Origin: Herbidospora sakaeratensis
Lineage (GTDB): Bacteria; Actinomycetota; Actinomycetes; Streptosporangiales; Streptosporangiaceae
Direction of reading: 5' to 3'
Assembly (NCBI RefSeq): GCF_001570525.1
Contig: NZ_BBXC01000010.1
Coordinates: 496,001 to 560,000 of the forward strand
DNA: 64,000 bases
This document shows positions 1 to 64,000 of the stretch, piece after piece. Position 1 is the first letter of the stretch. Each line of letters opens with the position of its first letter. The notes below the pieces were generated by a model. The model was not told the origin of the DNA. It saw nothing but the letters and a program-made list of their open reading frames with translations, and did not search any database. The position numbers and the translations under genes are program-made.

Positions 1-2
1 CG

Positions 3-689
3 GATCCTCATGGGCAGGTCGAGTCGGCGGCATCCGGGCAGCCAGACCCGCACGCTCAGCGTGGTCAGGCGGATCCCCGGCGGCCAGACCCTCGTGGGCG
101 GGGCGGCTCGGCCACGCCCATACAAGCAGGCCCCGGCCTGCAAGGTGGCTCTGCGCCCAGGCAGGGCGGTCCGGCCAGACCTGGGCAGCCGGATCCTCCC
201 CCGCAGCGTGGGCGGGTTCCCGGGCGAGGCGACGTCGTCGACGAATCGGGTCGGCCCACCGTCTCCGTCGGGCGGATGGAGCCGCGTGGAGCGGCTCAGC
301 GGCTCGACGACCTGGTGACGACCCGCCCCCAGGAGGTGGCCGCGACGTTGAGGGCCCTCCCGGTCGAACGGGCCGGGCGCATCCTCGGGTTGATGCGTCC
401 CGAGGGGGCGGCGGCGGTGCTGGGCATCCTGCCCCCTGACCAGGGCGTGCGCCTTCTGCTGCACACCGGCGAGCGCATCGCCGGGACGTTGCTCGGCACC
501 CTCGGCGTCACCTCGGCGGCGACGCGGCTCCTGGAGGCGATGACCCTGGCGCGGGCCGTCGGCGTGCTGGAGCACGTGCCGCCGGCCGTGACCGCCGGCC
601 TGCTCAAGGCCTCCTCGGACGGCCGGTCGGGCCGCCTTCTCAAAGGTCTCAGCCCGGCCACCCGAGCACAGGTCACCGATACCTACTAA
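3..689 (+). CDS. Partial protein with Pro/Gly/Gln-rich linker and C-terminal MgtE_N-like helical domain
   Basis: The frame is open from the first complete codon at base 3, so this is the C-terminal part of a gene that starts left of the window; 228 residues are visible. Residues 1-90 are a low-complexity linker rich in Gly, Pro, Gln, Asp and Arg with QPDP/ADPRRPDP-type repeats, probably disordered. The rest consists of short amphipathic helices (for example LRALPVERAGRILGLMRP) resembling the superhelical MgtE N-terminal domain. No transporter membrane part follows, so it is not a complete MgtE. The ATG at 276 would give a 137-residue protein, but nothing shows translation starts there. Function unknown; the domain assignment is by general resemblance. 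Confidence 0.6.
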   Translation, partial: DPHGQVESAASGQPDPHAQRGQADPRRPDPRGRGGSATPIQAGPGLQGGSAPRQGGPARPGQPDPPPQRGRVPGRGDVVDESGRPTVSVGRMEPRGAAQRLDDLVTTRPQEVAATLRALPVERAGRILGLMRPEGAAAVLGILPPDQGVRLLLHTGERIAGTLLGTLGVTSAATRLLEAMTLARAVGVLEHVPPAVTAGLLKASSDGRSGRLLKGLSPATRAQVTDTY

Positions 690-826
690 TCGGCATTTTC
701 CTGGCAAATAGGAAATGTTTTGGAACGGGCGAATTATGGCTCAGGCGTCCTATATTTTCGGGCCGTTAACAAATAGAACGTTGTAAGTGTTACCCATATG
801 GCGCACGTGACCGGATAAGGTCACCG

Positions 827-3800
827 ATGTCAGTTGCCGGCGGAGTCGGCGGGGGCCGTCATCTTTTGAGGCGGAGTCGAATGGTTCGTCGCAGGCGCAG
901 GGTGTATGTGATCATGGCGCTCACACCCCTGTTGGCGGTGGCCGCCGGATTGTTGACGGAGGCCGCGGGCGGCGATCTGCCCGATTGGACGACGGGGTGG
1001 CGGGCCTGGCCGATGCTGGCCGTCGTGACCCTGGTCAGCAGCCTGTTCGCCCTGTACGCGTGGCGCCAGCAGGAAGCCCGTCCGCAGCCGAGAGTGTTCC
1101 CGAACGTGCGGTTGCCGGAAGAGTGGACGTGGCGCCCGGAAGCCGACATCGCGATCACGTCGCTTCTTTCCGGCATCTCTCCCGGCGTCGCCTTCCACGG
1201 GGCCGGCGGTTTCGGCAAGACGTCACTCGCCAAAGCCGTGAGCGAAGACGGCAGAATCCGCAGGCATTTCCAGGGCGGAGTCGTCTGGACGGAAGTCGGC
1301 CAGCCGCGCGGGCGAAGCGGCGCAGAAGTGCTCGCGAGCATTCACGCCGCCGAAGAGGAGCACCCGCCGAAATACGGCAACCAGCTCACCGACGTCGAGC
1401 GGCTGAGCGGCCATATCGGGGAATTGCTCGAGAAAAGCGGCCGGGTGCTGGTGGTGGTCGACGACGTCTGGAGCGAGGGCCAGCTCGAACCCTTCCTGTC
1501 TCTGGGAGACCGGGTCCGGCTCCTGGTCACCACGCAGAAACCCGGAGTGCTGCCGCGCCGGATGAAGCGGATTCCGGTCGGCGCGTTGTCCTCGGTGGTG
1601 GCCAGGAAGATGCTCACCGCGGAGTTGCCCAAACTGAGCCACGAGTTCCAGGACAAGCTGCTGCGCCTCACCCACAGGTGGCCCCAGCTGCTCAGCCTGA
1701 TCATCCGCCGTCTGGTCACCGACGTCGAGCGGGGACTGAACGCGAACCGCGCCGCCCAGAAGGTGATCGACCAGTTCCGGGAGGCGGGGGTCACCGCCTG
1801 GGACATCAAGGACAGCGGCATGCGCACGACCGCCATCGGGGCGAGCGTCGAATACAGCCTGCGGGTGTTGTCCAAGGACGCCCGCGCCCGGTTCCTCGAA
1901 CTGGGCATCTTCGCCCAGGACGTGGACGTCCCGCTCGACACCGTCGTCGACCTCTGGCACGTCACCGCCGGTCTCAACCAGGCCAGGTCGGAGCGCCTCT
2001 GCGACGACCTCGCGGGCCTGTCCCTGCTCACGCTGCGCTGGATCGAGGACCGGCCGGTGATCACCCTCAACAGGACGATCCGGCTGTTCTCCCTGTCGCC
2101 CACCGTGCTGAGCGCCGACAAGCGCGTCCAGCTGAACCGGTCGTTCATCGACGCGGCCCGCCGCGATCCGTGGTGGACGTTGCCCCCGGAGCACTTCCTC
2201 TGGGACCAGCTGGCCTATCACCTGGCCCAGGCCGACCGGCAGGAGGAGCTCACGGACCTGGTGACCGACCTCGACTGGGTGCTGGCCCGCCTCGAACGGT
2301 CGGGACGATGGGCGCTGGAGTCCGACCTGAGTTTCTCCACGGCCGAGGAGACGGCGGAGATCCGCCCGCTGATCGCCCGGGTCGGCCACCTCCTGGACGA
2401 TCTGGGCAGCGGGGAACTGGCGCGGGCCAACCGCCGCACCCATCTCAGCGCGCTGCCCGTCTTCCGCGTCCAGGTGGAGCGCACGGCCACCGCCGACCGG
2501 CCCGACCTGCTCCCGTCGCTGCCCATCCCGGAGAGCCGCGACGCCGACTCCATCCGCACCCTGCACGCCCATCACGACGTGGTGACCGCCGTCGCGATCA
2601 TGGACGGGGGCCGGCTCGTCACGGGCTACCGCGACGGCACCGTCTGCGTGTGGGACATCGACAAGGGCACCCCCATCAGGCGGTTGACCGGGCACACCGG
2701 GGCCGTCACCGCCATCGCGCCGGCCCATGAGGGGCCGTTGCTGGCGACCGCTTCGGCCGACCGGACCATCCGCCTGTGGGACTGGGAGGAAGGCAGGACA
2801 CGCGCCGTCTGCGCCGGCCACGTCCGCGCGGTGACGGGGGTGGCGATCGCGGCCGACGGCACCTGGATCGCGAGTTCGTCGGACGACGGCACGGTCCGGC
2901 GCTGGGACATGAGGGGCGGCCAGCGAGCCGCCATCAAGGTCCAGGCGGCGGGCCCGGTCAACGCCGTGGCGATCTCTCCCGAGAGCTCCTGGTTCGCCAC
3001 CGCGTCCATGGACAGGAAGGTGCGGTTGTGGCACTTCAACGGCACCCCGATGGTCGAACTCGCCGTGCACGAACAGGCGGCCACCGCGCTGGCCGTCAGC
3101 CCCGACGGGAAGCGGATCGTCAGCGGCTCGCGTGACGCCACCGTGCGGGTCAGCGACACGCAGGGCTCCGAGCGCAAGGTGCTCACCGGCCACACGGGCG
3201 TGGTCAACGCCGTGGCCGTCGCCCCCGACGGCACGTGGGCGGCCAGCGCCTCCGACGACGGCACGGTGCGCATGTGGTACCCCGCCGCCGGCACCCCCGG
3301 ACGCATCTTCCGCGGCCACAACGGGCCCGTCACCGCGCTGGCGATCTCGCCCGACGGCGACCGGCTGGCCAGCGCATCAGGCGGGACCGTGTGCATCTGG
3401 GACACCACCGCGGCGGCGGGCATCACGGCCAGCGAGCACATCGGCACGGTCTTCGGCGTCAGCGCCGACCCGAAGGGAAGGTGGCTGGTCAGCGGCTCCG
3501 ACGACGCGACGGTCCGCCTCTGGAACGTCAACGACGGCCGCCAGATAGCCGTGCTCGAAGGGCACAACGAGGCGGTCACCTCGGTGGCGGTCGCTCCCGA
3601 CGGCACCTGGCTGGCCAGCGCCTCCGAAGACACGACCGTGCGGATCTGGCCGGTCGGCGACGACCGCGAGCCGCTCGTGCTCAGCGGGCACACCCGCTCG
3701 GTCAACGCGGTCGCGATCAGCCCTGACGGCACGTGGCTGGTCAGCGCCGCCGACGACGTGCACGTGCGGATGTGGAACGCCAGGCGCGGCACCGAGCGGC

Positions 3801-4303
3801 GGAGGATGACCGGCTACAACGGCTGGGTGCAGGCCATCGCCGTCGAACCCGACGGCAAGTGGCTGGCCAGCGCGTACATGCAGGGGCAGGGCGTGCGCCT
3901 GTGGCACACCGACGGAACCCTGAAGAGGAACGTGCTGACGCAGCACACGGGGGTGGTGACGGCGATCGCGATCGCCCCCGACGCGTCGTTCCTGGCCGCC
4001 GCCTTCCTCGACGACCACGCGGTCCGGTTCTGGAACGCCGACGGCGTCGGCAGGGGCGAGTTGCTCGGTCACGCCGACCGGATCAAGGCGGTGGCGGTCT
4101 CGCCCGACGGCTCCTGGCTGGCCACCGCCTCGCTGGACATGACCATCAGGCTGTGGACGACGGGCGAGCACGCCCGCTGCGTCGCCGTGGTGCGGTGCGG
4201 CGGCATGATGTTCGACGTCTGCTGGGGTTCGCCGCGCATGTTGATCGCCGGGGGTGCCCGTGGCCTCTACGTGTTCACGCTGTCGGGCACCCCGGAGTCC
4301 TGA
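827..4303 (+). CDS. Membrane-anchored NB-ARC (STAND) NTPase with 14 WD40 repeats
   Basis: This 1158-residue protein has the Apaf-1-like NB-ARC plus WD40 layout. After a basic N-terminus there are two hydrophobic segments (about 26-45 and 61-78), implying membrane anchoring. A Walker A motif GAGGFGKT (125-132), Walker B VLVVVDDVW (about 205-213) and an RLLVTTQ sensor-type strand follow. From about residue 575 to the end I count 14 WD40 blades, the last one degenerate, which would make two seven-bladed propellers. AAGG lies 7 bases before the ATG at 827; an internal ATG at 881 (MVRRRRR) is an alternative. Such NTPases usually oligomerise when the propeller senses a ligand. No effector domain is visible, so signalling may depend on the membrane segment. 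Ligand unknown. Confidence 0.9.
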   Translation: MSVAGGVGGGRHLLRRSRMVRRRRRVYVIMALTPLLAVAAGLLTEAAGGDLPDWTTGWRAWPMLAVVTLVSSLFALYAWRQQEARPQPRVFPNVRLPEEWTWRPEADIAITSLLSGISPGVAFHGAGGFGKTSLAKAVSEDGRIRRHFQGGVVWTEVGQPRGRSGAEVLASIHAAEEEHPPKYGNQLTDVERLSGHIGELLEKSGRVLVVVDDVWSEGQLEPFLSLGDRVRLLVTTQKPGVLPRRMKRIPVGALSSVVARKMLTAELPKLSHEFQDKLLRLTHRWPQLLSLIIRRLVTDVERGLNANRAAQKVIDQFREAGVTAWDIKDSGMRTTAIGASVEYSLRVLSKDARARFLELGIFAQDVDVPLDTVVDLWHVTAGLNQARSERLCDDLAGLSLLTLRWIEDRPVITLNRTIRLFSLSPTVLSADKRVQLNRSFIDAARRDPWWTLPPEHFLWDQLAYHLAQADRQEELTDLVTDLDWVLARLERSGRWALESDLSFSTAEETAEIRPLIARVGHLLDDLGSGELARANRRTHLSALPVFRVQVERTATADRPDLLPSLPIPESRDADSIRTLHAHHDVVTAVAIMDGGRLVTGYRDGTVCVWDIDKGTPIRRLTGHTGAVTAIAPAHEGPLLATASADRTIRLWDWEEGRTRAVCAGHVRAVTGVAIAADGTWIASSSDDGTVRRWDMRGGQRAAIKVQAAGPVNAVAISPESSWFATASMDRKVRLWHFNGTPMVELAVHEQAATALAVSPDGKRIVSGSRDATVRVSDTQGSERKVLTGHTGVVNAVAVAPDGTWAASASDDGTVRMWYPAAGTPGRIFRGHNGPVTALAISPDGDRLASASGGTVCIWDTTAAAGITASEHIGTVFGVSADPKGRWLVSGSDDATVRLWNVNDGRQIAVLEGHNEAVTSVAVAPDGTWLASASEDTTVRIWPVGDDREPLVLSGHTRSVNAVAISPDGTWLVSAADDVHVRMWNARRGTERRRMTGYNGWVQAIAVEPDGKWLASAYMQGQGVRLWHTDGTLKRNVLTQHTGVVTAIAIAPDASFLAAAFLDDHAVRFWNADGVGRGELLGHADRIKAVAVSPDGSWLATASLDMTIRLWTTGEHARCVAVVRCGGMMFDVCWGSPRMLIAGGARGLYVFTLSGTPES

Positions 4304-4308
4304 GCGGT

Positions 4309-4920
4309 TCAGTTGCCGCGGACGACGATGTCGCCATAAGAGGTCGTGGCGCGGATGTCGACCGTGAGGTCGCCGTCGAACTTCTTGCGGAGGTCGCGCA
4401 GGGTCCCGTGACCGGTGGTCGCCTGCAGCCCGGCCGAGACCCCCGCCGCGACCCCGACCTCGATCGTGCCGTGGCTGGTCTTGAGGTCGAGCAGGCCGCT
4501 GACGGCCTCGTCGATGCGGATGTCGCCCTGCGCGGTGTCGGCGATGACGGGACCGTCGACGGTGCCGAGGGAGATGTCGCCCTTGGCGGTCTGGACCCGG
4601 CTGCCGCCGAAGCGGCCTTCGGTGCGGAAGCCGGTGGCCATGCCGCTGCCCTCGACCGCCGAGCCGGCGGGCACCTCGACGGTCACCTCGACCGAGCCGC
4701 TCTTGCCGAGGCGGGTGCCCTCGGGAGCCTTGACGTCCAGAACGCCGCCCGCGAACTCGACGGTGGTCTGCTCGGCGGCCTTGACGTCGACCGCGCCGCC
4801 GGGGTTGCTCGGCCGGACGGTCACGACGGTGTCGGCGCGGTCTCCGGCGACGACCCGGACGAGGCCCATCGGGACGGAGATCCTGGCGGTGATGGCCTGG
4901 GGGGTGTCGAACTTCTGCAT
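4309..4920 (-). CDS. DUF4097-family beta-helix-like protein
   Basis: A 203-residue protein of short repeating beta strands (GDISLGTVDG, GDIRIDEAVSG, GTIEVGVAAG, GDIVVRGN), typical of DUF4097 proteins, sometimes called putative adhesins. No signal peptide or membrane segment is visible. The chosen start MQKFDTP at 4920 has GGAG six bases upstream; an in-frame start at 4989 lacks comparable support. It is divergent from the MarR-type regulator at 5155 and shares its AT-rich intergenic region. In actinomycetes DUF4097 genes often sit beside a regulator like this one, which may control both. Biochemical role unknown. Confidence 0.75.
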   Translation of the reverse strand: MQKFDTPQAITARISVPMGLVRVVAGDRADTVVTVRPSNPGGAVDVKAAEQTTVEFAGGVLDVKAPEGTRLGKSGSVEVTVEVPAGSAVEGSGMATGFRTEGRFGGSRVQTAKGDISLGTVDGPVIADTAQGDIRIDEAVSGLLDLKTSHGTIEVGVAAGVSAGLQATTGHGTLRDLRKKFDGDLTVDIRATTSYGDIVVRGN

Positions 4921-5067
4921 GATGTGCTCCGTGGCGTTCGCTGTGTTTCTGACATTCGAAAGGCTATGTTGCGTTCGCGAATCCTTCAACTAGTTCGTTG
5001 CACATAAGTCGCATCGCAGCAGCTCATAATGATAAAATCGTTGCAATGACGACAGGTATGAATGCAA

Positions 5068-5089
5068 TGCAACAACGATCCTTGTTGCA
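5068..5089. promoter_or_regulatory. 22-bp inverted repeat, probable operator
   Basis: TGCAACAA (5068-5075), a six-base spacer, then TTGTTGCA (5082-5089): a perfect 8-bp inverted repeat. A further GTTGCAATGAC at 5040-5050 repeats the element at 5084-5094. The site lies in the divergent region between the DUF4097 gene and the regulator at 5155, suggesting autoregulation and control of both. The binding protein is inferred. Confidence 0.5.
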
Positions 5090-5154
5090 ATGACATGAGG
5101 GTGAAGGCCATAATCGGCGACGTCGAGGCAGTCGAGGGGAAGGGGTGCGGCCCG

Positions 5155-5868
5155 ATGCCGGGAGGAAGACTCAGCCAGCAGGAGCGGCAGCAGATCGCCG
5201 CGGGGCTCGCCGACGGGCTCGCCTACGCCGAGATCGCCCGCAACCTCGGCCGCCCCACGTCGACCGTCACCCGTGAGGTCATGCGCAACGGCGGCCCCGC
5301 CGCCTACCGCGCCGAGACCGCCCACCGGGCCACCGGACGACGGGCCCACCGGCGCAAGCGGCCACCCGCCGGGGTGCCGGCGGCCGCTCCCGACGCCTAC
5401 GGCCGCGATCCCGAGGCGGTGCGCGGCTTCGAGGAGTCGTTCACGACCTCGTTCGTCGAGTCGGGGCTGCCGCACATGATGTCGCGCATCCTGGCCTGCC
5501 TCTACGTCAGCGACAGCGGCGGCATGACCGCCGCCGAGCTGGTGCAGCGGCTGCAGGTCAGCCCGGCGTCCATCTCCAAGAGCATCGCGTTCCTGGAGAG
5601 GCGGGCGCTCGTCCGGCGCGAGCGGCAGGACAACCGGCGGGAGCGCTACGTCGTCGACCTCGACCTCTGGTATCAGTCGATGCTGGCCAGCGCCCGCGCC
5701 AACGACCGTGTCGTGGCGGTCGCGCGGGAGGGGGCGCAGGTGATGGGGCCCGGCACCCCGGCGGGGCAGCGGCTCGAATCGGTGGCCCGGTTCATGGACC
5801 ACGTCACCCACGACCTCATCCGGTCGACCATGCAGTGGCGGGCCGTGCTGTTTCCCGAAGACGCCTGA
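5155..5868 (+). CDS. MarR/GbsR-type transcriptional regulator with extra N-terminal HTH
   Basis: A 237-residue regulator with two DNA-binding modules. Residues 5-40 (LSQQERQQIAAGLADG...EIARNLGRPTSTV) form a helix-turn-helix of the kind seen in IS30-type transposases. Residues about 105-190 form a MarR winged helix (AAELVQRLQVSPASISKSI), followed by RRERQDNRRERYVV, which fits the wing. The ATG at 5155 is chosen because a purine-rich GAGGGGAAGGGG precedes it; an in-frame ATG at 5062 would lie inside the operator-like repeats. It probably controls itself and the divergent DUF4097 gene. Ligand unknown. Confidence 0.8.
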   Translation: MPGGRLSQQERQQIAAGLADGLAYAEIARNLGRPTSTVTREVMRNGGPAAYRAETAHRATGRRAHRRKRPPAGVPAAAPDAYGRDPEAVRGFEESFTTSFVESGLPHMMSRILACLYVSDSGGMTAAELVQRLQVSPASISKSIAFLERRALVRRERQDNRRERYVVDLDLWYQSMLASARANDRVVAVAREGAQVMGPGTPAGQRLESVARFMDHVTHDLIRSTMQWRAVLFPEDA

Positions 5869-5973
5869 CGCCCTGTCCGCGGAGCGCCAAGGTCAGCCCC
5901 CCGTCTGCCACCCCGTGGCATGGCGGAGGTTGCCTCGCAGGCGCTTTCGGAAGGAGTGCGACCCGTGACGACG

Positions 5974-6819
5974 CTAACGACCGATGAGGTTCTCGATGAA
6001 ACGCCGCGATTGCGCGGCATCCAGAGCACGGGCTCTGACCTGCTCGAAGGCCGCCAGATATCGGCCGACGTCGCCGGCGCCCTCGATCACGTGGCCGCGT
6101 TCGAGCATCTCGACGTAGACCACCCGCGGATCGTCGCCGTCGAACTCGAAGATGCTGAAGGGGAAGCCCATCGCCTGATGCGGGCCGGCGCTGAAGGGCA
6201 GCACGAGCAGGGTGATGTTCTCCCGGTCGGAGTCGGACAGCAGCCGCCGGAACTGCGCGCTCATGACATCGGGACCCCCGACCGCCCGGCGCAGCGCAGC
6301 CTCGTCGAGGACGACGGTCAACGGCAGACCCGCCGGATCGTCGAGGATCCGCTGGCGCTCCATCCGCAGATCGACATGTCGTTGGACCGCCGCCAGCGTC
6401 GCATCGGTCCGGGCCAGCAGGCATTCGCGGGCGTAGTCGGGCGTCTGCAGCAGCGGGGTCACCAGGCTGTTCTCGTAAATGAGGACCCTGGCCGCCTCTT
6501 CTTCCAAGCTGAGCCTGGTCTCGGCGCCCTCCTCCAGGAGATCGGAGTAGCGGGACCACCAGCCTTTCTTCCGCGCCTCACGGACCACCTCAAGCAGTTC
6601 TTCGCGCCGTGAGCCCTGCACCCCGTAGAGGTCGAGCAGTTCCCTGGCGTCCTGGATCCGGACCGCGACCTGGTTGTTCTCGATCCGGCTGATCTTCGCC
6701 GACGAGCATTCGAGGTGCTCGGCGACCTCCTCGATGGTCCGGTGGGAGGCGGTGCGGAGCCGGTGCAGTTCCGCGGCGAGCCGACGGCGTTGCGTCACTG
6801 GACTCCTACCTCTGGCCAT
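5974..6819 (-). CDS. XRE-family regulator with DUF5753 domain (WhiJ-like)
   Basis: A 281-residue protein: N-terminal helix-turn-helix at about 25-50 (IEEVAEHLECSSAKISRIEN), then the DUF5753 region with typical features (WWSRYSDLLEEGAETRLSLE, LVTPLLQTPDYAR, LPFSAGPHQAMGFPFSIFEF, DVGRYLAAFE). GGGAGA lies five bases before the ATG. These regulators are abundant in actinomycetes, usually near small DUF397 proteins, and some such sets (WhiJ type) affect development. Here a second XRE-DUF5753 gene (7263) and a DUF397 gene (8331) lie nearby. The promoter region carries a TTGCA palindrome at 6869-6883, probably its own operator. Confidence 0.88.
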   Translation of the reverse strand: MARGRSPVTQRRRLAAELHRLRTASHRTIEEVAEHLECSSAKISRIENNQVAVRIQDARELLDLYGVQGSRREELLEVVREARKKGWWSRYSDLLEEGAETRLSLEEEAARVLIYENSLVTPLLQTPDYARECLLARTDATLAAVQRHVDLRMERQRILDDPAGLPLTVVLDEAALRRAVGGPDVMSAQFRRLLSDSDRENITLLVLPFSAGPHQAMGFPFSIFEFDGDDPRVVYVEMLERGHVIEGAGDVGRYLAAFEQVRARALDAAQSRRFIENLIGR

Positions 6820-6868
6820 CGTTATCTCCCGCTTTCACGATCCTGTGCGCACATGTGCATCTCTACAT

Positions 6869-6883
6869 AATGCAACTTGCATT
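6869..6883. promoter_or_regulatory. Palindromic operator-like site AATGCAA-C-TTGCATT
   Basis: A perfect 7-bp inverted repeat around one central base, between the divergent XRE regulator (start 6819) and the small membrane protein gene (6933). Its TGCAA half-site recurs in the inverted repeats at 5068-5089 and 7198-7227, each next to a regulator gene. It is probably an autoregulatory operator; which protein binds is not known. Confidence 0.5.
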
Positions 6884-6932
6884 CGGCAAGACCTGCATCA
6901 CTTACAAGATCTACTCAGCGTAATGGAGAGTC

Positions 6933-7172
6933 ATGCCCGCCCCGCAACGCCAGCCTTCCTGGGACCCCGACCAGATCGCCGAACGTTTGTTCACGTTAAG
7001 TGCCGCCCTCTGCCTAGCCCTGGGCTGGTCGGCGGGAGCGGTTTTCTGCTTGGCCGCCGCACTGACCAGTGTTCTTGTGACGGCGATCGGTCGATCGCGT
7101 CGACCCGACCCCACTCCGGGGCAGCTCCCCGGACAGGATGACGAAGGGGCTGGAGAGCAAGAAAACCCCTAA
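6933..7172 (+). CDS. Small membrane protein, function unknown
   Basis: A 79-residue protein. Residues 19-52 are strongly hydrophobic (FTLSAALCLALGWSAGAVFC and LAAALTSVLVTAIG), consistent with two short or one long membrane helix, followed by a polar Pro/Gly/Asp/Glu-rich tail. GGAGA precedes the ATG by about six bases. It sits between two XRE-DUF5753 regulators, divergent from one and codirectional with the other, so it may be one of their targets. No family recognised. Confidence 0.6.
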   Translation: MPAPQRQPSWDPDQIAERLFTLSAALCLALGWSAGAVFCLAAALTSVLVTAIGRSRRPDPTPGQLPGQDDEGAGEQENP

Positions 7173-7197
7173 AGCGTTGCATGCCAGACATTCCCGA

Positions 7198-7227
7198 GTG
7201 GGTTGCAAGTTGCTGTTTGCAACCCAC
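7198..7227. promoter_or_regulatory. 11-bp inverted repeat before the second XRE regulator
   Basis: GTGGGTTGCAA (7198-7208), an eight-base loop, then TTGCAACCCAC (7217-7227): a perfect 11-bp inverted repeat ending 35 bases before the ATG at 7263. It contains the same TTGCAA core as the sites at 5068-5089 and 6869-6883. It could be an operator or an mRNA hairpin; the shared core favours an operator. Confidence 0.5.
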
Positions 7228-7262
7228 ATACTGCAACTCTCCTACCGTAACGAAGGAGGGCG

Positions 7263-8096
7263 ATGAGGCATACCCCGAACAGCCGGCATCACCAACGGGT
7301 GACGATCGGGGGGAACCTCCGAAGGCACCGCGCTGCGGCTGCCGTCCCGGTCGTGGAAGCGGCCGAGGCCCTGGGCCGCTCGCCGGAGTGGCTCGCCCAG
7401 ATGGAAGACGGCCGGGCGCTCATCAGGACGCGGGAGGCGAAGGTCCTCCTCGACGTCTATGGCGTCAGCGACCCGCCCCTGCTGGAACTGACGGAACGAA
7501 CCGGCTCCTGGTGGGGGGAGCACTCCGACCTCGTCGACGGGGAGATGGAGTCGCTGCTCCTGCTCGAAGACGGGGCGACGCTGGCACGCGGGTGCCAGTC
7601 CAGTCTCGTCCCCGGGCTGCTCCAGACCGCCTCGTATGCGCGGGAGCTCATGACCACCGTGACCGACCTGCCCTTGGAGGTGATCGAGCGCAAGGTGAGC
7701 CTGCGTACCGCCAGACGAACGGTGCTCGACCGCGAGCAGCCGCTCCACCTCGACGTGGTCGTCGACGAGGCCGCACTGCAGCTGCCGGTGGGCGGGCCGG
7801 CGGTCATGCGTGAGCAGTTCGAGCGGCTCGTCGAGGCCGCTGATCTGCCGAATGTGCGGCTACGGGTGCGGCTCTTCGATGCGGGGCCGCACCTCGCCGT
7901 TGCCTCCGCGTTCAACATCTTCAGCTTCGACAACGGAGATCCGCCGGTGGTGCAACTGGAACAGCTCGACCGGGAACTCCGCATCGAGCAGACCTTCGAG
8001 GTGGGCCGATACCTGCGCGCCTTCGATCACGCGGCGGAAGGCGCGCTCGACCCGGAGCGCTCGCGAGCCTTCCTCGCCGGGCTCGCGCGTGGCTGA
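7263..8096 (+). CDS. XRE-family regulator with DUF5753 domain, second copy
   Basis: A 277-residue paralogue of the regulator at 5974-6819. The HTH is at about 15-60 and looks weaker than in its paralogue (VEAAEALGRSPEWLAQMEDG). The DUF5753 part carries the same landmarks: WWGEHSDLVDGEMESLLLLE, LVPGLLQTASYARE, VDEAALQLPVGGPAVM, LFDAGPHLAVASAFNIFSF, VGRYLRAF. AAGGAGG lies directly upstream of the ATG. A DUF397 gene follows convergently at 8137-8331, completing a WhiJ-type regulator/DUF397 pair. Confidence 0.88.
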   Translation: MRHTPNSRHHQRVTIGGNLRRHRAAAAVPVVEAAEALGRSPEWLAQMEDGRALIRTREAKVLLDVYGVSDPPLLELTERTGSWWGEHSDLVDGEMESLLLLEDGATLARGCQSSLVPGLLQTASYARELMTTVTDLPLEVIERKVSLRTARRTVLDREQPLHLDVVVDEAALQLPVGGPAVMREQFERLVEAADLPNVRLRVRLFDAGPHLAVASAFNIFSFDNGDPPVVQLEQLDRELRIEQTFEVGRYLRAFDHAAEGALDPERSRAFLAGLARG

Positions 8097-8136
8097 CGGC
8101 GCCGTGCCCGGGGCCACGGCGCCGTCTCCGCCTGCG

Positions 8137-8331
8137 TCAGCTCAGGTCGAACTCATCCGCCTTCACACCCGCCACGAACGCCGTCCACTCGTCGCGGGTG
8201 TACCGGAGAACGGCCCCCAGCCTGTCCTTGGAGTCCCTGACGAGGACTCCGTCACAGACGAAGGCCACCTCCACGCAGTTGGGGTTGGCCGCACCGGAGT
8301 ACGTGCTCTTCCGGAAAACCGCACCGCTCAT
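8137..8331 (-). CDS. DUF397 small protein
   Basis: A 64-residue protein with the DUF397 signature: FRKSTYSGAANPNCVEVAF, then VLVRDSKDRLGAVLRYTRDE and W..FVAGVK near the end. The start at 8331 has GGGAG at a normal distance, whereas an ATG three codons earlier (8340) touches the same Shine-Dalgarno sequence. DUF397 proteins are usually encoded next to XRE-DUF5753 regulators and are thought to act with them in an antagonist-like manner. It is convergent with the XRE gene at 7263-8096. Confidence 0.88.
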   Translation of the reverse strand: MSGAVFRKSTYSGAANPNCVEVAFVCDGVLVRDSKDRLGAVLRYTRDEWTAFVAGVKADEFDLS

Positions 8332-8448
8332 CTCGCTCATCTCCCTGAACTCGGGGCGTCACCGCCTGTCGCAAGCAGGCTGCGGGGAGCTGGTGGGGGG
8401 ACTACTTGGGGCACAGCCGGGGTCTCAACGAACAAGGAGAAGAAGCCG

Positions 8449-9387
8449 ATGAACGAGCAGAACCTCCCCGTGCTTTCGGCACGGGACGTGTCCTTCCGCC
8501 TGTGCGGCTCCATCGAGGTGATCGCCGACGGACGGCGGATCGACCTCGGTGAGCCCAAAGAGCGGGCGCTCCTGGGGGCCCTGCTGCTGGCGAAGTCGAA
8601 GAAGCAGCCGCAGGACGACCTCATGAAGTGGCTCTGGGACGAGCCGCTCCCAGATGGAGCGCAGGACGAGTTCTGGAGAACGGTCAGCAGGACCAGGAAA
8701 CGGCTCGGAGGTCTCGGCTTCGTCCTCGACCGGGTCGGAAAGCTCTACAGCCTGGAGGTCTCCGAGGAACGTGTGGACGTGCACGTTTTCGCGGCGATGG
8801 TCCAGAAGGCGGACAGCCTTCTCCACACCGACGACAGGCAGGCCGTCGCCCTGTTCCGGCAGGCACTCGACCTGACGAGCGGGACGCTCCTGGCCGACGT
8901 CGAAGGGCGCCGGATCGACGGGCTGCGCCAGCAGTGGGCCGCGACCCGGCGGCAGGCCATGCTGAAGATGGCCAAGGCACGCCTCCGGCTGGGCGAGCAC
9001 CACGAACTGATCAGCGAGTTGCTCGGTGAACACCACCGGAATCCCTACGACGAGGCGATCCTCGAACTGCTGATGATCGCGTATTACCGCGCGGGCGACG
9101 GGTTGAAGGCGCGGCAGCTCTACCGGGACCTGAAGAGACGACTGGCGAAAGTCCATTCGACCGACACCATGCGCCGCCTGGACGCTCTCTACGAGCGGAT
9201 GATGAAGCGCGACCCCGACCTCGAACCTCCGGCAGAGGAGACGCCCACCACCGAGTCCGGCCCCGCCCCGGAGGAGCAGCCCAAGCAGGCGGCCTCCGCC
9301 GCCGCGGGCACGCACTACGAGTTCCACGAGAAGGTCGTGGCGCCCCACGCGGTCTTCGGTGTCTCGAACACCTACCGAAGTCGGTGA
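8449..9387 (+). CDS. SARP-like regulator (winged helix + BTAD) with C-terminal AVFGVSN motif
   Basis: A 312-residue protein. Residues 13-95 resemble an OmpR-type winged helix (FRLCGSIEVIADGRRIDLGE, KERALLGALLLAKSK, RKRLGGLGFVLDRVG) and about 100-245 a bacterial transcriptional activator domain of helical repeats, as in SARP/AfsR proteins. A Pro/Glu/Ala linker follows. The last 25 residues contain HYEFHEKVVAPHAVFGVSN. The same AVFGVSN string, with the Y-x-F pattern before it, occurs near the N-terminus of the next protein. AAGGAGAAG precedes the ATG at 8449. It is the first gene of a four-gene operon (8449-13969). The shared motif suggests direct contact between the two products. Confidence 0.8.
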   Translation: MNEQNLPVLSARDVSFRLCGSIEVIADGRRIDLGEPKERALLGALLLAKSKKQPQDDLMKWLWDEPLPDGAQDEFWRTVSRTRKRLGGLGFVLDRVGKLYSLEVSEERVDVHVFAAMVQKADSLLHTDDRQAVALFRQALDLTSGTLLADVEGRRIDGLRQQWAATRRQAMLKMAKARLRLGEHHELISELLGEHHRNPYDEAILELLMIAYYRAGDGLKARQLYRDLKRRLAKVHSTDTMRRLDALYERMMKRDPDLEPPAEETPTTESGPAPEEQPKQAASAAAGTHYEFHEKVVAPHAVFGVSNTYRSR

Positions 9388-9391
9388 GCCC

Positions 9392-11458
9392 GTGACCGAG
9401 GACCAGGCAGACGCTCCCGTCCCCGACGATGACGTCGAAGACCCGGCGCCCGTTCAGCAGGTCACAACCATCGGTTCCGTGAACTACTCCTTCACGGATC
9501 TCGACGCTCGCGACGCGGTGTTCGGCGTGTCCAACAGCGTGCACGGTTCTCACCAGCCGCCCAAGGCCCACACCGGCGCCCTCTCCGCCACCGAGATCGC
9601 CGCCGCCGTCACCGACTTCGTGCAGCCGCCCCCCTACCGGACCGCCAAGTGGCGGATGAGGTCGGACCACATGGTCATCCTGGTCGGTCGTGCCGGTACC
9701 GGGAAGTACAGCGGGGGCGTCAACCTGCTCAGCGACGTCGTTGGCGGAAGAGGGCTGTACGTCCTCACTCCGTACAGCGGCCCTGACAAGCTGGCCAACC
9801 GGAAGTACAACGAGGGCTGCGGATACATCGTCGAGGGCGCGAAGGAGGATTTGGACAAGAAGCAGGCCGACTTCGAGTGGCGCCGGGTTCGGGCCAGAGT
9901 GGCGGACTGCAAGGCCTACCTGGTCGTGACGGTTGACGCCTCGATGGCTGAGGAGCATGGGCGGACCGACGCGGTGTCGCGGATCGCCTGGAGCCGCCCC
10001 GACCTGGTCGAGCTTGTCAGGGCGCGACTCACCGGCGATGCGGCGGACCCTCGTCTGGAGGGCGCCATGGCGGCCGTGCCACCAGAAGCGTCGCTCGACA
10101 GCGTCGTGAGGGTCGCCGATCTCATCAACGGCGGCATGGTGCCGGACGTCGCCGTGCAGACGGCCTTCGGCCTGGTCGCCAGGCAAGAGCTGTCGGAATG
10201 GTTCGCCCAGGATCATCCCTATGCGGATCAGGCCGAAGTGATGGTCCTCGCGCTGACCCCGGGTATCGGCGAGCCGGCGTACGAGAAGATCCTGGGCCCG
10301 TTCGAGGCGTTGCTGCAGGAACGTTTTCCGCGCGCCGGCACCATCACCGCCGAAGGAAACGACTCCCAGCCGCCGACGGACGGCCTCCGTCCCCGGCGGG
10401 CCGAACGCGGCCGTGGACTCATCACGGTCGAAGTGCAGACGGCCGACCTCGCGAGCCGCAGGTATCCCGTCTTCAGGAACGCCGCCTGTCAGGACAACGC
10501 GCTCAGCGTGATGTGGGACCGTTACGACGGGAATTTCTGGGCGATGGTCCGTTCCTGGGTCCACGAAGTGCTCGGCGATCCCGCCACCAGATTCGCGGTG
10601 TCCAAGGGTCTGGCCCGGCTCGCCTTCGACGCCTACGACCGGGAAGTGCTGCCGTCCTATTTGACCCCGTGGTCCCAGGGCGCCTTCGGACGAGACGGTC
10701 AAGAGGCCGCGATCTGGGTTCTGTCGCACATGTGCGAAGACCCGGTGCTGGCGCTCCGCGCCCTGGAGACCGCGACCCGCTGGGTCAGCTATGGCACGAC
10801 CCGGCAGCGGTGGACCGGCGCGCTCGCGTTCACCGGCCAGTTGGGGATCCTCTTTCCCGAGGCCGCCGTCGAGCGCATGTGGCAACTCGTCCGGCAGGAC
10901 AACGGGATCAGCGCGGAGGTCGCCGTCGGCATGGCGGACCTGTTCGCCACCCTCACCACACACGGGGAGGGGGCCGGCAAGATGCTGCGATACCTGAAGA
11001 CACGGCTCGACGACTACCAGCGGGTGGGGCGCGATCGGCCCTTCTACGCGCTGACCATGAAGGCGCTGGTGTCGACGTTGTCGGTACGGGACGCGCGGTC
11101 CGGCGAGCCGGCCATCGCCCTCTACCTCATTGATCGGCCCGACCGCCGGAATCTGGTGGCGCAGATCTGGGCGGCCGTGATCGGCTACCGTCCCGTCCGC
11201 CCTGAGGCGCTCCAGTCGCTCATGATCGCGCTGAAGGCGCTGCGCCGCCTTAGCAGGAATGCCGAGGACGAGGCGATGGCCCTAGGTATGGCGTTCGCGA
11301 ACGTGCTCGGCCCTGCCGCCTTCCACAGCCTGCGCGCCGGCTTGAACACGGAGATGCGGCGGCTCAACCGGTCGGACGAGGCCAACAAGAAACTCATCAG
11401 AATCCTGCTCAGCGCGATGGAACTCGCCTTTGCCATGAAAACTGGAGAAACGTCGTGA
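9392..11458 (+). CDS. P-loop protein with N-terminal AVFGVSN motif
   Basis: A 688-residue protein of no family I recognise. After an acidic start, residues 24-52 carry the motif region (GSVNYSFTDLDARDAVFGVS) that matches the C-terminus of the preceding protein. A Walker A-like GRAGTGKYS follows at about residue 101, with Tyr in place of the usual Thr/Ser after Lys, and YLVVTVDAS may be the Walker B strand. The C-terminal 350 residues look all-helical (MWDRYDGNFWAMVRSWVHEV, LALRALETATRWVSYG), like a scaffold. Start GTG 9392 is chosen because it follows the stop of the upstream gene by four bases; an in-frame ATG at 9359 overlaps that gene. Its last codons overlap the next start (GTGA). Confidence 0.7.
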   Translation: MTEDQADAPVPDDDVEDPAPVQQVTTIGSVNYSFTDLDARDAVFGVSNSVHGSHQPPKAHTGALSATEIAAAVTDFVQPPPYRTAKWRMRSDHMVILVGRAGTGKYSGGVNLLSDVVGGRGLYVLTPYSGPDKLANRKYNEGCGYIVEGAKEDLDKKQADFEWRRVRARVADCKAYLVVTVDASMAEEHGRTDAVSRIAWSRPDLVELVRARLTGDAADPRLEGAMAAVPPEASLDSVVRVADLINGGMVPDVAVQTAFGLVARQELSEWFAQDHPYADQAEVMVLALTPGIGEPAYEKILGPFEALLQERFPRAGTITAEGNDSQPPTDGLRPRRAERGRGLITVEVQTADLASRRYPVFRNAACQDNALSVMWDRYDGNFWAMVRSWVHEVLGDPATRFAVSKGLARLAFDAYDREVLPSYLTPWSQGAFGRDGQEAAIWVLSHMCEDPVLALRALETATRWVSYGTTRQRWTGALAFTGQLGILFPEAAVERMWQLVRQDNGISAEVAVGMADLFATLTTHGEGAGKMLRYLKTRLDDYQRVGRDRPFYALTMKALVSTLSVRDARSGEPAIALYLIDRPDRRNLVAQIWAAVIGYRPVRPEALQSLMIALKALRRLSRNAEDEAMALGMAFANVLGPAAFHSLRAGLNTEMRRLNRSDEANKKLIRILLSAMELAFAMKTGETS

Positions 11459-12624
11459 CAGAGCCCACCTACCCAATCGTGGACGAGAAGGTTCTCGGTC
11501 CGGTCGCCACGCGCCGCTTCCGGACCCGGAGCCGACGGGCCGGCGAGGTTCCGGAGCGCCGCTCGTACGACGCGCTGGTCTGGCGTTCCCGCGGGCACTA
11601 CCACGTCGACCTGGGCACTCTCGGCCTCGCCGACGCCACCGTGGTGAACGCCACCCATGTGAGCGTCGTCGACCTCAGTCGCAACCGGCTGGTCTCCGTC
11701 GAACTGGTGGTCCCGACGGGGGACTCGCGGGAGTTCCAGCTCGTGGTGACCTTCGCTTGTACGGTGATCGACCCGGTCGAAGTGGTCGAAGCCGGTCAGC
11801 GGGACGCCGCGGTGGCGCTCGCCGGATATCTGCGCGGCCACAGCCGGATCTTCGAGATCGGGCTGCGGCACCGGCTCGACGAAGTCAACGACTTCCGGCT
11901 CGCGGCCGTGGCGCAGATCCAGGCGTACGCCCACCATGTCTCGCCCAGGCTCCCTGGCCTGTCAGTCACGTTCATGAGCGTGGAGGTACGGACCCCCGCC
12001 GACCTCACCAAAGTGAGCGCCGCCCTGTTCGAAGGCCAGAAGAACCACGAGATCGCCACCGCCGCCCAGAAGCACGGCACCGAACTGGAGACCGACCGCG
12101 TCCGGGGACGGCAGGCCGTTGACAGCCTCCAAGCCGACTTCCAGCGGCAGTTGGCCAAGCAGCAGGAGGAGCTCCGTCAGGAACTCGCGGAGGCGAAGGC
12201 GCAGTTCGCCCGGAAGGAAGTCGAACTCGACCACGAGACGATCGACGGCGATCCGATCCGGGCGCTCGCCCTCGCCCTGCAGGCGGGCGAGATCACCGCC
12301 AAGGACTTCGCCCTCCGGCTCCAGACGGTACAGGACGAGGATCGGGCCCGCGTGGACGCCAGGGAGCAGCGCGAGCGCGAGGACCGGATCCGCCGGGAGG
12401 CCGATGAGCGGGACCGTGCGCTGCGGGAGTTCGAAGGCCGCAAGCAGCTCTACCGGGAGCTGATCGCGCAGGGCTACTTCGATGAGAACGACCCGGCTCT
12501 CCGGAAGATGGTCGACGGGCTGGTGCTCGGCGACCAGGGGCGTCCGTTGGGGAACGTGGTCGAGAACCCGGCGCTGGAGTCGTCCGCCGTCCCGGAGGAC
12601 ATGCGAGAAGAAGATGACGACTGA
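11455..12624 (+). CDS. Coiled-coil protein, function unknown
   Basis: A 389-residue soluble protein. Residues 1-190 look like a mixed alpha/beta domain that could be SPFH/band-7-like (LVSVELVVPTGDSREFQLVV, FRLAAVAQIQAYAHHVSP), though I am not certain. Residues 200-345 are highly charged Gln/Glu/Arg-rich heptads (LAKQQEELRQELAEAKAQFA, REQREREDRIRREADERDRA), clearly a coiled coil. The GTG start overlaps the upstream TGA, with GGAGAA in front, so translation is coupled. It also overlaps the next gene by 11 bases. The layout suggests a structural partner of the P-loop protein and the downstream membrane protein. Confidence 0.7.
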   Translation: MTEPTYPIVDEKVLGPVATRRFRTRSRRAGEVPERRSYDALVWRSRGHYHVDLGTLGLADATVVNATHVSVVDLSRNRLVSVELVVPTGDSREFQLVVTFACTVIDPVEVVEAGQRDAAVALAGYLRGHSRIFEIGLRHRLDEVNDFRLAAVAQIQAYAHHVSPRLPGLSVTFMSVEVRTPADLTKVSAALFEGQKNHEIATAAQKHGTELETDRVRGRQAVDSLQADFQRQLAKQQEELRQELAEAKAQFARKEVELDHETIDGDPIRALALALQAGEITAKDFALRLQTVQDEDRARVDAREQREREDRIRREADERDRALREFEGRKQLYRELIAQGYFDENDPALRKMVDGLVLGDQGRPLGNVVENPALESSAVPEDMREEDDD

Positions 12625-13969
12625 CACCCGCGTGAGCGTCCAGCCGGACGCCCTGAACCTGCTCTCGGTGCCGATCCGCCCGGCCCCGCCCGTGACCGGG
12701 TGGTCGCGGACGGTCCGGCGGATCTCCGGCATCCGCGATGACGTGCTCGACTGGGTGCCGGAGGAGCGACCCCGTTACACCTGGCAGGCCATCGTCCTGT
12801 TGAACGCCGGGATGCTGGCGACCGTGTCCATGCTCATATTCCTGGGCCGGGCCTTCTCCGCTCCCTGGTGGCTCCTTCTTCCCGGCGCGGTCTTGTGGGG
12901 CTGGCTGGTGATCTCCTTCGACGCCTGGCTCATCTCCAGCACGCACGGGATGAAGCGAGGCCGTCACTTCGCTCTCCTGTCACGGCTGGTACTCGCCGGC
13001 CTGGTGGGTTTCGTGATCGCCGAACCCCTGGTGATCCGCCTTTTCGAGCCGACGATTCGCCAGCAGGTCGGAATCACGCGTCTCAGCGAAACCACCGCGT
13101 ACGAAAGCCTCCTGAAGCGGTGTAACCCAGCGGATGGCGGCAGAGTGGCGGACGCGGACTGTGCCGGTCATCGGGTCGACGTCAAACGAACCGCCCCGGC
13201 CTTCGCCAAGGACCTCGAAGAGACGACCCGCGAGCGCGACAAGCTGGCCGCAAAGCTCAAAGGCCGTGAGGGCAGACTCGATCGTCTTGTCGACAGAAAG
13301 AGCGGTGAGTGTGACGGAACCAGCGGCAGCGGTCTTCCCGGCAACTTCGTGCAGTGCCAGCTGAAAACCCAGGACATAGTGGACTTCCGGACCTCGATTC
13401 AGGGCGATCGGGACCTGCTGAAGAAGCTCAATGACGACGTGACCGGGCTCATCGGCAAGCGGCGCGACGTGGAGAACGACGACCGGGCCCGGCTCAGCAC
13501 CCGGCTGGACCAGATGGTCGAAGACCATAAGAACACGCAGGGTGACATCGGAATCCTGGAGGAGTTGCACGCCCTCCACGCGCTCGCGCAGCGCGACTCC
13601 GTCGTCAACGTGGCCCAATGGCTGATCCGCGCATTGCTGATCACTCTGGAGTGCTGGCCGGTGATGACCAAACTCCTGGGAGGGCGCAGCACCTACGACC
13701 GCCTGATCGCAGATCGGCTGACGCTGGCGTATTCGCTGCACGAGAGGGAGACCGAACTGCACACCCACATCAAGACGGGCCACCTGCGCGTCGTCGAGGC
13801 GACGGAGCAGGAGCAGATCGACTCCGTGCTGAAGGAGGTCGCCGAACGGAAGCGGGCTCGGCTTGAGGAGATGGACAACGCCCAGCGAGCCGTGGACGCC
13901 CAGCAGCAGGAGAACCTTCTCAGGAGCATCGACGAACTTGCCGCTCGCTACCGCGGTCAGTCGGTGTGA
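12614..13969 (+). CDS. DUF4407 membrane protein
   Basis: A 451-residue protein with three predicted membrane helices at about 55-78, 84-109 and 117-145, a large domain at about 146-355, and a fourth helix at about 358-380 (VAQWLIRALLITLECWPVMT), then a cytoplasmic coiled-coil tail. The external domain holds four cysteines (RCNPADGG, ADCAGH, GECDG, VQCQLK) that could form disulfides, and long helices. This is the DUF4407 arrangement. The ATG at 12614 lies inside the end of the preceding gene, implying coupling. As last gene of the operon it would tether the soluble complex to the membrane; that role is inferred. Confidence 0.8.
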   Translation: MTTDTRVSVQPDALNLLSVPIRPAPPVTGWSRTVRRISGIRDDVLDWVPEERPRYTWQAIVLLNAGMLATVSMLIFLGRAFSAPWWLLLPGAVLWGWLVISFDAWLISSTHGMKRGRHFALLSRLVLAGLVGFVIAEPLVIRLFEPTIRQQVGITRLSETTAYESLLKRCNPADGGRVADADCAGHRVDVKRTAPAFAKDLEETTRERDKLAAKLKGREGRLDRLVDRKSGECDGTSGSGLPGNFVQCQLKTQDIVDFRTSIQGDRDLLKKLNDDVTGLIGKRRDVENDDRARLSTRLDQMVEDHKNTQGDIGILEELHALHALAQRDSVVNVAQWLIRALLITLECWPVMTKLLGGRSTYDRLIADRLTLAYSLHERETELHTHIKTGHLRVVEATEQEQIDSVLKEVAERKRARLEEMDNAQRAVDAQQQENLLRSIDELAARYRGQSV

Positions 13970-13987
13970 TGCGGTTGGGTACGCCCC

Positions 13988-14287
13988 TCAGACGGCGTTC
14001 AGTGACAACCCGATGACGTCGAGCAGGTGGGCGACGCGTTCGCTGGGCTCCTCGAAGAGGAGGTCGTGGCCGCGGTCGCGGATGGTCGCGCGGGCGCGCA
14101 TCAGGCCGAAGATCCCGGTCGAGTCCATGAACACGACCTCGGAGAGGTTCACGGTCAGCCTGCTGCGGCCCTCCGCCATGAGCAGGAGGAAGTCGTGGAG
14201 GTCGAAGATCGACGCGATGTCGATGTCGCCCCCCACGTGGACCACGATCGCGGCGCCGCGTTTGCGAACGCTGAGCCGGAGGTTCAT
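13988..14287 (-). CDS. STAS-domain anti-sigma factor antagonist
   Basis: A 99-residue single STAS domain: VVHVGGDIDIASIFDLHDFL, LTVNLSEVVFMDSTGIFGLM and a C-terminal helix. The serine in MDSTG is the position phosphorylated by the partner anti-sigma kinase in SpoIIAA/RsbV-type proteins. An upstream in-frame ATG at 14344 overlaps the -10 element of a sigma-B-like promoter, so I place the start at 14287. No anti-sigma kinase or sigma gene is adjacent, so the partner is elsewhere. Role: partner switching in a stress or developmental sigma circuit. Confidence 0.85.
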   Translation of the reverse strand: MNLRLSVRKRGAAIVVHVGGDIDIASIFDLHDFLLLMAEGRSRLTVNLSEVVFMDSTGIFGLMRARATIRDRGHDLLFEEPSERVAHLLDVIGLSLNAV

Positions 14288-14342
14288 CACTCGGTCCCGG
14301 GTCAGACGATCATCAGCGTATTGATGTGTTGGTAAAAGCCGC

Positions 14343-14368
14343 ATACCCGCCTAAACCGCCACATAAAC
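14343..14368 (-). promoter_or_regulatory. Sigma-B-type promoter for the STAS gene
   Basis: On the minus strand GTTTAT (14368-14363), 14 bases, then GGGTAT (14348-14343). This closely matches the GTTTAA-N13/15-GGGTAT consensus of sigma-B-type stress promoters. It lies 56 bases upstream of the chosen STAS start. Confidence 0.6.
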
Positions 14369-14405
14369 CCTGCGTTGATCACGGGGTGCTGGGTAAGGCG
14401 GCCAC

Positions 14406-14615
14406 ATGACGGACAAGAAGAAGGGCGACGAGGTCACCTGGAAGAGCCACGGTCAGACCGTCCACGGCAAGGTGGAGAAGAAGATCACCAAGCGGACCGA
14501 GGAGTCGGGCCGCACGGTCGACGCCTCGCCCGACGAGCCGCAGTACCGCGTGCGCAGCGACAAGAGCGGGCGGACCGCCGTACACAAGCCGGAGGCCCTC
14601 GATGACGACGGGTGA
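14406..14615 (+). CDS. HVA1/DUF2945 small basic protein
   Basis: A 69-residue protein with the DUF2945 (hypervirulence-associated, Tudor-like) pattern: KKGDEVTWKSHGQTVHGKV, then ITKRTEESGRTVDASPDEPQ and YRVRSDKSGRTAVHKPEAL. These proteins are a single small beta barrel; bacterial roles are not known, and they are often found with stress genes. It overlaps the downstream DUF3140 gene by 14 bases, so the two form an operon. The divergent STAS gene has a stress-type promoter, which suggests stress-related expression here too. Confidence 0.8.
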   Translation: MTDKKKGDEVTWKSHGQTVHGKVEKKITKRTEESGRTVDASPDEPQYRVRSDKSGRTAVHKPEALDDDG

Positions 14616-14928
14616 CAAGGACTTCGACGAGGCGGTCAACATGACGGCCGCCGAACTGGAGAAGTGGCTGCGCACCGAGGAGTCCCAGCAGGTCGGGCAG
14701 AAGACCGCCGGCGGCGAGTCGACCGGCCACGAGTCGGGCCGCAAGATCGTCAAGATCCTGCGCAAACGCAAGGGACAGCTCACCGACGCCGACCGGGCGC
14801 ACATGCGCAAGGTGACCGGCTACGTACGCCGGCACCTCGCGCAGCGCCCGAGCGGTGACGTCAGCGGCACGCCGTGGCGCTACTCGCTCATGAACTGGGG
14901 CCACGACCCGGGGAAAGAAGGATCTTGA
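14602..14928 (+). CDS. DUF3140 protein
   Basis: A 108-residue charged protein: FDEAVNMTAAELEKWLRTEE, SGRKIVKILRKRKGQLTDAD, MRKVTGYVRRHLAQRP, and the C-terminal WRYSLMNWGHDP typical of the DUF3140 family. Function unknown; such genes commonly accompany the DUF2945 gene, as here. Its 3' end overlaps the convergent alcohol dehydrogenase gene by 41 bases. Confidence 0.8.
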   Translation: MTTGDKDFDEAVNMTAAELEKWLRTEESQQVGQKTAGGESTGHESGRKIVKILRKRKGQLTDADRAHMRKVTGYVRRHLAQRPSGDVSGTPWRYSLMNWGHDPGKEGS

Positions 14929-16087
14929 TCGCCCCGTCGCGCTTCTTCTGGAACATCTCGTAGGCCCTCGGGGCCTCCTCCAGCGGGAGCGTGTGGGTGG
15001 TCAGATCCATCACACCCAGCGGGTCGGCGTCGTCGGCGACCAGGGGCATCAGGTCGTCGATCCAGCGTTTGACGTGGGCCTGGCCCATGCGCAGGGTGAC
15101 GCCCTTGTCGAACAGCTTGAGCATCGGCATCGGGTCGCTCATGCCGGCGTACACGCCGGAGATCGAGACGGTGCCGCCGCGCCGGACCGCGTCGAAGGCG
15201 GTGTAGAGGGCGCTCAGCCGGTCGACTCCGGCCGTCGACATGAGCGGGGCGGCCAGCTTGCCGGGCAGGAAGGTGGTCACGGTCTGGGCGGCCTTGGCCA
15301 CGGGCGACCCGTGCGCCTCCATGCCGACCGCGTCGATCACCGAGTCGGCGCCGCGCCCGCCGGTCAGGTCGAGTATCTGCGCCTGGACGTTGTCGACCTC
15401 TGAGGCGTCGACGGTCTCGACGCCGTGGCGGCGGGCCATCTCCAGCCGGTCGCGCACCCCGTCGACGCCGATCACGCGGTGGCCGAGGTGGCGGGCGATG
15501 CGGGCGGACATCTGGCCGATCGGGCCGAGGCCGAGCACCGCCACCGAGCCGCCCTCGGGGACGTCGGCGAAGGCGACCGCCTGCCAGGCCGTGGGCAGCA
15601 CGTCCGACAGGAACAGGAACCGCTCGTCGGGCGGCCCCTCGGGCACCTTGATCGGGCCGAACTGGGCCTGCGGCACGCGCAGGTACTCGGCCTGGCCGCC
15701 GGGGACCTGTCCGTAGAGCTTGGTGTAGCCGAACAGGGCGGCGCCCTTGCCCTGCTCGCGGACCTGGGTGGTCTCGCACTGGGCGTAGAGCCGCTGGTCG
15801 CAGGTGTGGCAGTGGCCGCAGGAGATGTTGAACGGGATCACCACCCGGTCGCCCGGCCTGATGTGGGTGACCTCCGGCCCGACCTCCTCGACGACGCCCA
15901 TGGGCTCGTGGCCGAGGATGTCGCCCTCTTCGATGAACGGGCCGAACAGTTCGTACAGGTGCAGGTCGGAGCCGCAGATCGCGGTGCTGGTGACCCTGAC
16001 GATCGCGTCGTTCGGCTCCTTGATCGCCGGGTCGGCGACCTCGTCGACGCGGACGTCGCGTTTGCCGTGCCAGGTGACTGCCTTCAT
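14888..16087 (-). CDS. Zinc-dependent alcohol dehydrogenase, glutathione-independent formaldehyde dehydrogenase-like
   Basis: A 399-residue medium-chain dehydrogenase. Catalytic zinc ligands appear in CGSDLH and GHEPMG, and the structural zinc loop is CGHCHTCDQRLYAQC. The Rossmann motif is VLGLGPIGQMSA. The length and the long loop after the structural zinc fit the formaldehyde/threonine dehydrogenase-like branch that oxidises alcohols or aldehyde adducts with NAD(P). The start at 16087 (MKAVTWHGKRDVRVDEV) has GAGGGAG upstream. It appears to be its own unit; the substrate is not deducible from the sequence. Confidence 0.88.
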   Translation of the reverse strand: MKAVTWHGKRDVRVDEVADPAIKEPNDAIVRVTSTAICGSDLHLYELFGPFIEEGDILGHEPMGVVEEVGPEVTHIRPGDRVVIPFNISCGHCHTCDQRLYAQCETTQVREQGKGAALFGYTKLYGQVPGGQAEYLRVPQAQFGPIKVPEGPPDERFLFLSDVLPTAWQAVAFADVPEGGSVAVLGLGPIGQMSARIARHLGHRVIGVDGVRDRLEMARRHGVETVDASEVDNVQAQILDLTGGRGADSVIDAVGMEAHGSPVAKAAQTVTTFLPGKLAAPLMSTAGVDRLSALYTAFDAVRRGGTVSISGVYAGMSDPMPMLKLFDKGVTLRMGQAHVKRWIDDLMPLVADDADPLGVMDLTTHTLPLEEAPRAYEMFQKKRDGAIKILLSPGRGPSS

Positions 16088-16155
16088 GGTCTGCTCCCTC
16101 GAAATCGAAAGCCCCCCATGTTCGCCGTGCCCTCCTTCGAAAACCGCTAACGGCC

Positions 16156-16611
16156 TCAGCTCACCAGCGCCTGGGTCGCCGAGTCCTTGAGCCGGGCGTT
16201 GGCCCAGCGCAGCTGGCGCAAGGTCTGCGGGTGACAACGCTCGGCCAGCGACAGCAGGTCGGCCCGCCGCGCGCCCTGCGCCGCCTGGGCCAGCAGCTCC
16301 CAGTCGGCCGACACCCCGGCCGCCAGCCGGTAGAGGTAGCGGAAGTCGGCCAGCAGCAGCACCGAGGGCTCCCGGTGGCCGAGCCAGTCGCGCGTCAGGG
16401 GCGCCGGCCCGTCCGACGGCGTCAGGTCGAGGCCGAACTCCCTGCCCGCCAGGCCCAGCGCGCGCAGGTGGTCGAACGACCAGGCGGCCAGGTCGCGGGC
16501 CACGTGGAAGGTCTCGTGGTCGTTCCGGTGCCGGTCGGCCATGGTGAGCAGCGCCCGCCCGAGCTCGTCCTCCGACCGGTGCAGTTCGTCGATCAGCAGG
16601 TGGAACTTCAC
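16156..16611 (-). CDS. Helical protein linked to molybdopterin oxidoreductase, function unknown
   Basis: A 151-residue alpha-helical protein (LIDELHRSEDELGRALLTMA, HETFHVARDLAAWSFDHL, CHPQTLRQLRWANARLKDSA). The GTG start at 16611 overlaps the last bases of the molybdopterin oxidoreductase gene (ends 16608), so the two are co-translated. The histidine- and glutamate-rich helices recall ferritin-like or hemerythrin-like bundles, but I cannot assign a family. It may be a chaperone or accessory factor for the oxidoreductase. Confidence 0.7.
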   Translation of the reverse strand: MKFHLLIDELHRSEDELGRALLTMADRHRNDHETFHVARDLAAWSFDHLRALGLAGREFGLDLTPSDGPAPLTRDWLGHREPSVLLLADFRYLYRLAAGVSADWELLAQAAQGARRADLLSLAERCHPQTLRQLRWANARLKDSATQALVS

Positions 16612-18923
16612 GGCCGGCCCTCCTTCTCCACCCGGGCGGCGGTCGTCTTGAAGATCGGCTGCTTGGACACCGGATCCCAGTCGGTGACGGTCAGCTCGTT
16701 GGCCGCCCGGTCGTGGCCGCCCCCGTCGCGGTCCCAGTAGCCGTAGTGGAAGGGCAGGAAGACCACGCCCGGCCGGATCCCGGTGACCCGCACCGGCGCG
16801 ACGACCGCGCCGCGCGGCGTGGTGATCCGCGCGAGGTCGCCCTCGGCCAGGCCGAGCCGACGGGCGTCGGCGGCCGACACCTCCACCCAGACCTCCGGGT
16901 CGGCGGCCTGGAGTTCCGGGGTCCGGCCCGTCTTGGTGCGGGTGTGGAACTGGTAGAGCGAACGGCCGGTGGTCAGCCAGAACGGGAAGTCGCCGCCGGG
17001 TGACTCGTGCGGGGCGACGTACTCGGCCGTGCGCAGGATCGCCCGGCCGCCGGGGTTCATGGCGCGGTAGTCGTTCTCCTCGAACGGGGCGCCGGTGATC
17101 AGGTCGCGGCCGAAGCTCTCGCAGTAGCCGGGCGCGGCCAGGAACGCGCCGTCGGCGTAGAGGCGCTCGGTCCCGTCGGGCTTCTCCTCGGTGCAGGGCC
17201 ACTGGACGCCGCCCTCGCGGAGTTTCCGGTACGTCAGCCCGCTGTAGTCGCACGGGCGGCCCCGGGAGCACTCCTTCCACGCCTCGAACGCGCCCTCGGG
17301 GTCGTGCCACGTGACCAGAGGCGCGCCGTCGCGGTCGGTGAGGCCGAGCCGGGCGGCGAAGTCGACCAGGATGTCGAGGTCCGACCGGGCCTCGCCGGGC
17401 GGGTCGACGGCCCGCTCCGACAGGTGGACGGTCCGGTCGGCGTTGGTGAACGCGCCGGTCTTCTCGCCCCAGGCGGCGGCCGGCAGCACGACGTCGGCCA
17501 GCTCGGTGGTCTCGGTCGGGAACAGGTCCTGGACGACCAGGAACAGGTCCTCCCGGGCCAGGATCTCCCTGATCCGGCGCAGGTCCGGCAGGGAGACGGC
17601 GGGGTTGGTGCCCATGACGTACAGGAACCTGATCGAGCCCTCTTCCGCGTAGCGGAAGATCTGCATGGCGTGGGTCGGCGGCGAGTAGCTCGGGATGTCG
17701 AGCGGGTCGATGTTCCAGATCCGGGCCAGGTCGGCGACGTGTTCGGGGTTCGACCAGTTGCGGAAGCCGGGCAGGTCGCCGTCGGCGCCGCACTCGCGGT
17801 TGTTCTGCGCGGTCGGCTGGCCGTTCATCTGCAACACGCCGCACCCGGGACGGCCGAGCATGCCCCGCACCAGATGGACGTTGTTGACCTGCACCGCCGC
17901 TGCGGTGGCTTGGTTGGCCTGGTAGAAGCCCTGCAGCACGGTCGACAACAACCGTTCGGCGGTGCCGATCAGGGCGGCGGCCCGGCGCAGGTCGTCCTCG
18001 GGCACCTCGCAGATCAGCGCGGCCTTCTCCAGCGGGTAGTCGGCGACCATGCGCCGCAGCTCGTCGAAGCCGACCGTGTGGGCCTCGATGTAGCCCCGGT
18101 CGATCCAGCCGTTCTCGATGATCTCGTGCAGCAGCCCGTTCATCAGCGCCACGTTGCTGCCCGGCCGGTTGGCCAGGTGCACGGTCGCGGCCTCGGCGAT
18201 GGGCGTCGTGCGCGGATCGACGCAGATCAGGGCGGGTGGACGCGGCCCGGCCAGCCGGTCGAGGACGCGGCTCCAGGTGACCGTCTGGGTGGCGGCCATG
18301 TTGTGGCCGTAGAGGCAGATGACGTCGGCGTGGTCGATGTCGGCGTAGCTGCCGGGTTGCCCGTCGCAGCCGAACGACTCCTTCAGCGCCGCCGCCGCGG
18401 TCGCCGTGCACAGGCGGGTGTTGCCGTCGACGTGGTTGGTGCCCAGGCCGCCGTGGGCGATCAGGCCGAGGGTGTAGTACTCCTCCAGGAAGAGCTGGCC
18501 GCTCGAATAGAAGGCGACCGCACTCGGCCCCTGCTCGTCGAGCAGTTCCCTGACCCGGCCGGCCACCCGGCCCAGCGCGGTGTCCCAGCTCGTCTCGACC
18601 AGCCGGCCGTTCTCCCTGACCAGCGGCCGGGTGAGGCGGTCGGGGGAGTTGCCCGCCTGCCAGCCGAACAGGTCCTTCGGGTCTACTCGGCCGTGGTTGA
18701 CCCGGTCGCCGGCCCGGCCGCGCACCCCGGCGATGCGGCCGTCCTTGACCGCGATCTCCAGGCCGTCGCCGTTGCTGTGCAGGATCGCCGCGCTCGGCAC
18801 CCATCGATCGACGTCGTCGGGCGTCAGCCCATCGGCCAGGTGGCAGTCGACCCGCACCGGCCACGGTTCGCCCGGACCGTAGGGCGTGCGGGCGCCCCAC
18901 GGGTCGGCGATCCGGCCGGTCAC
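16608..18923 (-). CDS. Molybdopterin oxidoreductase lacking the N-terminal Fe-S cysteines
   Basis: A 771-residue member of the DMSO-reductase superfamily (formate dehydrogenase/nitrate reductase-like). Cofactor-binding segments are present: NHVDGNTRLCTATAAAALKE with the probable Mo-ligand Cys, YVMGTNPAVSLPDL, VVLPAAAWGEKTGAFTNADR, and a C-terminal MoCo domain. Where relatives carry the 4Fe-4S cysteines, this one reads SAAILHSNGDG and GRVDPKDLFGW, with no cysteine. So it probably lacks that cluster, or the electron path differs. Start GTG 18923 overlaps the stop of the Ppx-like gene (GTGA). Substrate unknown. Confidence 0.85.
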   Translation of the reverse strand: MTGRIADPWGARTPYGPGEPWPVRVDCHLADGLTPDDVDRWVPSAAILHSNGDGLEIAVKDGRIAGVRGRAGDRVNHGRVDPKDLFGWQAGNSPDRLTRPLVRENGRLVETSWDTALGRVAGRVRELLDEQGPSAVAFYSSGQLFLEEYYTLGLIAHGGLGTNHVDGNTRLCTATAAAALKESFGCDGQPGSYADIDHADVICLYGHNMAATQTVTWSRVLDRLAGPRPPALICVDPRTTPIAEAATVHLANRPGSNVALMNGLLHEIIENGWIDRGYIEAHTVGFDELRRMVADYPLEKAALICEVPEDDLRRAAALIGTAERLLSTVLQGFYQANQATAAAVQVNNVHLVRGMLGRPGCGVLQMNGQPTAQNNRECGADGDLPGFRNWSNPEHVADLARIWNIDPLDIPSYSPPTHAMQIFRYAEEGSIRFLYVMGTNPAVSLPDLRRIREILAREDLFLVVQDLFPTETTELADVVLPAAAWGEKTGAFTNADRTVHLSERAVDPPGEARSDLDILVDFAARLGLTDRDGAPLVTWHDPEGAFEAWKECSRGRPCDYSGLTYRKLREGGVQWPCTEEKPDGTERLYADGAFLAAPGYCESFGRDLITGAPFEENDYRAMNPGGRAILRTAEYVAPHESPGGDFPFWLTTGRSLYQFHTRTKTGRTPELQAADPEVWVEVSAADARRLGLAEGDLARITTPRGAVVAPVRVTGIRPGVVFLPFHYGYWDRDGGGHDRAANELTVTDWDPVSKQPIFKTTAARVEKEGRP

Positions 18924-19435
18924 CACTTCCGCTGCCGGAGAGGGGCGATCTCGTCGCCGGCCTCGGCGGTCTCGGGGCTCAGCATCATCTGCCGCCGGCG
19001 GCTCAGGATGCCCTCGCGGATCGCCCACGGGCACATCTCCACCTCGTCGACGCCCAGATCGGTCATGACCGCCTCGGCCACGATCGCCCCGGCCAGCACC
19101 TCGTCGGCCCGGTCGGGCGCGACGCCCTTCAGCTTGGCCCGCTTGCGGTTGCTCATCGCGGCCAGCTTCGGCAGCCGCTTGCGCAGCCGCTTCAGCTTCA
19201 GCACCCCGTGCCCGCCGGTCAGCTTCGCCAGCTCGTGGAAGGTCTTGGACGTCGCCACCGCCCGCACCAGCTCCTTGACCGCAGCGGGCCCGATCACGCC
19301 GTCGTCGTCGGTGCCCTCGGCGAGCGGCGCGTCGTGCTTCTCGGACGCCACGGCGTGGAACGGCCCTTCACGGGTGACGTCGGAGACCGTGAGATGGGTG
19401 GTGTTCGACCCGATATCCATTACTCCGATGCGCAT
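18920..19435 (-). CDS. Internally deleted Ppx/GppA phosphatase
   Basis: A 171-residue protein that starts like an exopolyphosphatase/GppA (MRIGVMDIGSNTTHLTVSDV) and ends like one (ATSKTFHELAKLTGG, DEVLAGAIVAEAVMTDLGVD, CPWAIREGILSRR). Actinobacterial homologues are about 310 residues. The middle, about 140-150 residues with the second phosphate-binding loop and catalytic region, is missing, while the frame is intact. It is unlikely to be an active phosphatase and may be decaying or re-purposed. It overlaps the start of the molybdopterin oxidoreductase by four bases and so may survive as a translational leader. Confidence 0.75.
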   Translation of the reverse strand: MRIGVMDIGSNTTHLTVSDVTREGPFHAVASEKHDAPLAEGTDDDGVIGPAAVKELVRAVATSKTFHELAKLTGGHGVLKLKRLRKRLPKLAAMSNRKRAKLKGVAPDRADEVLAGAIVAEAVMTDLGVDEVEMCPWAIREGILSRRRQMMLSPETAEAGDEIAPLRQRKW

Positions 19436-19597
19436 TCACCCGCTCTACCCGTTCTGCTCGGCTCGAAGGTCGAGAGAGCCCCTCGGCTTGGCCATGTTCG
19501 GGTGACCCCGGAATCGTTCCCGTCCGGACGGGTATGGCGGCTGGTCAGCACAACAGTCGCGCTGTCGAGCACGTCCTGTCTCTCAACAGGAGAGCTC

Positions 19598-20041
19598 ATG
19601 AGAACTCACGCGCCATCCCGCACCACGTCACCGCTCCGGCAGGCCGCGCTGATTCTCGGCGTGGTGTTCCTGCTGGTGGGCGTGCTGGGATTCATCCCGG
19701 GCATCACCACGAACTACGGCACGATGCAGTTCGCCGGCCACCACTCCCAGGCGCTGCTCCTGGGCGTCTTCCAGGTGTCGGTGCTGCACAACATCGTCCA
19801 CCTGCTCTTCGGCGTATGGGGCCTGGCGGCCTCCCGGACCTGGAACAACTCCCGCGCCTTCCTCGTCGGCGGCGGGGTGATCTACCTGATCCTGCTCGTG
19901 TACGGACTGCTCGTCGACCGTGAGAGCACTGCCAACTTTGTGCCCCTCAACACGGCCGACAACTGGCTCCACCTGGCGCTGGGGGTCGTCATGATCGCCC
20001 TCGGCCTGGGCCTGTCACGGTCGTCGCGGGCCACGACCTGA
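19598..20041 (+). CDS. DUF4383 four-helix membrane protein
   Basis: A 147-residue protein with four membrane helices (AALILGVVFLLVGVLGFIPG, SVLHNIVHLLFGVWGLAA, FLVGGGVIYLILLVYGLL, LHLALGVVMIALGLGLS). The HNIVHLLFGVWGL and NWLHLALG histidine motifs are typical of DUF4383. AGGAGAG precedes the ATG. Function unknown; family members are common stress-associated membrane proteins in actinomycetes. Confidence 0.85.
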   Translation: MRTHAPSRTTSPLRQAALILGVVFLLVGVLGFIPGITTNYGTMQFAGHHSQALLLGVFQVSVLHNIVHLLFGVWGLAASRTWNNSRAFLVGGGVIYLILLVYGLLVDRESTANFVPLNTADNWLHLALGVVMIALGLGLSRSSRATT

Positions 20042-20074
20042 GGACGACGGACGCGTCTTCAGCTGCCGACTCGA

Positions 20075-20575
20075 TCAGACCTCGGCGTTCCGGCGGACCT
20101 GCTCGATCTGCGCCTCGGTGACGTTGAGGGCGCCGAACTGCTTGACCGCCTGGTAGTAGGTCCAGGCCAGCCCGTTGCAGGTGTTGCGCGGCACGGTCGA
20201 GTAGCCCGCGCAGACCTGCTTCATGTCGAAGTAGAACGCGTCGTCGATCCGCGACTTGTTCGCCGGGAACTGGCCGACGGCCTTGTAGTTGCGGTAACCG
20301 AAGTCGTGCCGCCGGCACGGCATCCGGAAGTCGAAGCCGAGCGGCTGGTCGGGGCTGGTCGAGCAGAGGTCGGTCGACCAGTCGAACGCGTAGTCGGCCC
20401 AGGCGCCCTGGTTCTGCCACGCGGACCGCCAGCTGCCGGCGCTCGCGGCGGTGGGCTGGCTGAAGGTGGAAAGTGCGGAAAGCTTTTGCTGCAACGTCAC
20501 CGCGTGGGCGGGAAGAGTTAATGCGATTAACGTGACGAGAGAAGGGGCGACGATCGCGACGGCTCGCTTGAGCAT
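20075..20575 (-). CDS. Secreted prokaryotic phospholipase A2
   Basis: A 166-residue secreted enzyme. Residues 1-25 are a signal peptide (MLKRAVAIVAPSLVTLIALT then LPAHA). The mature part has the bacterial PLA2 active-site motif PCRRHDFGYRNYK, with the catalytic His-Asp pair, and four cysteines (DLCSTS, PCRRHD, QVCAGY, NTCNG) fitting two disulfides. It hydrolyses the sn-2 ester of phospholipids, calcium-dependent in relatives such as the Streptomyces enzyme. The start at 20575 follows AGGG by five bases; longer in-frame starts would bury the signal peptide. Confidence 0.9.
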   Translation of the reverse strand: MLKRAVAIVAPSLVTLIALTLPAHAVTLQQKLSALSTFSQPTAASAGSWRSAWQNQGAWADYAFDWSTDLCSTSPDQPLGFDFRMPCRRHDFGYRNYKAVGQFPANKSRIDDAFYFDMKQVCAGYSTVPRNTCNGLAWTYYQAVKQFGALNVTEAQIEQVRRNAEV

Positions 20576-20740
20576 GAGGCCCTGCCTTTGCGCGTGAGGA
20601 GACCTGCCACTGCCCAACGATGCGGCGAAACCGCCGCCGACGCCGGAACAGATCTCCATCAAGAAGAGCCGTGACATTGACGAAACATCGCCATTTACAA
20701 CCGGATGTTTCTCCTGTCACCACGCGTTGTCATAGCCAAG

Positions 20741-20908
20741 TCACGAAGCGGCCGCCGGGAAAATCGGCAGCACGTTGACCTGAAGGAGATTTCCCGGAAT
20801 GGAGATGACGTCGTCGAAAAGCAGCCCCGGCCCGTCGGCGGCCCGGGCGGGGGCGGCGACGCCCACGGCGCCAAGTGCGAGCAGGGTCACGACGAGGGCC
20901 TTCTTCAC
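20741..20908 (-). CDS. Short secreted peptide, 55 residues
   Basis: A GTG-started frame of 55 codons plus stop. It encodes a clear signal peptide (KKALVVTLLALGAVGVAAPA then RA) and a 31-residue mature peptide ADGPGLLFDDVISIPGNLLQ followed by VNVLPIFPAAAS. GGAGAG lies eight bases upstream of the GTG. The hydrophobic mature peptide without cysteines resembles other very small exported actinomycete peptides of unknown role; I do not recognise the family. It lies alone between the PLA2 gene and the TetR gene. Confidence 0.55.
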   Translation of the reverse strand: MKKALVVTLLALGAVGVAAPARAADGPGLLFDDVISIPGNLLQVNVLPIFPAAAS

Positions 20909-20978
20909 TTCAGTCACTCTCCGCTAATCAATCGAAGCCGAATGGCTACGGAGAGTATCGGGTCCGCGGGAAGGCGGG

Positions 20979-21608
20979 TCAACTCGAAGCGGCCGGCCCC
21001 CACACGACCTGCTCCAGGCAGTCGCGGAACAGATCGTCGACGGTGCGGCCAGGCTCGAAGTACTCCCGCACGCCGGCCATCACGGTGGGATACGCCGCCG
21101 TGTACGCGGCCATGTCGAAGCCCTCAAGCGCCTCGGCGCTGGGCGGCCCGGTCTGCTCCTCCAACACGAAGCCGACGGTGAACCGCAACGCCGTCACCAC
21201 GACCAGCCGGGCCCGTCTCAGTGGAACGCCCCGCGCGACGAGCGTGCTCATCGCCAGTTCGGAGACGCCCGCCATCGTGAGCGACAACTGGGCGGCCGAG
21301 ATGACCCGCGCGCCGTCGGGATGGGCCAGCAGCGCCCGCCGCAGCCGCCCGGCCAGGCCGATCAGCCAGCCCTGCCAGCCCTCCTCCGGGCCGGGCGCCA
21401 CGAACTCGGGGAACTCCTGCTCCAGAATCGCCTCGGCGATCGCGTTGACCAGCGCCGCCTTGTTCGGGATGTGCCAGTAGAGGGTCGGCGACCGCACGCC
21501 GAGCCGCGCGGCCAGCTTGCGCGTGGTCACCCCGTCGAGCCCTTCGGCGTCGAGCAGCGCGACGGCCTCGGTGACGATCCGCTGCCTGTCCAGAGCCAAT
21601 TCCGGCAC
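20979..21608 (-). CDS. TetR-family repressor, TetR class with TetR_C-like domain
   Basis: A 209-residue repressor. HTH at about 25-50: GVTTRKLAARLGVRSPTLYW then HIPNKAALV, closely resembling the DNA-reading head of the classical tetracycline repressor. The C-terminal part fits the TetR_C ligand domain. Two tetO-like palindromes lie just upstream (21621-21659), between it and the divergent oxidoreductase operon. It probably represses itself and that operon until a small molecule binds. No tetracycline efflux gene is present. Confidence 0.88.
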   Translation of the reverse strand: MPELALDRQRIVTEAVALLDAEGLDGVTTRKLAARLGVRSPTLYWHIPNKAALVNAIAEAILEQEFPEFVAPGPEEGWQGWLIGLAGRLRRALLAHPDGARVISAAQLSLTMAGVSELAMSTLVARGVPLRRARLVVVTALRFTVGFVLEEQTGPPSAEALEGFDMAAYTAAYPTVMAGVREYFEPGRTVDDLFRDCLEQVVWGPAASS

Positions 21609-21620
21609 CTCCCTTGCGCA

Positions 21621-21659
21621 CTCTATCGCCGATAGAGTTCTCTATCAGTGATAGAGAAT
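21621..21659. promoter_or_regulatory. Two tetO-like operators
   Basis: Two adjoining palindromes: ACTCTATCGCCGATAGAGT (21621-21639) and TCTCTATCAGTGATAGAGA (21640-21658). Both have the CTATC-N3-GATAG core; the second is nearly identical to the classical tetracycline operator. They fill the gap between the TetR gene (start 21608) and the operon starting at 21679, and so should control both. Confidence 0.75.
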
Positions 21660-21678
21660 CGCGTCAGAGGAGACACCG

Positions 21679-21864
21679 ATGAGCCACCTGCTCCGCGACC
21701 TGCTGCACCGGGCGACCCACCGCATCCCGGGCGTCCCCGCACACGCCGACGGCCCCCCGCCCGGCCACCAGGGGCACCCGCGCCACGACCACACCCGCCC
21801 GCCACGCGTCCTGGTGGCCTGGCAGACCCGCATCGCCCGCCTGTTCGGCCAGGACCGGCCATGA
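21679..21864 (+). CDS. Small His/Pro-rich protein upstream of the oxidoreductase
   Basis: A 61-residue protein rich in His, Pro and Arg (PAHADGPPPGHQGHPRHDHT) with amphipathic ends. GGAGAC lies five bases before the ATG, and the stop overlaps the next start (ATGA), which argues for a translated gene in a TetR-controlled operon. The His-rich centre could bind metal. No homologue recognised. Confidence 0.45.
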   Translation: MSHLLRDLLHRATHRIPGVPAHADGPPPGHQGHPRHDHTRPPRVLVAWQTRIARLFGQDRP

Positions 21865-22820
21865 AAGCCGCGGTCGTGTACGAGCCCGGCGGCGCCCCCC
21901 GCTACGACGACTTCCCAGACCCGGTGGCCGCCGACGGCGAGGTCGTCATCGACGTGAAGGCGGTCGCCGTCGAGAACGTCGACAAGGCGATCGCCGAGGG
22001 CACCCACTACGCCGCCGGGACGTACGCCGCCGAGTTCCCCCTGATCCCCGCCTTCGACGGCATCGGCGCCCTCCCCGACGGCACCCTCGTCGGCTTCGGC
22101 AACGTCCGCCCGCCCTACGGCGCACTGGCCGAGAAGTGCGTGGTCCCCCACGGCTCCTACGTGCCGATCCCCGATGGCGTCGACCCGTCCGTGGCGGCGG
22201 TGATGGCCTCGGCCATAACGGCGATGTCGATGAGGACGGCCGCCGGGTTCAGCCCGGGGGAGACGGTGCTGGTCCAGGGGGCCACCGGCGTCGCCGGACG
22301 GCTGGCGGTCAAGGTCGCCCGCCTGCTGGGCGCCGGCCGCATCGTCGCGACCGGCCGCGACGACGGCCAACTGCGTGAGATCCAGACGCTCGGAGCCGAC
22401 GCGGTGATCAACACCGCGGTCCCCGACGAGGAACTGGCCCGCGCCTACCTTGACGCGAAGGGCGACGGCTACGACGTCGTCGTGGACTATCTGTGGGGGA
22501 GACCCACCGAGATCCTGCTGCGGGCCCTGGTGCCGACGTCCTTCGCGTTCGGCAAGCCGACCCGGGTGGTCCAGATCGGCGAGTCGGCCGGTGCGGAGCT
22601 CGCGCTGGCCGCGTCGAGCCTGCGCACCTCCGGGGTGGAGATCTACGGCGCGGCCAAGGGCCTCGACCCGCAGACGATGGAGGAGGCGTACCAGCAGATC
22701 GTGACGTGGACGCGGTCGGGCGAGCTGACCTTCGACGTGGAGAGGGTGCCGCTGAGCGACATCGAGAACGCGTGGCGGCGTACCGACCTCAAAGGCAGGC
22801 GACTCGTCGTCACGCCATGA
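21861..22820 (+). CDS. Zinc-less MDR quinone oxidoreductase-like enzyme
   Basis: A 319-residue medium-chain reductase: N-terminal GroES-like fold (MKAAVVYEPGGAPRYDDF) and NAD(P)H Rossmann fold (VLVQGATGVAGRLAVKVARL). No zinc cysteines are present, so it belongs to the quinone oxidoreductase/zeta-crystallin branch, probably NADPH-dependent. It is coupled to the small gene before it and likely controlled by the divergent TetR via the tetO-like sites. A role in detoxifying the TetR ligand is plausible but inferred. Confidence 0.85.
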   Translation: MKAAVVYEPGGAPRYDDFPDPVAADGEVVIDVKAVAVENVDKAIAEGTHYAAGTYAAEFPLIPAFDGIGALPDGTLVGFGNVRPPYGALAEKCVVPHGSYVPIPDGVDPSVAAVMASAITAMSMRTAAGFSPGETVLVQGATGVAGRLAVKVARLLGAGRIVATGRDDGQLREIQTLGADAVINTAVPDEELARAYLDAKGDGYDVVVDYLWGRPTEILLRALVPTSFAFGKPTRVVQIGESAGAELALAASSLRTSGVEIYGAAKGLDPQTMEEAYQQIVTWTRSGELTFDVERVPLSDIENAWRRTDLKGRRLVVTP

Positions 22821-22849
22821 TCGGCGGCGTCCGCGAGGGCGGAACGCCG

Positions 22850-22875
22850 TGGAACAGGATGTCACGCCTGCTTAG
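22850..22875 (+). promoter_or_regulatory. Promoter-like block repeated before genes 1 and 4 of the secreted-protein array
   Basis: TGGAACAGGATGTCACGCCT, then GCTTAG, lies about 30 bases upstream of the first array gene. A closely similar block (TGGAACGGAATGTGTCACGC, then CTGAGTAG) lies at 24503-24530 before the fourth gene. GGAAC with a TAG-containing box 15-17 bases downstream resembles an ECF-sigma promoter. A duplicated promoter would make genes 1-3 and gene 4 separate units. Confidence 0.4.
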
Positions 22876-22904
22876 AAAGAAGACTTTCCAAGTAGGTGGG
22901 CTGA

Positions 22905-23402
22905 ATGACCAGAGCCGGAAAACTGATCGCGTCCGTCGGCGCGAGCGTCACGATGCTGGGGCTGCTGAGCGCGCCCGCGCACGCCGCCAGCCAGATGTAC
23001 ATCTCCCATTCGATCACGGTGACCGACGTCGTCACGCACCAGATCGACGTTCATCTCCCGATGAGCAGGCAGGACGCTGAGGGCTACATCTACTGGGGCG
23101 CCCAGATCAAGCTCCGATGTTTCGGCAGCGACGCCGTCTTCAACGAGCTGCTCGACAGAGTTCCGCAGATCGGCGACACGTTCTCGAAGGTCCCCAGAAA
23201 GGCCCCTTACCCGGCGGGATACGGCGTGCTCAGGGCCGAGGAAGACGGCCTGCATCTGACGACTTTGGACGTCTACCGCAAGCCGGGCCTGCTCAACGAG
23301 GACATCGGCGCCGAGGACGAGGTCTTCTGCGACGCCAAATGGATCGACGCCGATGGCTACATCCTCAGAGCCAAGAGCGAAGAAGTGCACGGCTACTTCT
23401 AA
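22905..23402 (+). CDS. Secreted protein of unknown family, array copy 1
   Basis: A 165-residue exported protein with a signal peptide (residues 1-27, ending SAPAHA). The mature part starts ASQMYISHSITVTD. Landmarks shared by all four array members: a VHLPM motif, D-A-x-GYI, an early cysteine (RCFG), a Pro/Tyr-rich turn (KAPYPAGYGVL), LNED, then EVFCDAKWIDADGY and a C-terminal GYF. Two cysteines probably form one disulfide. No known domain recognised. The series 22905-25088 is a tandem duplication in one direction. Confidence 0.75.
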   Translation: MTRAGKLIASVGASVTMLGLLSAPAHAASQMYISHSITVTDVVTHQIDVHLPMSRQDAEGYIYWGAQIKLRCFGSDAVFNELLDRVPQIGDTFSKVPRKAPYPAGYGVLRAEEDGLHLTTLDVYRKPGLLNEDIGAEDEVFCDAKWIDADGYILRAKSEEVHGYF

Positions 23403-23415
23403 AGGAGAAGGCGAT

Positions 23416-23913
23416 ATGACCAGGGCCGGGAAGGCCATCGGGGCGAGCCTCGCGATGATCGTGTCGCTCGGGTTCGTCAGCACACCCGCACACGCCGCCA
23501 GCCAGATGACGATCACCCACTCGATCACGGTGACCGGCTATGTCAGGCATCAGATCGACGTCCATTTGCCCATGAACAAGGAAGACGCGGCGGGCTACAT
23601 CTATTGGGGCGCGAAGATCGAGCTCGAATGCTGGGGCGAGGACGTGGGTCCTGACCAATATCTCTACGACGTTCCAGGAATCGGCCAGACATTCACCGGA
23701 ACCCCCAAACGGGCTCCCTACCCGCCGGGACACGGAGTTCTCCAGGCCACCGAAGACGGCGTCCACCTGACGACTCTGGACCTGTATCCCAAAGGCGAGG
23801 ACCTCAACGAGGACTACGGCCTCCAGGACGAGATCTACTGCAAGGCCAAATGGATCGACGCCGACGGCGGCACCCTCAACGCCAAGAGCAACGTCGCGAG
23901 TGGCTACTTCTGA
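23416..23913 (+). CDS. Secreted protein of unknown family, array copy 2
   Basis: A 165-residue paralogue, 13 bases after copy 1, with AAAGGAGAAG upstream. Signal peptide 1-27 ends STPAHA; the mature protein begins ASQMTITHSITVTGYV. It has the same VHLPM, GYIYWGAKIELECWG, PYPPGHGVL, LNEDYG and EIYCKAKWIDADGG landmarks and ends SGYF. It is the closest relative of copy 1. Probably co-transcribed with copies 1 and 3. Confidence 0.75.
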   Translation: MTRAGKAIGASLAMIVSLGFVSTPAHAASQMTITHSITVTGYVRHQIDVHLPMNKEDAAGYIYWGAKIELECWGEDVGPDQYLYDVPGIGQTFTGTPKRAPYPPGHGVLQATEDGVHLTTLDLYPKGEDLNEDYGLQDEIYCKAKWIDADGGTLNAKSNVASGYF

Positions 23914-23937
23914 GCCACCAGAGAAGGGAAACAGTCA

Positions 23938-24486
23938 ATGACCATCGGCAGAAAGCCGGCCACCCGGGCGATCGTCGCCTTCGGTGCGGGCCTGGCTCTG
24001 ATGCACGGCCCCGCGAGCACCCCGGCGAACGCGGCGAGTTCGATCGTCGCCACCCACACGATCACCGTGCCGGGCATGGTGAAACACATGATCACTGTCC
24101 GGCTCCCGATGAGCAGGCAGGACGCGGAAGGCTACATCTACTGGGGCGCGAAGATCAAGATCGACTGCTATGGAGAAGACGTCGTGAGCGACCCGAAGCT
24201 CACGAACGTCCCAGGGACGTTCAAGGGGGTGGCGGAGCGGAACCGGTATTTCAGCGGCGTCCCCAGACCCGATCCCTATCCGCCGGGATTCGGCGTGCTC
24301 ACCGCCACCGACGAAGGTGTCGTCCTGAACACCCTGGACCTTTACGTGAAGGGCGGCGCCGGCGAACTGAACGAGGACACCGGCCTGGGCACCTTGCAGG
24401 ACGAGATCTACTGCAAGGCGACCTGGATCGACGCTGACGGTTACACGCTCACCGACAAGACCAACCTGGTGACCGGATACTTCTAG
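23938..24486 (+). CDS. Secreted protein of unknown family, array copy 3
   Basis: A 182-residue paralogue with a longer signal region (residues 1-32, ending STPANA) and an extra segment before the Pro/Tyr turn. Landmarks: ITVRLPMSRQDAEGYIYWGA, DCYGED, DPYPPGFGVL, GELNEDTG, EIYCKATWIDADGY, TGYF. Two conserved cysteines. The insertion and length set it apart from copies 1 and 2. Function unknown. Confidence 0.75.
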   Translation: MTIGRKPATRAIVAFGAGLALMHGPASTPANAASSIVATHTITVPGMVKHMITVRLPMSRQDAEGYIYWGAKIKIDCYGEDVVSDPKLTNVPGTFKGVAERNRYFSGVPRPDPYPPGFGVLTATDEGVVLNTLDLYVKGGAGELNEDTGLGTLQDEIYCKATWIDADGYTLTDKTNLVTGYF

Positions 24487-24563
24487 GGACCGTTCCATCG
24501 CCTGGAACGGAATGTGTCACGCCTGAGTAGTGAGACCCGAGAAAACTCGAAGGAGTGACAGTA

Positions 24564-25088
24564 ATGACCAGAATCGCGCGGATGATCGCGGTGGTCGGCG
24601 CAGGCATCACGATGTCGGCGGCGCTCGTGAGCGCCCCGGCACACGCCGCCAGCTCGATCACGATCACGCACCAGGTCACCAAACCAGGCCAATTACGGCA
24701 CGAGGTCAACATCCATCTTCCGATGAACCAGGAGGACGCGGCCGGCTACATCTGGAACGGAGCGCAGATCCGAGTCACGTGCTTCGGAGACGACTGGGCC
24801 GACGACATGCTGCCCGACGTACCCGAGCCCGGGTTCAGCGGCTCTTACGTCGCGTACAAGGGAAGACCTGCGCCCGGCCAGCCGGGAGAGCTCAAAGTGC
24901 TGGTGGCCGCGGCGGACGGCGTCCGCCTGAAGATCGTGAACCTCTATGAGAGGGGCTACCGCAACCCTCTGAACGAGGACCTCCTGCCGAGCGACGACGA
25001 CGAGATCTACTGCAAGGCCAAGTGGATCGACGCCGACGGGGCCACCCTGAGCGCCACCTCGAACACGGCGACCGGTGACTTCACGTAG
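24564..25088 (+). CDS. Secreted protein of unknown family, array copy 4
   Basis: A 174-residue paralogue with its own promoter-like block and AAGGAG eight bases before the ATG at 24564. Signal peptide 1-28 ends SAPAHA. Landmarks: VNIHLPMNQEDAAGYIWNGA, VTCFGDDW, a PG-rich turn, NPLNEDLLPSDDDEIYCKAK, WIDADGATL, and a shortened end TGDFT. It is the most divergent copy (no YW pair). Function unknown. Confidence 0.75.
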   Translation: MTRIARMIAVVGAGITMSAALVSAPAHAASSITITHQVTKPGQLRHEVNIHLPMNQEDAAGYIWNGAQIRVTCFGDDWADDMLPDVPEPGFSGSYVAYKGRPAPGQPGELKVLVAAADGVRLKIVNLYERGYRNPLNEDLLPSDDDEIYCKAKWIDADGATLSATSNTATGDFT

Positions 25089-25095
25089 GAAGTCG

Positions 25096-25593
25096 TCAGC
25101 ACCCCTGGGCATGGCCGCCTCCCATGCCCCGGGTGCCTTCACCGGGGACGGCGTCGTGGCCGGCGTAGCTCGAGGCATCACTGTCGCCTGATGCCGCGGG
25201 GTTGCCCATGATGATGTCGGCCGCCGTCGGGAAGCAGCTCACGCACTGTTCGTCGATCCGGTAGAGGTTCGTCGTGCCCCGGCGTTCGACCAGGACGAAG
25301 CGCACGTCGGCGAGGATCTTCAGGTGGTGGGACACCGTCGACTGCCCCACCCCCGAAGCGGCGACGATCTCGCTCACGCTCATGGGCACACGGCGCCGGG
25401 CGATCAGCGAGATGATCTGCACGCGTGTGGCGTCGGCCAGCGCTTTGAACCAGCTCGCATACCCCTCGGCGTGAGCCCGGGAAATGGAGTTGGAGCTAGG
25501 CCACCAGCTCGGCGATGAGCTTCTCCACTCGGGTGCGGATCTCGTCGCGGATCGGGCGCACGGCCTCGATGCCCTGCCCGGCCGGGTCCTCAA
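25096..25593 (-). CDS. arsR: ArsR-family repressor at the end of the arsenic island
   Basis: The winged helix is clear (FKALADATRVQIISLIARRR, VAASGVGQSTVSHHLKILAD, VLVERRGTTNLYRIDEQC). Conserved similarity starts about 36 codons inside this frame. The only upstream ATG (25593) makes the gene overlap arsC by 98 bases; the real start may be a non-standard codon near 25485. A VSCF near the C-terminus and a terminal Cys could bind metalloid. It lies directly downstream of arsC on the same strand. Confidence 0.75.
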   Translation of the reverse strand: MRTRPGRASRPCARSATRSAPEWRSSSPSWWPSSNSISRAHAEGYASWFKALADATRVQIISLIARRRVPMSVSEIVAASGVGQSTVSHHLKILADVRFVLVERRGTTNLYRIDEQCVSCFPTAADIIMGNPAASGDSDASSYAGHDAVPGEGTRGMGGGHAQGC

Positions 25594-25897
25594 GGGCCCA
25601 GTCCTCGTATCGCTTGCCGGGGAAGATCGGGCAGACGTCGCCGCAGCCCATCGTGATGACGACGTCGGAGGCCTCCACCGAGTCCACCGTGAGGATCTTG
25701 GGCTTCTGGTCGGAGATGTCGACGCCGACCTCGCGCATCGCCTCGACCGCGACCGGGTTGACGCCCTCGGCCGGCGCCGATCCGGCCGATCTGACCTCGA
25801 TCCGGTCGCCCGCCAGGTGGGTCAGCCATCCGGCGGCCATCTGGGAGCGTCCGGCGTTGTGGACACAGACGAACAGGACACTGGGCTTGACGTTCAT
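25496..25897 (-). CDS. arsC: Arsenate reductase, low-molecular-weight phosphatase type
   Basis: A 133-residue ArsC. The catalytic P-loop is CVHNAGRS at residues 11-18; the second catalytic segment is VITMGCGDVCPIFPGKRYEDW with the resolving cysteines, as in thioredoxin- or mycothiol-coupled ArsC. It reduces arsenate to arsenite in the cytoplasm. AAGGAAA is at a normal distance from the ATG. It is flanked by a broken copy of the same enzyme (25979-26354) and by arsR. Confidence 0.92.
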   Translation of the reverse strand: MNVKPSVLFVCVHNAGRSQMAAGWLTHLAGDRIEVRSAGSAPAEGVNPVAVEAMREVGVDISDQKPKILTVDSVEASDVVITMGCGDVCPIFPGKRYEDWALEDPAGQGIEAVRPIRDEIRTRVEKLIAELVA

Positions 25898-25978
25898 ATG
25901 AGGGGTTTCCTTCTTGTGGATCCTCGATCAGCGGACGTTGCCGTCTGCCGATGCCTTTCTTTAGGCCGGCCCCGTCGG

Positions 25979-26354
25979 TCAGGTGACGGGCACCTGGAGC
26001 TCGGCCAGGAGGGCGCGGACGCGGCGTTCGATCTCGTCCCGGATCGGGCGTACTTCCTCGGCGCTCTTGCCGGCCGGGTCGTCCAGTTCCCAGTCCAGGT
26101 ATCGCTTCCCCGGGAAGATGGGGCAGGCGTCGTCGCACCCCATGGTGACGACCACGTCGGCGGGGTTGACCTCGCTGGCGAACTCCGACCCGCCCGACCA
26201 GGCGACCGCGCGTTCTCCCGCGAGATGGGTGAAGAGGCCCATGGTCTGCGTGCTGAAGGTGCCGGTGAACTGCTCGGCGAGGTTACGGGCCGCGGTCAGC
26301 AGGGCGAGTTCGCTGGTCCACGCTCAGGTCGGTGCGTTGGTAGGTCTCGGGCAT
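25979..26354 (-). pseudogene. Broken arsenate reductase with N-terminal helical domain
   Basis: From an ATG at 26354 with a strong AGGAG the reading runs PETYQRTDLSVDQ, then hits a stop. In another frame homology resumes at about 26318: SELALLTAARNLAEQFTGTF, then MGLFTHLAGERAVAWSGGSE, MGCDDACPIFPGKRYLDWEL, up to a stop at 25979. This needs a frameshift near 26311-26318. The catalytic CVHNAGRS loop is also absent, replaced by a direct join to the later part. So the gene is inactive through a frameshift and an internal deletion. It overlaps the 3' end of the ArsR-ArsC fusion gene. Confidence 0.7.
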
Positions 26355-27036
26355 GACTCACTCCTGGGGGACAGACGGCGGGGGCCAGCCGGTCGACGCG
26401 GCTGGTGATGTCGGTGAAGGCACGCTCGAAGGCCGCGTCGGTGCCGGCTGAGACGGGGTCGGGGATCGACCAGTGCAGGCGTTCGCGATCGCCGAGTTGT
26501 TCGTGGGCGCTGTCGCAGACGGCCACGACCAGGTCGTCCGGTTGCAGTACGTCGCGCAGGTGGGTGGTGGTGGCCGTGTCCAGGTTCAGCCCGTGGCGGC
26601 GGGCGACCTCAGCCGCCCGCGGGTTGATTCGCTGGGCGGGGACCGTTCCGGCCGAGGTGACCGGCACGTGGCTGCGCTGCTGCCAGAGGGCTGCGGCGAG
26701 CTGGGACCGGGCGGAGTTGTGGGTGCACACGAACACCACGCGGGGGGCCTGCCGCAGTGGGGTGGGGAGCAGTCCGTCGAGGCTGCCGGGCAGCAGCCGC
26801 AGGTAGGTGCGGCGCCGGTCGCCTTCCGAGCGTCCCCGTTCCACCACGCCCGCCTCGTGCAGGATCTTCACGTGGTGGGCGAACAGGTTGGTGGGCAGCC
26901 CCAGTTCCTGGCCGAGCTCGCCGGGGGAGGCGTCGCTCAGTGCGAGCCGGTCGACGATCGACAACCGCGCGGGGTCGCCGAGCGCGGCGTGCACCCGGGC
27001 CCGTGCCGCCACCGTCTCACTCCAGTCAGCATTCAT
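26296..27036 (-). CDS. ArsR-ArsC fusion protein
   Basis: A 246-residue fusion. Residues 1-95 are a winged helix of the ArsR type (HAALGDPARLSIVDRLALSD, LGLPTNLFAHHVKILHEAGV). Residues 100-220 are a low-molecular-weight phosphatase-type ArsC with P-loop VCTHNSARSQ. The C-terminal 20 residues lie in DNA shared with the start of the broken arsC. In actinobacteria such fusions are predicted to combine arsenical sensing and arsenate reduction. Its start codon lies inside a large inverted repeat (27021-27059), a likely autoregulatory operator. Confidence 0.85.
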   Translation of the reverse strand: MNADWSETVAARARVHAALGDPARLSIVDRLALSDASPGELGQELGLPTNLFAHHVKILHEAGVVERGRSEGDRRRTYLRLLPGSLDGLLPTPLRQAPRVVFVCTHNSARSQLAAALWQQRSHVPVTSAGTVPAQRINPRAAEVARRHGLNLDTATTTHLRDVLQPDDLVVAVCDSAHEQLGDRERLHWSIPDPVSAGTDAAFERAFTDITSRVDRLAPAVCPPGVSHARDLPTHRPERGPANSPC

Positions 27037-27059
27037 TGACTCAATAATTGCTGACTGGA
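27021..27059. promoter_or_regulatory. Inverted repeat over the ArsR-ArsC start codon
   Basis: TCCAGTCAGCA (27021-27031), 17-base spacer, TGCTGACTGGA (27049-27059): perfect 11-bp arms. The start codon at 27036-27034 lies in the spacer, so binding there would block both transcription and translation initiation. Probable operator of the fusion regulator. Confidence 0.6.
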
Positions 27060-27093
27060 TTTACCGGCGTCAAACGACGACTGGGTGAACTGT

Positions 27094-27807
27094 TCAGCGA
27101 CCGCCTGTCACCGGCTCGGGCACCTCACCACCCGGACGGCCGAACAATCCCTGGACCAGCAGGAAGCCGATGACCCCGCCCACCATCTGGGCGAGGACGA
27201 AGCCCGTGACCGAAGCGGGGGCGATCCCGGCGAAGGTGTCGGAGAAGGCTCGGCCGATGGTGACGGCCGGGTTGGCGAAGCTGGTGGAGGAGGTGAACCA
27301 GTAGGCGGCGCCGATGTAGGCGGCCACCGCCATAGGCGCGGCGGCGGTTCGGCCCGAACGGGTCAACGCGAAGATCACCAGGATGAGGCCCGCCGTCGCC
27401 ACGACCTCACCCAGCCACAACGCCGTTCCGGACCGCACGGTCGCCGACCAGGCCAGCACCGGCTTGGCGAACATGGCGTTGGCCAGCAGCGAACCGCCGA
27501 TCGCGCCCGGCACCTGGACCAGGACATAGCAGCCCAGCTCGCGCGCTGACAGCCCGTTCCCGCTCTGGCGCCCCTGCCACCAGTCGGCGGCCGAGACCAC
27601 CGGGTTGAAGTGAGCCCCTGACACCGGTCCGAGCGTGAGGATCAGCACGGCCAGGCCGAACACGGTCGCCGTCGAGTTGGCCAGCAGCTGGAGGCCGACC
27701 TGGCCCGGGGCCAGGTCCTGGGCCATGATGCCCGACCCCACGACCACGGCCACCAGCAGCCCGGTGCCCAGGAACTCGGCCAGCAGCCGGCGCGGCAGCG
27801 GGCTCAC
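27094..27807 (-). CDS. Aquaglyceroporin of the arsenic island (AqpS-like)
   Basis: A 237-residue MIP-family channel with six membrane helices and two NPA-type boxes: AHFNPVV and FANPAVT. The start GTG 27807 overlaps the stop of the upstream arsR (GTGA). In Sinorhizobium meliloti an aquaglyceroporin (AqpS) next to ArsC exports arsenite by diffusion, replacing ArsB/Acr3. No ArsB or Acr3 occurs in this window, so the same role is likely here. Confidence 0.85.
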   Translation of the reverse strand: MSPLPRRLLAEFLGTGLLVAVVVGSGIMAQDLAPGQVGLQLLANSTATVFGLAVLILTLGPVSGAHFNPVVSAADWWQGRQSGNGLSARELGCYVLVQVPGAIGGSLLANAMFAKPVLAWSATVRSGTALWLGEVVATAGLILVIFALTRSGRTAAAPMAVAAYIGAAYWFTSSTSFANPAVTIGRAFSDTFAGIAPASVTGFVLAQMVGGVIGFLLVQGLFGRPGGEVPEPVTGGR

Positions 27808-28163
27808 CTGCCCGCCCGCCCGGATTCCGGCAGAACAGCCGGCAGCACGGCCGACAGTTCGGCGAGCGCATGGGGGACCAGGCGGTAGTACACCCAGGAG
27901 GCGCGGCGTTCGCTGGTGAGCAGGCCGACGTCCTTGAGCACTTTGAGATGGTGGCTGATGGTGGGCTGGGACAGGGTGAAGGCCGCCGTCAGGTCGCACA
28001 CGCACGCCTCACCGTTCTCGTGCGCGGCCACGATCGACAGGATGCGCAGCCGGACCGGGTCGCCCAGCGCCTTGAACACCCGCGCGAGCTCGGCGGAACG
28101 CTGATCATCCAGGGGCTCGCCGGCCAGCGGAGAGCAGCACTCCAATAGGGGGAGATCCGGCAC
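27804..28163 (-). CDS. arsR: ArsR-family arsenite-responsive repressor
   Basis: A 119-residue repressor with the ELCVCDL-like metal site EACVCDL and the reading helix FTLSQPTISHHLKVL. A CC pair at residues 9-10 may complete an As(III) site. It is translationally coupled to the aquaporin gene. Upstream (28170-28210) is AT-rich with ATCAATCGATATCAA, resembling ArsR operators, so it is probably autoregulated. Confidence 0.9.
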   Translation of the reverse strand: MPDLPLLECCSPLAGEPLDDQRSAELARVFKALGDPVRLRILSIVAAHENGEACVCDLTAAFTLSQPTISHHLKVLKDVGLLTSERRASWVYYRLVPHALAELSAVLPAVLPESGRAGR

Positions 28164-28287
28164 GACACGTCCTCATCGAGATCAATCGATATCAACGAGG
28201 ATCTATATTGACATAGGTCGATCCTGGACGGCGGTGAGCACCCAGGACACCCTCGAAGTCGCCAGGTACAGCCGACTACAGAGACGA

Positions 28288-28620
28288 TTACGCCAGCGGA
28301 GTGAAGATCGTTCCCAGCCGGGCGACGGTTTCGGGGATCACGCGGTAGTACACCCAGGTTCCGCGTCGTTCGCCGTCGATGAGGCCGGCGGTGCGCAGGA
28401 CCTTCAGGTGGTGGGAGATCGTGGGTGCGGTGAGGTCGAAGGCGTCGGTCAGGTCGCACACGCAGGCCTCGCCGCCCTCGTGGGAGCCGATCATCGACAG
28501 CAGGCGCAGGCGGACCGGGTCGGCCACGGCCTTGAGTAGCGCCGCCAGGTCGACGGCGTCCTGCTCCGAGAGGGGTCCACGGGTGAGCGGCGGACAACAC
28601 TCGATCGTCACGGCGGTCAT
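28288..28620 (-). CDS. arsR: ArsR-family repressor, second copy
   Basis: A 110-residue paralogue of the previous repressor: ECCPPL at the N-terminus, EACVCDLTDAFDLTAPTISH and HLKVLRTAGL. The CxC metal site is intact. It lies 30 bases downstream of the MFS gene and is probably the last gene of the flavoprotein-MFS operon. Confidence 0.88.
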   Translation of the reverse strand: MTAVTIECCPPLTRGPLSEQDAVDLAALLKAVADPVRLRLLSMIGSHEGGEACVCDLTDAFDLTAPTISHHLKVLRTAGLIDGERRGTWVYYRVIPETVARLGTIFTPLA

Positions 28621-28650
28621 GGCGGCTCCCTGCTTAGACGTCGTTCGAAA

Positions 28651-29862
28651 TCATAGTCGCGCGTAGCCGAAGAGTGAGAATGCCGCGATTCCGCACAGAA
28701 CCGACACCGTGACCATGATGTTCGTGTAGCCGACGGCCTGGGACAAGGAGACGGCGGCCAGGGGCGCGGTGGCTTTCGCGGTGATGGCGAAGAAGGCGAT
28801 CCGGCCCGAGGTGGTGGCGTAGGCGGTGGTGCCGTACCTTTCGGCGAGCAGGTGGGGGAGGGTGATCGTGGCCACGCCGAAGCCGATGCCGAACAGCAGG
28901 ACGCAGGCGATGGCCCCGGCTGGGGTGTCGCCGATCACGGGGAGCAGCAGGGCTCCGGCTGCTTGGACGGCGAACAGGGCTGCGGCGACGGGGGCCGCCG
29001 TCCATCGGCGTCGCAGGCCGGTGGTGACCAGGCGGCCGGTGACCGACAGGACGCCCAGGAGGCCGGCGACGGTGGCGGCGAAGAGTGGCTCGTGGCCGAG
29101 GCTGATCAGGTAGGTGATCAACAGGAGGCCGATCACGGCCATGGCGGCGCCGTGGGCGGTGAAGATGACGACCAGCAGCCAGAACGGGCGGCCGCGCACC
29201 GCCTCGCGCGCGATGGTGGCCCGCTCGTTTGACGGCTGTCTCCGGCTGGGGCCGTGCCGGATGACGAGGGCGTGCAAGGGGATCGCCGTCAGGCCGTACA
29301 GGACGGCGAGGATCACCAGCGCGGTGCGCCAGCCGAACTCGGACAGCAACCACGCGGTCAGCGGCATGAAGATGGACGACGCGAAACCGGCCACGATCGT
29401 CACCCCCAGCAGGGCGTTGGCGCGGGCGGAGGCCTCGAACCAGCTGACGATGACGGCGAAGGCCGGTTCGTACAGGACCATCGCCGAGGCGACGCCGACG
29501 GCCACGAAGACGGCGTAGAGCTGGGGCAGGTTCTCGACCCGCGACCAGCCGAACAGGGCCACCGCGCCGAGCACCGCGCCGCAGGTCATCAGCGCCCTAC
29601 CGCCGCGCCGGTCGACGATCCGGCCGACCAGCGGGGCGCAGAGGGCGGCGACCAGGACGGAGACGGTGAGCGCCACCGTTACCTGCGGCGGGGTGACGCC
29701 CAGGTCGGTGGCCATCGGGACCAGCAGGACCGAGAAGGTGTAGTAGAGGGTGCCGAACCCGATGGTCTGGGTGACGGCGAAGGCCGCGACGATGCGCCAG
29801 CCGCGGCGGGGTGACGGGCCGCCGCCGGTCAGCGGGGCGGCGGCCAGGCGTTCTGGGCTCAT
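28651..29862 (-). CDS. MFS permease of the arsenic island
   Basis: A 403-residue major facilitator protein with about 12 membrane helices (FAVTQTIGFGTLYYTFSVLL, VALTVSVLVAALCAPLVG, with GRIVDRRGGRALM after helix 3). Start ATG 29862 overlaps the stop of the 88-residue gene (ATGA). It shares an operon with a flavin monooxygenase and an ArsR, so it may export an arsenical or a product of the monooxygenase. ArsJ-like function is possible, but no GAPDH partner is present. Confidence 0.82.
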   Translation of the reverse strand: MSPERLAAAPLTGGGPSPRRGWRIVAAFAVTQTIGFGTLYYTFSVLLVPMATDLGVTPPQVTVALTVSVLVAALCAPLVGRIVDRRGGRALMTCGAVLGAVALFGWSRVENLPQLYAVFVAVGVASAMVLYEPAFAVIVSWFEASARANALLGVTIVAGFASSIFMPLTAWLLSEFGWRTALVILAVLYGLTAIPLHALVIRHGPSRRQPSNERATIAREAVRGRPFWLLVVIFTAHGAAMAVIGLLLITYLISLGHEPLFAATVAGLLGVLSVTGRLVTTGLRRRWTAAPVAAALFAVQAAGALLLPVIGDTPAGAIACVLLFGIGFGVATITLPHLLAERYGTTAYATTSGRIAFFAITAKATAPLAAVSLSQAVGYTNIMVTVSVLCGIAAFSLFGYARL

Positions 29863-30125
29863 GTACGGGTGCAGCCGATCAACTCGCGGCCCGCACGTGT
29901 GGTCGACCAAATTTCGGGTGAGGCCTCGCTCATGAGGTGCTGGGCGTGGAGACGCCACACGAGTGCTCCGGCCATGCGGGAGATCGCTCGCCGGTAGCCG
30001 GGGTTGGTGCTGTCGGGCCGGGCGTCGACGAGGTCGGCGGCCAGCTCCGTTGTGGACATCGGCTCGGCGGCGCAGATCAGGCGCAGCGCCTCTCGTTGCG
30101 GTTGGGTCGGGTGCCCGTCGGACAT
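29859..30125 (-). CDS. Small winged-helix-like protein
   Basis: An 88-residue protein: PTQPQREALRLICAAEPMST, TELAADLVDARPDST, and MAGALVWRLHAQHLMS. It reads like a compact winged helix without a ligand domain. It sits between the flavin monooxygenase and MFS genes, overlapping the latter. Possible local regulator; no specific family recognised. Confidence 0.6.
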   Translation of the reverse strand: MSDGHPTQPQREALRLICAAEPMSTTELAADLVDARPDSTNPGYRRAISRMAGALVWRLHAQHLMSEASPEIWSTTRAGRELIGCTRT

Positions 30126-30137
30126 GGTCTGACTTTC

Positions 30138-31520
30138 TCAGCCGCAGCAGCCGCCGCCGTCGGCGGGGGTGGTGGCGAGCACGAGCGGCGTACCGAGAAG
30201 ACCGCCGCTCACCCCGGTGGCCAGGCCGACGCGCTGCTCCTGGGCCTCGGCGAGGTTGGCGGAGCAGACGCCCGTCTCGGGCAGGTCGAGCTCCACCGAG
30301 CGCGCCGCGTCCCAGTCACCGGCGATGGCGGCCACCACCGAGCGCACCTGCTCGTAGCCGGTGGCCATCAGGAACGTCGGGGCGCGACCGTAGCTCTTCA
30401 CACCGACCGCGTAGTAGCCCGGTTCGGGGTGGGTGAGTTCCTCGACGCCGTGACCTGGGACGGTGCCGCAGGAGTGGGCGTTGGGGTCGATCAGCGGCGC
30501 GAGGGCGCGGGTGCTGCCGAGGATGGGGTCCAGGTCCAGGCGCAGCTCTTCGGCGATCGAGTGGTCCGGGCGGTAGCCGGTGGCGCTGACGATGCGTTCG
30601 GCCACGATGGACTGCTCAACGCCGAGCGGGTCGCGGCTGACGACCTGCACGCCCTTGGTGTGGGCGGTGACGCGGTGGGTGAAGAAGCCGGTCACCAGCT
30701 GGACTCGGCCCGAGGTGACGAGGGCGTGGAGGCGGGTGCCGAGGGCGCCCCGGGCGGGCAGCGCGTCGGCTTCGCCGCCGCCGTAGGCGCGGGTGGCGTC
30801 GACGGCGCGGATCGCCCAGGTGACCGGGGTGTCGTCGAGCTGGGCCAGGGCCAGGAGGGTGGTCGCGGCCGAGTGGCCGGCGCCGACGACGAGGGTGTGC
30901 CGGCCCTCGTAGTGGTCGCGGTCGACGCCCAGGACGTCGGGGAGGGCGTGGTCGATCAGGTCGGTCACGGTCTCCTCGCCGAAGGCGCGCAGGCCGCTCG
31001 CGCCCAGGACGTTGGGGCTGGTGTACGTGCCGGAGGCGTCGATCACCGCGCGGGCCTGGAGCTCGCGGCCGTCCGACAGGCGCAGGACGAAGGGGGCCAG
31101 CTCCCTGCCGTTGGTGCGGACCTTGTCGAAGCCGAGCCTGCTGATCGCGGTGACCGTGGCGCCGACCTGGACGCGGTCGCCGAACAGCTTGCCGAGCGGG
31201 GCGAGGTAGCCGTCGACGATCTCCGCGCCGGTCGGGAGCCACTCGTTGTCGGGGGCCGTCCAGCCGTCGGCTTCCAGCAGGCGGCGGGCGGCGCCGTCGA
31301 TGTTGAAGCGCCACGGGCTGAACACCCGGACGTGGCCCCACTTGGCCACCGAGGAACCGACTTTCGGGCCGCTCTCCAGGACGACGAAGTCCACCCCGCG
31401 TTCGGCGAGGTGGGCGGCGGCGGCCAGCCCGACGGGACCGGCGCCGATGACGGCCACGGGAAGGTTGCCCGAGTCGACGGACTGTTCGTCAAGCGAGGAC
31501 GGGCCGCAACATGCGCTCAT
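30138..31520 (-). CDS. FAD-dependent monooxygenase, ArsO-like
   Basis: A 460-residue flavoprotein with an N-terminal FAD motif (VAVIGAGPVGLAAAAHLAER) and a second dinucleotide motif (VVGAGHSAATTLLAL), as in flavin-containing monooxygenases and ArsO proteins of ars operons. It has cysteine-rich ends (SACCGP near the start, GGGCCG at the end), which may handle metalloid or thiol. The start at 31520 has AAGGTGGG upstream; a GTG three codons earlier is less likely. It is the first gene of an operon with the 88-residue protein, MFS and ArsR. Confidence 0.8.
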   Translation of the reverse strand: MSACCGPSSLDEQSVDSGNLPVAVIGAGPVGLAAAAHLAERGVDFVVLESGPKVGSSVAKWGHVRVFSPWRFNIDGAARRLLEADGWTAPDNEWLPTGAEIVDGYLAPLGKLFGDRVQVGATVTAISRLGFDKVRTNGRELAPFVLRLSDGRELQARAVIDASGTYTSPNVLGASGLRAFGEETVTDLIDHALPDVLGVDRDHYEGRHTLVVGAGHSAATTLLALAQLDDTPVTWAIRAVDATRAYGGGEADALPARGALGTRLHALVTSGRVQLVTGFFTHRVTAHTKGVQVVSRDPLGVEQSIVAERIVSATGYRPDHSIAEELRLDLDPILGSTRALAPLIDPNAHSCGTVPGHGVEELTHPEPGYYAVGVKSYGRAPTFLMATGYEQVRSVVAAIAGDWDAARSVELDLPETGVCSANLAEAQEQRVGLATGVSGGLLGTPLVLATTPADGGGCCG

Positions 31521-31769
31521 GATGCCCACCTTGTTTAGAGGCTTATCGAATCAGCCTCAGCTTCGCGCTTGATTAGAGGAATGTCAAATTAGACGTCCAT
31601 CTACCCACCATGAGACGGGGGAGATCCAGAGGAGACCCTGGGGTTGGTCGAGCGCGGCGCAGTCCCGGCCGCGTCCCAGTGGAAGAGGCTACGAGCGGTA
31701 CCTGCCTCTCGCTCGATCTCGGGGCGCCGTGCCCAATGAACCCAAACGCGTGAAGGTCGAGGACTCAGA
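31521..31769. other. Intergenic stretch upstream of the flavin monooxygenase operon
   Basis: About 250 bases with no convincing gene. It contains the promoter of the minus-strand operon and the string TTAGACGTC (near 31586), which also occurs near 28634, just upstream of the second arsR. That shared string may be an ArsR operator half. Confidence 0.35.
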
Positions 31770-33689
31770 TCAGCGGATGCGGCGTCCGGTCTCGGCACAG
31801 GAGTAACCGCCCAGAGCCTCTACTTCGGCCCGGAAGCCGGGCCGGGCGAGAAGAGCCCACAACGGAGCCAGCAACTCGTCGGACAGTCCGCCCGTTCGTA
31901 TCACCAGGTCATAGGGCTCTTGGGCCACCGGTACGAAGTCGAGCCCGAAGGCGCGGGCGGCGGCGAGGATCCCCATTCCGGCGTCTGCCCGTCCGGCGGC
32001 CACGGCGGCGGCCACCGCCAGGTGGGTGTGCTCCTCGCGGGAGTACCCCGGCACCTCGCCCGGGTCGATGCCGAGGCCGGCCAGCTCATGGTCGAGCAGC
32101 GCCCGCGTGCCGGCGCCGCGCTGCCGATTCACGTAGCGAAGGTCGGGCTTGGTCAGGTCTCTGATGCCGGTCAGGCCGAGCGGGTTGCCGGGAGCGACGA
32201 TCAGCCCCTGGTCACGGTGGACCAGCCTGATCACGGCGATGTCGGGATCGGCGCCCATCAGCCTGTCGATGTAGGGCAGCGTGTACTTGCCGGTGGCCGG
32301 GTCGAGCAGATGCGACCCGGCGATGTGGCACAGGCCGTCGCGCAGGGCCACCAGGCCGCCCAGGGAACCAACGTTCGACGACGCCAGGGTGATCAGCGGG
32401 TCGGCCGCGCGCAGGGCCGAGGCGGCGAGGTCGAGCACCAGGTCGTGGGAGCCGATCGCGACGATGGTCCGGCCGATCTCGGACAAGCCGCGCAGCAGCT
32501 CGACGCGGACCTCCTCCCCGGCATGATGACCTTCGACGCCGGAGGGCACGACGAGCAGCCCGTCGGCGCGGACGAGCGAGGTCAGCACCCCGGCTCCCCG
32601 GGGCAGCGGGGTCGCCACAAGCCGATCCTGTACGCGGCCCAGACGCACCCGCACCCAGTCGTCCATGCCGATGGCCGAGGGCAGCTTCCTGGCCAGGTGG
32701 GCCGTGGCCGACGGGCGTTCACGCGATGCGGCGCCCTCCAGTTCGGCGAGCATCGGCGCCGCGAAGATGTCGAAGGTCAGCGCCGCTGACACGGGGTAGC
32801 CGGGGACGCCGATGACGGGTGTCGCCTCGACCGCGCCCAGGACGACGGGGTGACCGGGACGCACCGCGACCCCGTGGACGGCGACGACGCCCGCCCCGGC
32901 GACCACGCGGGCGGTGTAGTCGTCGCGTCCGGCGCTGGAGCCCGCGACGAGCAGGACCAGGTCGGCCGCGCCGGTCGCCTCGCGGAGGACGGCGGTGATG
33001 GTCTCCGGATCGTCCGGGACGATGTCGGTGACCCGGGCCTCGCAGCCCGCCTCCCTCGCCTGGGCGGCGAGCATCATCGAGTTGGTGTCGAGGATGTCGC
33101 CTGGGGCGAGCGCCGCACCGATCGGGCGGATCTCGTCACCGGTCGGCACGATCACCACGCGCGGCGCGCGGCGGACGCCGAGTTCGACGGCCCCGGCGGC
33201 GGCGCAGGCGGCGATGTCGACGGGCCGCAGCCGATGGCCCTCCGGAAGCAGGAGTTCGCCCGCGCTGATGTCCTCCCCGATGGAGCGGACGTGCTGGTAG
33301 GGCGGGACCGCCGCCCGAAGCTCCGCCTCGCCTGCGGGCGTGCGATGCACGTGCTCGCGCATGACCACGGCGTCGTATCCGTCAGGCAGCGGGTCACCGG
33401 TGTCGACGACCGCGAAGTTCTCAACGGCGAGGAACACCGGGCTGGTCTCAGACGCGCCGACGGTGTCGGCCGCGCGAACGGCGATGCCGTCCATGGCCGA
33501 GGAGTCGAAAGCAGGGGAGGAGCGCAGCGCCCACACCGGCTCGGCCGTCACCCGGCCCACGGCGGCCCCGACCGCGACCCGGACCTGGTCGACCCTCGCG
33601 GGACAGCCCGCGGCGGCGCGCGTCTCGCGCCAGACCGAGTGGGCCTGGGCCGCGGGGACGTCGGAGACGAAGGGGCTTTCGGCGCTCAT
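31770..33689 (-). CDS. MoeA-PBP fusion protein for molybdopterin handling
   Basis: A 639-residue two-domain protein. Residues 1-400 are MoeA-like (SSPAFDSSAMDGIAVRA, VIVPTGDEIRP, VIGVPGYPVSAALTFD). Residues 420-639 resemble a periplasmic-binding-type domain (PBP-like, as at the C-terminus of some MoeA proteins), including ASSNVGSLGGLVALRDG and YVNRQRGAGTRALLDHEL. It lacks a signal peptide, so the domain is probably a cytoplasmic sensor of molybdate or tungstate. It overlaps the upstream moeA by four bases and is the last gene of the formate dehydrogenase operon. Confidence 0.85.
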   Translation of the reverse strand: MSAESPFVSDVPAAQAHSVWRETRAAAGCPARVDQVRVAVGAAVGRVTAEPVWALRSSPAFDSSAMDGIAVRAADTVGASETSPVFLAVENFAVVDTGDPLPDGYDAVVMREHVHRTPAGEAELRAAVPPYQHVRSIGEDISAGELLLPEGHRLRPVDIAACAAAGAVELGVRRAPRVVIVPTGDEIRPIGAALAPGDILDTNSMMLAAQAREAGCEARVTDIVPDDPETITAVLREATGAADLVLLVAGSSAGRDDYTARVVAGAGVVAVHGVAVRPGHPVVLGAVEATPVIGVPGYPVSAALTFDIFAAPMLAELEGAASRERPSATAHLARKLPSAIGMDDWVRVRLGRVQDRLVATPLPRGAGVLTSLVRADGLLVVPSGVEGHHAGEEVRVELLRGLSEIGRTIVAIGSHDLVLDLAASALRAADPLITLASSNVGSLGGLVALRDGLCHIAGSHLLDPATGKYTLPYIDRLMGADPDIAVIRLVHRDQGLIVAPGNPLGLTGIRDLTKPDLRYVNRQRGAGTRALLDHELAGLGIDPGEVPGYSREEHTHLAVAAAVAAGRADAGMGILAAARAFGLDFVPVAQEPYDLVIRTGGLSDELLAPLWALLARPGFRAEVEALGGYSCAETGRRIR

Positions 33690-34902
33690 CGGTACAGCAC
33701 CACCTCTACCTCGGTGCCCGCGTCGAGGCCGGTGGCCGGTTCGGGCACGATCACGTATCCGTCGGCACGAGTCAACACCGACAGCAGCGCCGACGGGCCG
33801 AAGATCGGCTCTGCCACGCCCTCACGGACGACGACCTGGACCACGTCGAGCCGCCCGGCCGCCGACGCCAGGTCGCGCGACAGCCGGGCACGCGTGCCGG
33901 GCTGTGGCGGCGGCGACTCGCATCCGGAGATGCGCCACAGCAGCGGAATGCCGACCTGCCCGAACACGACCAGCGCCGAGAGCGGATTGCCGGGCAGCCC
34001 GATGACGGGGATCCCGGAGCACTCGGCCAGCAGCGTGGGCTTGCCCGGCTTGATGGCGATCCCGTGACACCAGACCTCGCCGAGAGCGGCCACCGCGCCC
34101 GCCGTCTCATCGCGCGCGCCGACCGACGACCCCGCCGACACGATCACCAGGTCGGACCCGGGCAGGATCTCGGACAGTCGCTCCTTGAGCGCGCCGGGCT
34201 CGTCGGGCACGATCCCGGCGATCACCGGCTCGCCGCCCGCGTCGGCGACCAGTCCGGCCAGGGCGGAGGCGGTGGCGTCGCGCACCTGCCCGGCGGAGAG
34301 CTCCGCGGTCTCGGGCGGCACCACCTCGTCGCCGGTGGAGACGATCGAAACTCTCGGACGCCGGTGCACAGCGACCGAGGTCACCCCCGCAGCGGCGAGG
34401 AAACCAAGGTCGGGAGCCCGCAACGGCCGGCCGGCCGGGGCCAGGACACCACCCGCCACGACGTCTTCGTCGGCACGCACGATGCCGCCGCCCGGGGCGA
34501 CGGGCCGGGTGACCTCGATCGTGCCGGGCATGGTCTCGGCGGTGTACTCGACCATGACGACCGCGTCGGCGCCCTCGGGGATCACGCCCCCGGTCGGCAT
34601 CGTGACACACCCGCCCGCCCGGACCGTCACGGTCGGCGCGGCGCCCATCGACACCGCGCCGAGCAGGTCGAGATAGGACGGCAGCCCGTCGGAGGCGCCG
34701 TAGGTGTCACTTGCCCGGACCGCGAAACCGTCGACGGTGGAGCGGGCGAAGCCGGGCAGGGCGGCCGGTGCGCCGATCTCCGCGGCGGGCACCCGGTGGA
34801 GCGCCTCGGACAGAGGCACCCGCTCCACCGGGGTGCGATGCGCCGGCCGGAAACCGGCCCGCACCTCGGCGAGGGTGCGGGCGGTGAAGAATTCCTTGCC
34901 GC

Positions 34903-34906
<4 letters not shown>
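33686..34906 (-). CDS. moeA: Molybdopterin molybdotransferase MoeA
   Basis: A 406-residue MoeA with the domain order linker, catalytic and C-terminal beta domain. Motifs: FARSTVDGFAVRASDTYGAS, SIVSTGDEVVPPE, PGSDLVIVSAGSSVGARDE, PVIGLPGNPLSALVVF. It inserts molybdate (or tungstate) into adenylated molybdopterin. Its start overlaps the stop of the fdh beta subunit gene and its stop overlaps the MoeA-PBP start, so all are translated together with the enzyme that uses the cofactor. Confidence 0.9.
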
Positions 34907-36629
<1,723 letters not shown>

Positions 36630-36633
<4 letters not shown>

Positions 36634-39518
36634 TTCGCCGCCTCGACCTGGATCGCGCAGAACTTGAACTCGGGGATCTTGCCGGTGGGGTCGATCTCGT
36701 CGATCGTCAGCAGGTTCGCCGCAGCCTCACGGAAGTGGAACGGGATGAAGCAGTTGCCCAGCTGCTCGCGGTGGGAGATGCGCACCTGCAACTCGATGGC
36801 GCCACGCCGGGACCACACCCGCGCCATCTGGCCGTGGGCCAGGCCCCGGTCGGCGGCATCCTTGGGGTTCATGTAGACCTCGGCGATCGGCGAGATCGTG
36901 TCGAGCGCGAACGACCGCCGCGTCATCGACCCGGTGTGCCAGTGTTCGAGCAGCCGCCCGGTGTTGAGCACCAGCGGATACTCCCCGTCGGGCAGCTCCT
37001 TCGCCGGAAGCCACTGCGCCGGGACGAGGTGGGCCAGGCCGTCGTCGGTGTTGAACCGCTCGTCGAACAGGACCACCGTCCCGTCGGAATGTTCGGGGTC
37101 GGCGTTGGGGTAGAGCTTCCCCGTCAGGCCGAGGTTGTCGTGGCGCAGGTTCGCGTACGACGGCATCAGCTCCACCATCTCGTCGAACACCTCACTGGGC
37201 GAGGTGTAGGACCAGTCGAGGCCGATCCGCTGCGCGATGTCCTGGACGATCTCCCAGTCGACCCGGGCCTGCCCCGGCGGGTCCATCACCTTGCGGCCGA
37301 GCTGGACCCGCCGGTCGGTGTTGGTGTAGCTGCCGTCCTTCTCCAGGTAGGACGAGGCGGGCAGGATGACGTCGGCGAACTCGGCGGTCTCGGTCATGAA
37401 GATGTCCTGGACCACCAGGAACTCCAGCTGAGACAGCGCCTTGCGCACCTTGTTGATGTTGGGGTCGGACAGGAACGGGTTCTCACCCAGCATGTACATG
37501 CCGCGCACGCCGCCCGGCTTCAGCACCGACCCGATGATCTCGGTGACGGTCAGACCCCGGTTGGGGTCGAGCGTGGTGCCCCACGCCTCCTCGAACCGCC
37601 GCCGCGCGGCGTCGAGATCGACGCCCTGGTAGTCGGGATAGAACATCGGGATCAGCCCCGCGTCGGAGGCGCCCTGCACGTTGTTCTGCCCGCGCAGCGG
37701 ATGCAGGCCGGTGCCCGGCTTGCCGACGTTGCCGGTGATCGAGCACATCGCGATCAGGCAGCGGGCGTTGTCGGTGCCGGTGGTGTGCTGGGAGATGCCC
37801 ATGCCCCAGTAGATGACCCCGGCCTTGGCCTCGCCCCAGACCCGCGCGACCTTCCGGATCAGCTCGGCGTCGACGCCGGTGATCTGCGCGCCGCGCTCCG
37901 GCGGGTAGTCGTTGACCGTGCGGACCAGCTCTTCGAAGTTGGAGACTCGGGCCTTGATGAATTCGAGGTCGATCAGGTTGAGCCGGATCACCTCGTGCAT
38001 GACCGAGTTGTAGAACGCCACGTCGGTGCCGGGCTTCACCTGGCAGTGGAAGTCGGCGTGCTCGGAGACCGTGCTGGCGCGCGGGTCGACGTAGATGATC
38101 TTCGTGCCGCGACGGCGGGCCTGCTTGAAGAACGAGCTGGCCACGGGGTGGTTGGCCGTCGGGTTCGACCCCGTGATGATCACGACGTCGGCGTTGGCGA
38201 CGTCGCCGTAGGTGGTCGAGACGGCGCCCGAGCCGACGCCCTCGAACAGCGCGGCCACCGACGAGGCGTGGCAGAGGCGGGTGCAGTGGTCGATGTTGTT
38301 GGTGCCGAACCCGGCCCGGATCAGCTTCTGGAAGAGGTAGGCCTCCTCGTTGGAGCACTTCGCCGAGCCGAACCCGGCGATGGCGCCGGCCCCCTGCCCG
38401 GTGTGGATCTCCTTCAGCCGCCGCGCGACGAGGTCGAGCGCCTCTTCCCAGGTGGCCTCGCGGAAGTGGGGCAGCACCTCGTCGTAGTCGACCAGGCCGC
38501 CGGGCTTGCGCCGCCCGTCCTTGCCGTTCTTGCTCAGCTTCCCGCCACGCCGCCCGCGCTCCCCGGCGCTGTCGCCGCGTACGTCGGCCGAGAGCGGGCC
38601 CTTGGGATAGGAGGAGTCGACGCGGATCAGGGGCACCGTCAGACGCTGGGGCGAGGCGGCGTAGTCCCAGCCGTAGCGGCCCTTGACGCACAGGCGGCCC
38701 TTGGAACCGGGCTGGTCGCGGCCCTCGGCGAAGGCGATGGCGCCGCGCGAGCGGTCGACGTAGTAGGTGAGCGCGCAGCCGACGCCGCAGTAGGGGCAGA
38801 CGCTGTCGACCGCGTCGAGCTCCAGCCGGGGCCGGATCGGCACGTCGTTGATCGGCTTGTTGGTCAGCGCGCCCGTGGGACACGCCTGCACGCACTCGCC
38901 GCAGGTCACACACGAACTGGACCCCATCGGGTCGTTGAGGTCGAAGGCGATCTTCGTCGAGTAGCCCTTGCCCGACCGGCCGATGACGTCGTTGCCCTGG
39001 ACGTCGTCGCACGCCCGGACACAGCGGTCACACAGGATGCACGCGTCGTGGTTGACGGCGATCACCGGGTTGGACATGTCGAGGCCACGCCCCGAGCCGC
39101 ACGGCAGGTCGGTCGTCTCCTTGGCGACGTCGAACCGGTCGGCGAGGTCGAGGAGCATGTTGTCGGCAGTGGTGGTCTGCTTCGGGTCCTCCTCGCGGAG
39201 CGGCTGGTCGGAGATCAGCAGCTCGGTGAGGGTGGCCCGGCTGCGTTCCAGCTCGGGGGTGCTGGTCTTGACCTTCATGCCGTCATCGCAGGGACGCACG
39301 CACGCGGCGGCGAACGCCCGCCCGCCGGTGTCCACCACGCACATTCGGCAGACCCCTACAGGGTCATAACGCTCGTCATGACACAGCACCGGGATATCGA
39401 CGCCTGCCTGCTTCGCGGCGTCATAGATGCTGGTGCCCTCCGGCACGGTCACGGCGCGGCCGTCGATCTCGACAGACACGGTCCGAATGGACGTCGCCGG
39501 CTCCTCGAGGATCGTCAT
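36630..39518 (-). CDS. fdhA: Formate dehydrogenase alpha subunit, Mo/W-bis-MGD
   Basis: A 962-residue catalytic subunit. From the N-terminus: a 2Fe-2S ferredoxin domain (CHDERYDPVGVCRMC), a NuoG-type His/Cys cluster (HDACILCDRCVRAC), a 4Fe-4S motif (CVTCGECVQACPTG), then the molybdopterin domain starting VCPYCGVGC. The metal ligand is cysteine, in HCTRLCHASSV; no selenocysteine codon is used. Start ATG 39518 has GAGG five bases upstream. It oxidises formate to CO2. A basic Gly/Lys/Arg-rich insertion (GERGRRGGKLSKNGKDGRRK) is notable. Confidence 0.9.
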
Positions 39519-39546
39519 CCCAACCTCATCAGTCGAGCAATATAGT

Positions 39547-39568
39547 GGCATACAGAATACGGCATACA
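39547..39568. promoter_or_regulatory. Direct repeats GGCATACA upstream of fdhA
   Basis: GGCATACA at 39547-39554 and 39561-39568, 14 bases apart start to start, in an AT-rich region just upstream of fdhA. A related palindrome CATACTGTATG lies upstream of the MobA-MoaD gene (42310-42320). A common regulator of the Mo/W block is plausible. Confidence 0.4.
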
Positions 39569-39606
39569 ATTATCGTGCGGCAATTGTCCTGCTATGGCTG
39601 CCCAGG

Positions 39607-41406
39607 TTACGCGTCGAGTAGCAGGTCAGGGAGGTCGGCCACGACACGACCTTCCTGATCCAAGCCGCGAGCCGCGTAATAGTCGGAGATCATCGCTCCC
39701 AGGCGGTCGGCGTCGAGCGCCGCATGACGGCCCGAACCGAGCTCCAACGGCGTCTCCAGCATCCGGGCCGGGAGCGTGTCGTCGGCGGCGGTGGCGCCCT
39801 CACGTGTGTTGAAGGCCCGCTTCGCCCGGACGATCCGCCGCGCGGTTGCGCGCAGCTCGGCCGCGTCGACCTGCCAGCCGGTGACCAGCGCGAGCAACTT
39901 GGCCCACTCGGTGAACGGGTCGTCGAAGACGCCGCGCAGGAACTTGCAGAGGATCATCGAGTCCATCACCGCGGCGCGGTCTTCGGTCTCGACGGCGGCG
40001 GCGACATGGGCGGACCCGCCGGCCAGCCGGTCGAGGTCGCCCGACAGGTCGGCCTCGTAGGCGCCCGACCGGTTGTGGTCGGCGCCTCGTGCGTTCACCG
40101 CGAGGCCGAGCGCCATCGTCTGCAGGCTCCGGGGCTCGTACCCAGGAAGTTCAAGGCCTTTGACCTGCGGCGCGAAGTCGATGGAATCCTGCCCGACCAC
40201 GGCGGCGGCCCGGCGCGAGCCCTGCGCGAGCAGTTCCCCGAGGCCGGGGGACCTGGCCCCGATCAGGTCGAGCGCGCGCAGCAGCGCCGCGCCGTCGCCG
40301 AACCGCAGCCACGGCTCGTCGATCAGGCCGCGTTCGGCACACTCCATCGCCCAGGCGACCGTGCCGCCCGCCGAGATGGTGTCGATCCCCAGTTCGTCGC
40401 AGCGCGCGCTGGCGGCGAACACCTCGTCGGGGTCGGACACGCCACACAACGGGCCGAGAGCGAAGACGTTCTCGTACTCCATCCGCTGGGTGCCGCCGCC
40501 CTTGCGCGAGTAGATGTGCTCGCAGCCGATGGAGCACGACGCGCAGCTGTTGCGCGCCACCCCGCGCAGTTGGTGGAGCTCCTCGGCGGCCAGCCGGGGC
40601 GCCCCTTCGAAGGTGGCGGCGGTGAAGTTGCGGGTCGGCAGGGTGCTGACGGCGTTGAAGGCCAGCAGGTTGGCCAGCGTGCCCAGCTCCCGGTACTTCG
40701 CGGTGGCCGGGCCGAAACTGCGCCTGCGCAGGTCACGGGCGGCGGCCAGGACGCCGGGCTGGTCGGCGACCGACACCTTGGTCGCGGCTCTGACCAGGAT
40801 GGCCTTGACGTTCTTGGCGCCCATCGTCGCGCCCAGACCGCCCCGGCCCGCGTGGCGGCCGTCGTGGCTGATGGTCGCGTAGCGGACCAGCCGCTCACCC
40901 GCCGGGCCGATGGCGGCGGTACGCCAGTTGCGGCCGAACCGCGCCCGAGCCGCCGACTCCGCTTCGGCCGCGGTTAGGCCGGCCAGCTCGGGGGCCGGTT
41001 CGAGGCGCACGCCGTCGCCGTCGATCAGCAGTACCGAGAGCTCGTCGGCGCGGCCCCGGATCACGAGCGCGTCGTGTCCGGTCAGCTTGCCCGCGATGGC
41101 GAACTGGCTGGAGGCGAGAGCGTCGGTCAGCAGCCCGGTCAGCGGCGACTTGGCCACGACGGCGAACTTCGCGCTAGTCGTCAGCGGGGTGCCGACCAGG
41201 GAGGAGAAGACGAAGGCCAGCGGCGCCTCGGGAGCGAGGGGGTCGACGCCGGCGGGGGCCAGACGGTGGAGCAGCCAGGTGCCGAGGCCGACGCCGCCCA
41301 GGTATGAGCGCAGCACCCGTTCGTCGAGCTCGTAGGGAGTGCTTGTCGCGCTGCTCCCGGCGACGTCGACGAGCAGGGCCCGTCCGAAGAATCCACCTGG
41401 TGCCAT
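39607..41406 (-). CDS. Aldehyde:ferredoxin oxidoreductase family (tungsten-pterin) enzyme
   Basis: A 599-residue AOR-family protein. N-terminal pterin-binding domain with YLGGVGLGTWLLHRLAPAG and GRGGLGATMGAKNVKAILVR. 4Fe-4S cysteines in SCASCSIGC and, near the C-terminus, SMILCKFLRG. AOR enzymes use tungsten bis-pterin and oxidise aldehydes to acids with ferredoxin as acceptor. It lies one base after the MobA-MoaD fusion gene. AOR is uncommon in aerobic actinomycetes, so this suggests use of tungsten or a low-potential pathway, possibly paired with formate dehydrogenase. Confidence 0.88.
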   Translation of the reverse strand: MAPGGFFGRALLVDVAGSSATSTPYELDERVLRSYLGGVGLGTWLLHRLAPAGVDPLAPEAPLAFVFSSLVGTPLTTSAKFAVVAKSPLTGLLTDALASSQFAIAGKLTGHDALVIRGRADELSVLLIDGDGVRLEPAPELAGLTAAEAESAARARFGRNWRTAAIGPAGERLVRYATISHDGRHAGRGGLGATMGAKNVKAILVRAATKVSVADQPGVLAAARDLRRRSFGPATAKYRELGTLANLLAFNAVSTLPTRNFTAATFEGAPRLAAEELHQLRGVARNSCASCSIGCEHIYSRKGGGTQRMEYENVFALGPLCGVSDPDEVFAASARCDELGIDTISAGGTVAWAMECAERGLIDEPWLRFGDGAALLRALDLIGARSPGLGELLAQGSRRAAAVVGQDSIDFAPQVKGLELPGYEPRSLQTMALGLAVNARGADHNRSGAYEADLSGDLDRLAGGSAHVAAAVETEDRAAVMDSMILCKFLRGVFDDPFTEWAKLLALVTGWQVDAAELRATARRIVRAKRAFNTREGATAADDTLPARMLETPLELGSGRHAALDADRLGAMISDYYAARGLDQEGRVVADLPDLLLDA

Positions 41407-41407
41407 C

Positions 41408-42271
41408 TCAGCCTCCTGCGTCCGCGGAGAGGAAGGAGACCGTGTCACCCGCCACCAGGGGCAACTGTTCGTCGCGGGTGACCTGGTCACCGTTGAGCGC
41501 GGCCACCACGTGGCGGTTCAGGGTGAGCCCGGCCGCCGTGGCGGCGGCTCCGAGGATGGCGGCCCGGACCTCGCGCGGCCGGTGGCTGCCGTTCCGCGCG
41601 AGCGCGCCGAAGCACTCCACCACGATCTCCGGCGGCGTCTGGTCGCGGGCCGCCGCGTAGTCCTCGGGGGAGTTGATGTTCACGACGGATTCCAGCGTCG
41701 GGTCGCGTCGCGCGAGTTCGGCGTCGGCCAGCAGATCCTCGTCGCCGAGTTGGGCGACGTCGCAGTGCTTGAAGAGCATGCCCGGCCGGAGGTCGCCTTC
41801 GGCCAGGAGATCCTTGACCAGGCCGGCCAGTGAGGTCCGGTATCCGGCGGCCAGGGGCTGCCGGAAGCCTCGGGCCACCGGCAGCGCGACGTCGGTCCCC
41901 GCGGGCAGGGCGCGCATGACTCGGCGGACGTAGGCCGGGTGGAGGAACGGCATGTCGGTGGAGCACACGAAGGCGGTCTCGGCCCGGTCGGCCAGCGCCG
42001 CGAGCCCCACGGCCAGCCCCTGCATGGGGCCGAGACCTTCCACGGGGTCCTCGACCACCGAGACGCCCGGCGGGAGCGGAGGCAGTTCCTGATCGGGCGC
42101 GGCCACCACGATCACCGGCCCGTCGACCGTCCGGGCGAGGATCGCGGCGGCTCGGTAGAGCAGTGTCGAACCGTGCCACTCCAGCCAGGCTTTGGGCTGC
42201 CCCATACGCGTGGAACGCCCGCCCGCAAGAACAACGCCCGCAGTTGTCGGCATCTCCGCATGGTAGGTCAC
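41408..42271 (-). CDS. MobA-MoaD fusion for molybdenum/tungsten cofactor synthesis
   Basis: A 287-residue fusion. Residues about 8-195 are MobA, the GTP:molybdopterin guanylyltransferase (GVVLAGGRSTRMGQPKAWLE, FVCSTDMPFLHPAYVRR). Residues about 210-287 are a ubiquitin-fold MoaD/ThiS domain ending FLSADAGG, with the diglycine needed for thiocarboxylation. GTG 42271 has AAGGGA upstream; the ATG at 42253 has a Shine-Dalgarno touching the codon. It supplies the dinucleotide cofactor and possibly pterin sulfur to the adjacent AOR and FDH. Confidence 0.82.
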   Translation of the reverse strand: MTYHAEMPTTAGVVLAGGRSTRMGQPKAWLEWHGSTLLYRAAAILARTVDGPVIVVAAPDQELPPLPPGVSVVEDPVEGLGPMQGLAVGLAALADRAETAFVCSTDMPFLHPAYVRRVMRALPAGTDVALPVARGFRQPLAAGYRTSLAGLVKDLLAEGDLRPGMLFKHCDVAQLGDEDLLADAELARRDPTLESVVNINSPEDYAAARDQTPPEIVVECFGALARNGSHRPREVRAAILGAAATAAGLTLNRHVVAALNGDQVTRDEQLPLVAGDTVSFLSADAGG

Positions 42272-42309
42272 GCCGCCGGTTCCCTTGTGTCCGCTAGTCG
42301 TGCATGTTC

Positions 42310-42320
42310 CATACTGTATG
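42310..42320. promoter_or_regulatory. Palindrome CATACTGTATG before the MobA-MoaD gene
   Basis: A perfect 5-1-5 palindrome about 40 bases upstream of the MobA-MoaD start. It shares GTATG/CATAC with the GGCATACA repeats before fdhA, suggesting one regulator for the two transcription units. Confidence 0.35.
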
Positions 42321-42433
42321 CATAACCTACACCGCCGAACCCGCCGTGGAGCAGGCGGGGGGGTGCTCATGGTGCCAAGTGCGGCTGGGCCTCGCCCTCC
42401 GAGCAGTGAAGCCCACGACTTGCTGTTTGGTCG

Positions 42434-42967
42434 TTGAATAGAGATCTGGGGCCAGATATCGAGAGGCATCCGCTTCCTCCTGCGACGGCTGCGGCCCTCG
42501 CCATGGTACGGAGCCCGTACGCGCGCGAACGGTTGGCTGAGCTGGAGACGCGTTTCGCCGGGTTGCCGTGGACGCACCGCCTCGGTGTAGCCACAGTGCA
42601 TACCGATCCGTACTTCGTGCCAGCGGTGATCCAATTCATCGACGAAGCCGGCAATTGGCGTTCAGGCGAGCAGGCTGGGCGAATCCTCGTACAGCACGCC
42701 TCATTCCTGACCATCGAGGCCTTGCGAGAGGCCTTGAACGGCTGGTGTAAGAACACGCAGTGCCGAACGGCGGCGGACGTGCCGAATCTCGCGGTGCTCC
42801 ACTTCCACGGCACGTCGCACCTCGGTCCTCAGCGCGCCCCGGTGTTCAGGGAGTTTCTGGCCAACATCCGGGAGCTACAAGGCGAGGGCGACTACTACAG
42901 TTACCCGGCGCTGGAGGAGACTCTGGCTCGGTCGGGATACAATTTTTCAGTGGCTTCAGCACCCTGA
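42434..42967 (+). CDS. Protein of unknown function
   Basis: A 177-residue protein without known motifs: LAELETRFAGLPWTHRLGVA, YFVPAVIQFIDEAGNWRSGE, LQGEGDYYSYPALEETLARS. Neither the TTG at 42434 nor an ATG at 42503 has a clear Shine-Dalgarno. GC content is lower than in the Mo/W genes before it, suggesting the start of transferred DNA. It ends 39 bases before the convergent GNAT gene. Confidence 0.5.
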   Translation: MNRDLGPDIERHPLPPATAAALAMVRSPYARERLAELETRFAGLPWTHRLGVATVHTDPYFVPAVIQFIDEAGNWRSGEQAGRILVQHASFLTIEALREALNGWCKNTQCRTAADVPNLAVLHFHGTSHLGPQRAPVFREFLANIRELQGEGDYYSYPALEETLARSGYNFSVASAP

Positions 42968-43006
42968 GGTCCGCCTCCATCCGAGGCTGGGCCATGTTCT
43001 GGTGAG

Positions 43007-44308
43007 TTAGTTGATCCATACGCCTTCCGGCGAGACCCGGCGTGCGAGACGTCGGCCGGCGTCGCTGACTGGGGTCGACCAGGACGCATCGGCGACCTGG
43101 CACCCGAAGCGGTCGACGACGGCTTGTACGAGACTCGCGCCAACGCCCTTTCCGCGGTAGGAGTCCGCTACCCAGATCAGATCGATACTCGGACGTAGGG
43201 TGTCGTCTCGGTCACCGTAGTCCGACTCCTCGATCAGATCCCAACGTCGGTGGTTGCTGTCGTCGTGGGCTGCTAGGTAGCCGATGACGTATCCGTTGGC
43301 CTTGAGCAGGTATGCCCGTACGTTGTCTGAGGTCTGCTCAGGCTCGCCAAGGTAGGTCCACGAGTTGAAGTCGTAGCCGTTCTCCGTGCGGGGCATCCGT
43401 GCCACCTGATAGGTCAGCTTCCGCCAGGCGATCGGCGACTCGGTTGTTACAACGGCCAAATCGCCCGGCCACTCCAAATCTTTGGGGAGCGGGATGCCGA
43501 TCGCCCACCTCGCGTGGTGGGCGGCGTGTCCTTTTCCATCGTCCCAAGAGGCTCGCCGGTCCATTCCGCATGGACATTTGCCGCCGCTGGGCGTTGGCAC
43601 ACGCTGGAATTGGACGGGTTGCGCGCCGTGACTGAGGTTCCGCTCTCTGCCGCCCACCCAGGGACGGAAAGGTGCGTCCTGCGGTTCGACGTATCCGGTC
43701 CATCTGTCCACCCAGCCGGGGTACTGCTCGGGAGACCGCTCCCGCTTTAGCTTTTCGGCGAGCGGCAGTGTCGGGTTAACCCACACGCTGCCCTGGGTCG
43801 CCCGGCCGTTGAGGCGCAGTCCCGACTTTTTTGCCTTGCCGCGCAGGAAGTTCAGAAACACGCCGGGGGGTACGGAGAAGTCATCACCGCGAATCAACTC
43901 CCTCTCGCCGGGAGCTAGCCAATCCTCGATGGGGAGAGCCAACTGGTCGGCGAGAGCATGAAGCCCGCTGTAGTCACGGTGGAGCTCCGCGCTGCTCAGC
44001 GCTTCGACTGCAGCTCCGACCTGGGCAAAAGGAACGGGCAGAGAGATCCAGCTTGGTCCGTCGCTCCATGTGAAGTCGCCCGGATATCCGTCGTACCAGA
44101 TTCGATCCATAGATGTGCTCTGAACCCTGGCGACGGCCTCTGTGAAGGCGGTCGGTAGATCTGCGGAGTCCCCCCGCGAGGACAGATCATCAAAGTAGCC
44201 TTCGCGGTCGAGTTCGACCGCGGCGTACCACCGGTAGGCCCGGACGTGGATCTTTCGAGTACGCAGCTTGTGCCGATCGCGATCGAGATAGATCGTTCGC
44301 TCAGTCAT
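43007..44308 (-). CDS. GNAT acetyltransferase with zinc-finger-like and N-terminal domains
   Basis: A 433-residue protein. The C-terminus (about 310-433) is a GNAT fold: VRAYLLKANGYVIGYLAAHD and IDLIWVADSYRGKGVGASLV with the acetyl-CoA loop. Just before it is a short Cys/His cluster KCPCGMDRRASWDDGKGHAA then HHARW, resembling the C2H2 finger that precedes the acetyltransferase of Eco1/ESCO proteins, although the Cys pair here is CxC. The first 230 residues are unassigned. AAGGAG precedes the ATG by eight bases. The substrate may be a protein bound through the N-terminal part. Confidence 0.7.
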   Translation of the reverse strand: MTERTIYLDRDRHKLRTRKIHVRAYRWYAAVELDREGYFDDLSSRGDSADLPTAFTEAVARVQSTSMDRIWYDGYPGDFTWSDGPSWISLPVPFAQVGAAVEALSSAELHRDYSGLHALADQLALPIEDWLAPGERELIRGDDFSVPPGVFLNFLRGKAKKSGLRLNGRATQGSVWVNPTLPLAEKLKRERSPEQYPGWVDRWTGYVEPQDAPFRPWVGGRERNLSHGAQPVQFQRVPTPSGGKCPCGMDRRASWDDGKGHAAHHARWAIGIPLPKDLEWPGDLAVVTTESPIAWRKLTYQVARMPRTENGYDFNSWTYLGEPEQTSDNVRAYLLKANGYVIGYLAAHDDSNHRRWDLIEESDYGDRDDTLRPSIDLIWVADSYRGKGVGASLVQAVVDRFGCQVADASWSTPVSDAGRRLARRVSPEGVWIN

Positions 44309-44392
44309 GTGGTCTGCTCCTTGTCGGGCGCTTCTGCGCTGGAAGCGCTCTGTGCCCTTCGCGTGGGTGCGACTTAGCGGGGGCGTCGGTTT

Positions 44393-45226
44393 TCAAGGCT
44401 CGGAGCGGTCGTTGCCGGCGAGGGCGTCCAGCAAGGCGTTGGCGGCGTCTCGGATCGATCGATCTGGGGACTCGCTCAAGTCCATCAGAGACTCAACGAA
44501 GATCTGGCTTTGGATCTCGGCCGCTTCGGGTGAGGTTTCCATGATGGTGCGGAGCACTAGTTGAGCCGTGGTGGTGTGGTCTTGACCGGAGGTCTGGGTC
44601 AGCCCCGCGCGCAGCACCTTGTCGAAGATCAGTTCTTCCAGGATGCGGGTGCTTTCGAGTTGGGCGTCGAGATCAGACAGCGCCTTTTTTGCCAACTGTG
44701 ATGGGCTGTCTGGGAGGTAACCGAGTTCGCGGGCCTTGGCCATCCACCGGCTGGCGGTGATCTTCTTAACTCCCCAGTTGTCCGCGATGGCTTGACGGGG
44801 ACCGCCTGGGCGTTCGGAGAGCTCGGCGTTGATCGCGAACCAGGCGACCTGCAGGTAGTGCTCGGCAGTCCAAGACCTGCCCTGTTTGGTGGTGTGCGTG
44901 TTCATCTCCACGGCCAGCTTGGCGAACCGGTTTTCCCACTCGGTCCGCAGGGCGCCTTTGACCCAGGTCACGATCGTTCCGATCGGTATACGCCTAACGT
45001 CGTCTTTTTTGATGGGTGTGGGGCTCTCCGGGTCGCGGGGGACCATCGCGAGACGGGTTATCGAAGCTTGTCCGTTCAGCATGCGTCCCTCAACTTGATA
45101 CACCCAGTACCCAGGAACGTTGGTGGCCGTGATATCGACGCCTTCTTTTCCGCTGGCGAACGCCGAAAGCCAGCTTGAGGCTCCCTGCGTGGACATGGAG
45201 ATCAGCGTGTTGACTTCGTCGTCCAT
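44393..45226 (-). CDS. HTH-containing regulator-like protein
   Basis: A 277-residue protein with a helix-turn-helix at about 140-170 (PRQAIADNWGVKKITASRWM then AKARELGYL), an N-terminal beta-rich region (VDITATNVPGYWVYQVEG) and a helical C-terminus. Similar proteins are common in actinomycete accessory DNA; function unknown. It is divergent from a tiny gene pair at 45295-45557, with a perfect palindrome (45262-45276) in between, so it probably regulates that pair. Confidence 0.6.
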   Translation of the reverse strand: MDDEVNTLISMSTQGASSWLSAFASGKEGVDITATNVPGYWVYQVEGRMLNGQASITRLAMVPRDPESPTPIKKDDVRRIPIGTIVTWVKGALRTEWENRFAKLAVEMNTHTTKQGRSWTAEHYLQVAWFAINAELSERPGGPRQAIADNWGVKKITASRWMAKARELGYLPDSPSQLAKKALSDLDAQLESTRILEELIFDKVLRAGLTQTSGQDHTTTAQLVLRTIMETSPEAAEIQSQIFVESLMDLSESPDRSIRDAANALLDALAGNDRSEP

Positions 45227-45261
45227 AGTGATAACCCCCCATCCGTAATGTCGGCCCGTAT

Positions 45262-45276
45262 CTCTAGATCCTAGAG
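45262..45276. promoter_or_regulatory. Palindrome CTCTAG-ATC-CTAGAG in a divergent promoter
   Basis: A perfect 6-bp inverted repeat with a three-base spacer, 36 bases before the 44393-45226 gene start and 19 bases before the 27-residue frame at 45295. Probable operator for the HTH protein. Confidence 0.45.
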
Positions 45277-45294
45277 CCCTGAGCAGGAAAGCTG

Positions 45295-45378
45295 ATGGAG
45301 GCAAAGCCCGCCCTTGAAGCGGTACCTGAGGGCGTTAATGAGCTGATCAGCAACACGAATGGGGAAGTGGCGCGATGA
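45295..45378 (+). CDS. 27-residue frame coupled to the small membrane protein
   Basis: ATG GAG GCA... encodes MEAKPALEAVPEGVNELISN then TNGEVAR. AGGAAAG lies close before the ATG. The stop overlaps the next start (ATGA at 45375), which suggests translation of both. It could be a leader peptide or a very small protein. Confidence 0.35.
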   Translation: MEAKPALEAVPEGVNELISNTNGEVAR

Positions 45379-45557
45379 ATGAGGGCAGTACAGAAACGAC
45401 GGAGGCGGACGGTGCGGCCGGGTTGCCGTTGCGCTGGGTCGTCATCCTTGCGGTCGCCGCTGCGATCGGGATTGCCGTTGGGGCTGCGGCAGGAGTGAGC
45501 GCAGGGGTCATGACGGGATTCACCGTGGCGGGGTTCCTTCATCTGGCTGTCCCATAA
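45375..45557 (+). CDS. Small single-pass membrane protein
   Basis: A 60-residue protein with an acidic N-terminus and a long hydrophobic stretch (WVVILAVAAAIGIAVGAAAG then VSAGVMTGFTVAGFLHLAV), one or two membrane helices. GGGGAAG precedes the ATG. It is coupled to the 27-residue frame and divergent from an HTH gene, an arrangement often seen in element maintenance or transfer modules. Function unknown. Confidence 0.55.
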   Translation: MNEGSTETTEADGAAGLPLRWVVILAVAAAIGIAVGAAAGVSAGVMTGFTVAGFLHLAVP

Positions 45558-45744
45558 TGCGACCTTTCTGAGGCGCAATGGGAGATCCCGCCTTCGGCCT
45601 GGCCACTATGGCCAGGCCGCGGAAGAGCACGAGGTAGGCGTCGATGATGGAGAAGGAGCCGGACAGCGGGCCGCGGTTGTGCTGCCAGAACTCCAGGATG
45701 CGCCGGCGGGCACGAGCGGTCTGGCCGTCGCCGTCGCGGCTCAT
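45520..45744 (-). pseudogene. Gene fragment after the kinase remnant
   Basis: An ATG at 45744 overlaps the stop of the kinase remnant (ATGA) and opens a 74-residue frame: MSRDGDGQTARARRRILEFW, LSGSFSIIDAYLVLFRGLAI. The frame then enters unrelated DNA, which suggests a truncated 5' end of a third gene of an ancestral operon. Product not recognised. Confidence 0.4.
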
Positions 45745-45965
45745 CGCTGGAGTTCCTCGATCAGCGAGTCGATGATCGACTCGACCGGCTGTGAGCCGTC
45801 CACCCGGATGCTCGCGTCGTCGGCGCCGGGAAGGACGGGGCGCAGGTACGCGGGACCCCTCCTTCAGCTTGCGCAGCAGTTTGCCAGGTCGCGGACCTTC
45901 GCGACGGTCAGGGCGAAGATCCCTTCCACGATGACCATGGGTGCGCCCGCGACTGCTGTTCGGCG
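45741..45965 (-). pseudogene. Remnant of a uridine kinase/phosphoribulokinase-like gene
   Basis: Two pieces in different frames: APMVIVEGIFALTVAKVRDL (about 45960-45895), then, after a shift, YLRPVLPGADDASIRVDGSQ and PVESIIDSLIEELQR ending in TGA at 45741. These are the middle and the C-terminus of a kinase of this family; the N-terminus with the P-loop and much of the middle are missing. The gene is dead. Confidence 0.5.
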
Positions 45966-46300
45966 ATCGGCAGGTCGACATCGTTGATGACGGGGTGAGT
46001 GATCGCCAGGCCCAGGCGCTGGTAGGCGTCCAGGATCCGATCGCGGGTCGCCTCGTCGATCCATCCCAGCAGGGAGGCCATCGTAGAGCTGAAGGCCATC
46101 TCGATCGAGACCGCGTGTCCATGGCGCAGCCCGGCGGCCATCTCGAACGCCGGGCTCCAGGTGTGCCCGAACGCGTGGGGCCGGCCCTGGTAGATCTCGA
46201 ACATGTTGGTGCCCTCGTGCCCCAGGTACGAGGGCGGCGTCCGGTAGACGATGTCGTGCACTTCGCCGAGGCTTTCGAGCGGGTGGCCGGGCCTATTTGG
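45908..46300 (-). pseudogene. Remnant of a sugar-phosphate cyclase (EEVS/dehydroquinate synthase family)
   Basis: The frame gives RPGHPLESLGEVHDIVYR, PSYLGHEGTNMFEIYQGRPH, AFGHTWSPAFEMAAGLRHGH, AVSIEMAFS, then LGLAITHPVINDVDLPIAEQ. GHTWSPAFE and RHGHAVSIEMA are the metal-binding segments of 2-epi-5-epi-valiolone synthase-like cyclases. Only the C-terminal third is left, with no start and an abrupt junction to the kinase remnant. It suggests a former C7-cyclitol pathway operon. Confidence 0.65.
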
Positions 46301-46449
46301 TATGTGCGTTCAGTCGGTGTCACGTCGCTAAGTGGCTGTGAGTTGTTGGCAGATCGGCAGGTACCTATGACCTTGTCGACTGGGGAAGCGGGACCATGAA
46401 GTCGATCGGGGCCAGGCTAGGCGAAGCCGTAAAAGAAATTGGATTGAAC

Positions 46450-46570
46450 GAGCGAAGCGAGCAGCAGCCCGAGCGCAGCGAGGCCTGTCCAGGGTCGCGA
46501 GGGGCGGAGCCCTTCGCCGGTGAGCGCAGCGAACACCGGAGCGAAGCGACGTGAGGGCCGCGAAGCGGAC
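46450..46570. repeat. Cluster of GAGCGNAGCGA repeats
   Basis: Four clear copies of GAGCG(A/C)AGCGA: 46450-46461, 46471-46482, 46522-46533 and 46539-46550, plus a shorter GCGAAGCGGA near 46560. Each copy is close to a self-complementary form. The region is non-coding and lies beside the tRNA-Lys fragment. Function unknown. Confidence 0.6.
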
Positions 46571-46583
46571 CAGGGGGAGCGTG

Positions 46584-46689
46584 AGGGGGCGCAGCCCCCT
46601 GTCAGCGGGGGGTTCGGGGGGTCGTCCCCCCGTAGAAAGAAGGAACGGCTTGTGACAGCCGCCCCGGAGGGGCGTCAACCACAAGCCGT
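46584..46689. terminator. Three successive hairpins beside the tRNA-Lys fragment
   Basis: AGGGGGC-GCA-GCCCCCT (46584-46600), CGGGGGG-TCGT-CCCCCCG (46615-46632) and ACGGCTTGTG...CACAAGCCGT (46645-46654/46680-46689, 10-bp arms, with an inner GCCCC/GGGGC stem). The last ends nine bases from the tRNA 3' end. They may have terminated the ancestral tRNA transcript or insulate the island edge. Confidence 0.5.
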
Positions 46690-46697
46690 GACGGGGG

Positions 46698-46740
46698 TGG
46701 GGCGCCAGGGATTCGAACCCTGAACCTACGGATTAAAAGT
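46698..46740 (-). other. 3' half of tRNA-Lys(UUU): probable attachment site
   Basis: On the minus strand the sequence runs CTTTTAATCCGTAGGTT, CAGGGTTCGAATCCCTG, GCGCCCCA: anticodon loop with UUU, variable loop, T-arm and 3' acceptor strand. The 5' half is absent; the bases beyond the anticodon loop do not form a D-arm or the matching GGGGCGC. It is therefore not a functional tRNA but the displaced 3' end left when an element integrates into a tRNA gene. Confidence 0.75.
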
Positions 46741-46974
46741 TCGAGGTATTACTGTCGCCCAATGCCGCAGGATGTCAATTTCTATTGAACTGCCCGGATT
46801 TGCTGCTGTCAAAATACCCGCTGGTGGCGTGCGATGCCGCCCCGTATCGCGCACCAATGAGCAACCGCCGAGCAACCGTCAATCACCAGCCCTTGCTTTA
46901 CCTGAGTGCGATTACACTCTAGATCTGCATCGAACTCGAAAATGTCGCGAGGTAGTCCATCACGGCGCCGCTGG
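46741..46974. other. Lower-GC intergenic stretch inside the island edge
   Basis: About 230 bases with no gene, hairpin or RNA that I can recognise. Base composition is visibly less GC-rich than the flanks. Confidence 0.3.
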
Positions 46975-47955
46975 TCAGTACTCGTCGAGTACCCGGCGCA
47001 GAGTTGGACTGACGTTGTGAAGTCTGCTGCTGTCACCCATCCCGCGGGAGACTGTCACGAGACCTCTGTCCTCCAGATCTTTGAGAAGTTGGTCGACGAC
47101 GAGTCGCTCGGTGCTCGCTCGATCAGCCAGGTTGTGAATGATCTGGATACCTGTAGGCGGGTCGTTGACGAGAGCTGAGACCACGCGCTGGTGAACCTGG
47201 TCGACGTCAGGAAGGACGGCGGATATTCCGACGGAGTATCCGAACCGTGTGAGCTTCACATCATGGACGTGTTCGGCCCGGAAGGACACGTCGACATAGT
47301 CGCCCTCGCCCAGAGCGTGCATGGATTCCACGAGTGCTTCAGCGGTCACGCCGGCTGCTTGTGCGCGACTTTCGATGATGTTCCAGTCCAGGAGGAGTAA
47401 ATGTCCGCTGGCGATGGCTTCCCGGATGATCTCGGTGAGTACGAAGGCGTCGGCAGGCGTCAAGCCCGGAATCCGCGGTGCGACCATTGTGTAGGTGGGC
47501 GGAGGGCCCACGCTCGGACGAGCGTCATGGCCGTGGAGGGTGTCTGCGATTTTTCGCGCCGTCGCCTGGACGCTGGCTGCTGATCGCTCTGCGTCGACCC
47601 ACAGCAGGTGCTGGAGAGGGGCGGGCATGGGAACGTTGTCCAGCCTGACGGGGATGAGGCGGGTTCCTCTATTAACGCGCTGCACGGTGGCGTGGTCGAG
47701 CTCTTCACGAACCCATGGCTTGCTGACCGAATACTGGGATACGACGAGAATGACGGCATCGGCAGTGGCAAGGCCTTCGTCGAAGAGCATCTGCACGAGG
47801 CTGTCGCCCGGCCGGATTTCCCACTTGTCCAACCAGGGCTGAACGCCGAGGTTCGCGATCATGCGGGCGAGGGGTTCGGCAAAATCAGGCTTGTCCTCGC
47901 TGGCGTGCGAGACGAAAGCGACAGGGGGCCGGATCGGGTCGTCTGACTCTGGCAT
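46975..47955 (-). CDS. TIR-domain protein with C-terminal winged-helix-like region
   Basis: A 326-residue protein. Residues 8-145 form a TIR domain: VAFVSHASEDKPDFAEPLAR, WLDKWEIRPGDSLVQMLFDE, ADAVILVVSQYSVSKPWVRE, EL. The Glu in WVREEL is at the position of the catalytic glutamate of NAD-cleaving TIR domains. Residues about 165-326 look like two winged-helix units (LTPADAFVLTEIIREAIASG, STERLVVDQLLKDLEDRGLV). It is probably an NADase effector or a TIR-linked regulator in anti-phage defence. No SIR2, Thoeris or CBASS partner is adjacent. Confidence 0.8.
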   Translation of the reverse strand: MPESDDPIRPPVAFVSHASEDKPDFAEPLARMIANLGVQPWLDKWEIRPGDSLVQMLFDEGLATADAVILVVSQYSVSKPWVREELDHATVQRVNRGTRLIPVRLDNVPMPAPLQHLLWVDAERSAASVQATARKIADTLHGHDARPSVGPPPTYTMVAPRIPGLTPADAFVLTEIIREAIASGHLLLLDWNIIESRAQAAGVTAEALVESMHALGEGDYVDVSFRAEHVHDVKLTRFGYSVGISAVLPDVDQVHQRVVSALVNDPPTGIQIIHNLADRASTERLVVDQLLKDLEDRGLVTVSRGMGDSSRLHNVSPTLRRVLDEY

Positions 47956-48035
47956 GGCAGCAGTATGAGCTTTCTACACGAAGGCATTGCCGGATTCGAC
48001 AACCTTGCCTTGAAGGTTCAGGCACTACACTCGAC

Positions 48036-48078
48036 GGAAAACCGGGTCGGGAACGTTAGCGGCGTTCCCGACCCGGTT
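48036..48078 (-). terminator. Strong hairpin terminator after the 53-residue gene
   Basis: AACCGGGTCGGGAACG (48040-48055), seven-base loop, CGTTCCCGACCCGGTT (48063-48078): a perfect 16-bp stem followed on the minus strand by TTTTCC. It ends the operon of the sigma-like factor and its two small partners, 18 bases after the last stop codon. Confidence 0.8.
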
Positions 48079-48095
48079 AGGGCAGAACTGAACTG

Positions 48096-48257
48096 CTACT
48101 TCTCCCGGCGAACACCCTTGAACGGCTGGGCGTCAGCCTTGCGGTCGAGGAACTGCCCGGTCCCGCTGTCCCGCTTGACCCACCCGGTGGGGGTGAGCAC
48201 CTGGGACCGGTTCTTGACCGCGCCGACGCGGTGGCCGTTGCCAGTGTTCTTGGCCAT
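48096..48257 (-). CDS. Small basic protein, MAKNTGNGHR family
   Basis: A 53-residue frame: MAKNTGNGHRVGAVKNRSQV, LTPTGWVKRDSGTGQFLDRK, ADAQPFKGVRREK. I recall near-identical small proteins of unknown function across actinomycetes, which supports it as a real gene. GGAG is just upstream of the ATG. It is the last gene before a strong terminator, downstream of a sigma-like factor. Confidence 0.7.
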   Translation of the reverse strand: MAKNTGNGHRVGAVKNRSQVLTPTGWVKRDSGTGQFLDRKADAQPFKGVRREK

Positions 48258-48259
48258 GG

Positions 48260-48490
48260 TCACTCCGATTCTTTCCTGCGGGCCTTTCCCGGTTGGATCG
48301 GCCTCGCACTAGAGGTGTATGTGTGGCTCGCGGGATTCCCCCCAAAAATCTTCGAGGAATTTTTGGCGGCGATCTCGGCGGCCCTCGACACGACTTTGGC
48401 CGCCGCGTCCTGAGAGACGGTCCGCCGCGCGGCCTGAGCGTTTCGGGTACCGAAAGACGACCGTTCGATCTTCCTCTCGATGTCGGTCAT
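48260..48490 (-). CDS. Small basic protein coupled to the sigma-like gene
   Basis: A 76-residue Ala/Lys/Arg/Ser-rich protein (TDIERKIERSSFGTRNAQAA, VVSRAAEIAAKNSSKIFGGN). Its start overlaps the stop of the upstream sigma-like gene (ATGA). No family recognised; the charge suggests nucleic-acid or protein binding. Confidence 0.5.
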   Translation of the reverse strand: MTDIERKIERSSFGTRNAQAARRTVSQDAAAKVVSRAAEIAAKNSSKIFGGNPASHTYTSSARPIQPGKARRKESE

Positions 48491-49275
48491 CTGATTCCCC
48501 TGTTCGTCATGCGGGTCCTTTCGTTGGCGATCATCCGTTCAACTGCTTTGTCTGAAATGCCTAGTTCCTCGCCGATCTCTCGATGGGGCATGCCCATGGC
48601 GTGGAGAAGGACGGCGTGACGTACCCGTGGATTGGAAATGGCCTTGATCGCCCGTTCGACCTCGGACTGCACGACCAGGCGCTGCTCCGGGCCGGTGATG
48701 AAACCGCGCTCTACGGCGTCGAGAGTGTCGTGATCGGCCAGGATGTGCTGGCGCTGTTCGGTTTTCAGCCACTGCCGGTAGACGTTGCTGAAGCGGATCA
48801 GGCACTGGCCGATGAAATAGGTGCGCAGGGAAGCCCTGCGCCGGGGGTCCCACTTGCCCTTGAGCAGGACGTCCTGCCGGAAGTGGTAGAGAGCCTTGCC
48901 GACGGTCTCGCCGGCGAGTTCTTCGACGACATCCGGGTCGTCGAAGGCGCCGAGGGGTGGTTCGGGAAGTCCTCCGAAGCCTCGCTCTCGGCAACGCGCC
49001 ATGATCAGTCCGCGCCGAATCCAGCCGCTAATGACCGCCAAACCGTACTTCGCGAGTTCATGGGCGAAGAGGTCGTAGTCCGGTCCTTCGAATCTCCGCA
49101 GCGCCAGGCTGTTCACCAGGTCGAGGTCGGCAGCGAGGCGGTCGACCCGATCGGCCTCTGCCTGATTGGTGTTGTCGTGCAGCCAGATCTCGGGAACCTG
49201 GGCCTCTTCTGACTGTTGTACGGGCACGTCCGACAGCCCGGCGGGGGGCCGCTGCTCGTCGAGATCGTGCTCCAT
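48487..49275 (-). CDS. Sigma-70-like protein
   Basis: A 262-residue protein with a C-terminal region-4 HTH (MGMPHREIGEELGISDKAVE then RMIANERTRM) and a helical region resembling sigma region 2 (KWDPRRRASLRTYFIGQCLI, RFSNVYRQWLK). The start at 49275 has AGGAAGGA upstream. It may direct RNA polymerase to island promoters. Downstream are two very small proteins that might act as anti-sigma or partner factors. Confidence 0.7.
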   Translation of the reverse strand: MEHDLDEQRPPAGLSDVPVQQSEEAQVPEIWLHDNTNQAEADRVDRLAADLDLVNSLALRRFEGPDYDLFAHELAKYGLAVISGWIRRGLIMARCRERGFGGLPEPPLGAFDDPDVVEELAGETVGKALYHFRQDVLLKGKWDPRRRASLRTYFIGQCLIRFSNVYRQWLKTEQRQHILADHDTLDAVERGFITGPEQRLVVQSEVERAIKAISNPRVRHAVLLHAMGMPHREIGEELGISDKAVERMIANERTRMTNRGIR

Positions 49276-49583
49276 AAGGTCCTTCCTCACGGGTTGTCCG
49301 CAGAAGCGATCAGCGGGCAACCCTTCCTAAGTCTGGAAATCCGGCTTCCCCCCAACTTTTTTCAAGATCTTTTCGAGGGGGTGATCCTGAAGGTCTGTGT
49401 AAGGAAGGGAGCGGATGGAGGGGCGGTTCGTCGGCACCGTGGCCGTTCGAGCGCGGGTGGATGACTGGTGAGGCGATGACCATCAAAGTCATCGCCCGGG
49501 CTCGGACTTGGAGCCGAATCTCGCGTCGCCCAGTCGCTGTCCGGCGGCGAGCTGACTTCCGCTCGTCTCGAAGAAACTCGAGC
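49276..49583. other. Intergenic region with a hairpin
   Basis: No gene. GGCGATGAC (49472-49480), seven bases, GTCATCGCC (49488-49496) forms a perfect 9-bp hairpin about 88 bases past the stop of the JAB-E1 gene, probably the terminator of the ubiquitin-like operon. The remainder should hold the sigma-like gene promoter. Confidence 0.45.
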
Positions 49584-50951
49584 TCAAGCCGCGAAGAGGG
49601 AACGCCCGCGACCCAGTCCTCCGCGCGGCCCGCAGAAGTCGCAGTCAGGCCGGGGCCGGTTCACAATCTGGTCGCGTTCGCCAGTACGCAGCCGGTGGAT
49701 GGTCCAGGTGGGCGGGTCGCCGAGGCTTTCGTGAAGGCCGGTAGCGGAGAGCATGAAGTGGTTGACGGATTCGGCTGCGGTGAGGGCATTGAGGGCGATG
49801 ACACTGGCTGCCGGGACCTCAGCGACATAGCGAGCTGCCTGCCTCTCCTGCTCGGGGAGCAGGTCGATGGCCAACTCGGTCGGGTCGATGAAACCCCTGC
49901 ACCACAGGCAGCCCTCGCCGGGAAGGAGTGGTCTGCTGACCGCGTGGATCTGGCCGATGTCCCCTGTGTCCTGGCGGATTGGGATCTTCACGCCCATCTG
50001 GGTGATGGGAATCAGGTACTGGCTCCCGATCTCGGTGGAGACGTGGCGGGCTGCGGGGCTGTCGGCAGCGAGAAAGATCCAGTCGACGAACGACAGTTGC
50101 GTTTTCGCCTCGGGGTGCTCGACGCGCTGATTGACGATGGTGAGCTGGATTTCGGGATTGGCTCTGCGCGCGTTGCGGATCGCCAGTTCGGTTTTGGGCT
50201 TGCCGATGTCGGACTGTTCTGCGGCGACGAGTCGGGGGAGATTCGTCACGTCGACGATGTCGCCGTCGATGAGGACGAGGTGGCCGACACCGAGCCGAGC
50301 CAGCAGTTCGACCATGATGCTGCCGACACCGCCGAGACCCACCACGGCTACTCGGAGACGGCTCAGCGTCTCTTGTCCGGCGTCTCCGAAGAGACGGGCC
50401 GGCCGGTCAAAACGGCCGGCCTCGTGGCTGCCTGACTTCGCCGCGGGGAGAGGGCGCAAACGGAGGAGGTTGGAGGTCAGGACATTGACCTCCGCCAGAT
50501 CGGCCCGGCTGCCGTCAGAGAGCCACAGGTCTCCGGCGGCAGCTTGCGGGGTGAAGACCAGGCCTCCCACGGTCTGGCCTGTGAGCTGGACCAGCGCCGG
50601 GTAACCGAGTTCATGCGAGGCCATGTCGACCTTGGAGAAGGCCACGCGATCACGGCCGTCATGGTTATGGACGGAGAGGTACACGAGTCCCTCTCGGTGG
50701 GCGCGCTCGGCCGCGTCCCGGACGAAGTCCGCGCTGAGCGCGTGGTGCCCGGAGGTGCCGGTCACGTAGTCTTCGCCGTCTTTGGCCAGGAGCAGTTCCC
50801 GCCCGAGAAGGCGGGGTCCGCGAGGGCCAGGGGCGGTCCCGGCGAGAATGACCGCGCCGTGCCCACGGTCGTCAGAGAAGAGGTGTTCGGACAGGGTGGT
50901 CCACTGGCGGTGGGTCAGCGTGAGACTCCACCCGCTGGCGGGCGGATTCAT
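49584..50951 (-). CDS. JAB-E1 fusion of a bacterial ubiquitin-like system
   Basis: A 455-residue fusion. Residues about 10-150 are a JAB/MPN metalloprotease-like domain with YLSVHNHDGRDRVAFSKVD, close to the H-x-H...S-x2-D JAMM motif (spacing one longer). Residues about 165-420 are a ThiF/E1 adenylation domain: VAVVGLGGVGSIMVELLARL, VLIDGDIVDVTNLPR, and CLWC, which includes the probable catalytic or zinc cysteines. CDFCGPRGG lies at the C-terminus. The start overlaps the E2 stop (ATGA). The E1 would activate the small Ubl and the JAB domain would process or remove it. Confidence 0.85.
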   Translation of the reverse strand: MNPPASGWSLTLTHRQWTTLSEHLFSDDRGHGAVILAGTAPGPRGPRLLGRELLLAKDGEDYVTGTSGHHALSADFVRDAAERAHREGLVYLSVHNHDGRDRVAFSKVDMASHELGYPALVQLTGQTVGGLVFTPQAAAGDLWLSDGSRADLAEVNVLTSNLLRLRPLPAAKSGSHEAGRFDRPARLFGDAGQETLSRLRVAVVGLGGVGSIMVELLARLGVGHLVLIDGDIVDVTNLPRLVAAEQSDIGKPKTELAIRNARRANPEIQLTIVNQRVEHPEAKTQLSFVDWIFLAADSPAARHVSTEIGSQYLIPITQMGVKIPIRQDTGDIGQIHAVSRPLLPGEGCLWCRGFIDPTELAIDLLPEQERQAARYVAEVPAASVIALNALTAAESVNHFMLSATGLHESLGDPPTWTIHRLRTGERDQIVNRPRPDCDFCGPRGGLGRGRSLFAA

Positions 50952-51325
50952 CGGTCGCGAAACCACTTGAGGACCCTCTCGGCCTTGTTGGCGGCGCTGT
51001 CGACCGTGGCGTCCCACTTGTTCGACTTGCGGGACAGCTGAAGCGCCGTACGCCGCTGATATTCACAATCGCTGATCGCCTCGCCATGAGGGGCTCCGTC
51101 CACACGGGCCACCTTTCCGACGTAGTGCGGGTAGACATCGCTGTGCGGGTAGGCGGAGTTGAGGTGGAAGCCCAGCCAGGTGACATTGGGCGTGTAGAGC
51201 GGGCCGACCTCGACCCCCTCGACGAGGACATGAGCGCCCCCGGCGCCGTCCGGGACGACCTCGACCGGCAGGCCGGCGAAGTGGGCACGAACGGCGTCGA
51301 GAGCTTCGATGACCTTGAGGTTCAT
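50948..51325 (-). CDS. E2-like protein of the ubiquitin-like system
   Basis: A 125-residue protein with an E2-like core: VTWLGFHLNSAYPHSDVYPH then YVGKVARVDGAPHGEAISDC. It has a single cysteine, Cys87 in AISDCEYQRR, the natural candidate for the Ubl thioester. The NSAYPHSDVYPHYVG stretch resembles the FPxxYP region of prokaryotic E2 families. It is coupled to the Ubl gene before it (5-base gap) and to the JAB-E1 gene after it. Confidence 0.75.
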   Translation of the reverse strand: MNLKVIEALDAVRAHFAGLPVEVVPDGAGGAHVLVEGVEVGPLYTPNVTWLGFHLNSAYPHSDVYPHYVGKVARVDGAPHGEAISDCEYQRRTALQLSRKSNKWDATVDSAANKAERVLKWFRDR

Positions 51326-51330
51326 CAAGA

Positions 51331-51597
51331 TCAGGAGTTGTCGTCCGGGGCGACGGCGAGGAAGTCCTCGTTGCGGTGGACGTTGATCGCCTCGTCGTCG
51401 TCGACCGGGACGAAGTGGTTGCCCTGGCGGACCGACAGGACGAAGTTCTCCTGAATGAGAACACCCTGGCGGATCGCCTCGAGCTTGATGCCCCGGCCGG
51501 TCGTCGCGCGGTCGGGGAGAACCACCGGCTGGTGGTTCACCGTCACGTTGACCGGCTCGAGCCGCGAGCCCAGGACGGACACAGTCTGCTCAGACAT
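51331..51597 (-). CDS. Ubiquitin-like beta-grasp protein
   Basis: An 88-residue protein with one multiubiquitin-type beta-grasp domain: VTVNHQPVVLPDRATTGRGI, KLEAIRQGVLIQENFVLSV, VDDDEAINVHRNEDFLAVAP. The TTGRGIKLEAI helix is typical of that family. It is the first gene of the Ubl-E2-JAB-E1 operon. The C-terminus ends APDDNS with no glycine, unlike canonical ubiquitins whose C-terminal Gly is adenylated. Confidence 0.8.
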   Translation of the reverse strand: MSEQTVSVLGSRLEPVNVTVNHQPVVLPDRATTGRGIKLEAIRQGVLIQENFVLSVRQGNHFVPVDDDEAINVHRNEDFLAVAPDDNS

Positions 51598-51744
51598 CGC
51601 GCCCAGCCCCTTCCCGCTCCTCGGCGTGATCGCTGATGGTGGTGACTCTCACTGTGCTCTCCTCGTCTCCGAGGCGGGCACATCCGCTGTCGCTTGGAGG
51701 GATACTCCAGCGGCGGTAGGGTCCAAGAGCGTGGCCAAACGCGT

Positions 51745-51792
51745 AGGCCCCACGAACGTGCTCGACCTCAGGGTTGGGCCCGCGTGGGGCCT
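51745..51792. other. Long-arm stem-loop upstream of the Ubl operon
   Basis: AGGCCCCACG (51745-51754) pairs with CGTGGGGCCT (51783-51792) across 28 bases; on the plus strand it is followed by TCCTTTTG. It lies in the gap between the Ubl operon (start 51597) and the divergent gene at 52044. It may be a terminator, a small RNA, or a leader structure of the operon. Confidence 0.4.
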
Positions 51793-52043
51793 TCCTTTTG
51801 CCAGTAACGAGTAGAGCACGAGTCGTAGTTGGCGGCAACTCAAAACCCAACCTGTGGGTGTACGCCGCTGATTCGATCCCACATGTTGTGTCTCCCGGCG
51901 ACAGTCGAGTGAACCTTCGAACCTAACACCCCGCTCCGACATTTCTTTTAGCCCGCCCATCGACCCCGCCTCCCAGCCGACCCGAAGGAGGCTGCGGTTG
52001 ACTGAGTCGGTGTGGGGCGCATCTGGTTGCTTTCGGTGTCGGC

Positions 52044-53573
52044 GTGATGTCATCTAGTGATATGCGTCGGTGGGCAAAGCTGAACGAGCGCCAGATCGCG
52101 ACCCTGCGCCGCATCGCGGACGGCGAGTCGGTCACCGCCAAGGACAGTGATCTGGCTCGTACGGTCTACGCACTCCGGGACAGGGGGTTGATTTCGATCC
52201 CCCGGACAAACGGCATATGGATCGCTGAGGTAACCGAGGCAGGCCGCTTCTATCTCGCGAATGGCTGCTACCAGGGCACTTCGGCTCTGACGTCTCCCAC
52301 CGCGAGTTCCAAGAGCAAGAGCGGACGAGCTGCCGACCTCAAGCTGCAAACGCCTCATGCCCTAGCGGTTGAACTGATCAAGCGGTTGCAGAAGGGAGGG
52401 GGGACGCTGCATGTCCAAGACTTAGATGAGGCCACTAGGGCGCTTCATCGACGGGCACTGGACGCGGCCAAGCGTCATGGGCTGATCCCTGAAGGCTTCC
52501 GCCTCCTACATACCGGTCGCGACCGCGGAGATCTCATCCTCCGGCTGGAGGATGAGGCGCATCCCGACGGGACGGACTGGAACCGCGTCCGATTAAGCGC
52601 TCGTGATCTGATCACCGACCCTCAGGAGCTTGCGAACTGGCTTCGAGAAGATCGTCGCTCCATCGACGTCACCGACGCCATGATCGGCCGCGCTCTGGAA
52701 GTGGTAGGCGCCTTAGCGGAGGGGCTGCTGCCACGCGGCCACAGCGTGGGCGTATCTAGGCGGGGCAAACCACGTGGCCTCCACGCACACGCGCGTGGAC
52801 ACCAGTACGCGCTGAGCATCAAGGAGGAACTCGACCGTGTTCCTCGCGTCTATACCGAAGAGGACCTCCGGAGCCGAGGGCTCTACGCCTGGCAACGGGT
52901 CACGCCTGAGTACGACGAGGTCCCGTCAGGTCGGCTCAGGCTCGAACTGGGGGAAGGGAGTGGTCTGCAGTGTTGGGCGGACGACAAGCGTTCACGTCTG
53001 GAGGACAAGGTACGAACGGTCGTCAATGCGATCGAGCGCCTCTCGGAGGCTGATCAGCAGGCGCGTTTGGCGCGAGAGGAGGCACAGCGACAACGCGATG
53101 AGAAATGGCGACGCCAGGAGGAGGAACAGCGACGACAAGCGGCCGCGCGGCAAGAAGAGCGCGATAGGGAGCTTGCGCAAGCCGCCGACCAGGCGCAGGA
53201 GGAGCACAGGCGGCGAGCTTTCGGGCAAGCGCTAGAAGGATGGGCTAGCGCAGCGGCTATTCGCGAATTCTGTCTGGGACTGGAGGCACTTGCTGCGACT
53301 CTGCCCGAACAAGAGGCAACGATCGCCCAGTGGGTGACGTGGGCGCGAGAACAAGCTGATCACATGGATCCCCTGAACACGCCGAGCGTGCTGACCGAGG
53401 TGAGCTTTGACATCGAGCCGACGGCGGAAACCTTGCACCGCTACCTGCGAGAGGAGAAGCGAGGCGAACGAGATGCACGACCAGAAGAGCCCACTGAGGT
53501 CAGGTATGACGTTCTCTATCCATCAGCATGGCGATGGGGACGCCCAGGTCGTTCTCAATGGTGGCGGCGGTAG
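52044..53573 (+). CDS. Large charged protein with coiled coil, function unknown
   Basis: A 509-residue protein common in actinomycete accessory DNA. An N-terminal winged-helix-like region (LNERQIATLRRIADGESVTA, VYALRDRGLISIPR) is followed by an alpha/beta part and a long charged coiled coil at about 330-400 (EAQRQRDEKWRRQEEEQRRQ). The start codon (52044-52062) is uncertain and lacks a clear Shine-Dalgarno. It overlaps the convergent gene at 53500 by 74 bases. Role unknown. Confidence 0.65.
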   Translation: MMSSSDMRRWAKLNERQIATLRRIADGESVTAKDSDLARTVYALRDRGLISIPRTNGIWIAEVTEAGRFYLANGCYQGTSALTSPTASSKSKSGRAADLKLQTPHALAVELIKRLQKGGGTLHVQDLDEATRALHRRALDAAKRHGLIPEGFRLLHTGRDRGDLILRLEDEAHPDGTDWNRVRLSARDLITDPQELANWLREDRRSIDVTDAMIGRALEVVGALAEGLLPRGHSVGVSRRGKPRGLHAHARGHQYALSIKEELDRVPRVYTEEDLRSRGLYAWQRVTPEYDEVPSGRLRLELGEGSGLQCWADDKRSRLEDKVRTVVNAIERLSEADQQARLAREEAQRQRDEKWRRQEEEQRRQAAARQEERDRELAQAADQAQEEHRRRAFGQALEGWASAAAIREFCLGLEALAATLPEQEATIAQWVTWAREQADHMDPLNTPSVLTEVSFDIEPTAETLHRYLREEKRGERDARPEEPTEVRYDVLYPSAWRWGRPGRSQWWRR

Positions 53574-54384
53574 TCGTAGCCCCGCGCTTGCGTAGTGCCT
53601 CGATTGCCCGGTCGAGGAGATGGCCGAGCCGTAAAACTTCGGTGCGCAAGGCGATCAGCTCATCGAACCGCGCAACGGTCTCCTCTCCGCACCACTGCCG
53701 TACAAAGGCATGGACGGGTTCGCGTTCGTGCAGCCGGAACTGGGGTTTCTCGCGAGCATCCTGCCATGATCGCCGATAGGACATCCCATAGAGCGCCTCA
53801 TCACGGAGGTCAGCCTCTCCGCTGTGAATCGCCTCCATTACCTCGTTGCAGAAGACGTTGGCGATGGTCGGCATCAGTCGTCGTGCCGCTTGCCAAGGAC
53901 TGATCAGCGTCCCATGGCGATCACGAAAGGCCAGAGGGTCGTCTCCTATTTCTTCGGGGGTGAGTCCTAAGCGTTCCGCCATACGCATGGGGTTGTCGAT
54001 CCGAAGGACTCCGGTCTCACTCCTACTTCGACCGAGGACCAGCTGCCGGCCAAGTCCGCAGTTCTTCACGACGAGCAACGCGGCTTCATACTCGACCGCG
54101 CCGTCAGCCATAGCGGATGCTTCTCTAACTGCCAGCAGTCGCTGTTCGTCGTTGAGCCGCGGTTTGATAGCGGCCCAGCGATCCAGTAGAGAGGTATGGG
54201 AGACCCATTCCTGTAGCCCGGAGTCGTCGCCGTCCAGACGGCGGATCCTGATCGAGCCGTCGCTGTCCCTTATTCTGATGATTGTTACGCGGTGAACCGG
54301 CTCGCCCAGCGACCTCGGCCGCTCGCGATAAGCCCACTCTTCTCCAATCTCCACGCCTGACAGTAACTCCGATTTTGTGACCAT
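53500..54384 (-). CDS. Protein of unknown function
   Basis: A 294-residue protein: RVTIIRIRDSDGSIRIRRLD near the N-terminus suggests a small beta domain; the rest is mainly helical (LIALRTEVLRLGHLLDRAIE, ALRKRGATTTAATI). No recognised motif. It converges on the 52044-53573 gene and the two overlap at their 3' ends, so they may regulate each other by antisense transcription. Confidence 0.6.
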   Translation of the reverse strand: MVTKSELLSGVEIGEEWAYRERPRSLGEPVHRVTIIRIRDSDGSIRIRRLDGDDSGLQEWVSHTSLLDRWAAIKPRLNDEQRLLAVREASAMADGAVEYEAALLVVKNCGLGRQLVLGRSRSETGVLRIDNPMRMAERLGLTPEEIGDDPLAFRDRHGTLISPWQAARRLMPTIANVFCNEVMEAIHSGEADLRDEALYGMSYRRSWQDAREKPQFRLHEREPVHAFVRQWCGEETVARFDELIALRTEVLRLGHLLDRAIEALRKRGATTTAATIENDLGVPIAMLMDRERHT

Positions 54385-54694
54385 GGGGTCACTTTCGGCA
54401 ACATCTGGCCAATCGCTCAGCTGGCAGCGAGTTCTCGCTGCAAGCCAGGGGATCGGTCTGGGCGTTTAAGGTCGTGCAGGACAAGGTTGACCATCCATCG
54501 GTGAAATCAGCTCGGTGGAGCCCTCCAGAAGTACTCGCATGCCGCTCGAACTGCATGGATGGGATTGTCGGCAGGTGCAAAGTGATCTGTGGCATTAGGC
54601 CGGGCGGCGTGATTCGGCGGCTACCGAATAGATGAAGTCACAGGTCGTATGGGTGGGGTGCCAGGGATTCCAGCCCGGAACCTACGATTCAAAA
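54385..54694. other. Gap with second, degenerate tRNA-Lys 3' end (54651-54696)
   Basis: No gene. GGGTGGGGTGCCAGGGATTC (54651-54670) is followed by CAGCCCGGAACCTACGATTC (54671-54690). Aligned to 46693-46738 it has five substitutions and one missing base. On the minus strand it is a decayed tRNA-Lys 3' half, with the T-loop TTCGAAT changed to CTGGAAT, in the same orientation as the first copy. Probably an old attachment site between two islands. Confidence 0.65.
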
Positions 54695-57604
54695 CTATCT
54701 TTCGTCAGGGGCGGGTTCTGTGCCGAGCCCAGCCAAAACGGCCACATCGGGGTCGAGGTCGCTCACGGGAACGGAGTCCACGTCTTCGACTTCCTCCGTA
54801 AGAGTGGGCAGGACGTACTCCTGACCCAAGCCGGCCAGATGGAGGGGCAGCGGCAGGCTCAGGGCCTCCGGGTAGTCCGGCGGCTGCCGGAGTTGGTGCA
54901 CGGCCAGGGCCAGTGACTCTGGGTCGTCTCCTTCTTCCGGGTGACACCCGAGAACGGCGATCTCGACGAGTCCAGGGCTCCAGCCCTGCTTGTCCGCGTC
55001 GATCGTCTGTTCTCCGGTGGCCCCCGGCCGGGGACCGAGTTTGTCCGCCGCCACTGCGGAACTCTTGAACTGCACCGGCTTCGGTGTGGTGCTGTAGAAG
55101 ACCCGGCCTTCGCCGCTGTTCTCCGGCACCCACAGGTGGGTCGAAAGGCCGTTCGTCCCGCCCTTGGCGTTGACGCCCCACCACTGGGCCGTCTCTCTTC
55201 CTCGCGCCGTCCGGACCCGGATCAAGCGCAGGTCGGCGTCCAGGCGCCGGGCGGGCGCGTGCCCGTCGCGGACCTTGTCGGCCTGGACACGGCCGTCCTG
55301 CAGCCAGGTCCAGTGGGAGCGGGCGTTCTGGCCGTGGGCGAGCAGGAGCGTGGGCTTCCCACGCAGGGAACGCCGCATCTGCTGGAGCCACTCCTCCGTG
55401 TCGCGGCGCTGCTCCTCCATGTCCCGACGCCAGCTTCCTCGACGACCGGAATCGGGGTCATCTGGTGAAATCTCGGCGAGCCGCGTCAATTTCAGCAGCA
55501 TCGCGGGGTACGGGATCCACGCGCCGGCCCCGTCGTCCGCGTCCGTATCCCATCCGTCGACAGAAGCGATCCCACTGCCGAAGCCCTGCGGGGTGACCAG
55601 CACGGCGACCGGGACGTGCGCGGCCCAGCGGTTGCGCGCTGTCCGGTTCTTCCGTACCAGCCAGACGGCCGCGTAGCGCAGGCCGTCGGGCAGGCGGTCA
55701 CCGAGGCCGTGCTCCGGGTGCACCCGGGCACCGAGTTGACGCAGGCCGTCGTCCCACGCCATCGAGGCGCGGTAGACGACGTTCTTCAGTGTGTCGTAGC
55801 GTCCGGCCTTCTTGGGCACGGCCACGAACTGGGTTACCGCGTGGGCGTCCGCGAAGCCGAGCCGGAGCGCGAATTTGGGGTCGTGGTCGCCCGTCTCGAA
55901 GTCGTCCCGCCGGTCGATCTCCACCAGCGCCAGGGTGGGAGTCTCGTCCTCGGTGTCGCGGCCCAGCCAGGACCTCGCCGAAGCCCGGCGGCCGTGAACG
56001 GCGGCGCTGATCGTTGTTGAGCTGCGTCGCTCACCTTTCGAGGGGAGCGGCAGGCCCTCGGCCAGACCGTCGGTGAGTTTCAGGCAGCGCACCTTGACGG
56101 TGAGCTCGGGCGACTGCCATTCCAGCACTACCGGCGTCCCCGGCCGAGCGGCTTCGTACGACTCCTCCGCTACAGGTGCGCTCTCGTCCTTGAGCCCGAG
56201 AAGGCCGGTGAGTGCCGTGACGGCGGCCTCCCGCATCTCTCTGGTCTGCCACAGCAGCCGTACCTCCAGCAGCGGCAGTGCTCCCGGGCCTGCTGGTGGA
56301 CGCAGCCGGGAGAGCGCGAAAGCCGCGGCGGTACGCCGTTCGGTGGCCTTACGGACGTCCTCCTGCGGCTGGTTCTCCTTCTTCACGGTAGGAGGGGCGT
56401 TGACGGGTTTCGGGCCCGCGCGCCGGGTTCGTACCAGCGGAGGGGTGGCCCGGAGTTCGGCGGGGAGGGCCTGCTCGGCCCATTCGGCCAGTTCGGAACG
56501 CTGGTGGGGCATGAGCCCCGGTTTCACGCCATGTGAACCCATGGCGGTGCTGTGGACGATCCCGGCCCGCAGGCCACCCTCCAGCCAGCCATCCGGCGCG
56601 GAAAGGATCTCATCCGGGCCGGGCAGAGAGGCCGCAAGGGAGATGCCCTGCAGGATCCGAGCGGGCCCGCCGTTCACCCAGTCGGTGACCCAGCCGCCCG
56701 TCTCCCTGTCCCAGCGGCGTTCCATCCGGGCCAGCGCGTAGCGTTCGCTGAAGGGTGCGCCGGGCAGATACGGCACCTGGGGGCGGAGGAGCACCGTCGA
56801 CTTGCGCCGGAACGGGAGCCGGACCCGGCCGCTTGCGGTGCTGACCCGGGTCGCCCAGCGGCGCACGCCGGAGTGCAGGTGAAAACGGGGCAGCGGATCG
56901 AAGGGGACGGTGTGGAGCGTGATGTTGAGAACGATCGAGTACCACCACGTCCGCGTGCCCTGGGTGAAGGGCAGGGGCTGAGAGACGAGCTCGGCTCCCT
57001 GGTCCCGGGGACCACGCGGCACGGCCCGGAAGCCGAGCCTGCCCGCGGCGTGTTCGTAGGGGCCCAGGGCGAGCACACGCCTGGCCAGCCAGTCGGTGCT
57101 GAGGGTGAACTGATGTGGCAGTGGTGCGGCGCCACCACCGACGGCCGGCGGGCAGCAGATCAGCTCGGCATCAACCGGTTCCCAGGTGGGAGGGGTCGCC
57201 GCCAGCATCGCGCGGACGTCCGTCAGGACGGCCCGATGTTCCCGCTCCGGCCGAAGATCTGCCAGCCAGCGGTCGACCAGGGAACGGAGCACCGGCCCCG
57301 GCAGTGGATCTGGCACGTCATCGGGAACGTACAGCCAACCGGAGGGACTGTTCCCATCCGGTCCGGAAGGCCGGGGCATCACCAGGACGTCAGGTGCGAA
57401 AGCCTGGATCACCTGCTCAAACCGATGCGTGGGGACGGTACGGAAGGGCTCCGCACCCTCAGGTCGGGCCAGGTTGCAGAGCCCCAGGATGGACTCCCGC
57501 CAGTGTTCAGGGAAGGCGAGCGCGCGGAATCGCTGGACACGACCGGCATCGTTGGCGACGGGCTGCCAGGAGGCGGTCTGGATGGTGTCGTAATTGGCGG
57601 CCAC
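54695..57604 (-). CDS. pPIWI-RE family PIWI protein
   Basis: A 969-residue protein of the prokaryotic pPIWI-RE family. The N-terminal half fits the pPIWI_RE X region (VAANYDTIQTASWQPV), the middle a MID-like region (LPLLEVRLLWQTREMREAAV) and the C-terminal half an RNase H-like region (PTLLLAHGQNARSHWTWLQD, LRLIRVRTARGRETAQWWGV, with the Arg-Glu pair that names the family). The GTG at 57604 has GAGGA upstream and follows the helicase stop by eight bases. In this family the PIWI protein is thought to use a guide to recognise invading nucleic acid, with helicase and REase partners. Confidence 0.85.
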   Translation of the reverse strand: MAANYDTIQTASWQPVANDAGRVQRFRALAFPEHWRESILGLCNLARPEGAEPFRTVPTHRFEQVIQAFAPDVLVMPRPSGPDGNSPSGWLYVPDDVPDPLPGPVLRSLVDRWLADLRPEREHRAVLTDVRAMLAATPPTWEPVDAELICCPPAVGGGAAPLPHQFTLSTDWLARRVLALGPYEHAAGRLGFRAVPRGPRDQGAELVSQPLPFTQGTRTWWYSIVLNITLHTVPFDPLPRFHLHSGVRRWATRVSTASGRVRLPFRRKSTVLLRPQVPYLPGAPFSERYALARMERRWDRETGGWVTDWVNGGPARILQGISLAASLPGPDEILSAPDGWLEGGLRAGIVHSTAMGSHGVKPGLMPHQRSELAEWAEQALPAELRATPPLVRTRRAGPKPVNAPPTVKKENQPQEDVRKATERRTAAAFALSRLRPPAGPGALPLLEVRLLWQTREMREAAVTALTGLLGLKDESAPVAEESYEAARPGTPVVLEWQSPELTVKVRCLKLTDGLAEGLPLPSKGERRSSTTISAAVHGRRASARSWLGRDTEDETPTLALVEIDRRDDFETGDHDPKFALRLGFADAHAVTQFVAVPKKAGRYDTLKNVVYRASMAWDDGLRQLGARVHPEHGLGDRLPDGLRYAAVWLVRKNRTARNRWAAHVPVAVLVTPQGFGSGIASVDGWDTDADDGAGAWIPYPAMLLKLTRLAEISPDDPDSGRRGSWRRDMEEQRRDTEEWLQQMRRSLRGKPTLLLAHGQNARSHWTWLQDGRVQADKVRDGHAPARRLDADLRLIRVRTARGRETAQWWGVNAKGGTNGLSTHLWVPENSGEGRVFYSTTPKPVQFKSSAVAADKLGPRPGATGEQTIDADKQGWSPGLVEIAVLGCHPEEGDDPESLALAVHQLRQPPDYPEALSLPLPLHLAGLGQEYVLPTLTEEVEDVDSVPVSDLDPDVAVLAGLGTEPAPDER

Positions 57605-57612
57605 GAGGGTCC

Positions 57613-60600
57613 TCAGCGGTGGTGTTCGAGAGTGGACAGAGCGTTGTGCAAGGGCGCGTACAGCAAGGTGGCCAGCGCCGGGTCCGCCGGATCGGGAAAG
57701 CCCGTGGGGTCCGCGCCGGCCTGGAAGTAGGGGTCGAGGATGAAACGGAGCGCGGCCAGCAGCCCGTCGTCCGGTGGAATCGGCTTGGTGGACGCGGGCG
57801 CGAGCGCGAGAGCCGTTCGCGGCGCGAAGCTGGCGTCGACGAACACGACCCGGGCGGGCACACCGCCACGGACGAGGCGGCCGATGACCTGCCACATGGT
57901 GACCAGCTGGTCCCAGGCGAAGGCGCGCTTCTCCCAGGGCGACAGCCGCGAGTACACATAGCGGCGGGACAGCAGCCGCCGCCACTCCTGCCTGGCCTCG
58001 TGGCGGAAGTCCAGACCCGCGCGGTCAAGCCCGGCGGCTTTGGCGACCAGTTCCGCGAACGTGGCCGGACCGTCGCGATCGTCCGCCCGTCGCTGGTTGC
58101 GTACGAACCGGCAGACCCAGTCGTTGACCGCGAAAATGGCCAGGGCCAGATCGTCGGGGCGTGGATGAGGACGGGACAGGAAGAAGGCAGTGCCGAACGC
58201 GGCGTTGCGTTCGGTGTTGAGGATGTTGTGCCCTCGCTCGACCGCCAGCAGCGGTGCGACCAGAAGTTCGGCCTCGTCATCGTCGGCGAACATGGCCAGG
58301 TCGCCTCGGCGCAGTGCGGCGGCGTGCTCCTCGTCCACCGGGCGAGAGCCACGGAGAGACTGATCGAGATCGGCGTCGTCGGACGCCAGGACGCGCACCC
58401 GGCCATGCCATCGCTCGATGCCGTGCAGTGTGTCGGCGACGATGTTCGCCTCTCTGTAACTGCCGACGAGCAAGATCGCTCGGCGCCGGCGGTCGTCCTC
58501 GATGAGGGCGAGCTCCTCCTCCAGGGGGCTGGCGTTCGCCCCACGTCCCGGGCTTCCCAGACGCATGGCGAGGGCTCTGGCCGCCGCGGGCCGGACCTTC
58601 GGGTCGGTCCCCGAGAGCTTCATCGGCTTGCCCTCGGCGTCGTACAGAAACCGGGTGGCGAAGACAGATCGCCCCACGGCCCGGAGGGAACGTTCCGACG
58701 GCATGAGCACCGCGGCGACCGGTTCGAGTACGTGCGCACGGGTCGACGTTCCGGCCCAGCTCGTGCCGGATATGAGGATCACGTGGGGGCCGGGCCGACC
58801 GGCTCCCGGATCGGCGCCGAGGTCGGCCAGGGAGAGGAGCAGCTCCCGGCCGACGCCCGCACACCGGAAGAAGCGCAGCGTGCCGCTGTTCCTGCCGTCC
58901 TCGTCTCGTTCGCGCTCGTCGGGCAGGTACTGGAACCCGAGCACGTTGCCCATCGGCGCTTCGGGGATGAGTGGCGCGTAGTCGAGTGGTGGCCGCCGGG
59001 CCAGCTCGTTTCCCGTCGCGTCCAGGCGCAGCGCCGCTTCGACCTGCGGCCAGAGGAAGGTCAGTCGCTCCAGCCGCTGGTGCAGTGCTGACAGGAGCAG
59101 CAGGAACTCCAGCCTGCGGCAGGTGATGTCGTGCCAGACGGGATCCGAAGCGGGGGCGGGGGTCCGTTCGATCAGCCGGTTCAGCAGTGCCCCGACCCGG
59201 GTGCGGGTCCGGGCGGTGGACAGGGTGTGCAGGAGGTCCCGGGTGGTGTCCACCAGATCGTCGGTGAGGGTGCCGTAAGGGCCGGCACCGCCCAGCGGAT
59301 CGTCGCGGAAGGCATCCAGCAGCGCCGTCAGCTCCGCGCGCAGCGCGTCGAGCACGATGTTCGTCCTGTCGGGTTCGGCCGACTCGTCGTCGTAGGCTTC
59401 GAAGAGTTGCTCTTCGGCCGACACGCCGTCCGCCGACTGCTGTTCACCGAACCAGTCCGCGAGCAGTTTCTCCTGAAGGGTCCATGGGCTGAAGTACTCG
59501 ATGTCGGCCCACTGGAGCAGTTCCCCGTCGGAGATGAGCAGCCGGTAGAGCCGGTCGGTTGCCGCAGACACGACCGTCAGCGCCGAGTTCCACCGCTCGA
59601 TCTCCTGGTCGGTCAGTGGCAGGCGTCCCCGCCGCGACAGTTCTTCGATCTTGTGCGTGTGCAGCTGGTCGAGCCAGGAGTCCGGCCCCGGAGCGACGAG
59701 TGTCGCGGAGGGCGCGAAGATCTCATCGAGCTTCATCTGCACTGAATCGGCCTCGTCCACGATGACGATGTCACTGCGCAGGCAGGCCAGTTCGAGATGG
59801 CGGATCCGCTCCTCGTTCAGGTGCCGGGGGACAGCCGTCTGGACCAGGCTGGCCGGGTTGGCTACCCAGATCAGCCCCTCGACCAGATCGCGGGCCGCGC
59901 GGTGGCGGGGGCACCTGGCCCACAGCGGGCAGCCGTGTTGGCTGCCCTTGAGGTCGTCGTCGGTCGCCGGCCGCTCCAGTGACGTCTCGCCGGGCCGATA
60001 GGGCTCGGGAAGCACGATGCCGGAATGCGTGCTGCCGGGACTCGGCCGCCTTTCCGGGAAGAGGGCGGTGCAGGGTGCGTCGGCATAGCGGAGAGGCTGG
60101 ATCGCCTCAGTGCTCCGTAGCGCGTCGACAGCGCAGGCCGTGCTCAGGTCGTCGAAGCCGCGCGCGTCATGGTCGAGCAGGTTGTCCAGGCCGCGGGAGG
60201 CGAGCCGGCGGTGCAGCCGTTGGACATGGGTCTCGCGTGTGGTGGGACCCAAGACCGGAACGGCCGGCAGGTCCAGATCGCGGAGGAGCTCGCACAGTCT
60301 CAACTGCTCCGCCACGTCGCCGACGACCAGGGTGATACGCAGATCGCGCCGGGCGGCCCAGACCGCCAGGAGCACCATGAGGGTGCTCTTTCCGGCGCCG
60401 ACCATGCCCACCAGGTGCAGCAGCCCGTTCAGGCGGAGTTCGTCGCTTTCGCTGAAGCCGCGGCCGTCCGCGTCGCGCGGCGCGAATCTCAGCTCGTGCA
60501 GCCGAGCCTCCCAGTTGCCGGGGCGTTCCACCCCGATGGCCGATTCGTGCTCGTCCATCCATCGTGCGGTGTCGAGCAGCTCGGTCCGGGTGATCGTGCG

Positions 60601-61194
60601 TGGCTCACCGCCTCCCGGCCTTCCGGCGGACAGGTCATGCCCGGTGGCCGGGTCGAAGATCAGGGCTTCGGGAATGTTGACCGAGGTGGCACGGCGGCGG
60701 TCCGTGAAAGCGCTGCGTCCGGCGGGGGCGAGAGGCAGCGGCTTGCGGTCGTGCTGCGGAAGCCGGGTCAGCGCCTCGTCATAGGTCTCGACGCGGTCGA
60801 CGGCATGGGTTGGGACCAGCGCAACGGCCGGGCCCCGGTCCGCCGGCACCTCGTAGGCACGCAGCCGGGAGGGCACCCGGCGGTACCAGTCCAGTGCCTG
60901 ATGCCAGGACCTGCGCCGGCGCAGCGTCCACAGCAGGTGGCGTGCCGAGGCGAGCATTGTGTCGTGCTCGGCCGTGCGGGCCACTCCTGCGGCCCTGGCG
61001 AACGGGTAGCCGCCGAGAAGTGTGTACGCGCCGCCGGCCGGTTCGTGCGGTGCGAGCCGTTCCAGCAGGCGCAAAGCGAGTTCGACCTGGCAGAGATGGG
61101 ATGGTCTGATCCCCTCCAGTTCCAGAGGCAGGCCGTTCCAGACCTGTTCGAGCTTCTGGCTGACTTGCCGATGCCAGCTCTCGCGGTCACGCAC
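57613..61194 (-). CDS. DinG-type superfamily II helicase of the pPIWI-RE island
   Basis: A 1193-residue helicase. Walker A GMVGAGKSTLMVLLAVWAAR at about 260-280; the DEAD-type motif IVIVDEADSV at about 475-484; C-terminal motif VI QVIGRLVRGG. The first 250 residues are a separate helical domain typical of this island family. Start GTG 61194 has AAGGGA upstream and overlaps the REase stop by eight bases. It would unwind target DNA or an R-loop for the nucleases. Confidence 0.88.
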   Translation of the reverse strand: MRDRESWHRQVSQKLEQVWNGLPLELEGIRPSHLCQVELALRLLERLAPHEPAGGAYTLLGGYPFARAAGVARTAEHDTMLASARHLLWTLRRRRSWHQALDWYRRVPSRLRAYEVPADRGPAVALVPTHAVDRVETYDEALTRLPQHDRKPLPLAPAGRSAFTDRRRATSVNIPEALIFDPATGHDLSAGRPGGGEPRTITRTELLDTARWMDEHESAIGVERPGNWEARLHELRFAPRDADGRGFSESDELRLNGLLHLVGMVGAGKSTLMVLLAVWAARRDLRITLVVGDVAEQLRLCELLRDLDLPAVPVLGPTTRETHVQRLHRRLASRGLDNLLDHDARGFDDLSTACAVDALRSTEAIQPLRYADAPCTALFPERRPSPGSTHSGIVLPEPYRPGETSLERPATDDDLKGSQHGCPLWARCPRHRAARDLVEGLIWVANPASLVQTAVPRHLNEERIRHLELACLRSDIVIVDEADSVQMKLDEIFAPSATLVAPGPDSWLDQLHTHKIEELSRRGRLPLTDQEIERWNSALTVVSAATDRLYRLLISDGELLQWADIEYFSPWTLQEKLLADWFGEQQSADGVSAEEQLFEAYDDESAEPDRTNIVLDALRAELTALLDAFRDDPLGGAGPYGTLTDDLVDTTRDLLHTLSTARTRTRVGALLNRLIERTPAPASDPVWHDITCRRLEFLLLLSALHQRLERLTFLWPQVEAALRLDATGNELARRPPLDYAPLIPEAPMGNVLGFQYLPDERERDEDGRNSGTLRFFRCAGVGRELLLSLADLGADPGAGRPGPHVILISGTSWAGTSTRAHVLEPVAAVLMPSERSLRAVGRSVFATRFLYDAEGKPMKLSGTDPKVRPAAARALAMRLGSPGRGANASPLEEELALIEDDRRRRAILLVGSYREANIVADTLHGIERWHGRVRVLASDDADLDQSLRGSRPVDEEHAAALRRGDLAMFADDDEAELLVAPLLAVERGHNILNTERNAAFGTAFFLSRPHPRPDDLALAIFAVNDWVCRFVRNQRRADDRDGPATFAELVAKAAGLDRAGLDFRHEARQEWRRLLSRRYVYSRLSPWEKRAFAWDQLVTMWQVIGRLVRGGVPARVVFVDASFAPRTALALAPASTKPIPPDDGLLAALRFILDPYFQAGADPTGFPDPADPALATLLYAPLHNALSTLEHHR

Positions 61195-62335
61195 GTGTGG
61201 TCCCTTCACGAAGGCGGGCGGTGGCTCGGGCGACGAGTTCGCCGTCGGTGAGCAGCCGCAGGCCGCGGGCGTGCGCGGGGCGGCTTCGTTCGAAGACGGA
61301 GACGTAGCCGGGCCTGGCCGTGACCCGGTGGCGGGGGACGACCCAGAAGGCCTCGTCATAGGGCGGTTCCTGGGGGACAGGCCGGGCCGCTCTGCCGAGG
61401 AACACGGGATTGGCCCAATCCTTCACGTCGATCGCCCACCGGACCCCGTCGGGGAAGGTGACGAGAAGGTCGTATGCGTCATATCCCGGCCACATGCGCA
61501 CGACCAGCCCGAGGGCGGTCAGCTTGTCCTGCAGGGCCGCTTCGGCCAGCCCCGGGCCGGTGACGAACTGCCGCAGCGGTCGCTCAAGGTGGAACACCTC
61601 GCCCACATCCTCCTGGTGGAGGCGCCGACCCAGTGGCGCGGGTCCCTGCCGGCGACAACGGTCGCGTTCGCACCACCAGTCGCCACCGCGGACCGGGGTG
61701 AGCAGAGTGCGGCAGCGTCCGCAGCAGACGTACTCGCCACGTCGGAGGTGGCTGGCGGGGGCCGTGAGGTAGATGCGCCGGATCAGCTCGTGTACCGGCT
61801 CAAGCACCAGGTCGCCGAAGACCTCGAAGCTCTCCGCCGTGGTCAGGACCGGCCGGTTGACCAGGAGCCCGCGAAAGGCGGTGTAAGCGTCCTCCTCGCC
61901 ATAGTCCCGGCACAGGCGCAGGGCGGTGCTGATGATCTCCCGATCGCGTAGGGCCACTGCGGTGTCCCGGGTGCGTTCGGACCATTCGTGACACAGTTCG
62001 GTCGGTCGGCCGGAGTCCTCGTCGAGAAGCCTGTCGTCCGGACCGATCACATCGGGCGGCAGATCGAGCGGCCAGTCCACGAGAGGCGTGGACCGGCACC
62101 ACGACACCAGCTCGATGAGGCTCGCCGGTGGCGTGGCTCCCTTCACCAGGCAGGCGAGCACTGTGCGATCCAACGCCCGCTGTGCCTCCTCCGGGTAGGG
62201 GAGCGTGAAGGCGGTCAGACCGGTCTTCTCGTTGAGCTGGAGCATCGCACTGGCCAGCGTGCGTACCAGAGGGACTCCCGCGTGCGTGGACCAGTCGGCG
62301 GAGTGGGCCGGCAGCCCGGTCTGCTCAGACGTCAC
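61187..62335 (-). CDS. pPIWI-RE restriction endonuclease
   Basis: A 382-residue protein. A zinc ribbon at about 202-228 (CCGRCRTLL and WWCERDRCRR) is followed by a PD-(D/E)xK-type nuclease core at about 280-310 (YDAYDLLVTFPDGVRWAIDV then KDW), with the Asp and the D-V-K motif. This matches the dedicated REase of three-gene pPIWI-RE islands. Start GTG 62335 overlaps the stop of the upstream nuclease gene. Confidence 0.82.
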   Translation of the reverse strand: MTSEQTGLPAHSADWSTHAGVPLVRTLASAMLQLNEKTGLTAFTLPYPEEAQRALDRTVLACLVKGATPPASLIELVSWCRSTPLVDWPLDLPPDVIGPDDRLLDEDSGRPTELCHEWSERTRDTAVALRDREIISTALRLCRDYGEEDAYTAFRGLLVNRPVLTTAESFEVFGDLVLEPVHELIRRIYLTAPASHLRRGEYVCCGRCRTLLTPVRGGDWWCERDRCRRQGPAPLGRRLHQEDVGEVFHLERPLRQFVTGPGLAEAALQDKLTALGLVVRMWPGYDAYDLLVTFPDGVRWAIDVKDWANPVFLGRAARPVPQEPPYDEAFWVVPRHRVTARPGYVSVFERSRPAHARGLRLLTDGELVARATARLREGTTRA

Positions 62336-63954
62336 GATGAGATCTCCAGGGCGGGATCGGTCCCGGCCGGGCACCATCGGCGAACCTCACACTTCGCGCA
62401 GTCCTTGCCGGGATCGGGTGTGTAGACCTCGTCGTCGGCCCATCCCGAAGCGAGGCCCGACACCACGTCGCGGGCCTGCTGGAGCGTGGCGGTGTCGAAG
62501 GGGTCGATCTCCTCGCACGCCGCACCGTTCTCTCTGAGGATTTCGAGTTCGATCCGGGAACGGCGCGGCTCACCACCCAGAACGCCGGCGTTCATCAGCA
62601 GGACGGCCAGGGCGAGCTGAGGGTGCCGCGACAGCAGGGGTTCACCCTCCCACGCTCGCTTCGAGGCGGTCTTGGTCTCCCGCCAGACCCAGCCACCGGC
62701 ATCGGTGTAGAGGAGATCGGGATCCGCGATGACCACCACGTCGGCGACCGGGTCGTAGGCGGCCAGACGCCACTGGGGCCGGACGAGTTCCGTGGACGCA
62801 AGCCGGTCGAGTGGGCAGATGGCCCGGTGTGCCCGGATCATCTTCAGGGCCGGCTCCCACTCGACCTCTGTCAAACCGGGGAGGCCACCGGGTATGGGGC
62901 CGCTCCTGCAGGGGGTCCAGGGGTGCTGGCGGTGCCGTTCGGTCAGCCAGGCGTCGACCGCGCGACCCCGGCGGATCGCCTCGTTCTCGGTCTGCCCGTC
63001 TCGGATCATCAGCGTCCGAGTCAGATGGAAGCGCGCCGGGCATGAGTCGTAAATGCGCAGGTCGGAGGCCGAGAGGCTACGGCGCCGTCGGCCGCGGTGG
63101 GGAGCGGGGAGCCCAAGCAGGCCCGGGACCTCGGGCAAGGCGGTGCAGCCTGCGAGCCCGTCGCACCTGACACAGTCGCTTCCGGGCCGCAGATCCCGGC
63201 CGCCGAGTACGGCGGCGTAGCGATTCCTGGCGTGATCGGAGAACCGCTGTGCCGCCTCCTCTGCGGTCCAATCGGCGAGGGTCTCCGGCACGCCATCGCC
63301 GAGCCCTACGCCGATGACCCGCACTCGCTGGGGCGCGTCCGCCTCACCGCTGATCCGCTTGTATGGCTTTCCGAAGTCGGCGCGGGCCGGGACCCCGGTC
63401 GCCGCGATCGCGGCGACGGCCGCGATCTCCGCTTCGGGACGGTTCTTCTTGGCCGAGCGGATGGACGGAATCCAGATTTCCCGGATTGATCCGTCCTCAG
63501 TGGAATACCGTCTGCCCCATACGGTGCGTTCGTACTGCTTCACCCCTCGAACATCCGGCTCCCGCAACCGGTCGAGCCCCACCCATTCGGCGGCGACCGG
63601 GATGGTGGGCGGCTCTCCGGCGGCGGCGCGAGCGGCTTGGTGGTCCGCCCGCGCGGCGAGGTAGACCGGCACGACCTCAAGGGCCCAGATGCGATGCTGG
63701 GGGTGGCAGTTGCGGGTGTGCCGGAGATCGGCGAATGCGGCTTCCGGGCTGACGTTCCGGAACTCGATCGCGTCGAGCAGGTTCCCCACGGGCTGGAAGA
63801 AGAACTCCTGGAGCGGCCTTCTCCGGGAACGTTCCGGCTCCCGCTTCGTGAGCGGACGTGCCCGGAGCGCCCGACCGCCGGCGCAGGCGTCCGCTTCTTC
63901 GCGCAGCAGGGTGGTTCCGATCCTGACCACTTCTGATGGCAGTGGATGACTCAT
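62332..63954 (-). CDS. Cas4/RecB-type Fe-S nuclease, fourth gene of the island
   Basis: A 540-residue protein. A PD-(D/E)xK core is suggested by VIADPDLLYTDAGGWVWRET then KT at about 415-431. Cysteines sit where Cas4/AddB-family Fe-S clusters occur: YDSCPARFHLTR at about 303 and CAKCEVRRWCP near the C-terminus. A second group, CVRCDGLAGC, lies at about 258-268. ATG 63954 has GGAGG ten bases upstream; a GTG one codon earlier and an ATG at 63978 are alternatives. It overlaps the REase gene by four bases. Not part of the minimal three-gene set. Confidence 0.75.
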   Translation of the reverse strand: MSHPLPSEVVRIGTTLLREEADACAGGRALRARPLTKREPERSRRRPLQEFFFQPVGNLLDAIEFRNVSPEAAFADLRHTRNCHPQHRIWALEVVPVYLAARADHQAARAAAGEPPTIPVAAEWVGLDRLREPDVRGVKQYERTVWGRRYSTEDGSIREIWIPSIRSAKKNRPEAEIAAVAAIAATGVPARADFGKPYKRISGEADAPQRVRVIGVGLGDGVPETLADWTAEEAAQRFSDHARNRYAAVLGGRDLRPGSDCVRCDGLAGCTALPEVPGLLGLPAPHRGRRRRSLSASDLRIYDSCPARFHLTRTLMIRDGQTENEAIRRGRAVDAWLTERHRQHPWTPCRSGPIPGGLPGLTEVEWEPALKMIRAHRAICPLDRLASTELVRPQWRLAAYDPVADVVVIADPDLLYTDAGGWVWRETKTASKRAWEGEPLLSRHPQLALAVLLMNAGVLGGEPRRSRIELEILRENGAACEEIDPFDTATLQQARDVVSGLASGWADDEVYTPDPGKDCAKCEVRRWCPAGTDPALEISS

Positions 63955-64000
63955 CACGGCTCGACCTCCATGGTCCAAGAGAAGCTCAATCTGTGAACTG

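Follow-up and report, generated by a model that had tools for sequence, protein, structure and literature searches.

Closest described systems

In AfsR, a SARP, an NB-ARC domain and TPR repeats stand in one chain, and the SARP module is controlled by a STAND NTPase with repeats. The locus analysed here lies in a stretch of 64,000 nucleotides of Herbidospora sakaeratensis (the window, in what follows) and resembles this arrangement, since a SARP DNA-binding module would again be placed under a STAND NTPase with repeats and the SARP-type protein, P0001, matches the SARP fold of AfsR. However, the two halves are separate genes here, apparently joined only by a shared motif.

A second comparison is with the amyloid-type signalling motifs of bacteria (BASS). 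Several families of these motifs, matched within the pair, have been described in NLR/Bell gene pairs of filamentous actinobacteria (PMC7889193, PMC12261475), and a review of BASS names Bell, CHAT and TIR as partners. The likeness is that adjacent genes encode a STAND receptor with a short motif at its N-terminus and a partner that has a matching one at its C-terminus. Nevertheless, the receptor is nSTAND3-like here and the partner is a SARP, or a cyclase in the relatives; no Bell, CHAT or TIR partner was found, as all the partners were SARP/BTAD or cyclase proteins. Furthermore, the window motif, whose amyloid state is presumed, does not have the G-phi-Q-phi-G core that defines RHIM and PP (PMC7885112) and to which BASS3 is related.

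Regarding effector-associated domains (EADs), the likeness is in homotypic coupling of a core NTPase protein to an enzymatic partner in one operon, and cNMP cyclases are among the enzymes of EAD-type NTP-dependent conflict systems (PMC7159879). Pycsar systems, made of a cyclase and a cNMP-gated effector, resemble the cyclase-type relatives of our locus, which have a class III-like cyclase fold, in most cases a CRP-like cNMP-binding protein and in some a PycTM-like gene. However, these relatives add the STAND receptor, a coiled-coil gene and a DUF4407 gene. In the literature that we searched, outside which the founding BASS paper falls, we found no description of a SARP or a cyclase that is coupled through motifs of this kind.

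The motif pair and the proteins that carry it

The two neighbouring genes of the window have a 20-residue tag in common, which lies near the C-terminal end of the partner protein and in the head of the NTPase (Table 1). A sequence-only reading had described a Y-x-F...AVFGVSN motif at the end of P0001 with a match in the head of P0002, and both copies are indeed present. In longer extracts, the P0001 tail reads ...GTHYEFHEKVVAPHAVFGVSNTYRSR up to the end of the protein, and the P0002 head, before the P-loop, reads ...SVNYSFTDLDARDAVFGVSNSV... The Y-x-F part of that description holds locally but not as the general form, because it is one version of an N/H-x-aromatic element seen in the relatives, whose consensus is approximately V-x-N-x-(F/L/V)-x-G-x-V-(D/S)-A-x-x-A-x-F-G-(I/V/F).

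Table 1. Features of the locus, with positions in the window
Feature	Residues	Positions	Strand	Basis
HTH_31-DUF5753 regulator, upstream gene of the SARP variant		7263..8096	+	Pfam; 6/6 SARP loci
DUF397-type small gene, divergent from the SARP gene		8137..8340	-	translation; 6/6 SARP loci
P0001, SARP-type partner: winged helix and BTAD, disordered linker, C-terminal motif		8449..9387	+	Pfam BTAD E 4.4e-22; AlphaFold2 fold
C-terminal motif copy THYEFHEKVVAPHAVFGVSN	P0001 288-307	9310..9369	+	alignment, shuffling, profile searches
P0002, nSTAND3-like P-loop NTPase with C-terminal helical repeats, presumed receptor		9392..11458	+	family Pfam match, AlphaFold2
N-terminal motif copy VNYSFTDLDARDAVFGVSN, before the P-loop	P0002 30-48	9479..9535	+	alignment, shuffling, profile searches
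P-loop GRAGTGK	P0002 99-105	9686..9706	+	alignment A1, G104 invariant
Conserved downstream gene 1: beta-rich N-terminal part and charged coiled coil		11455..12624	+	homologues in related loci
Conserved downstream gene 2: DUF4407 membrane protein (start picked by inspection)		12614..13969	+	PF14362 E 7.2e-58

The exact 7-mer AVFGVSN is found both in the last 35 residues of P0001 and in the first 64 of P0002, where the chance expectation is around 1e-5, and shuffling of the SARP tail gave z = 5.0 (P ~0.001) for the window pair. Since the two stretches are separated by about 110 bp where the genes abut, one might suspect chance, or a DNA duplication of recent date between one gene end and the next gene start. 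Nevertheless, apart from the low expectation, synonymous codons differ at 6 of the 14 identical motif residues, while 7.0 are expected from a random draw, which argues against a recent duplication. As the pairing is moreover found in 50 loci, even where the motif is entirely different, this explanation is already contradicted and we give it practically no weight.

A profile of the motif, searched against the whole 8.6 Mb genome, detected two sites (E 1.9e-13 and 4.7e-10; the next match had E 1.0) and no third copy; the profile was built with both window copies, so the informative part is the absence of a third. The exact pattern VFGVSN gave, besides the pair, one unrelated interior match in the same genome, where VFGVWN was also found in a dehydrogenase-like protein.

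P0001 has the winged helix and the BTAD of a SARP. AlphaFold2 predicts both domains as folded, and the fold matches those of EmbR (2ff4) and of AfsR in its complex with RNA polymerase (8k60, 8hvr). A disordered linker follows (residues 264-288), and behind it the motif is predicted with low confidence as strand-turn-strand, with strands at 288-298 and 301-310 and pLDDT near 50.

In the case of P0002, AlphaFold2 predicts disorder in residues 1-78, which include the motif, then an alpha/beta NTPase, a wing and long helical repeats; the top fold match is human SAMD9, with a weak TM-score. PF20720 (nSTAND3) was matched by 18 of 22 members of the NTPase family, with a best E of 4.5e-7. P0002 alone reached E 0.076 and 13.2 bits, below the curated cut-off of 27.2, but since its family members score that well, we class it, from sequence comparison, as a divergent nSTAND3 relative. 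Thus a STAND NTPase with repeats is found at the family level, and nSTAND3 differs from the NB-ARC/NACHT type. There is also a weak second match to P0002 in its own genome (L002, C14:340606-340998, E 0.003, 29% identity over 128 residues).

The disorder also bears on whether this is an EAD system (Kaur et al. 2020), in which the motif would be the end of a small unrecognised globular adaptor domain. The architectural rule is the same, with one copy on the core NTPase and another on the enzyme, adjacent genes and cognate copies that are most alike (PMC7159879). However, the EADs in the literature are mostly alpha-helical and fold as small domains. Here the match covers only about 20 residues with disordered flanks, Pfam detects no domain in this region, and we judge this explanation to be very improbable.

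Pairing and exchange in the relatives

Within the same family, 37 of 251 genomes have a homologue of P0002; in the class they are 46 of 395, and in a sample drawn across the phylum 6 of 246, all six within the class. The nearest named relative is that of Herbidospora galbida (75-76% identical), the plasmid collection gave one distant match, and a contig scan with alignment A2, narrower than the broader and more diverse A1, gave four loci. We collected the loci with a partner gene directly upstream of the NTPase, 50 in total, which left out L064-L068 and L117 for want of a partner, L111, where none was seen, L112, at a contig edge, and L118, with no usable ORF match. In L055, the NTPase gene is apparently split into two matches, in frames of 404 and 494 residues, by a frameshift or a sequencing error.

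All but a few of the 50 loci have a matching motif on the upstream tail and on the disordered head of the NTPase. In the first set, shuffling of the tail gave P<0.05 in 29 of 33 loci, the other four not reaching this individually; L106 and L109 ranked poorly by local alignment, with a motif that is visible by eye. When the tails were permuted over 20 NTPase clusters under 40% identity, the cognate tails had a mean score of 53.6 versus 32.6 for the permuted ones (sd 2.2, maximum 42.5 of 20,000; P<=5e-5). An HMM of the cyclase tails, trained without any NTPase or SARP sequence, scored 9.6 bits on the P0002 head and 9.1 on the P0001 tail, the best of 1120 shuffles being 4.2. Over all loci, the codons differ at 267 of 684 identical motif residues versus 298 expected, which is almost randomised, so the likeness of the motifs is held at the protein level. 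The six solo homologues without partner (L064-L068, L117) have a short stretch before the P-loop in which the motif is absent.

The motif of the window family is approximately VxNxFxGxVDAxxAxFG(I/V). In Streptomyces-like genomes, so called from our reading of the genome grouping, the motif family is replaced in both genes together, for example in L116, L119, L120 and L122. Matched motifs are FGGSLVAGDQHGVSGGQVTGNVHLGG with FGGSAVGGSQHGVSGGQVGGDVYMGG in L116, GTVHGTQNNISGNRISGGFHLGG with GTVRGDQNNIAGNQISGDVFLGG in L120 and GARISAERVYGGDHN with GAGVRSERAYGGDHF in L115. By eye, the matched motifs of the cyclase/NTPase pairs of L113, L114, L116, L119, L120, L121 and L122 are G/N/Q-rich, like those of classical BASS.

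Regarding the partner upstream of the NTPase, six loci have a SARP/BTAD protein (the window, L032, L033, L034, L043 and L057) and 44 a class III nucleotide-cyclase-like protein, and in both kinds the protein ends with a motif that is matched at the N-terminus of the NTPase. The profile of the cyclase family, which is present in the relatives and not in the window, matches the class III cyclase Ma1120 (5d0g, E 9.9e-6), and D15, D59 of a GDG and R127 are invariant in it. From general knowledge of class III cyclases, we take D15 and D59 to be the two metal-binding aspartates and R127 the transition-state arginine. The two cyclases tested with PADLOC gave no match to PycC. When the kind of partner is mapped onto the NTPase tree, three changes are required, and well-supported branches force at least two of these; therefore the partner was exchanged more than once while the pairing of the motifs was kept.

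Thus, the BASS-like layout that had been proposed for the window, with a partner C-terminus and a STAND NTPase N-terminus in adjacent genes, persists across 50 loci, with motifs that match within the pair and change together, and the pairing is not lost in other genomes. Nor is the motif a by-product of one conserved fold, because it is carried by two unrelated partner folds. As for the proposed receptor NTPase with a separate effector, the STAND-type receptor layout stands, but the partner is a SARP transcription activator and not a killing effector.

Operon, proposed mechanism and meaning

The operon continues with two conserved genes. The first, which gave no Pfam or PDB match, has a homologue in five of the six loci of the SARP kind and in 36 of the 44 with a cyclase; an SPFH/band-7 identity was considered for it and dropped, as neither Pfam nor PDB supported it. 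The DUF4407 gene is found in five and 33 of these loci, respectively. Beside the SARP operon of the window, two HTH_31-DUF5753 regulators adjoin each other (5974-6819 on the minus strand and 7263-8096 on the plus strand), and a similar DUF5753 gene pair is seen in 6/6 SARP-type loci. Between the DUF397 and SARP genes we found no conserved candidate for SARP-box repeats, and there is no VMAP, vWA or MoxR gene among the conserved neighbours.

A CRP-like gene, found in none of the six SARP loci, lies upstream in 39 of the 44 cyclase loci, and a PycTM-like gene is beside 11 of the 44, with a weak PADLOC match (1.9e-5, L036). Together, these two genes suggest a Pycsar-like branch under the control of a STAND receptor. 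The PycTM-like membrane gene is divergent in the cyclase-type loci L036, L054, L038, L053, L051, L056, L062, L058 and L063, and in L056 a macro-domain protein (2606-3283) is encoded upstream of it.

That receptor and partner are coupled by the motif is, in our opinion, very probable, with support at the sequence level from the matched motifs, the conservation of the pair, the joint changes, the two unrelated partners, the conserved operon and the solo homologues free of the motif. An amyloid-type mechanism for this coupling is the reading that we favour with some confidence, because the predicted strand-turn-strand, the length of around 20 residues, the disorder, the placement at opposite ends and the swapping of motif families agree with the reviewed BASS motifs (PMC7889193, PMC12261475).

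The main rival is a soluble docking pair that is not amyloid, for example a small inter-chain beta-sheet, which would recruit the partner stoichiometrically and without templated polymerisation. The shuffled-tail, permutation, HMM and codon evidence for coupling fits it equally well. The hairpin-like element of the AlphaFold2 monomer and a motif without poly-Q/N character and without the RHIM core also speak for it; neither the window motif nor the cyclase-tail alignment has a Q in its core. Against the amyloid reading, a simple aggregation scale, to be taken as a rough guide, gives only moderate hot spots, the strands predicted for the SARP motif have a low pLDDT and the NTPase motif is simply disordered. 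However, the two sides are alike, and such homotypic pairing is expected of a common stack and not of a lock and key. Furthermore, the layout, the length, the disorder and the frequent replacement of the motif family are as in BASS motifs (PMC7889193, PMC12261475), and by eye the G/N/Q-rich motifs of L116, L120 and L122 are like classical amyloid motifs. We regard docking without amyloid as rather unlikely, although clearly less so than an EAD system.

For the amyloid-type coupling, we infer the physical interaction, the amyloid state, the sensing and the outputs, which would proceed as follows. P0002, as a STAND-type receptor, would stay off as long as its repeat region has sensed no cue. Once activated it would oligomerise and gather its N-terminal motifs, which may then nucleate a stack of strand-turn-strand units (beta-arches) as in amyloid signalling, and the matching C-terminal motif of the partner would then join this template, so that the partner is clustered and switched on. 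In the window the output would be a transcriptional response through the SARP, an activator like AfsR and EmbR; in most relatives it would be a cyclic nucleotide, made by a class III cyclase beside a CRP-like cNMP-binding regulator and sometimes a PycTM-like protein. Taken in full, that a SARP is switched on by prion-like templating through a new family of amyloid motifs, and that its slot is interchangeable with a cyclase and CRP module, is a proposal that in our view could equally turn out right or wrong.

The system may be described as BASS-like in its working and EAD-like in its logic, the comparison with BASS (BASS1-10) being made with the reviewed descriptions of the motifs. We file it under neither, because a Bell, CHAT or TIR partner, a RHIM-type core and a folded EAD were all absent.

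What bacterial signalosomes do is a question raised in reviews of amyloid signalling (PMC7889193). On one receptor chassis, this family offers testable outputs, namely a DNA-binding activator, or a cyclase with a cNMP-binding regulator. The joint replacement of the motifs and the interchange of the partners amount to a natural domain-swap experiment, in which a short motif would be the coupling element. The family further suggests a counterpart of AfsR that is split over two genes, and a possible Pycsar-like branch controlled by a receptor. If the proposal is true, amyloid signalling would end here in gene expression or in a cyclic nucleotide, and not in membrane damage.

Follow-up and report, generated by a model that had tools for sequence, protein, structure and literature searches.

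The closest described relatives of the operon reported here are the Bub operons and the type 6e operons of bacteria, and Bub is said, in work by Ye et al. from 2026, to use oxyester intermediates. Ending in glycine is regarded as one of the traits that define ubiquitin-like modifiers (Ubls). Type 6e was predicted in 2006 and consists of a polyUbl, an "inactive" Cys-less E2/RWD-like protein, a JAB-E1 fusion and a metal-binding protein, as set out in the part of PMC1779556 used here. In a 2026 paper, 544 Bub operons were counted, often standing beside CapW, CapH+CapP or CapK+CapS regulators, and that paper states that no protection against phage has been demonstrated for Bub operons (PMC13373217).

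The window analysed here is the whole stretch of 64,000 nucleotides from Herbidospora sakaeratensis, an actinomycete with an 8.6-Mb genome, and its minus strand carries a tightly packed operon in the order Ubl, E2-fold protein, JAB-E1 fusion. The earlier note had described this as a tightly coupled operon of the bacterial ubiquitin-like conjugation type, and we could locate all three reading frames: 5 bases separate the Ubl stop from the E2 ATG, and the JAB-E1 ATG overlaps the E2 stop by 4 nt (ATGA). The features, with the evidence for each in brackets, are the following.

51331..51597, minus strand: Ubl, a single beta-grasp domain of the Multi_ubiq-like type, 88 aa (open reading frame; related Ubls)
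51334..51345, minus strand: tail codons D85-D86-N87-S88 (DDNS in 68 of 78 related Ubls, Ser in 77 of 78)
50948..51325 from the ATG, with an alternative TTG at 51328, minus strand: E2-fold protein, Prok-E2_E/BubB-like (Prok-E2_E, AlphaFold model, BubB match)
51032..51034, minus strand: codon of Ser99 (TTG numbering), which sits at the E2 catalytic position and is the predicted nucleophile (Ser in 75 of 75 E2s)
49584..50951, minus strand: JAB-E1 (ThiF) fusion, BubCD-like (matches to ThiF and to Citrobacter BubCD)
50625..50669, minus strand: JAB metal site H97-x-H99-x8-S108-x-x-D111, motif HNHDGRDRVAFSKVD (conserved in 84 of 86 members)
49899..49910, minus strand: first CxxC (C350, C353) of the E1 zinc ribbon (present in all 78 sequences aligned)
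49827..49829, minus strand: codon of Tyr377, in the E1 crossover loop where ThiF/E1 enzymes carry the catalytic Cys (Tyr in 84 of 84 aligned members)
49632..49643, minus strand: second CxxC (C439, C442) of the E1 zinc ribbon (present in all 78 sequences aligned)

The Ubl scored 21.5 bits against Multi_ubiq, just below the Pfam cut-off of 24.5, and its C-terminus reads EDFLAVAPDDNS (...AVAPDDNS) before the stop codon. Genome contigs were scanned with a five-member JAB-E1 alignment, which gave 80 loci, and an upstream Ubl was found in 71 of them; together with the window and 6 plasmid relatives, these made up a set of 78 Ubls. The annotation "multiubiquitin domain-containing protein" occurs among plasmid relatives. 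The loci were picked by patterns from near relatives, so the following counts describe the serine-ending clade and not all type 6e Ubls: DDNS was the end of 68 of the 78 Ubls, Ser was the last residue of 77, and a GG end was found in none. Among the 71 Ubls from contig loci, 61 ended exactly in DDNS and 70 in Ser, and the non-DDNS tails were QEDS, HEDS, DDHS, DENS, EDDS and DHCS. The sole exception found, in a MAG (L065:3683-3964), reads through the motif as DDNS-SEPTC. The Ubls encoded in the family loci were 37-80% identical to the window Ubl, and the Ubl domains across the set were merely 30-88% identical to it, yet the tail was kept; only Asn21, Lys38 and Ser88 were invariant in 48 aligned Ubls. 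The Ubl is encoded first and has 1, 2 or 3 domains among the relatives, and where a Ubl had two or three domains (15 cases), the motif occurred solely at the true C-terminus. The set covered more than a dozen phyla, namely Actinomycetota, Pseudomonadota, Chloroflexota, Cyanobacteriota, Nitrospirota, Acidobacteriota, Gemmatimonadota, Spirochaetota, Planctomycetota, Armatimonadota, Myxococcota, Bdellovibrionota and others.

Thus the lack of a C-terminal glycine (APDDNS), to which the earlier note had drawn attention, proved genuine. The same note had asked whether homologues end in glycine and the window carries a local frameshift at 51331-51345; this was checked, and since the homologues share the tail, a sequencing error or frameshift at the Ubl end was ruled out. 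All six serine codons were used for the last residue (TCG 24, TCC 18, AGC 13, TCA 4, AGT 1, TCT 1), and across the loci the reading frame of the E2 gene took all three possible relations to that of the Ubl, so the motif is not due to mutation bias or gene overlap, and conservation merely through codon overlap with the E2 start was discarded as an explanation. Judging from these codons and frames, selection on the tail is at the protein level. The unusual DDNS end is therefore real, and it is probably the working end of the Ubl. Our literature search, which left out two key Bub papers, found no description of a Ser-terminated tail.

The residue before the serine could be suspected instead, because position -2 was Asn in 65 of 74 Ubls. 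MccB acts on the C-terminal Asn of MccA, and the JAB-E1 model has MccB among its nearest E1-like folds, so the Asn87-Ser88 pair might form an Asn succinimide, or Asn might be activated after loss of Ser. However, Asp or His, and once Cys, replaced the Asn in related tails (EDS, DHS, HCS) with the final Ser kept, and a succinimide is possible from Asp and impossible from His. We consider this chemistry very unlikely.

The comparison with sister families gave a clean contrast. In an unrooted tree with long sister branches, 86 serine-clade JAB-E1s were split from six sisters with 100% support. The sister Ubls had Gly at or near the end in nearly all families examined: those of Rhizobium phaseoli, Synechocystis and Oscillatoria stop at TTEG, other ends were NFG or TFG-HGNH, NFG-HGRR, and NPG-QN or NPG-HAAT, and a Mycobacteroides relative ended in IGGVA. 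The Ubl of the archaeon Salinigranum stops at VFG, and the annotation of its neighbourhood shows no DUF6527 gene. Fusion of the Ubl to the E2 was seen in at least 7 sister loci (Citrobacter and six more), the junctions reading ..INNG-E.. or ..TTEG-.., and in none of the 78 members of the serine-ending set; in the PDB chains, Citrobacter BubA stops at Gly229 and BubB begins just after. A DUF6527 gene was annotated or detected in 14 sister loci, and none was found in the serine-clade flanks by annotation and phmmer; the two phmmer queries did pick up sister copies that had diverged, which makes it unlikely, though still possible, that the gene was overlooked in every serine locus. Hence two features that go with Bub and type 6e, a glycine at the mature Ubl C-terminus and an accompanying metal-binding DUF6527 gene, were not found in the serine-ending clade, and the sisters, with Gly, DUF6527 and often a Ubl-E2 fusion, stand against a clade with none of these. 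The idea that DUF6527 is a simple tail-trimming peptidase was weakened in the course of this comparison, since Ubls that end in Gly anyway (Synechocystis, Oscillatoria, Rhizobium) are accompanied by it too.

These sister tails bear on another explanation, that DDNS is a conserved leader which a peptidase, either the fused JAB or a host enzyme, trims to expose an internal residue. Trimmed tails have precedents in pro-SUMO and in the Citrobacter BubA-BubB fusion, which is cut after Gly229. The short tails behind Gly in sister Ubls (TFG-HGNH, NFG-HGRR, NPG-HAAT), the sister fusions, the Citrobacter BubA structure solved up to Gly229 and the extension DDNS-SEPTC of one serine-clade member all fit such trimming. 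But no conserved residue would be exposed, as position -5 was P, G, D, N, A or S and position -6 was mixed too; moreover, DDNS is among the best-conserved parts of the Ubl, whereas the sister tails are variable, and a DUF6527 gene was not found in the serine clade. We regard a trimmed leader as unlikely. The earlier note had left three choices for the Ubl, namely unusual processing, use of another end or non-covalent action, and these could be narrowed: because the tail is near-invariant, lies only at the true C-terminus and belongs to a clade without Ubl-E2 fusion or DUF6527, the simplest reading would be that the Ser carboxylate itself is activated.

The E2-like protein was then compared with known folds. 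The window protein scored 19.4 bits against Prok-E2_E, which is under the Pfam cut-off, and its AlphaFold model had a pLDDT of 93. The best solved match of the model was Citrobacter BubB (Z 13.5, 120 residues, 2.5 A, 18% identity), followed by E2/UEV domains with Z of 8-9.4; when the E2 profile was compared with human UBE2D2 by hhalign, the two could not be aligned in a usable way. Matches to SIV/HIV-2 protease were weak, covered residues 12-72 only and disagreed with the E2 fold, so they were judged to be chance. As in Bub and type 6e, an E2/RWD-like protein without a catalytic Cys stands between the Ubl and the JAB-E1. The earlier note had singled out the one cysteine of this protein, position 88 in TTG numbering, and this residue did not hold up as catalytic: its column was Cys in 4 of 75 relatives, and Ser99 was invariant instead. 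Ser99 lies 13 residues ahead of helix 112-125, which we take to be the spacing of the catalytic Cys in UbcH5-type E2s, and its column is the Ser of the WSRH motif in BubB-type E2s and Cys in a haloarchaeal relative. This relative is a Bub-like E2 on a Salinigranum marinum plasmid (L120:1820-2236), with Cys (KYCIHH) where bacterial relatives have Ser.

A classical thioester route through Cys88 of the E2 would have in its favour that this cysteine is common to the window and its closest relative. Against this, the column is rarely Cys, the residue sits in a hairpin 24 residues ahead of helix 112-125 and away from the catalytic position, and the window E1 has four Cys in total, all of them within the two CxxC pairs. 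The probability of this route is very small. The two zinc CxxC pairs were also the only Cys conserved in every aligned E1 member (column 291 is Cys in 71 of 79 relatives and Val in the window), and the conserved catalytic Cys of E1 and E2 that marks the classical thioester E1-E2-Ub systems was not found here.

The JAB-E1 fusion scored 126 bits against ThiF (Pfam), and its JAB domain is N-terminal to the ThiF/E1 domain, as in Bub and type 6e. The closest solved relative was Citrobacter BubCD (E 4.5e-26, 24-25% identity), and this was also indicated by hhalign (E 2.9e-35, 99.9%, 394 columns) and by the match of the model to 9ea4 (Z 39.8, 427 residues, 3.2 A). The earlier note had called the JAB motif spacing one residue longer than usual; the His-to-Ser spacing is indeed 8 residues in the window and 7 in Citrobacter BubCD, but it is not unusual, since 81 of 86 family members have 8 residues there and the sister families have 7-9. 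The column of the JAMM glutamate (position 54) varied among clade members (E 31, D 25, H 9, R 8, and also S), so peptidase activity of the JAB may be missing from some of them; either the acid residue has been assigned tentatively or the mechanism of the peptidase may differ. In the crossover loop, the Tyr377 equivalent was Tyr in all sister E1s too and corresponds to Tyr370 of Citrobacter BubCD, so that a Tyr at the E1 nucleophile position is shared with Bub and type 6e. In hhalign against ThiF, Cys184 fell one column off Tyr377, and the register there is good to +/-1. With Tyr377 and Ser99 invariant, both nucleophile positions are hydroxyl side chains.

The E1 ATP-site residues were invariant across the clade, and the comparison with the sisters yielded a short list of clade-specific residues: Ala297, Gln320 (for Asp) and Ser385 (for Ala) at the E1 site, and S114-H115-x-R117-G-Y-P (Pro120) beside the JAB metal site, where the window has Leu at 117. 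By their conservation pattern these are candidate tail-recognition residues, and shared ancestry alone could give the same pattern. The JAB residues could also be read in another way, in which the Ubl is not conjugated and DDNS is a C-terminal peptide ligand that might dock, for example, in the E1 groove or the JAB pocket. The complex would then be non-covalent and serve signalling or assembly, and the E2-like protein would be a dead RWD-type binder. The absence of a conserved Cys from the E2 and the acidic C-terminal tail, which looks like a docking motif, agree with this, and a catalytically dead RWD-type E2 was proposed for type 6e (Iyer et al. 2006, in the part of PMC1779556 used here). 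However, a dead complex needs neither an invariant E1 ATP site nor an invariant Tyr377 and E2 Ser99, and the depositors of PDB 9eav crystallised the Citrobacter BubCD-BubB-BubA complex with Y370F in BubCD and D104A in its JAB, suggesting that catalysis was being trapped. A purely non-covalent role thus seems rather improbable.

Activation of the serine end is the reading we prefer. What was observed in its favour is the three-gene operon itself, the conservation of the tail, the folds of the proteins, a Tyr and a Ser that do not vary at the two nucleophile positions, and a clade in which no DUF6527 or fusion was found. In the proposed cycle, the E1 half of the JAB-E1 would adenylate the Ser88 carboxylate, the Ubl would pass to Tyr377 of the E1 and next to Ser99 of the E2 as oxygen esters, the E2 would place it on a target, and the JAB half would take it off again. 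Oxygen esters are proposed because the protein set has no conserved Cys free for a thioester. We give about an even chance to the overall picture of a three-gene operon of the Bub/Iyer type 6e class, from a separate and widespread clade whose Ubl is made in its final, Ser-terminated form and runs through adenylation and an oxygen-ester cycle. The wider claim, that a multi-phylum Ubl branch is activated and conjugated through its C-terminal Ser by oxygen nucleophiles, Tyr in the E1 and Ser in the E2, and with no maturation, is held tentatively, at slightly under an even chance. The general preference of E1 enzymes for a C-terminal glycine counts against activation of Ser88, as does the glycine at or near the end in nearly all sister families examined. 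The clade-wide features could stem from shared ancestry alone, which counts against this explanation as well, and so do the variable JAMM glutamate and the Cys column 291 of the E1. If it is true, adenylation and transfer as known from ubiquitin do not depend on a glycine end or on cysteine chemistry.

Relatives of the JAB-E1 were sporadic, occurring in 13 of 341 Streptosporangiaceae genomes and in none of the 6 other genomes listed from the genus. Relatives were located on plasmids, and no full relative was found in phages. Xre-HTH and IrrE/M78 genes adjoin many serine-clade operons, though not the window operon, which has a pPIWI-RE three-gene island and a TIR gene on its flanks. The island at 54695-63978 on the minus strand is complete, with an RNaseH/MID pPIWI_RE protein, a domain Z protein and a domain Y + REase protein, and a PD-(D/E)XK nuclease gene lies beside it. 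The TIR-domain protein (46975-47955, minus strand) has a C-terminal winged-helix-like region and resembles the TIR parts of retrons and Thoeris; it is a defence candidate. Such surroundings make it plausible that the operon acts in defence or in the response to stress. The gene immediately downstream of it encodes a sigma-70 region-4-like protein (48487-49320, minus strand), and a sigma-70 gene also adjoins the sister operon in Pseudosulfitobacter (L123:569-1138). Divergent from the operon, a reading frame of 509 aa (52044-53573, plus strand) overlaps another (53500-54384, minus strand) tail to tail by 74 bases, and no family match was found for either. The sigma-like, TIR and divergent 509-aa genes were ruled out as parts of the system because they had no homologue at other loci. 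Farther away, at 39607-42634 on the minus strand, an aldehyde ferredoxin oxidoreductase stands beside a MobA-like nucleotidyltransferase, and the two appear to form a cluster for a tungsten/molybdenum enzyme.

Compared with known systems, the window operon was most like Citrobacter Bub (9ea4, 9ea5, 9ea8, 9eae, 9eav, 9d59), with which it shares the JAB-E1 fusion, the E2 fold, the gene order, the Tyr in the E1 crossover loop and the Ser at the E2 catalytic position. Unlike there, where BubA has three domains, is fused to BubB and is solved to Gly229, the window has a separate, single Ubl with a DDNS end; a DUF6527 gene follows the Citrobacter operon and none goes with the window operon, and the BubC E1 is without both CxxC pairs. 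MccB-MccA is alike in that an E1-like enzyme acts on a non-glycine C-terminus, but it makes a peptide antibiotic and is without Ubl, E2 and JAB. CBASS Cap2/Cap3 (6a/6b) also has E1-like and JAB parts, but there E2-E1 is one protein and the target is a CD-NTase; the PADLOC E1-E2 models match the ThiF part only. Bil (type II BilABCD) and type 6d follow the same logic of a bacterial Ubl, E1, E2 and JAB with another gene set and other fusions, and the 6d Ubls have a highly conserved C-terminal Gly and the E2 a Cys, according to the passages of PMC1779556 used here. Type 6e, in the same passages, agrees with the window clade in the 1-3-domain Ubl, the Cys-less E2-fold protein between Ubl and JAB-E1 and the sporadic and mobile occurrence; the clade differs in that it has no metal-binding protein, its E2 is likely active through Ser and not inactive, and its invariant C-terminal Ser is not mentioned in those passages (PMC1779556). 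Since two common Bub features, the Gly end and DUF6527, were not found with it, the window operon is a variant of the Bub/type 6e pathways rather than a plain member.
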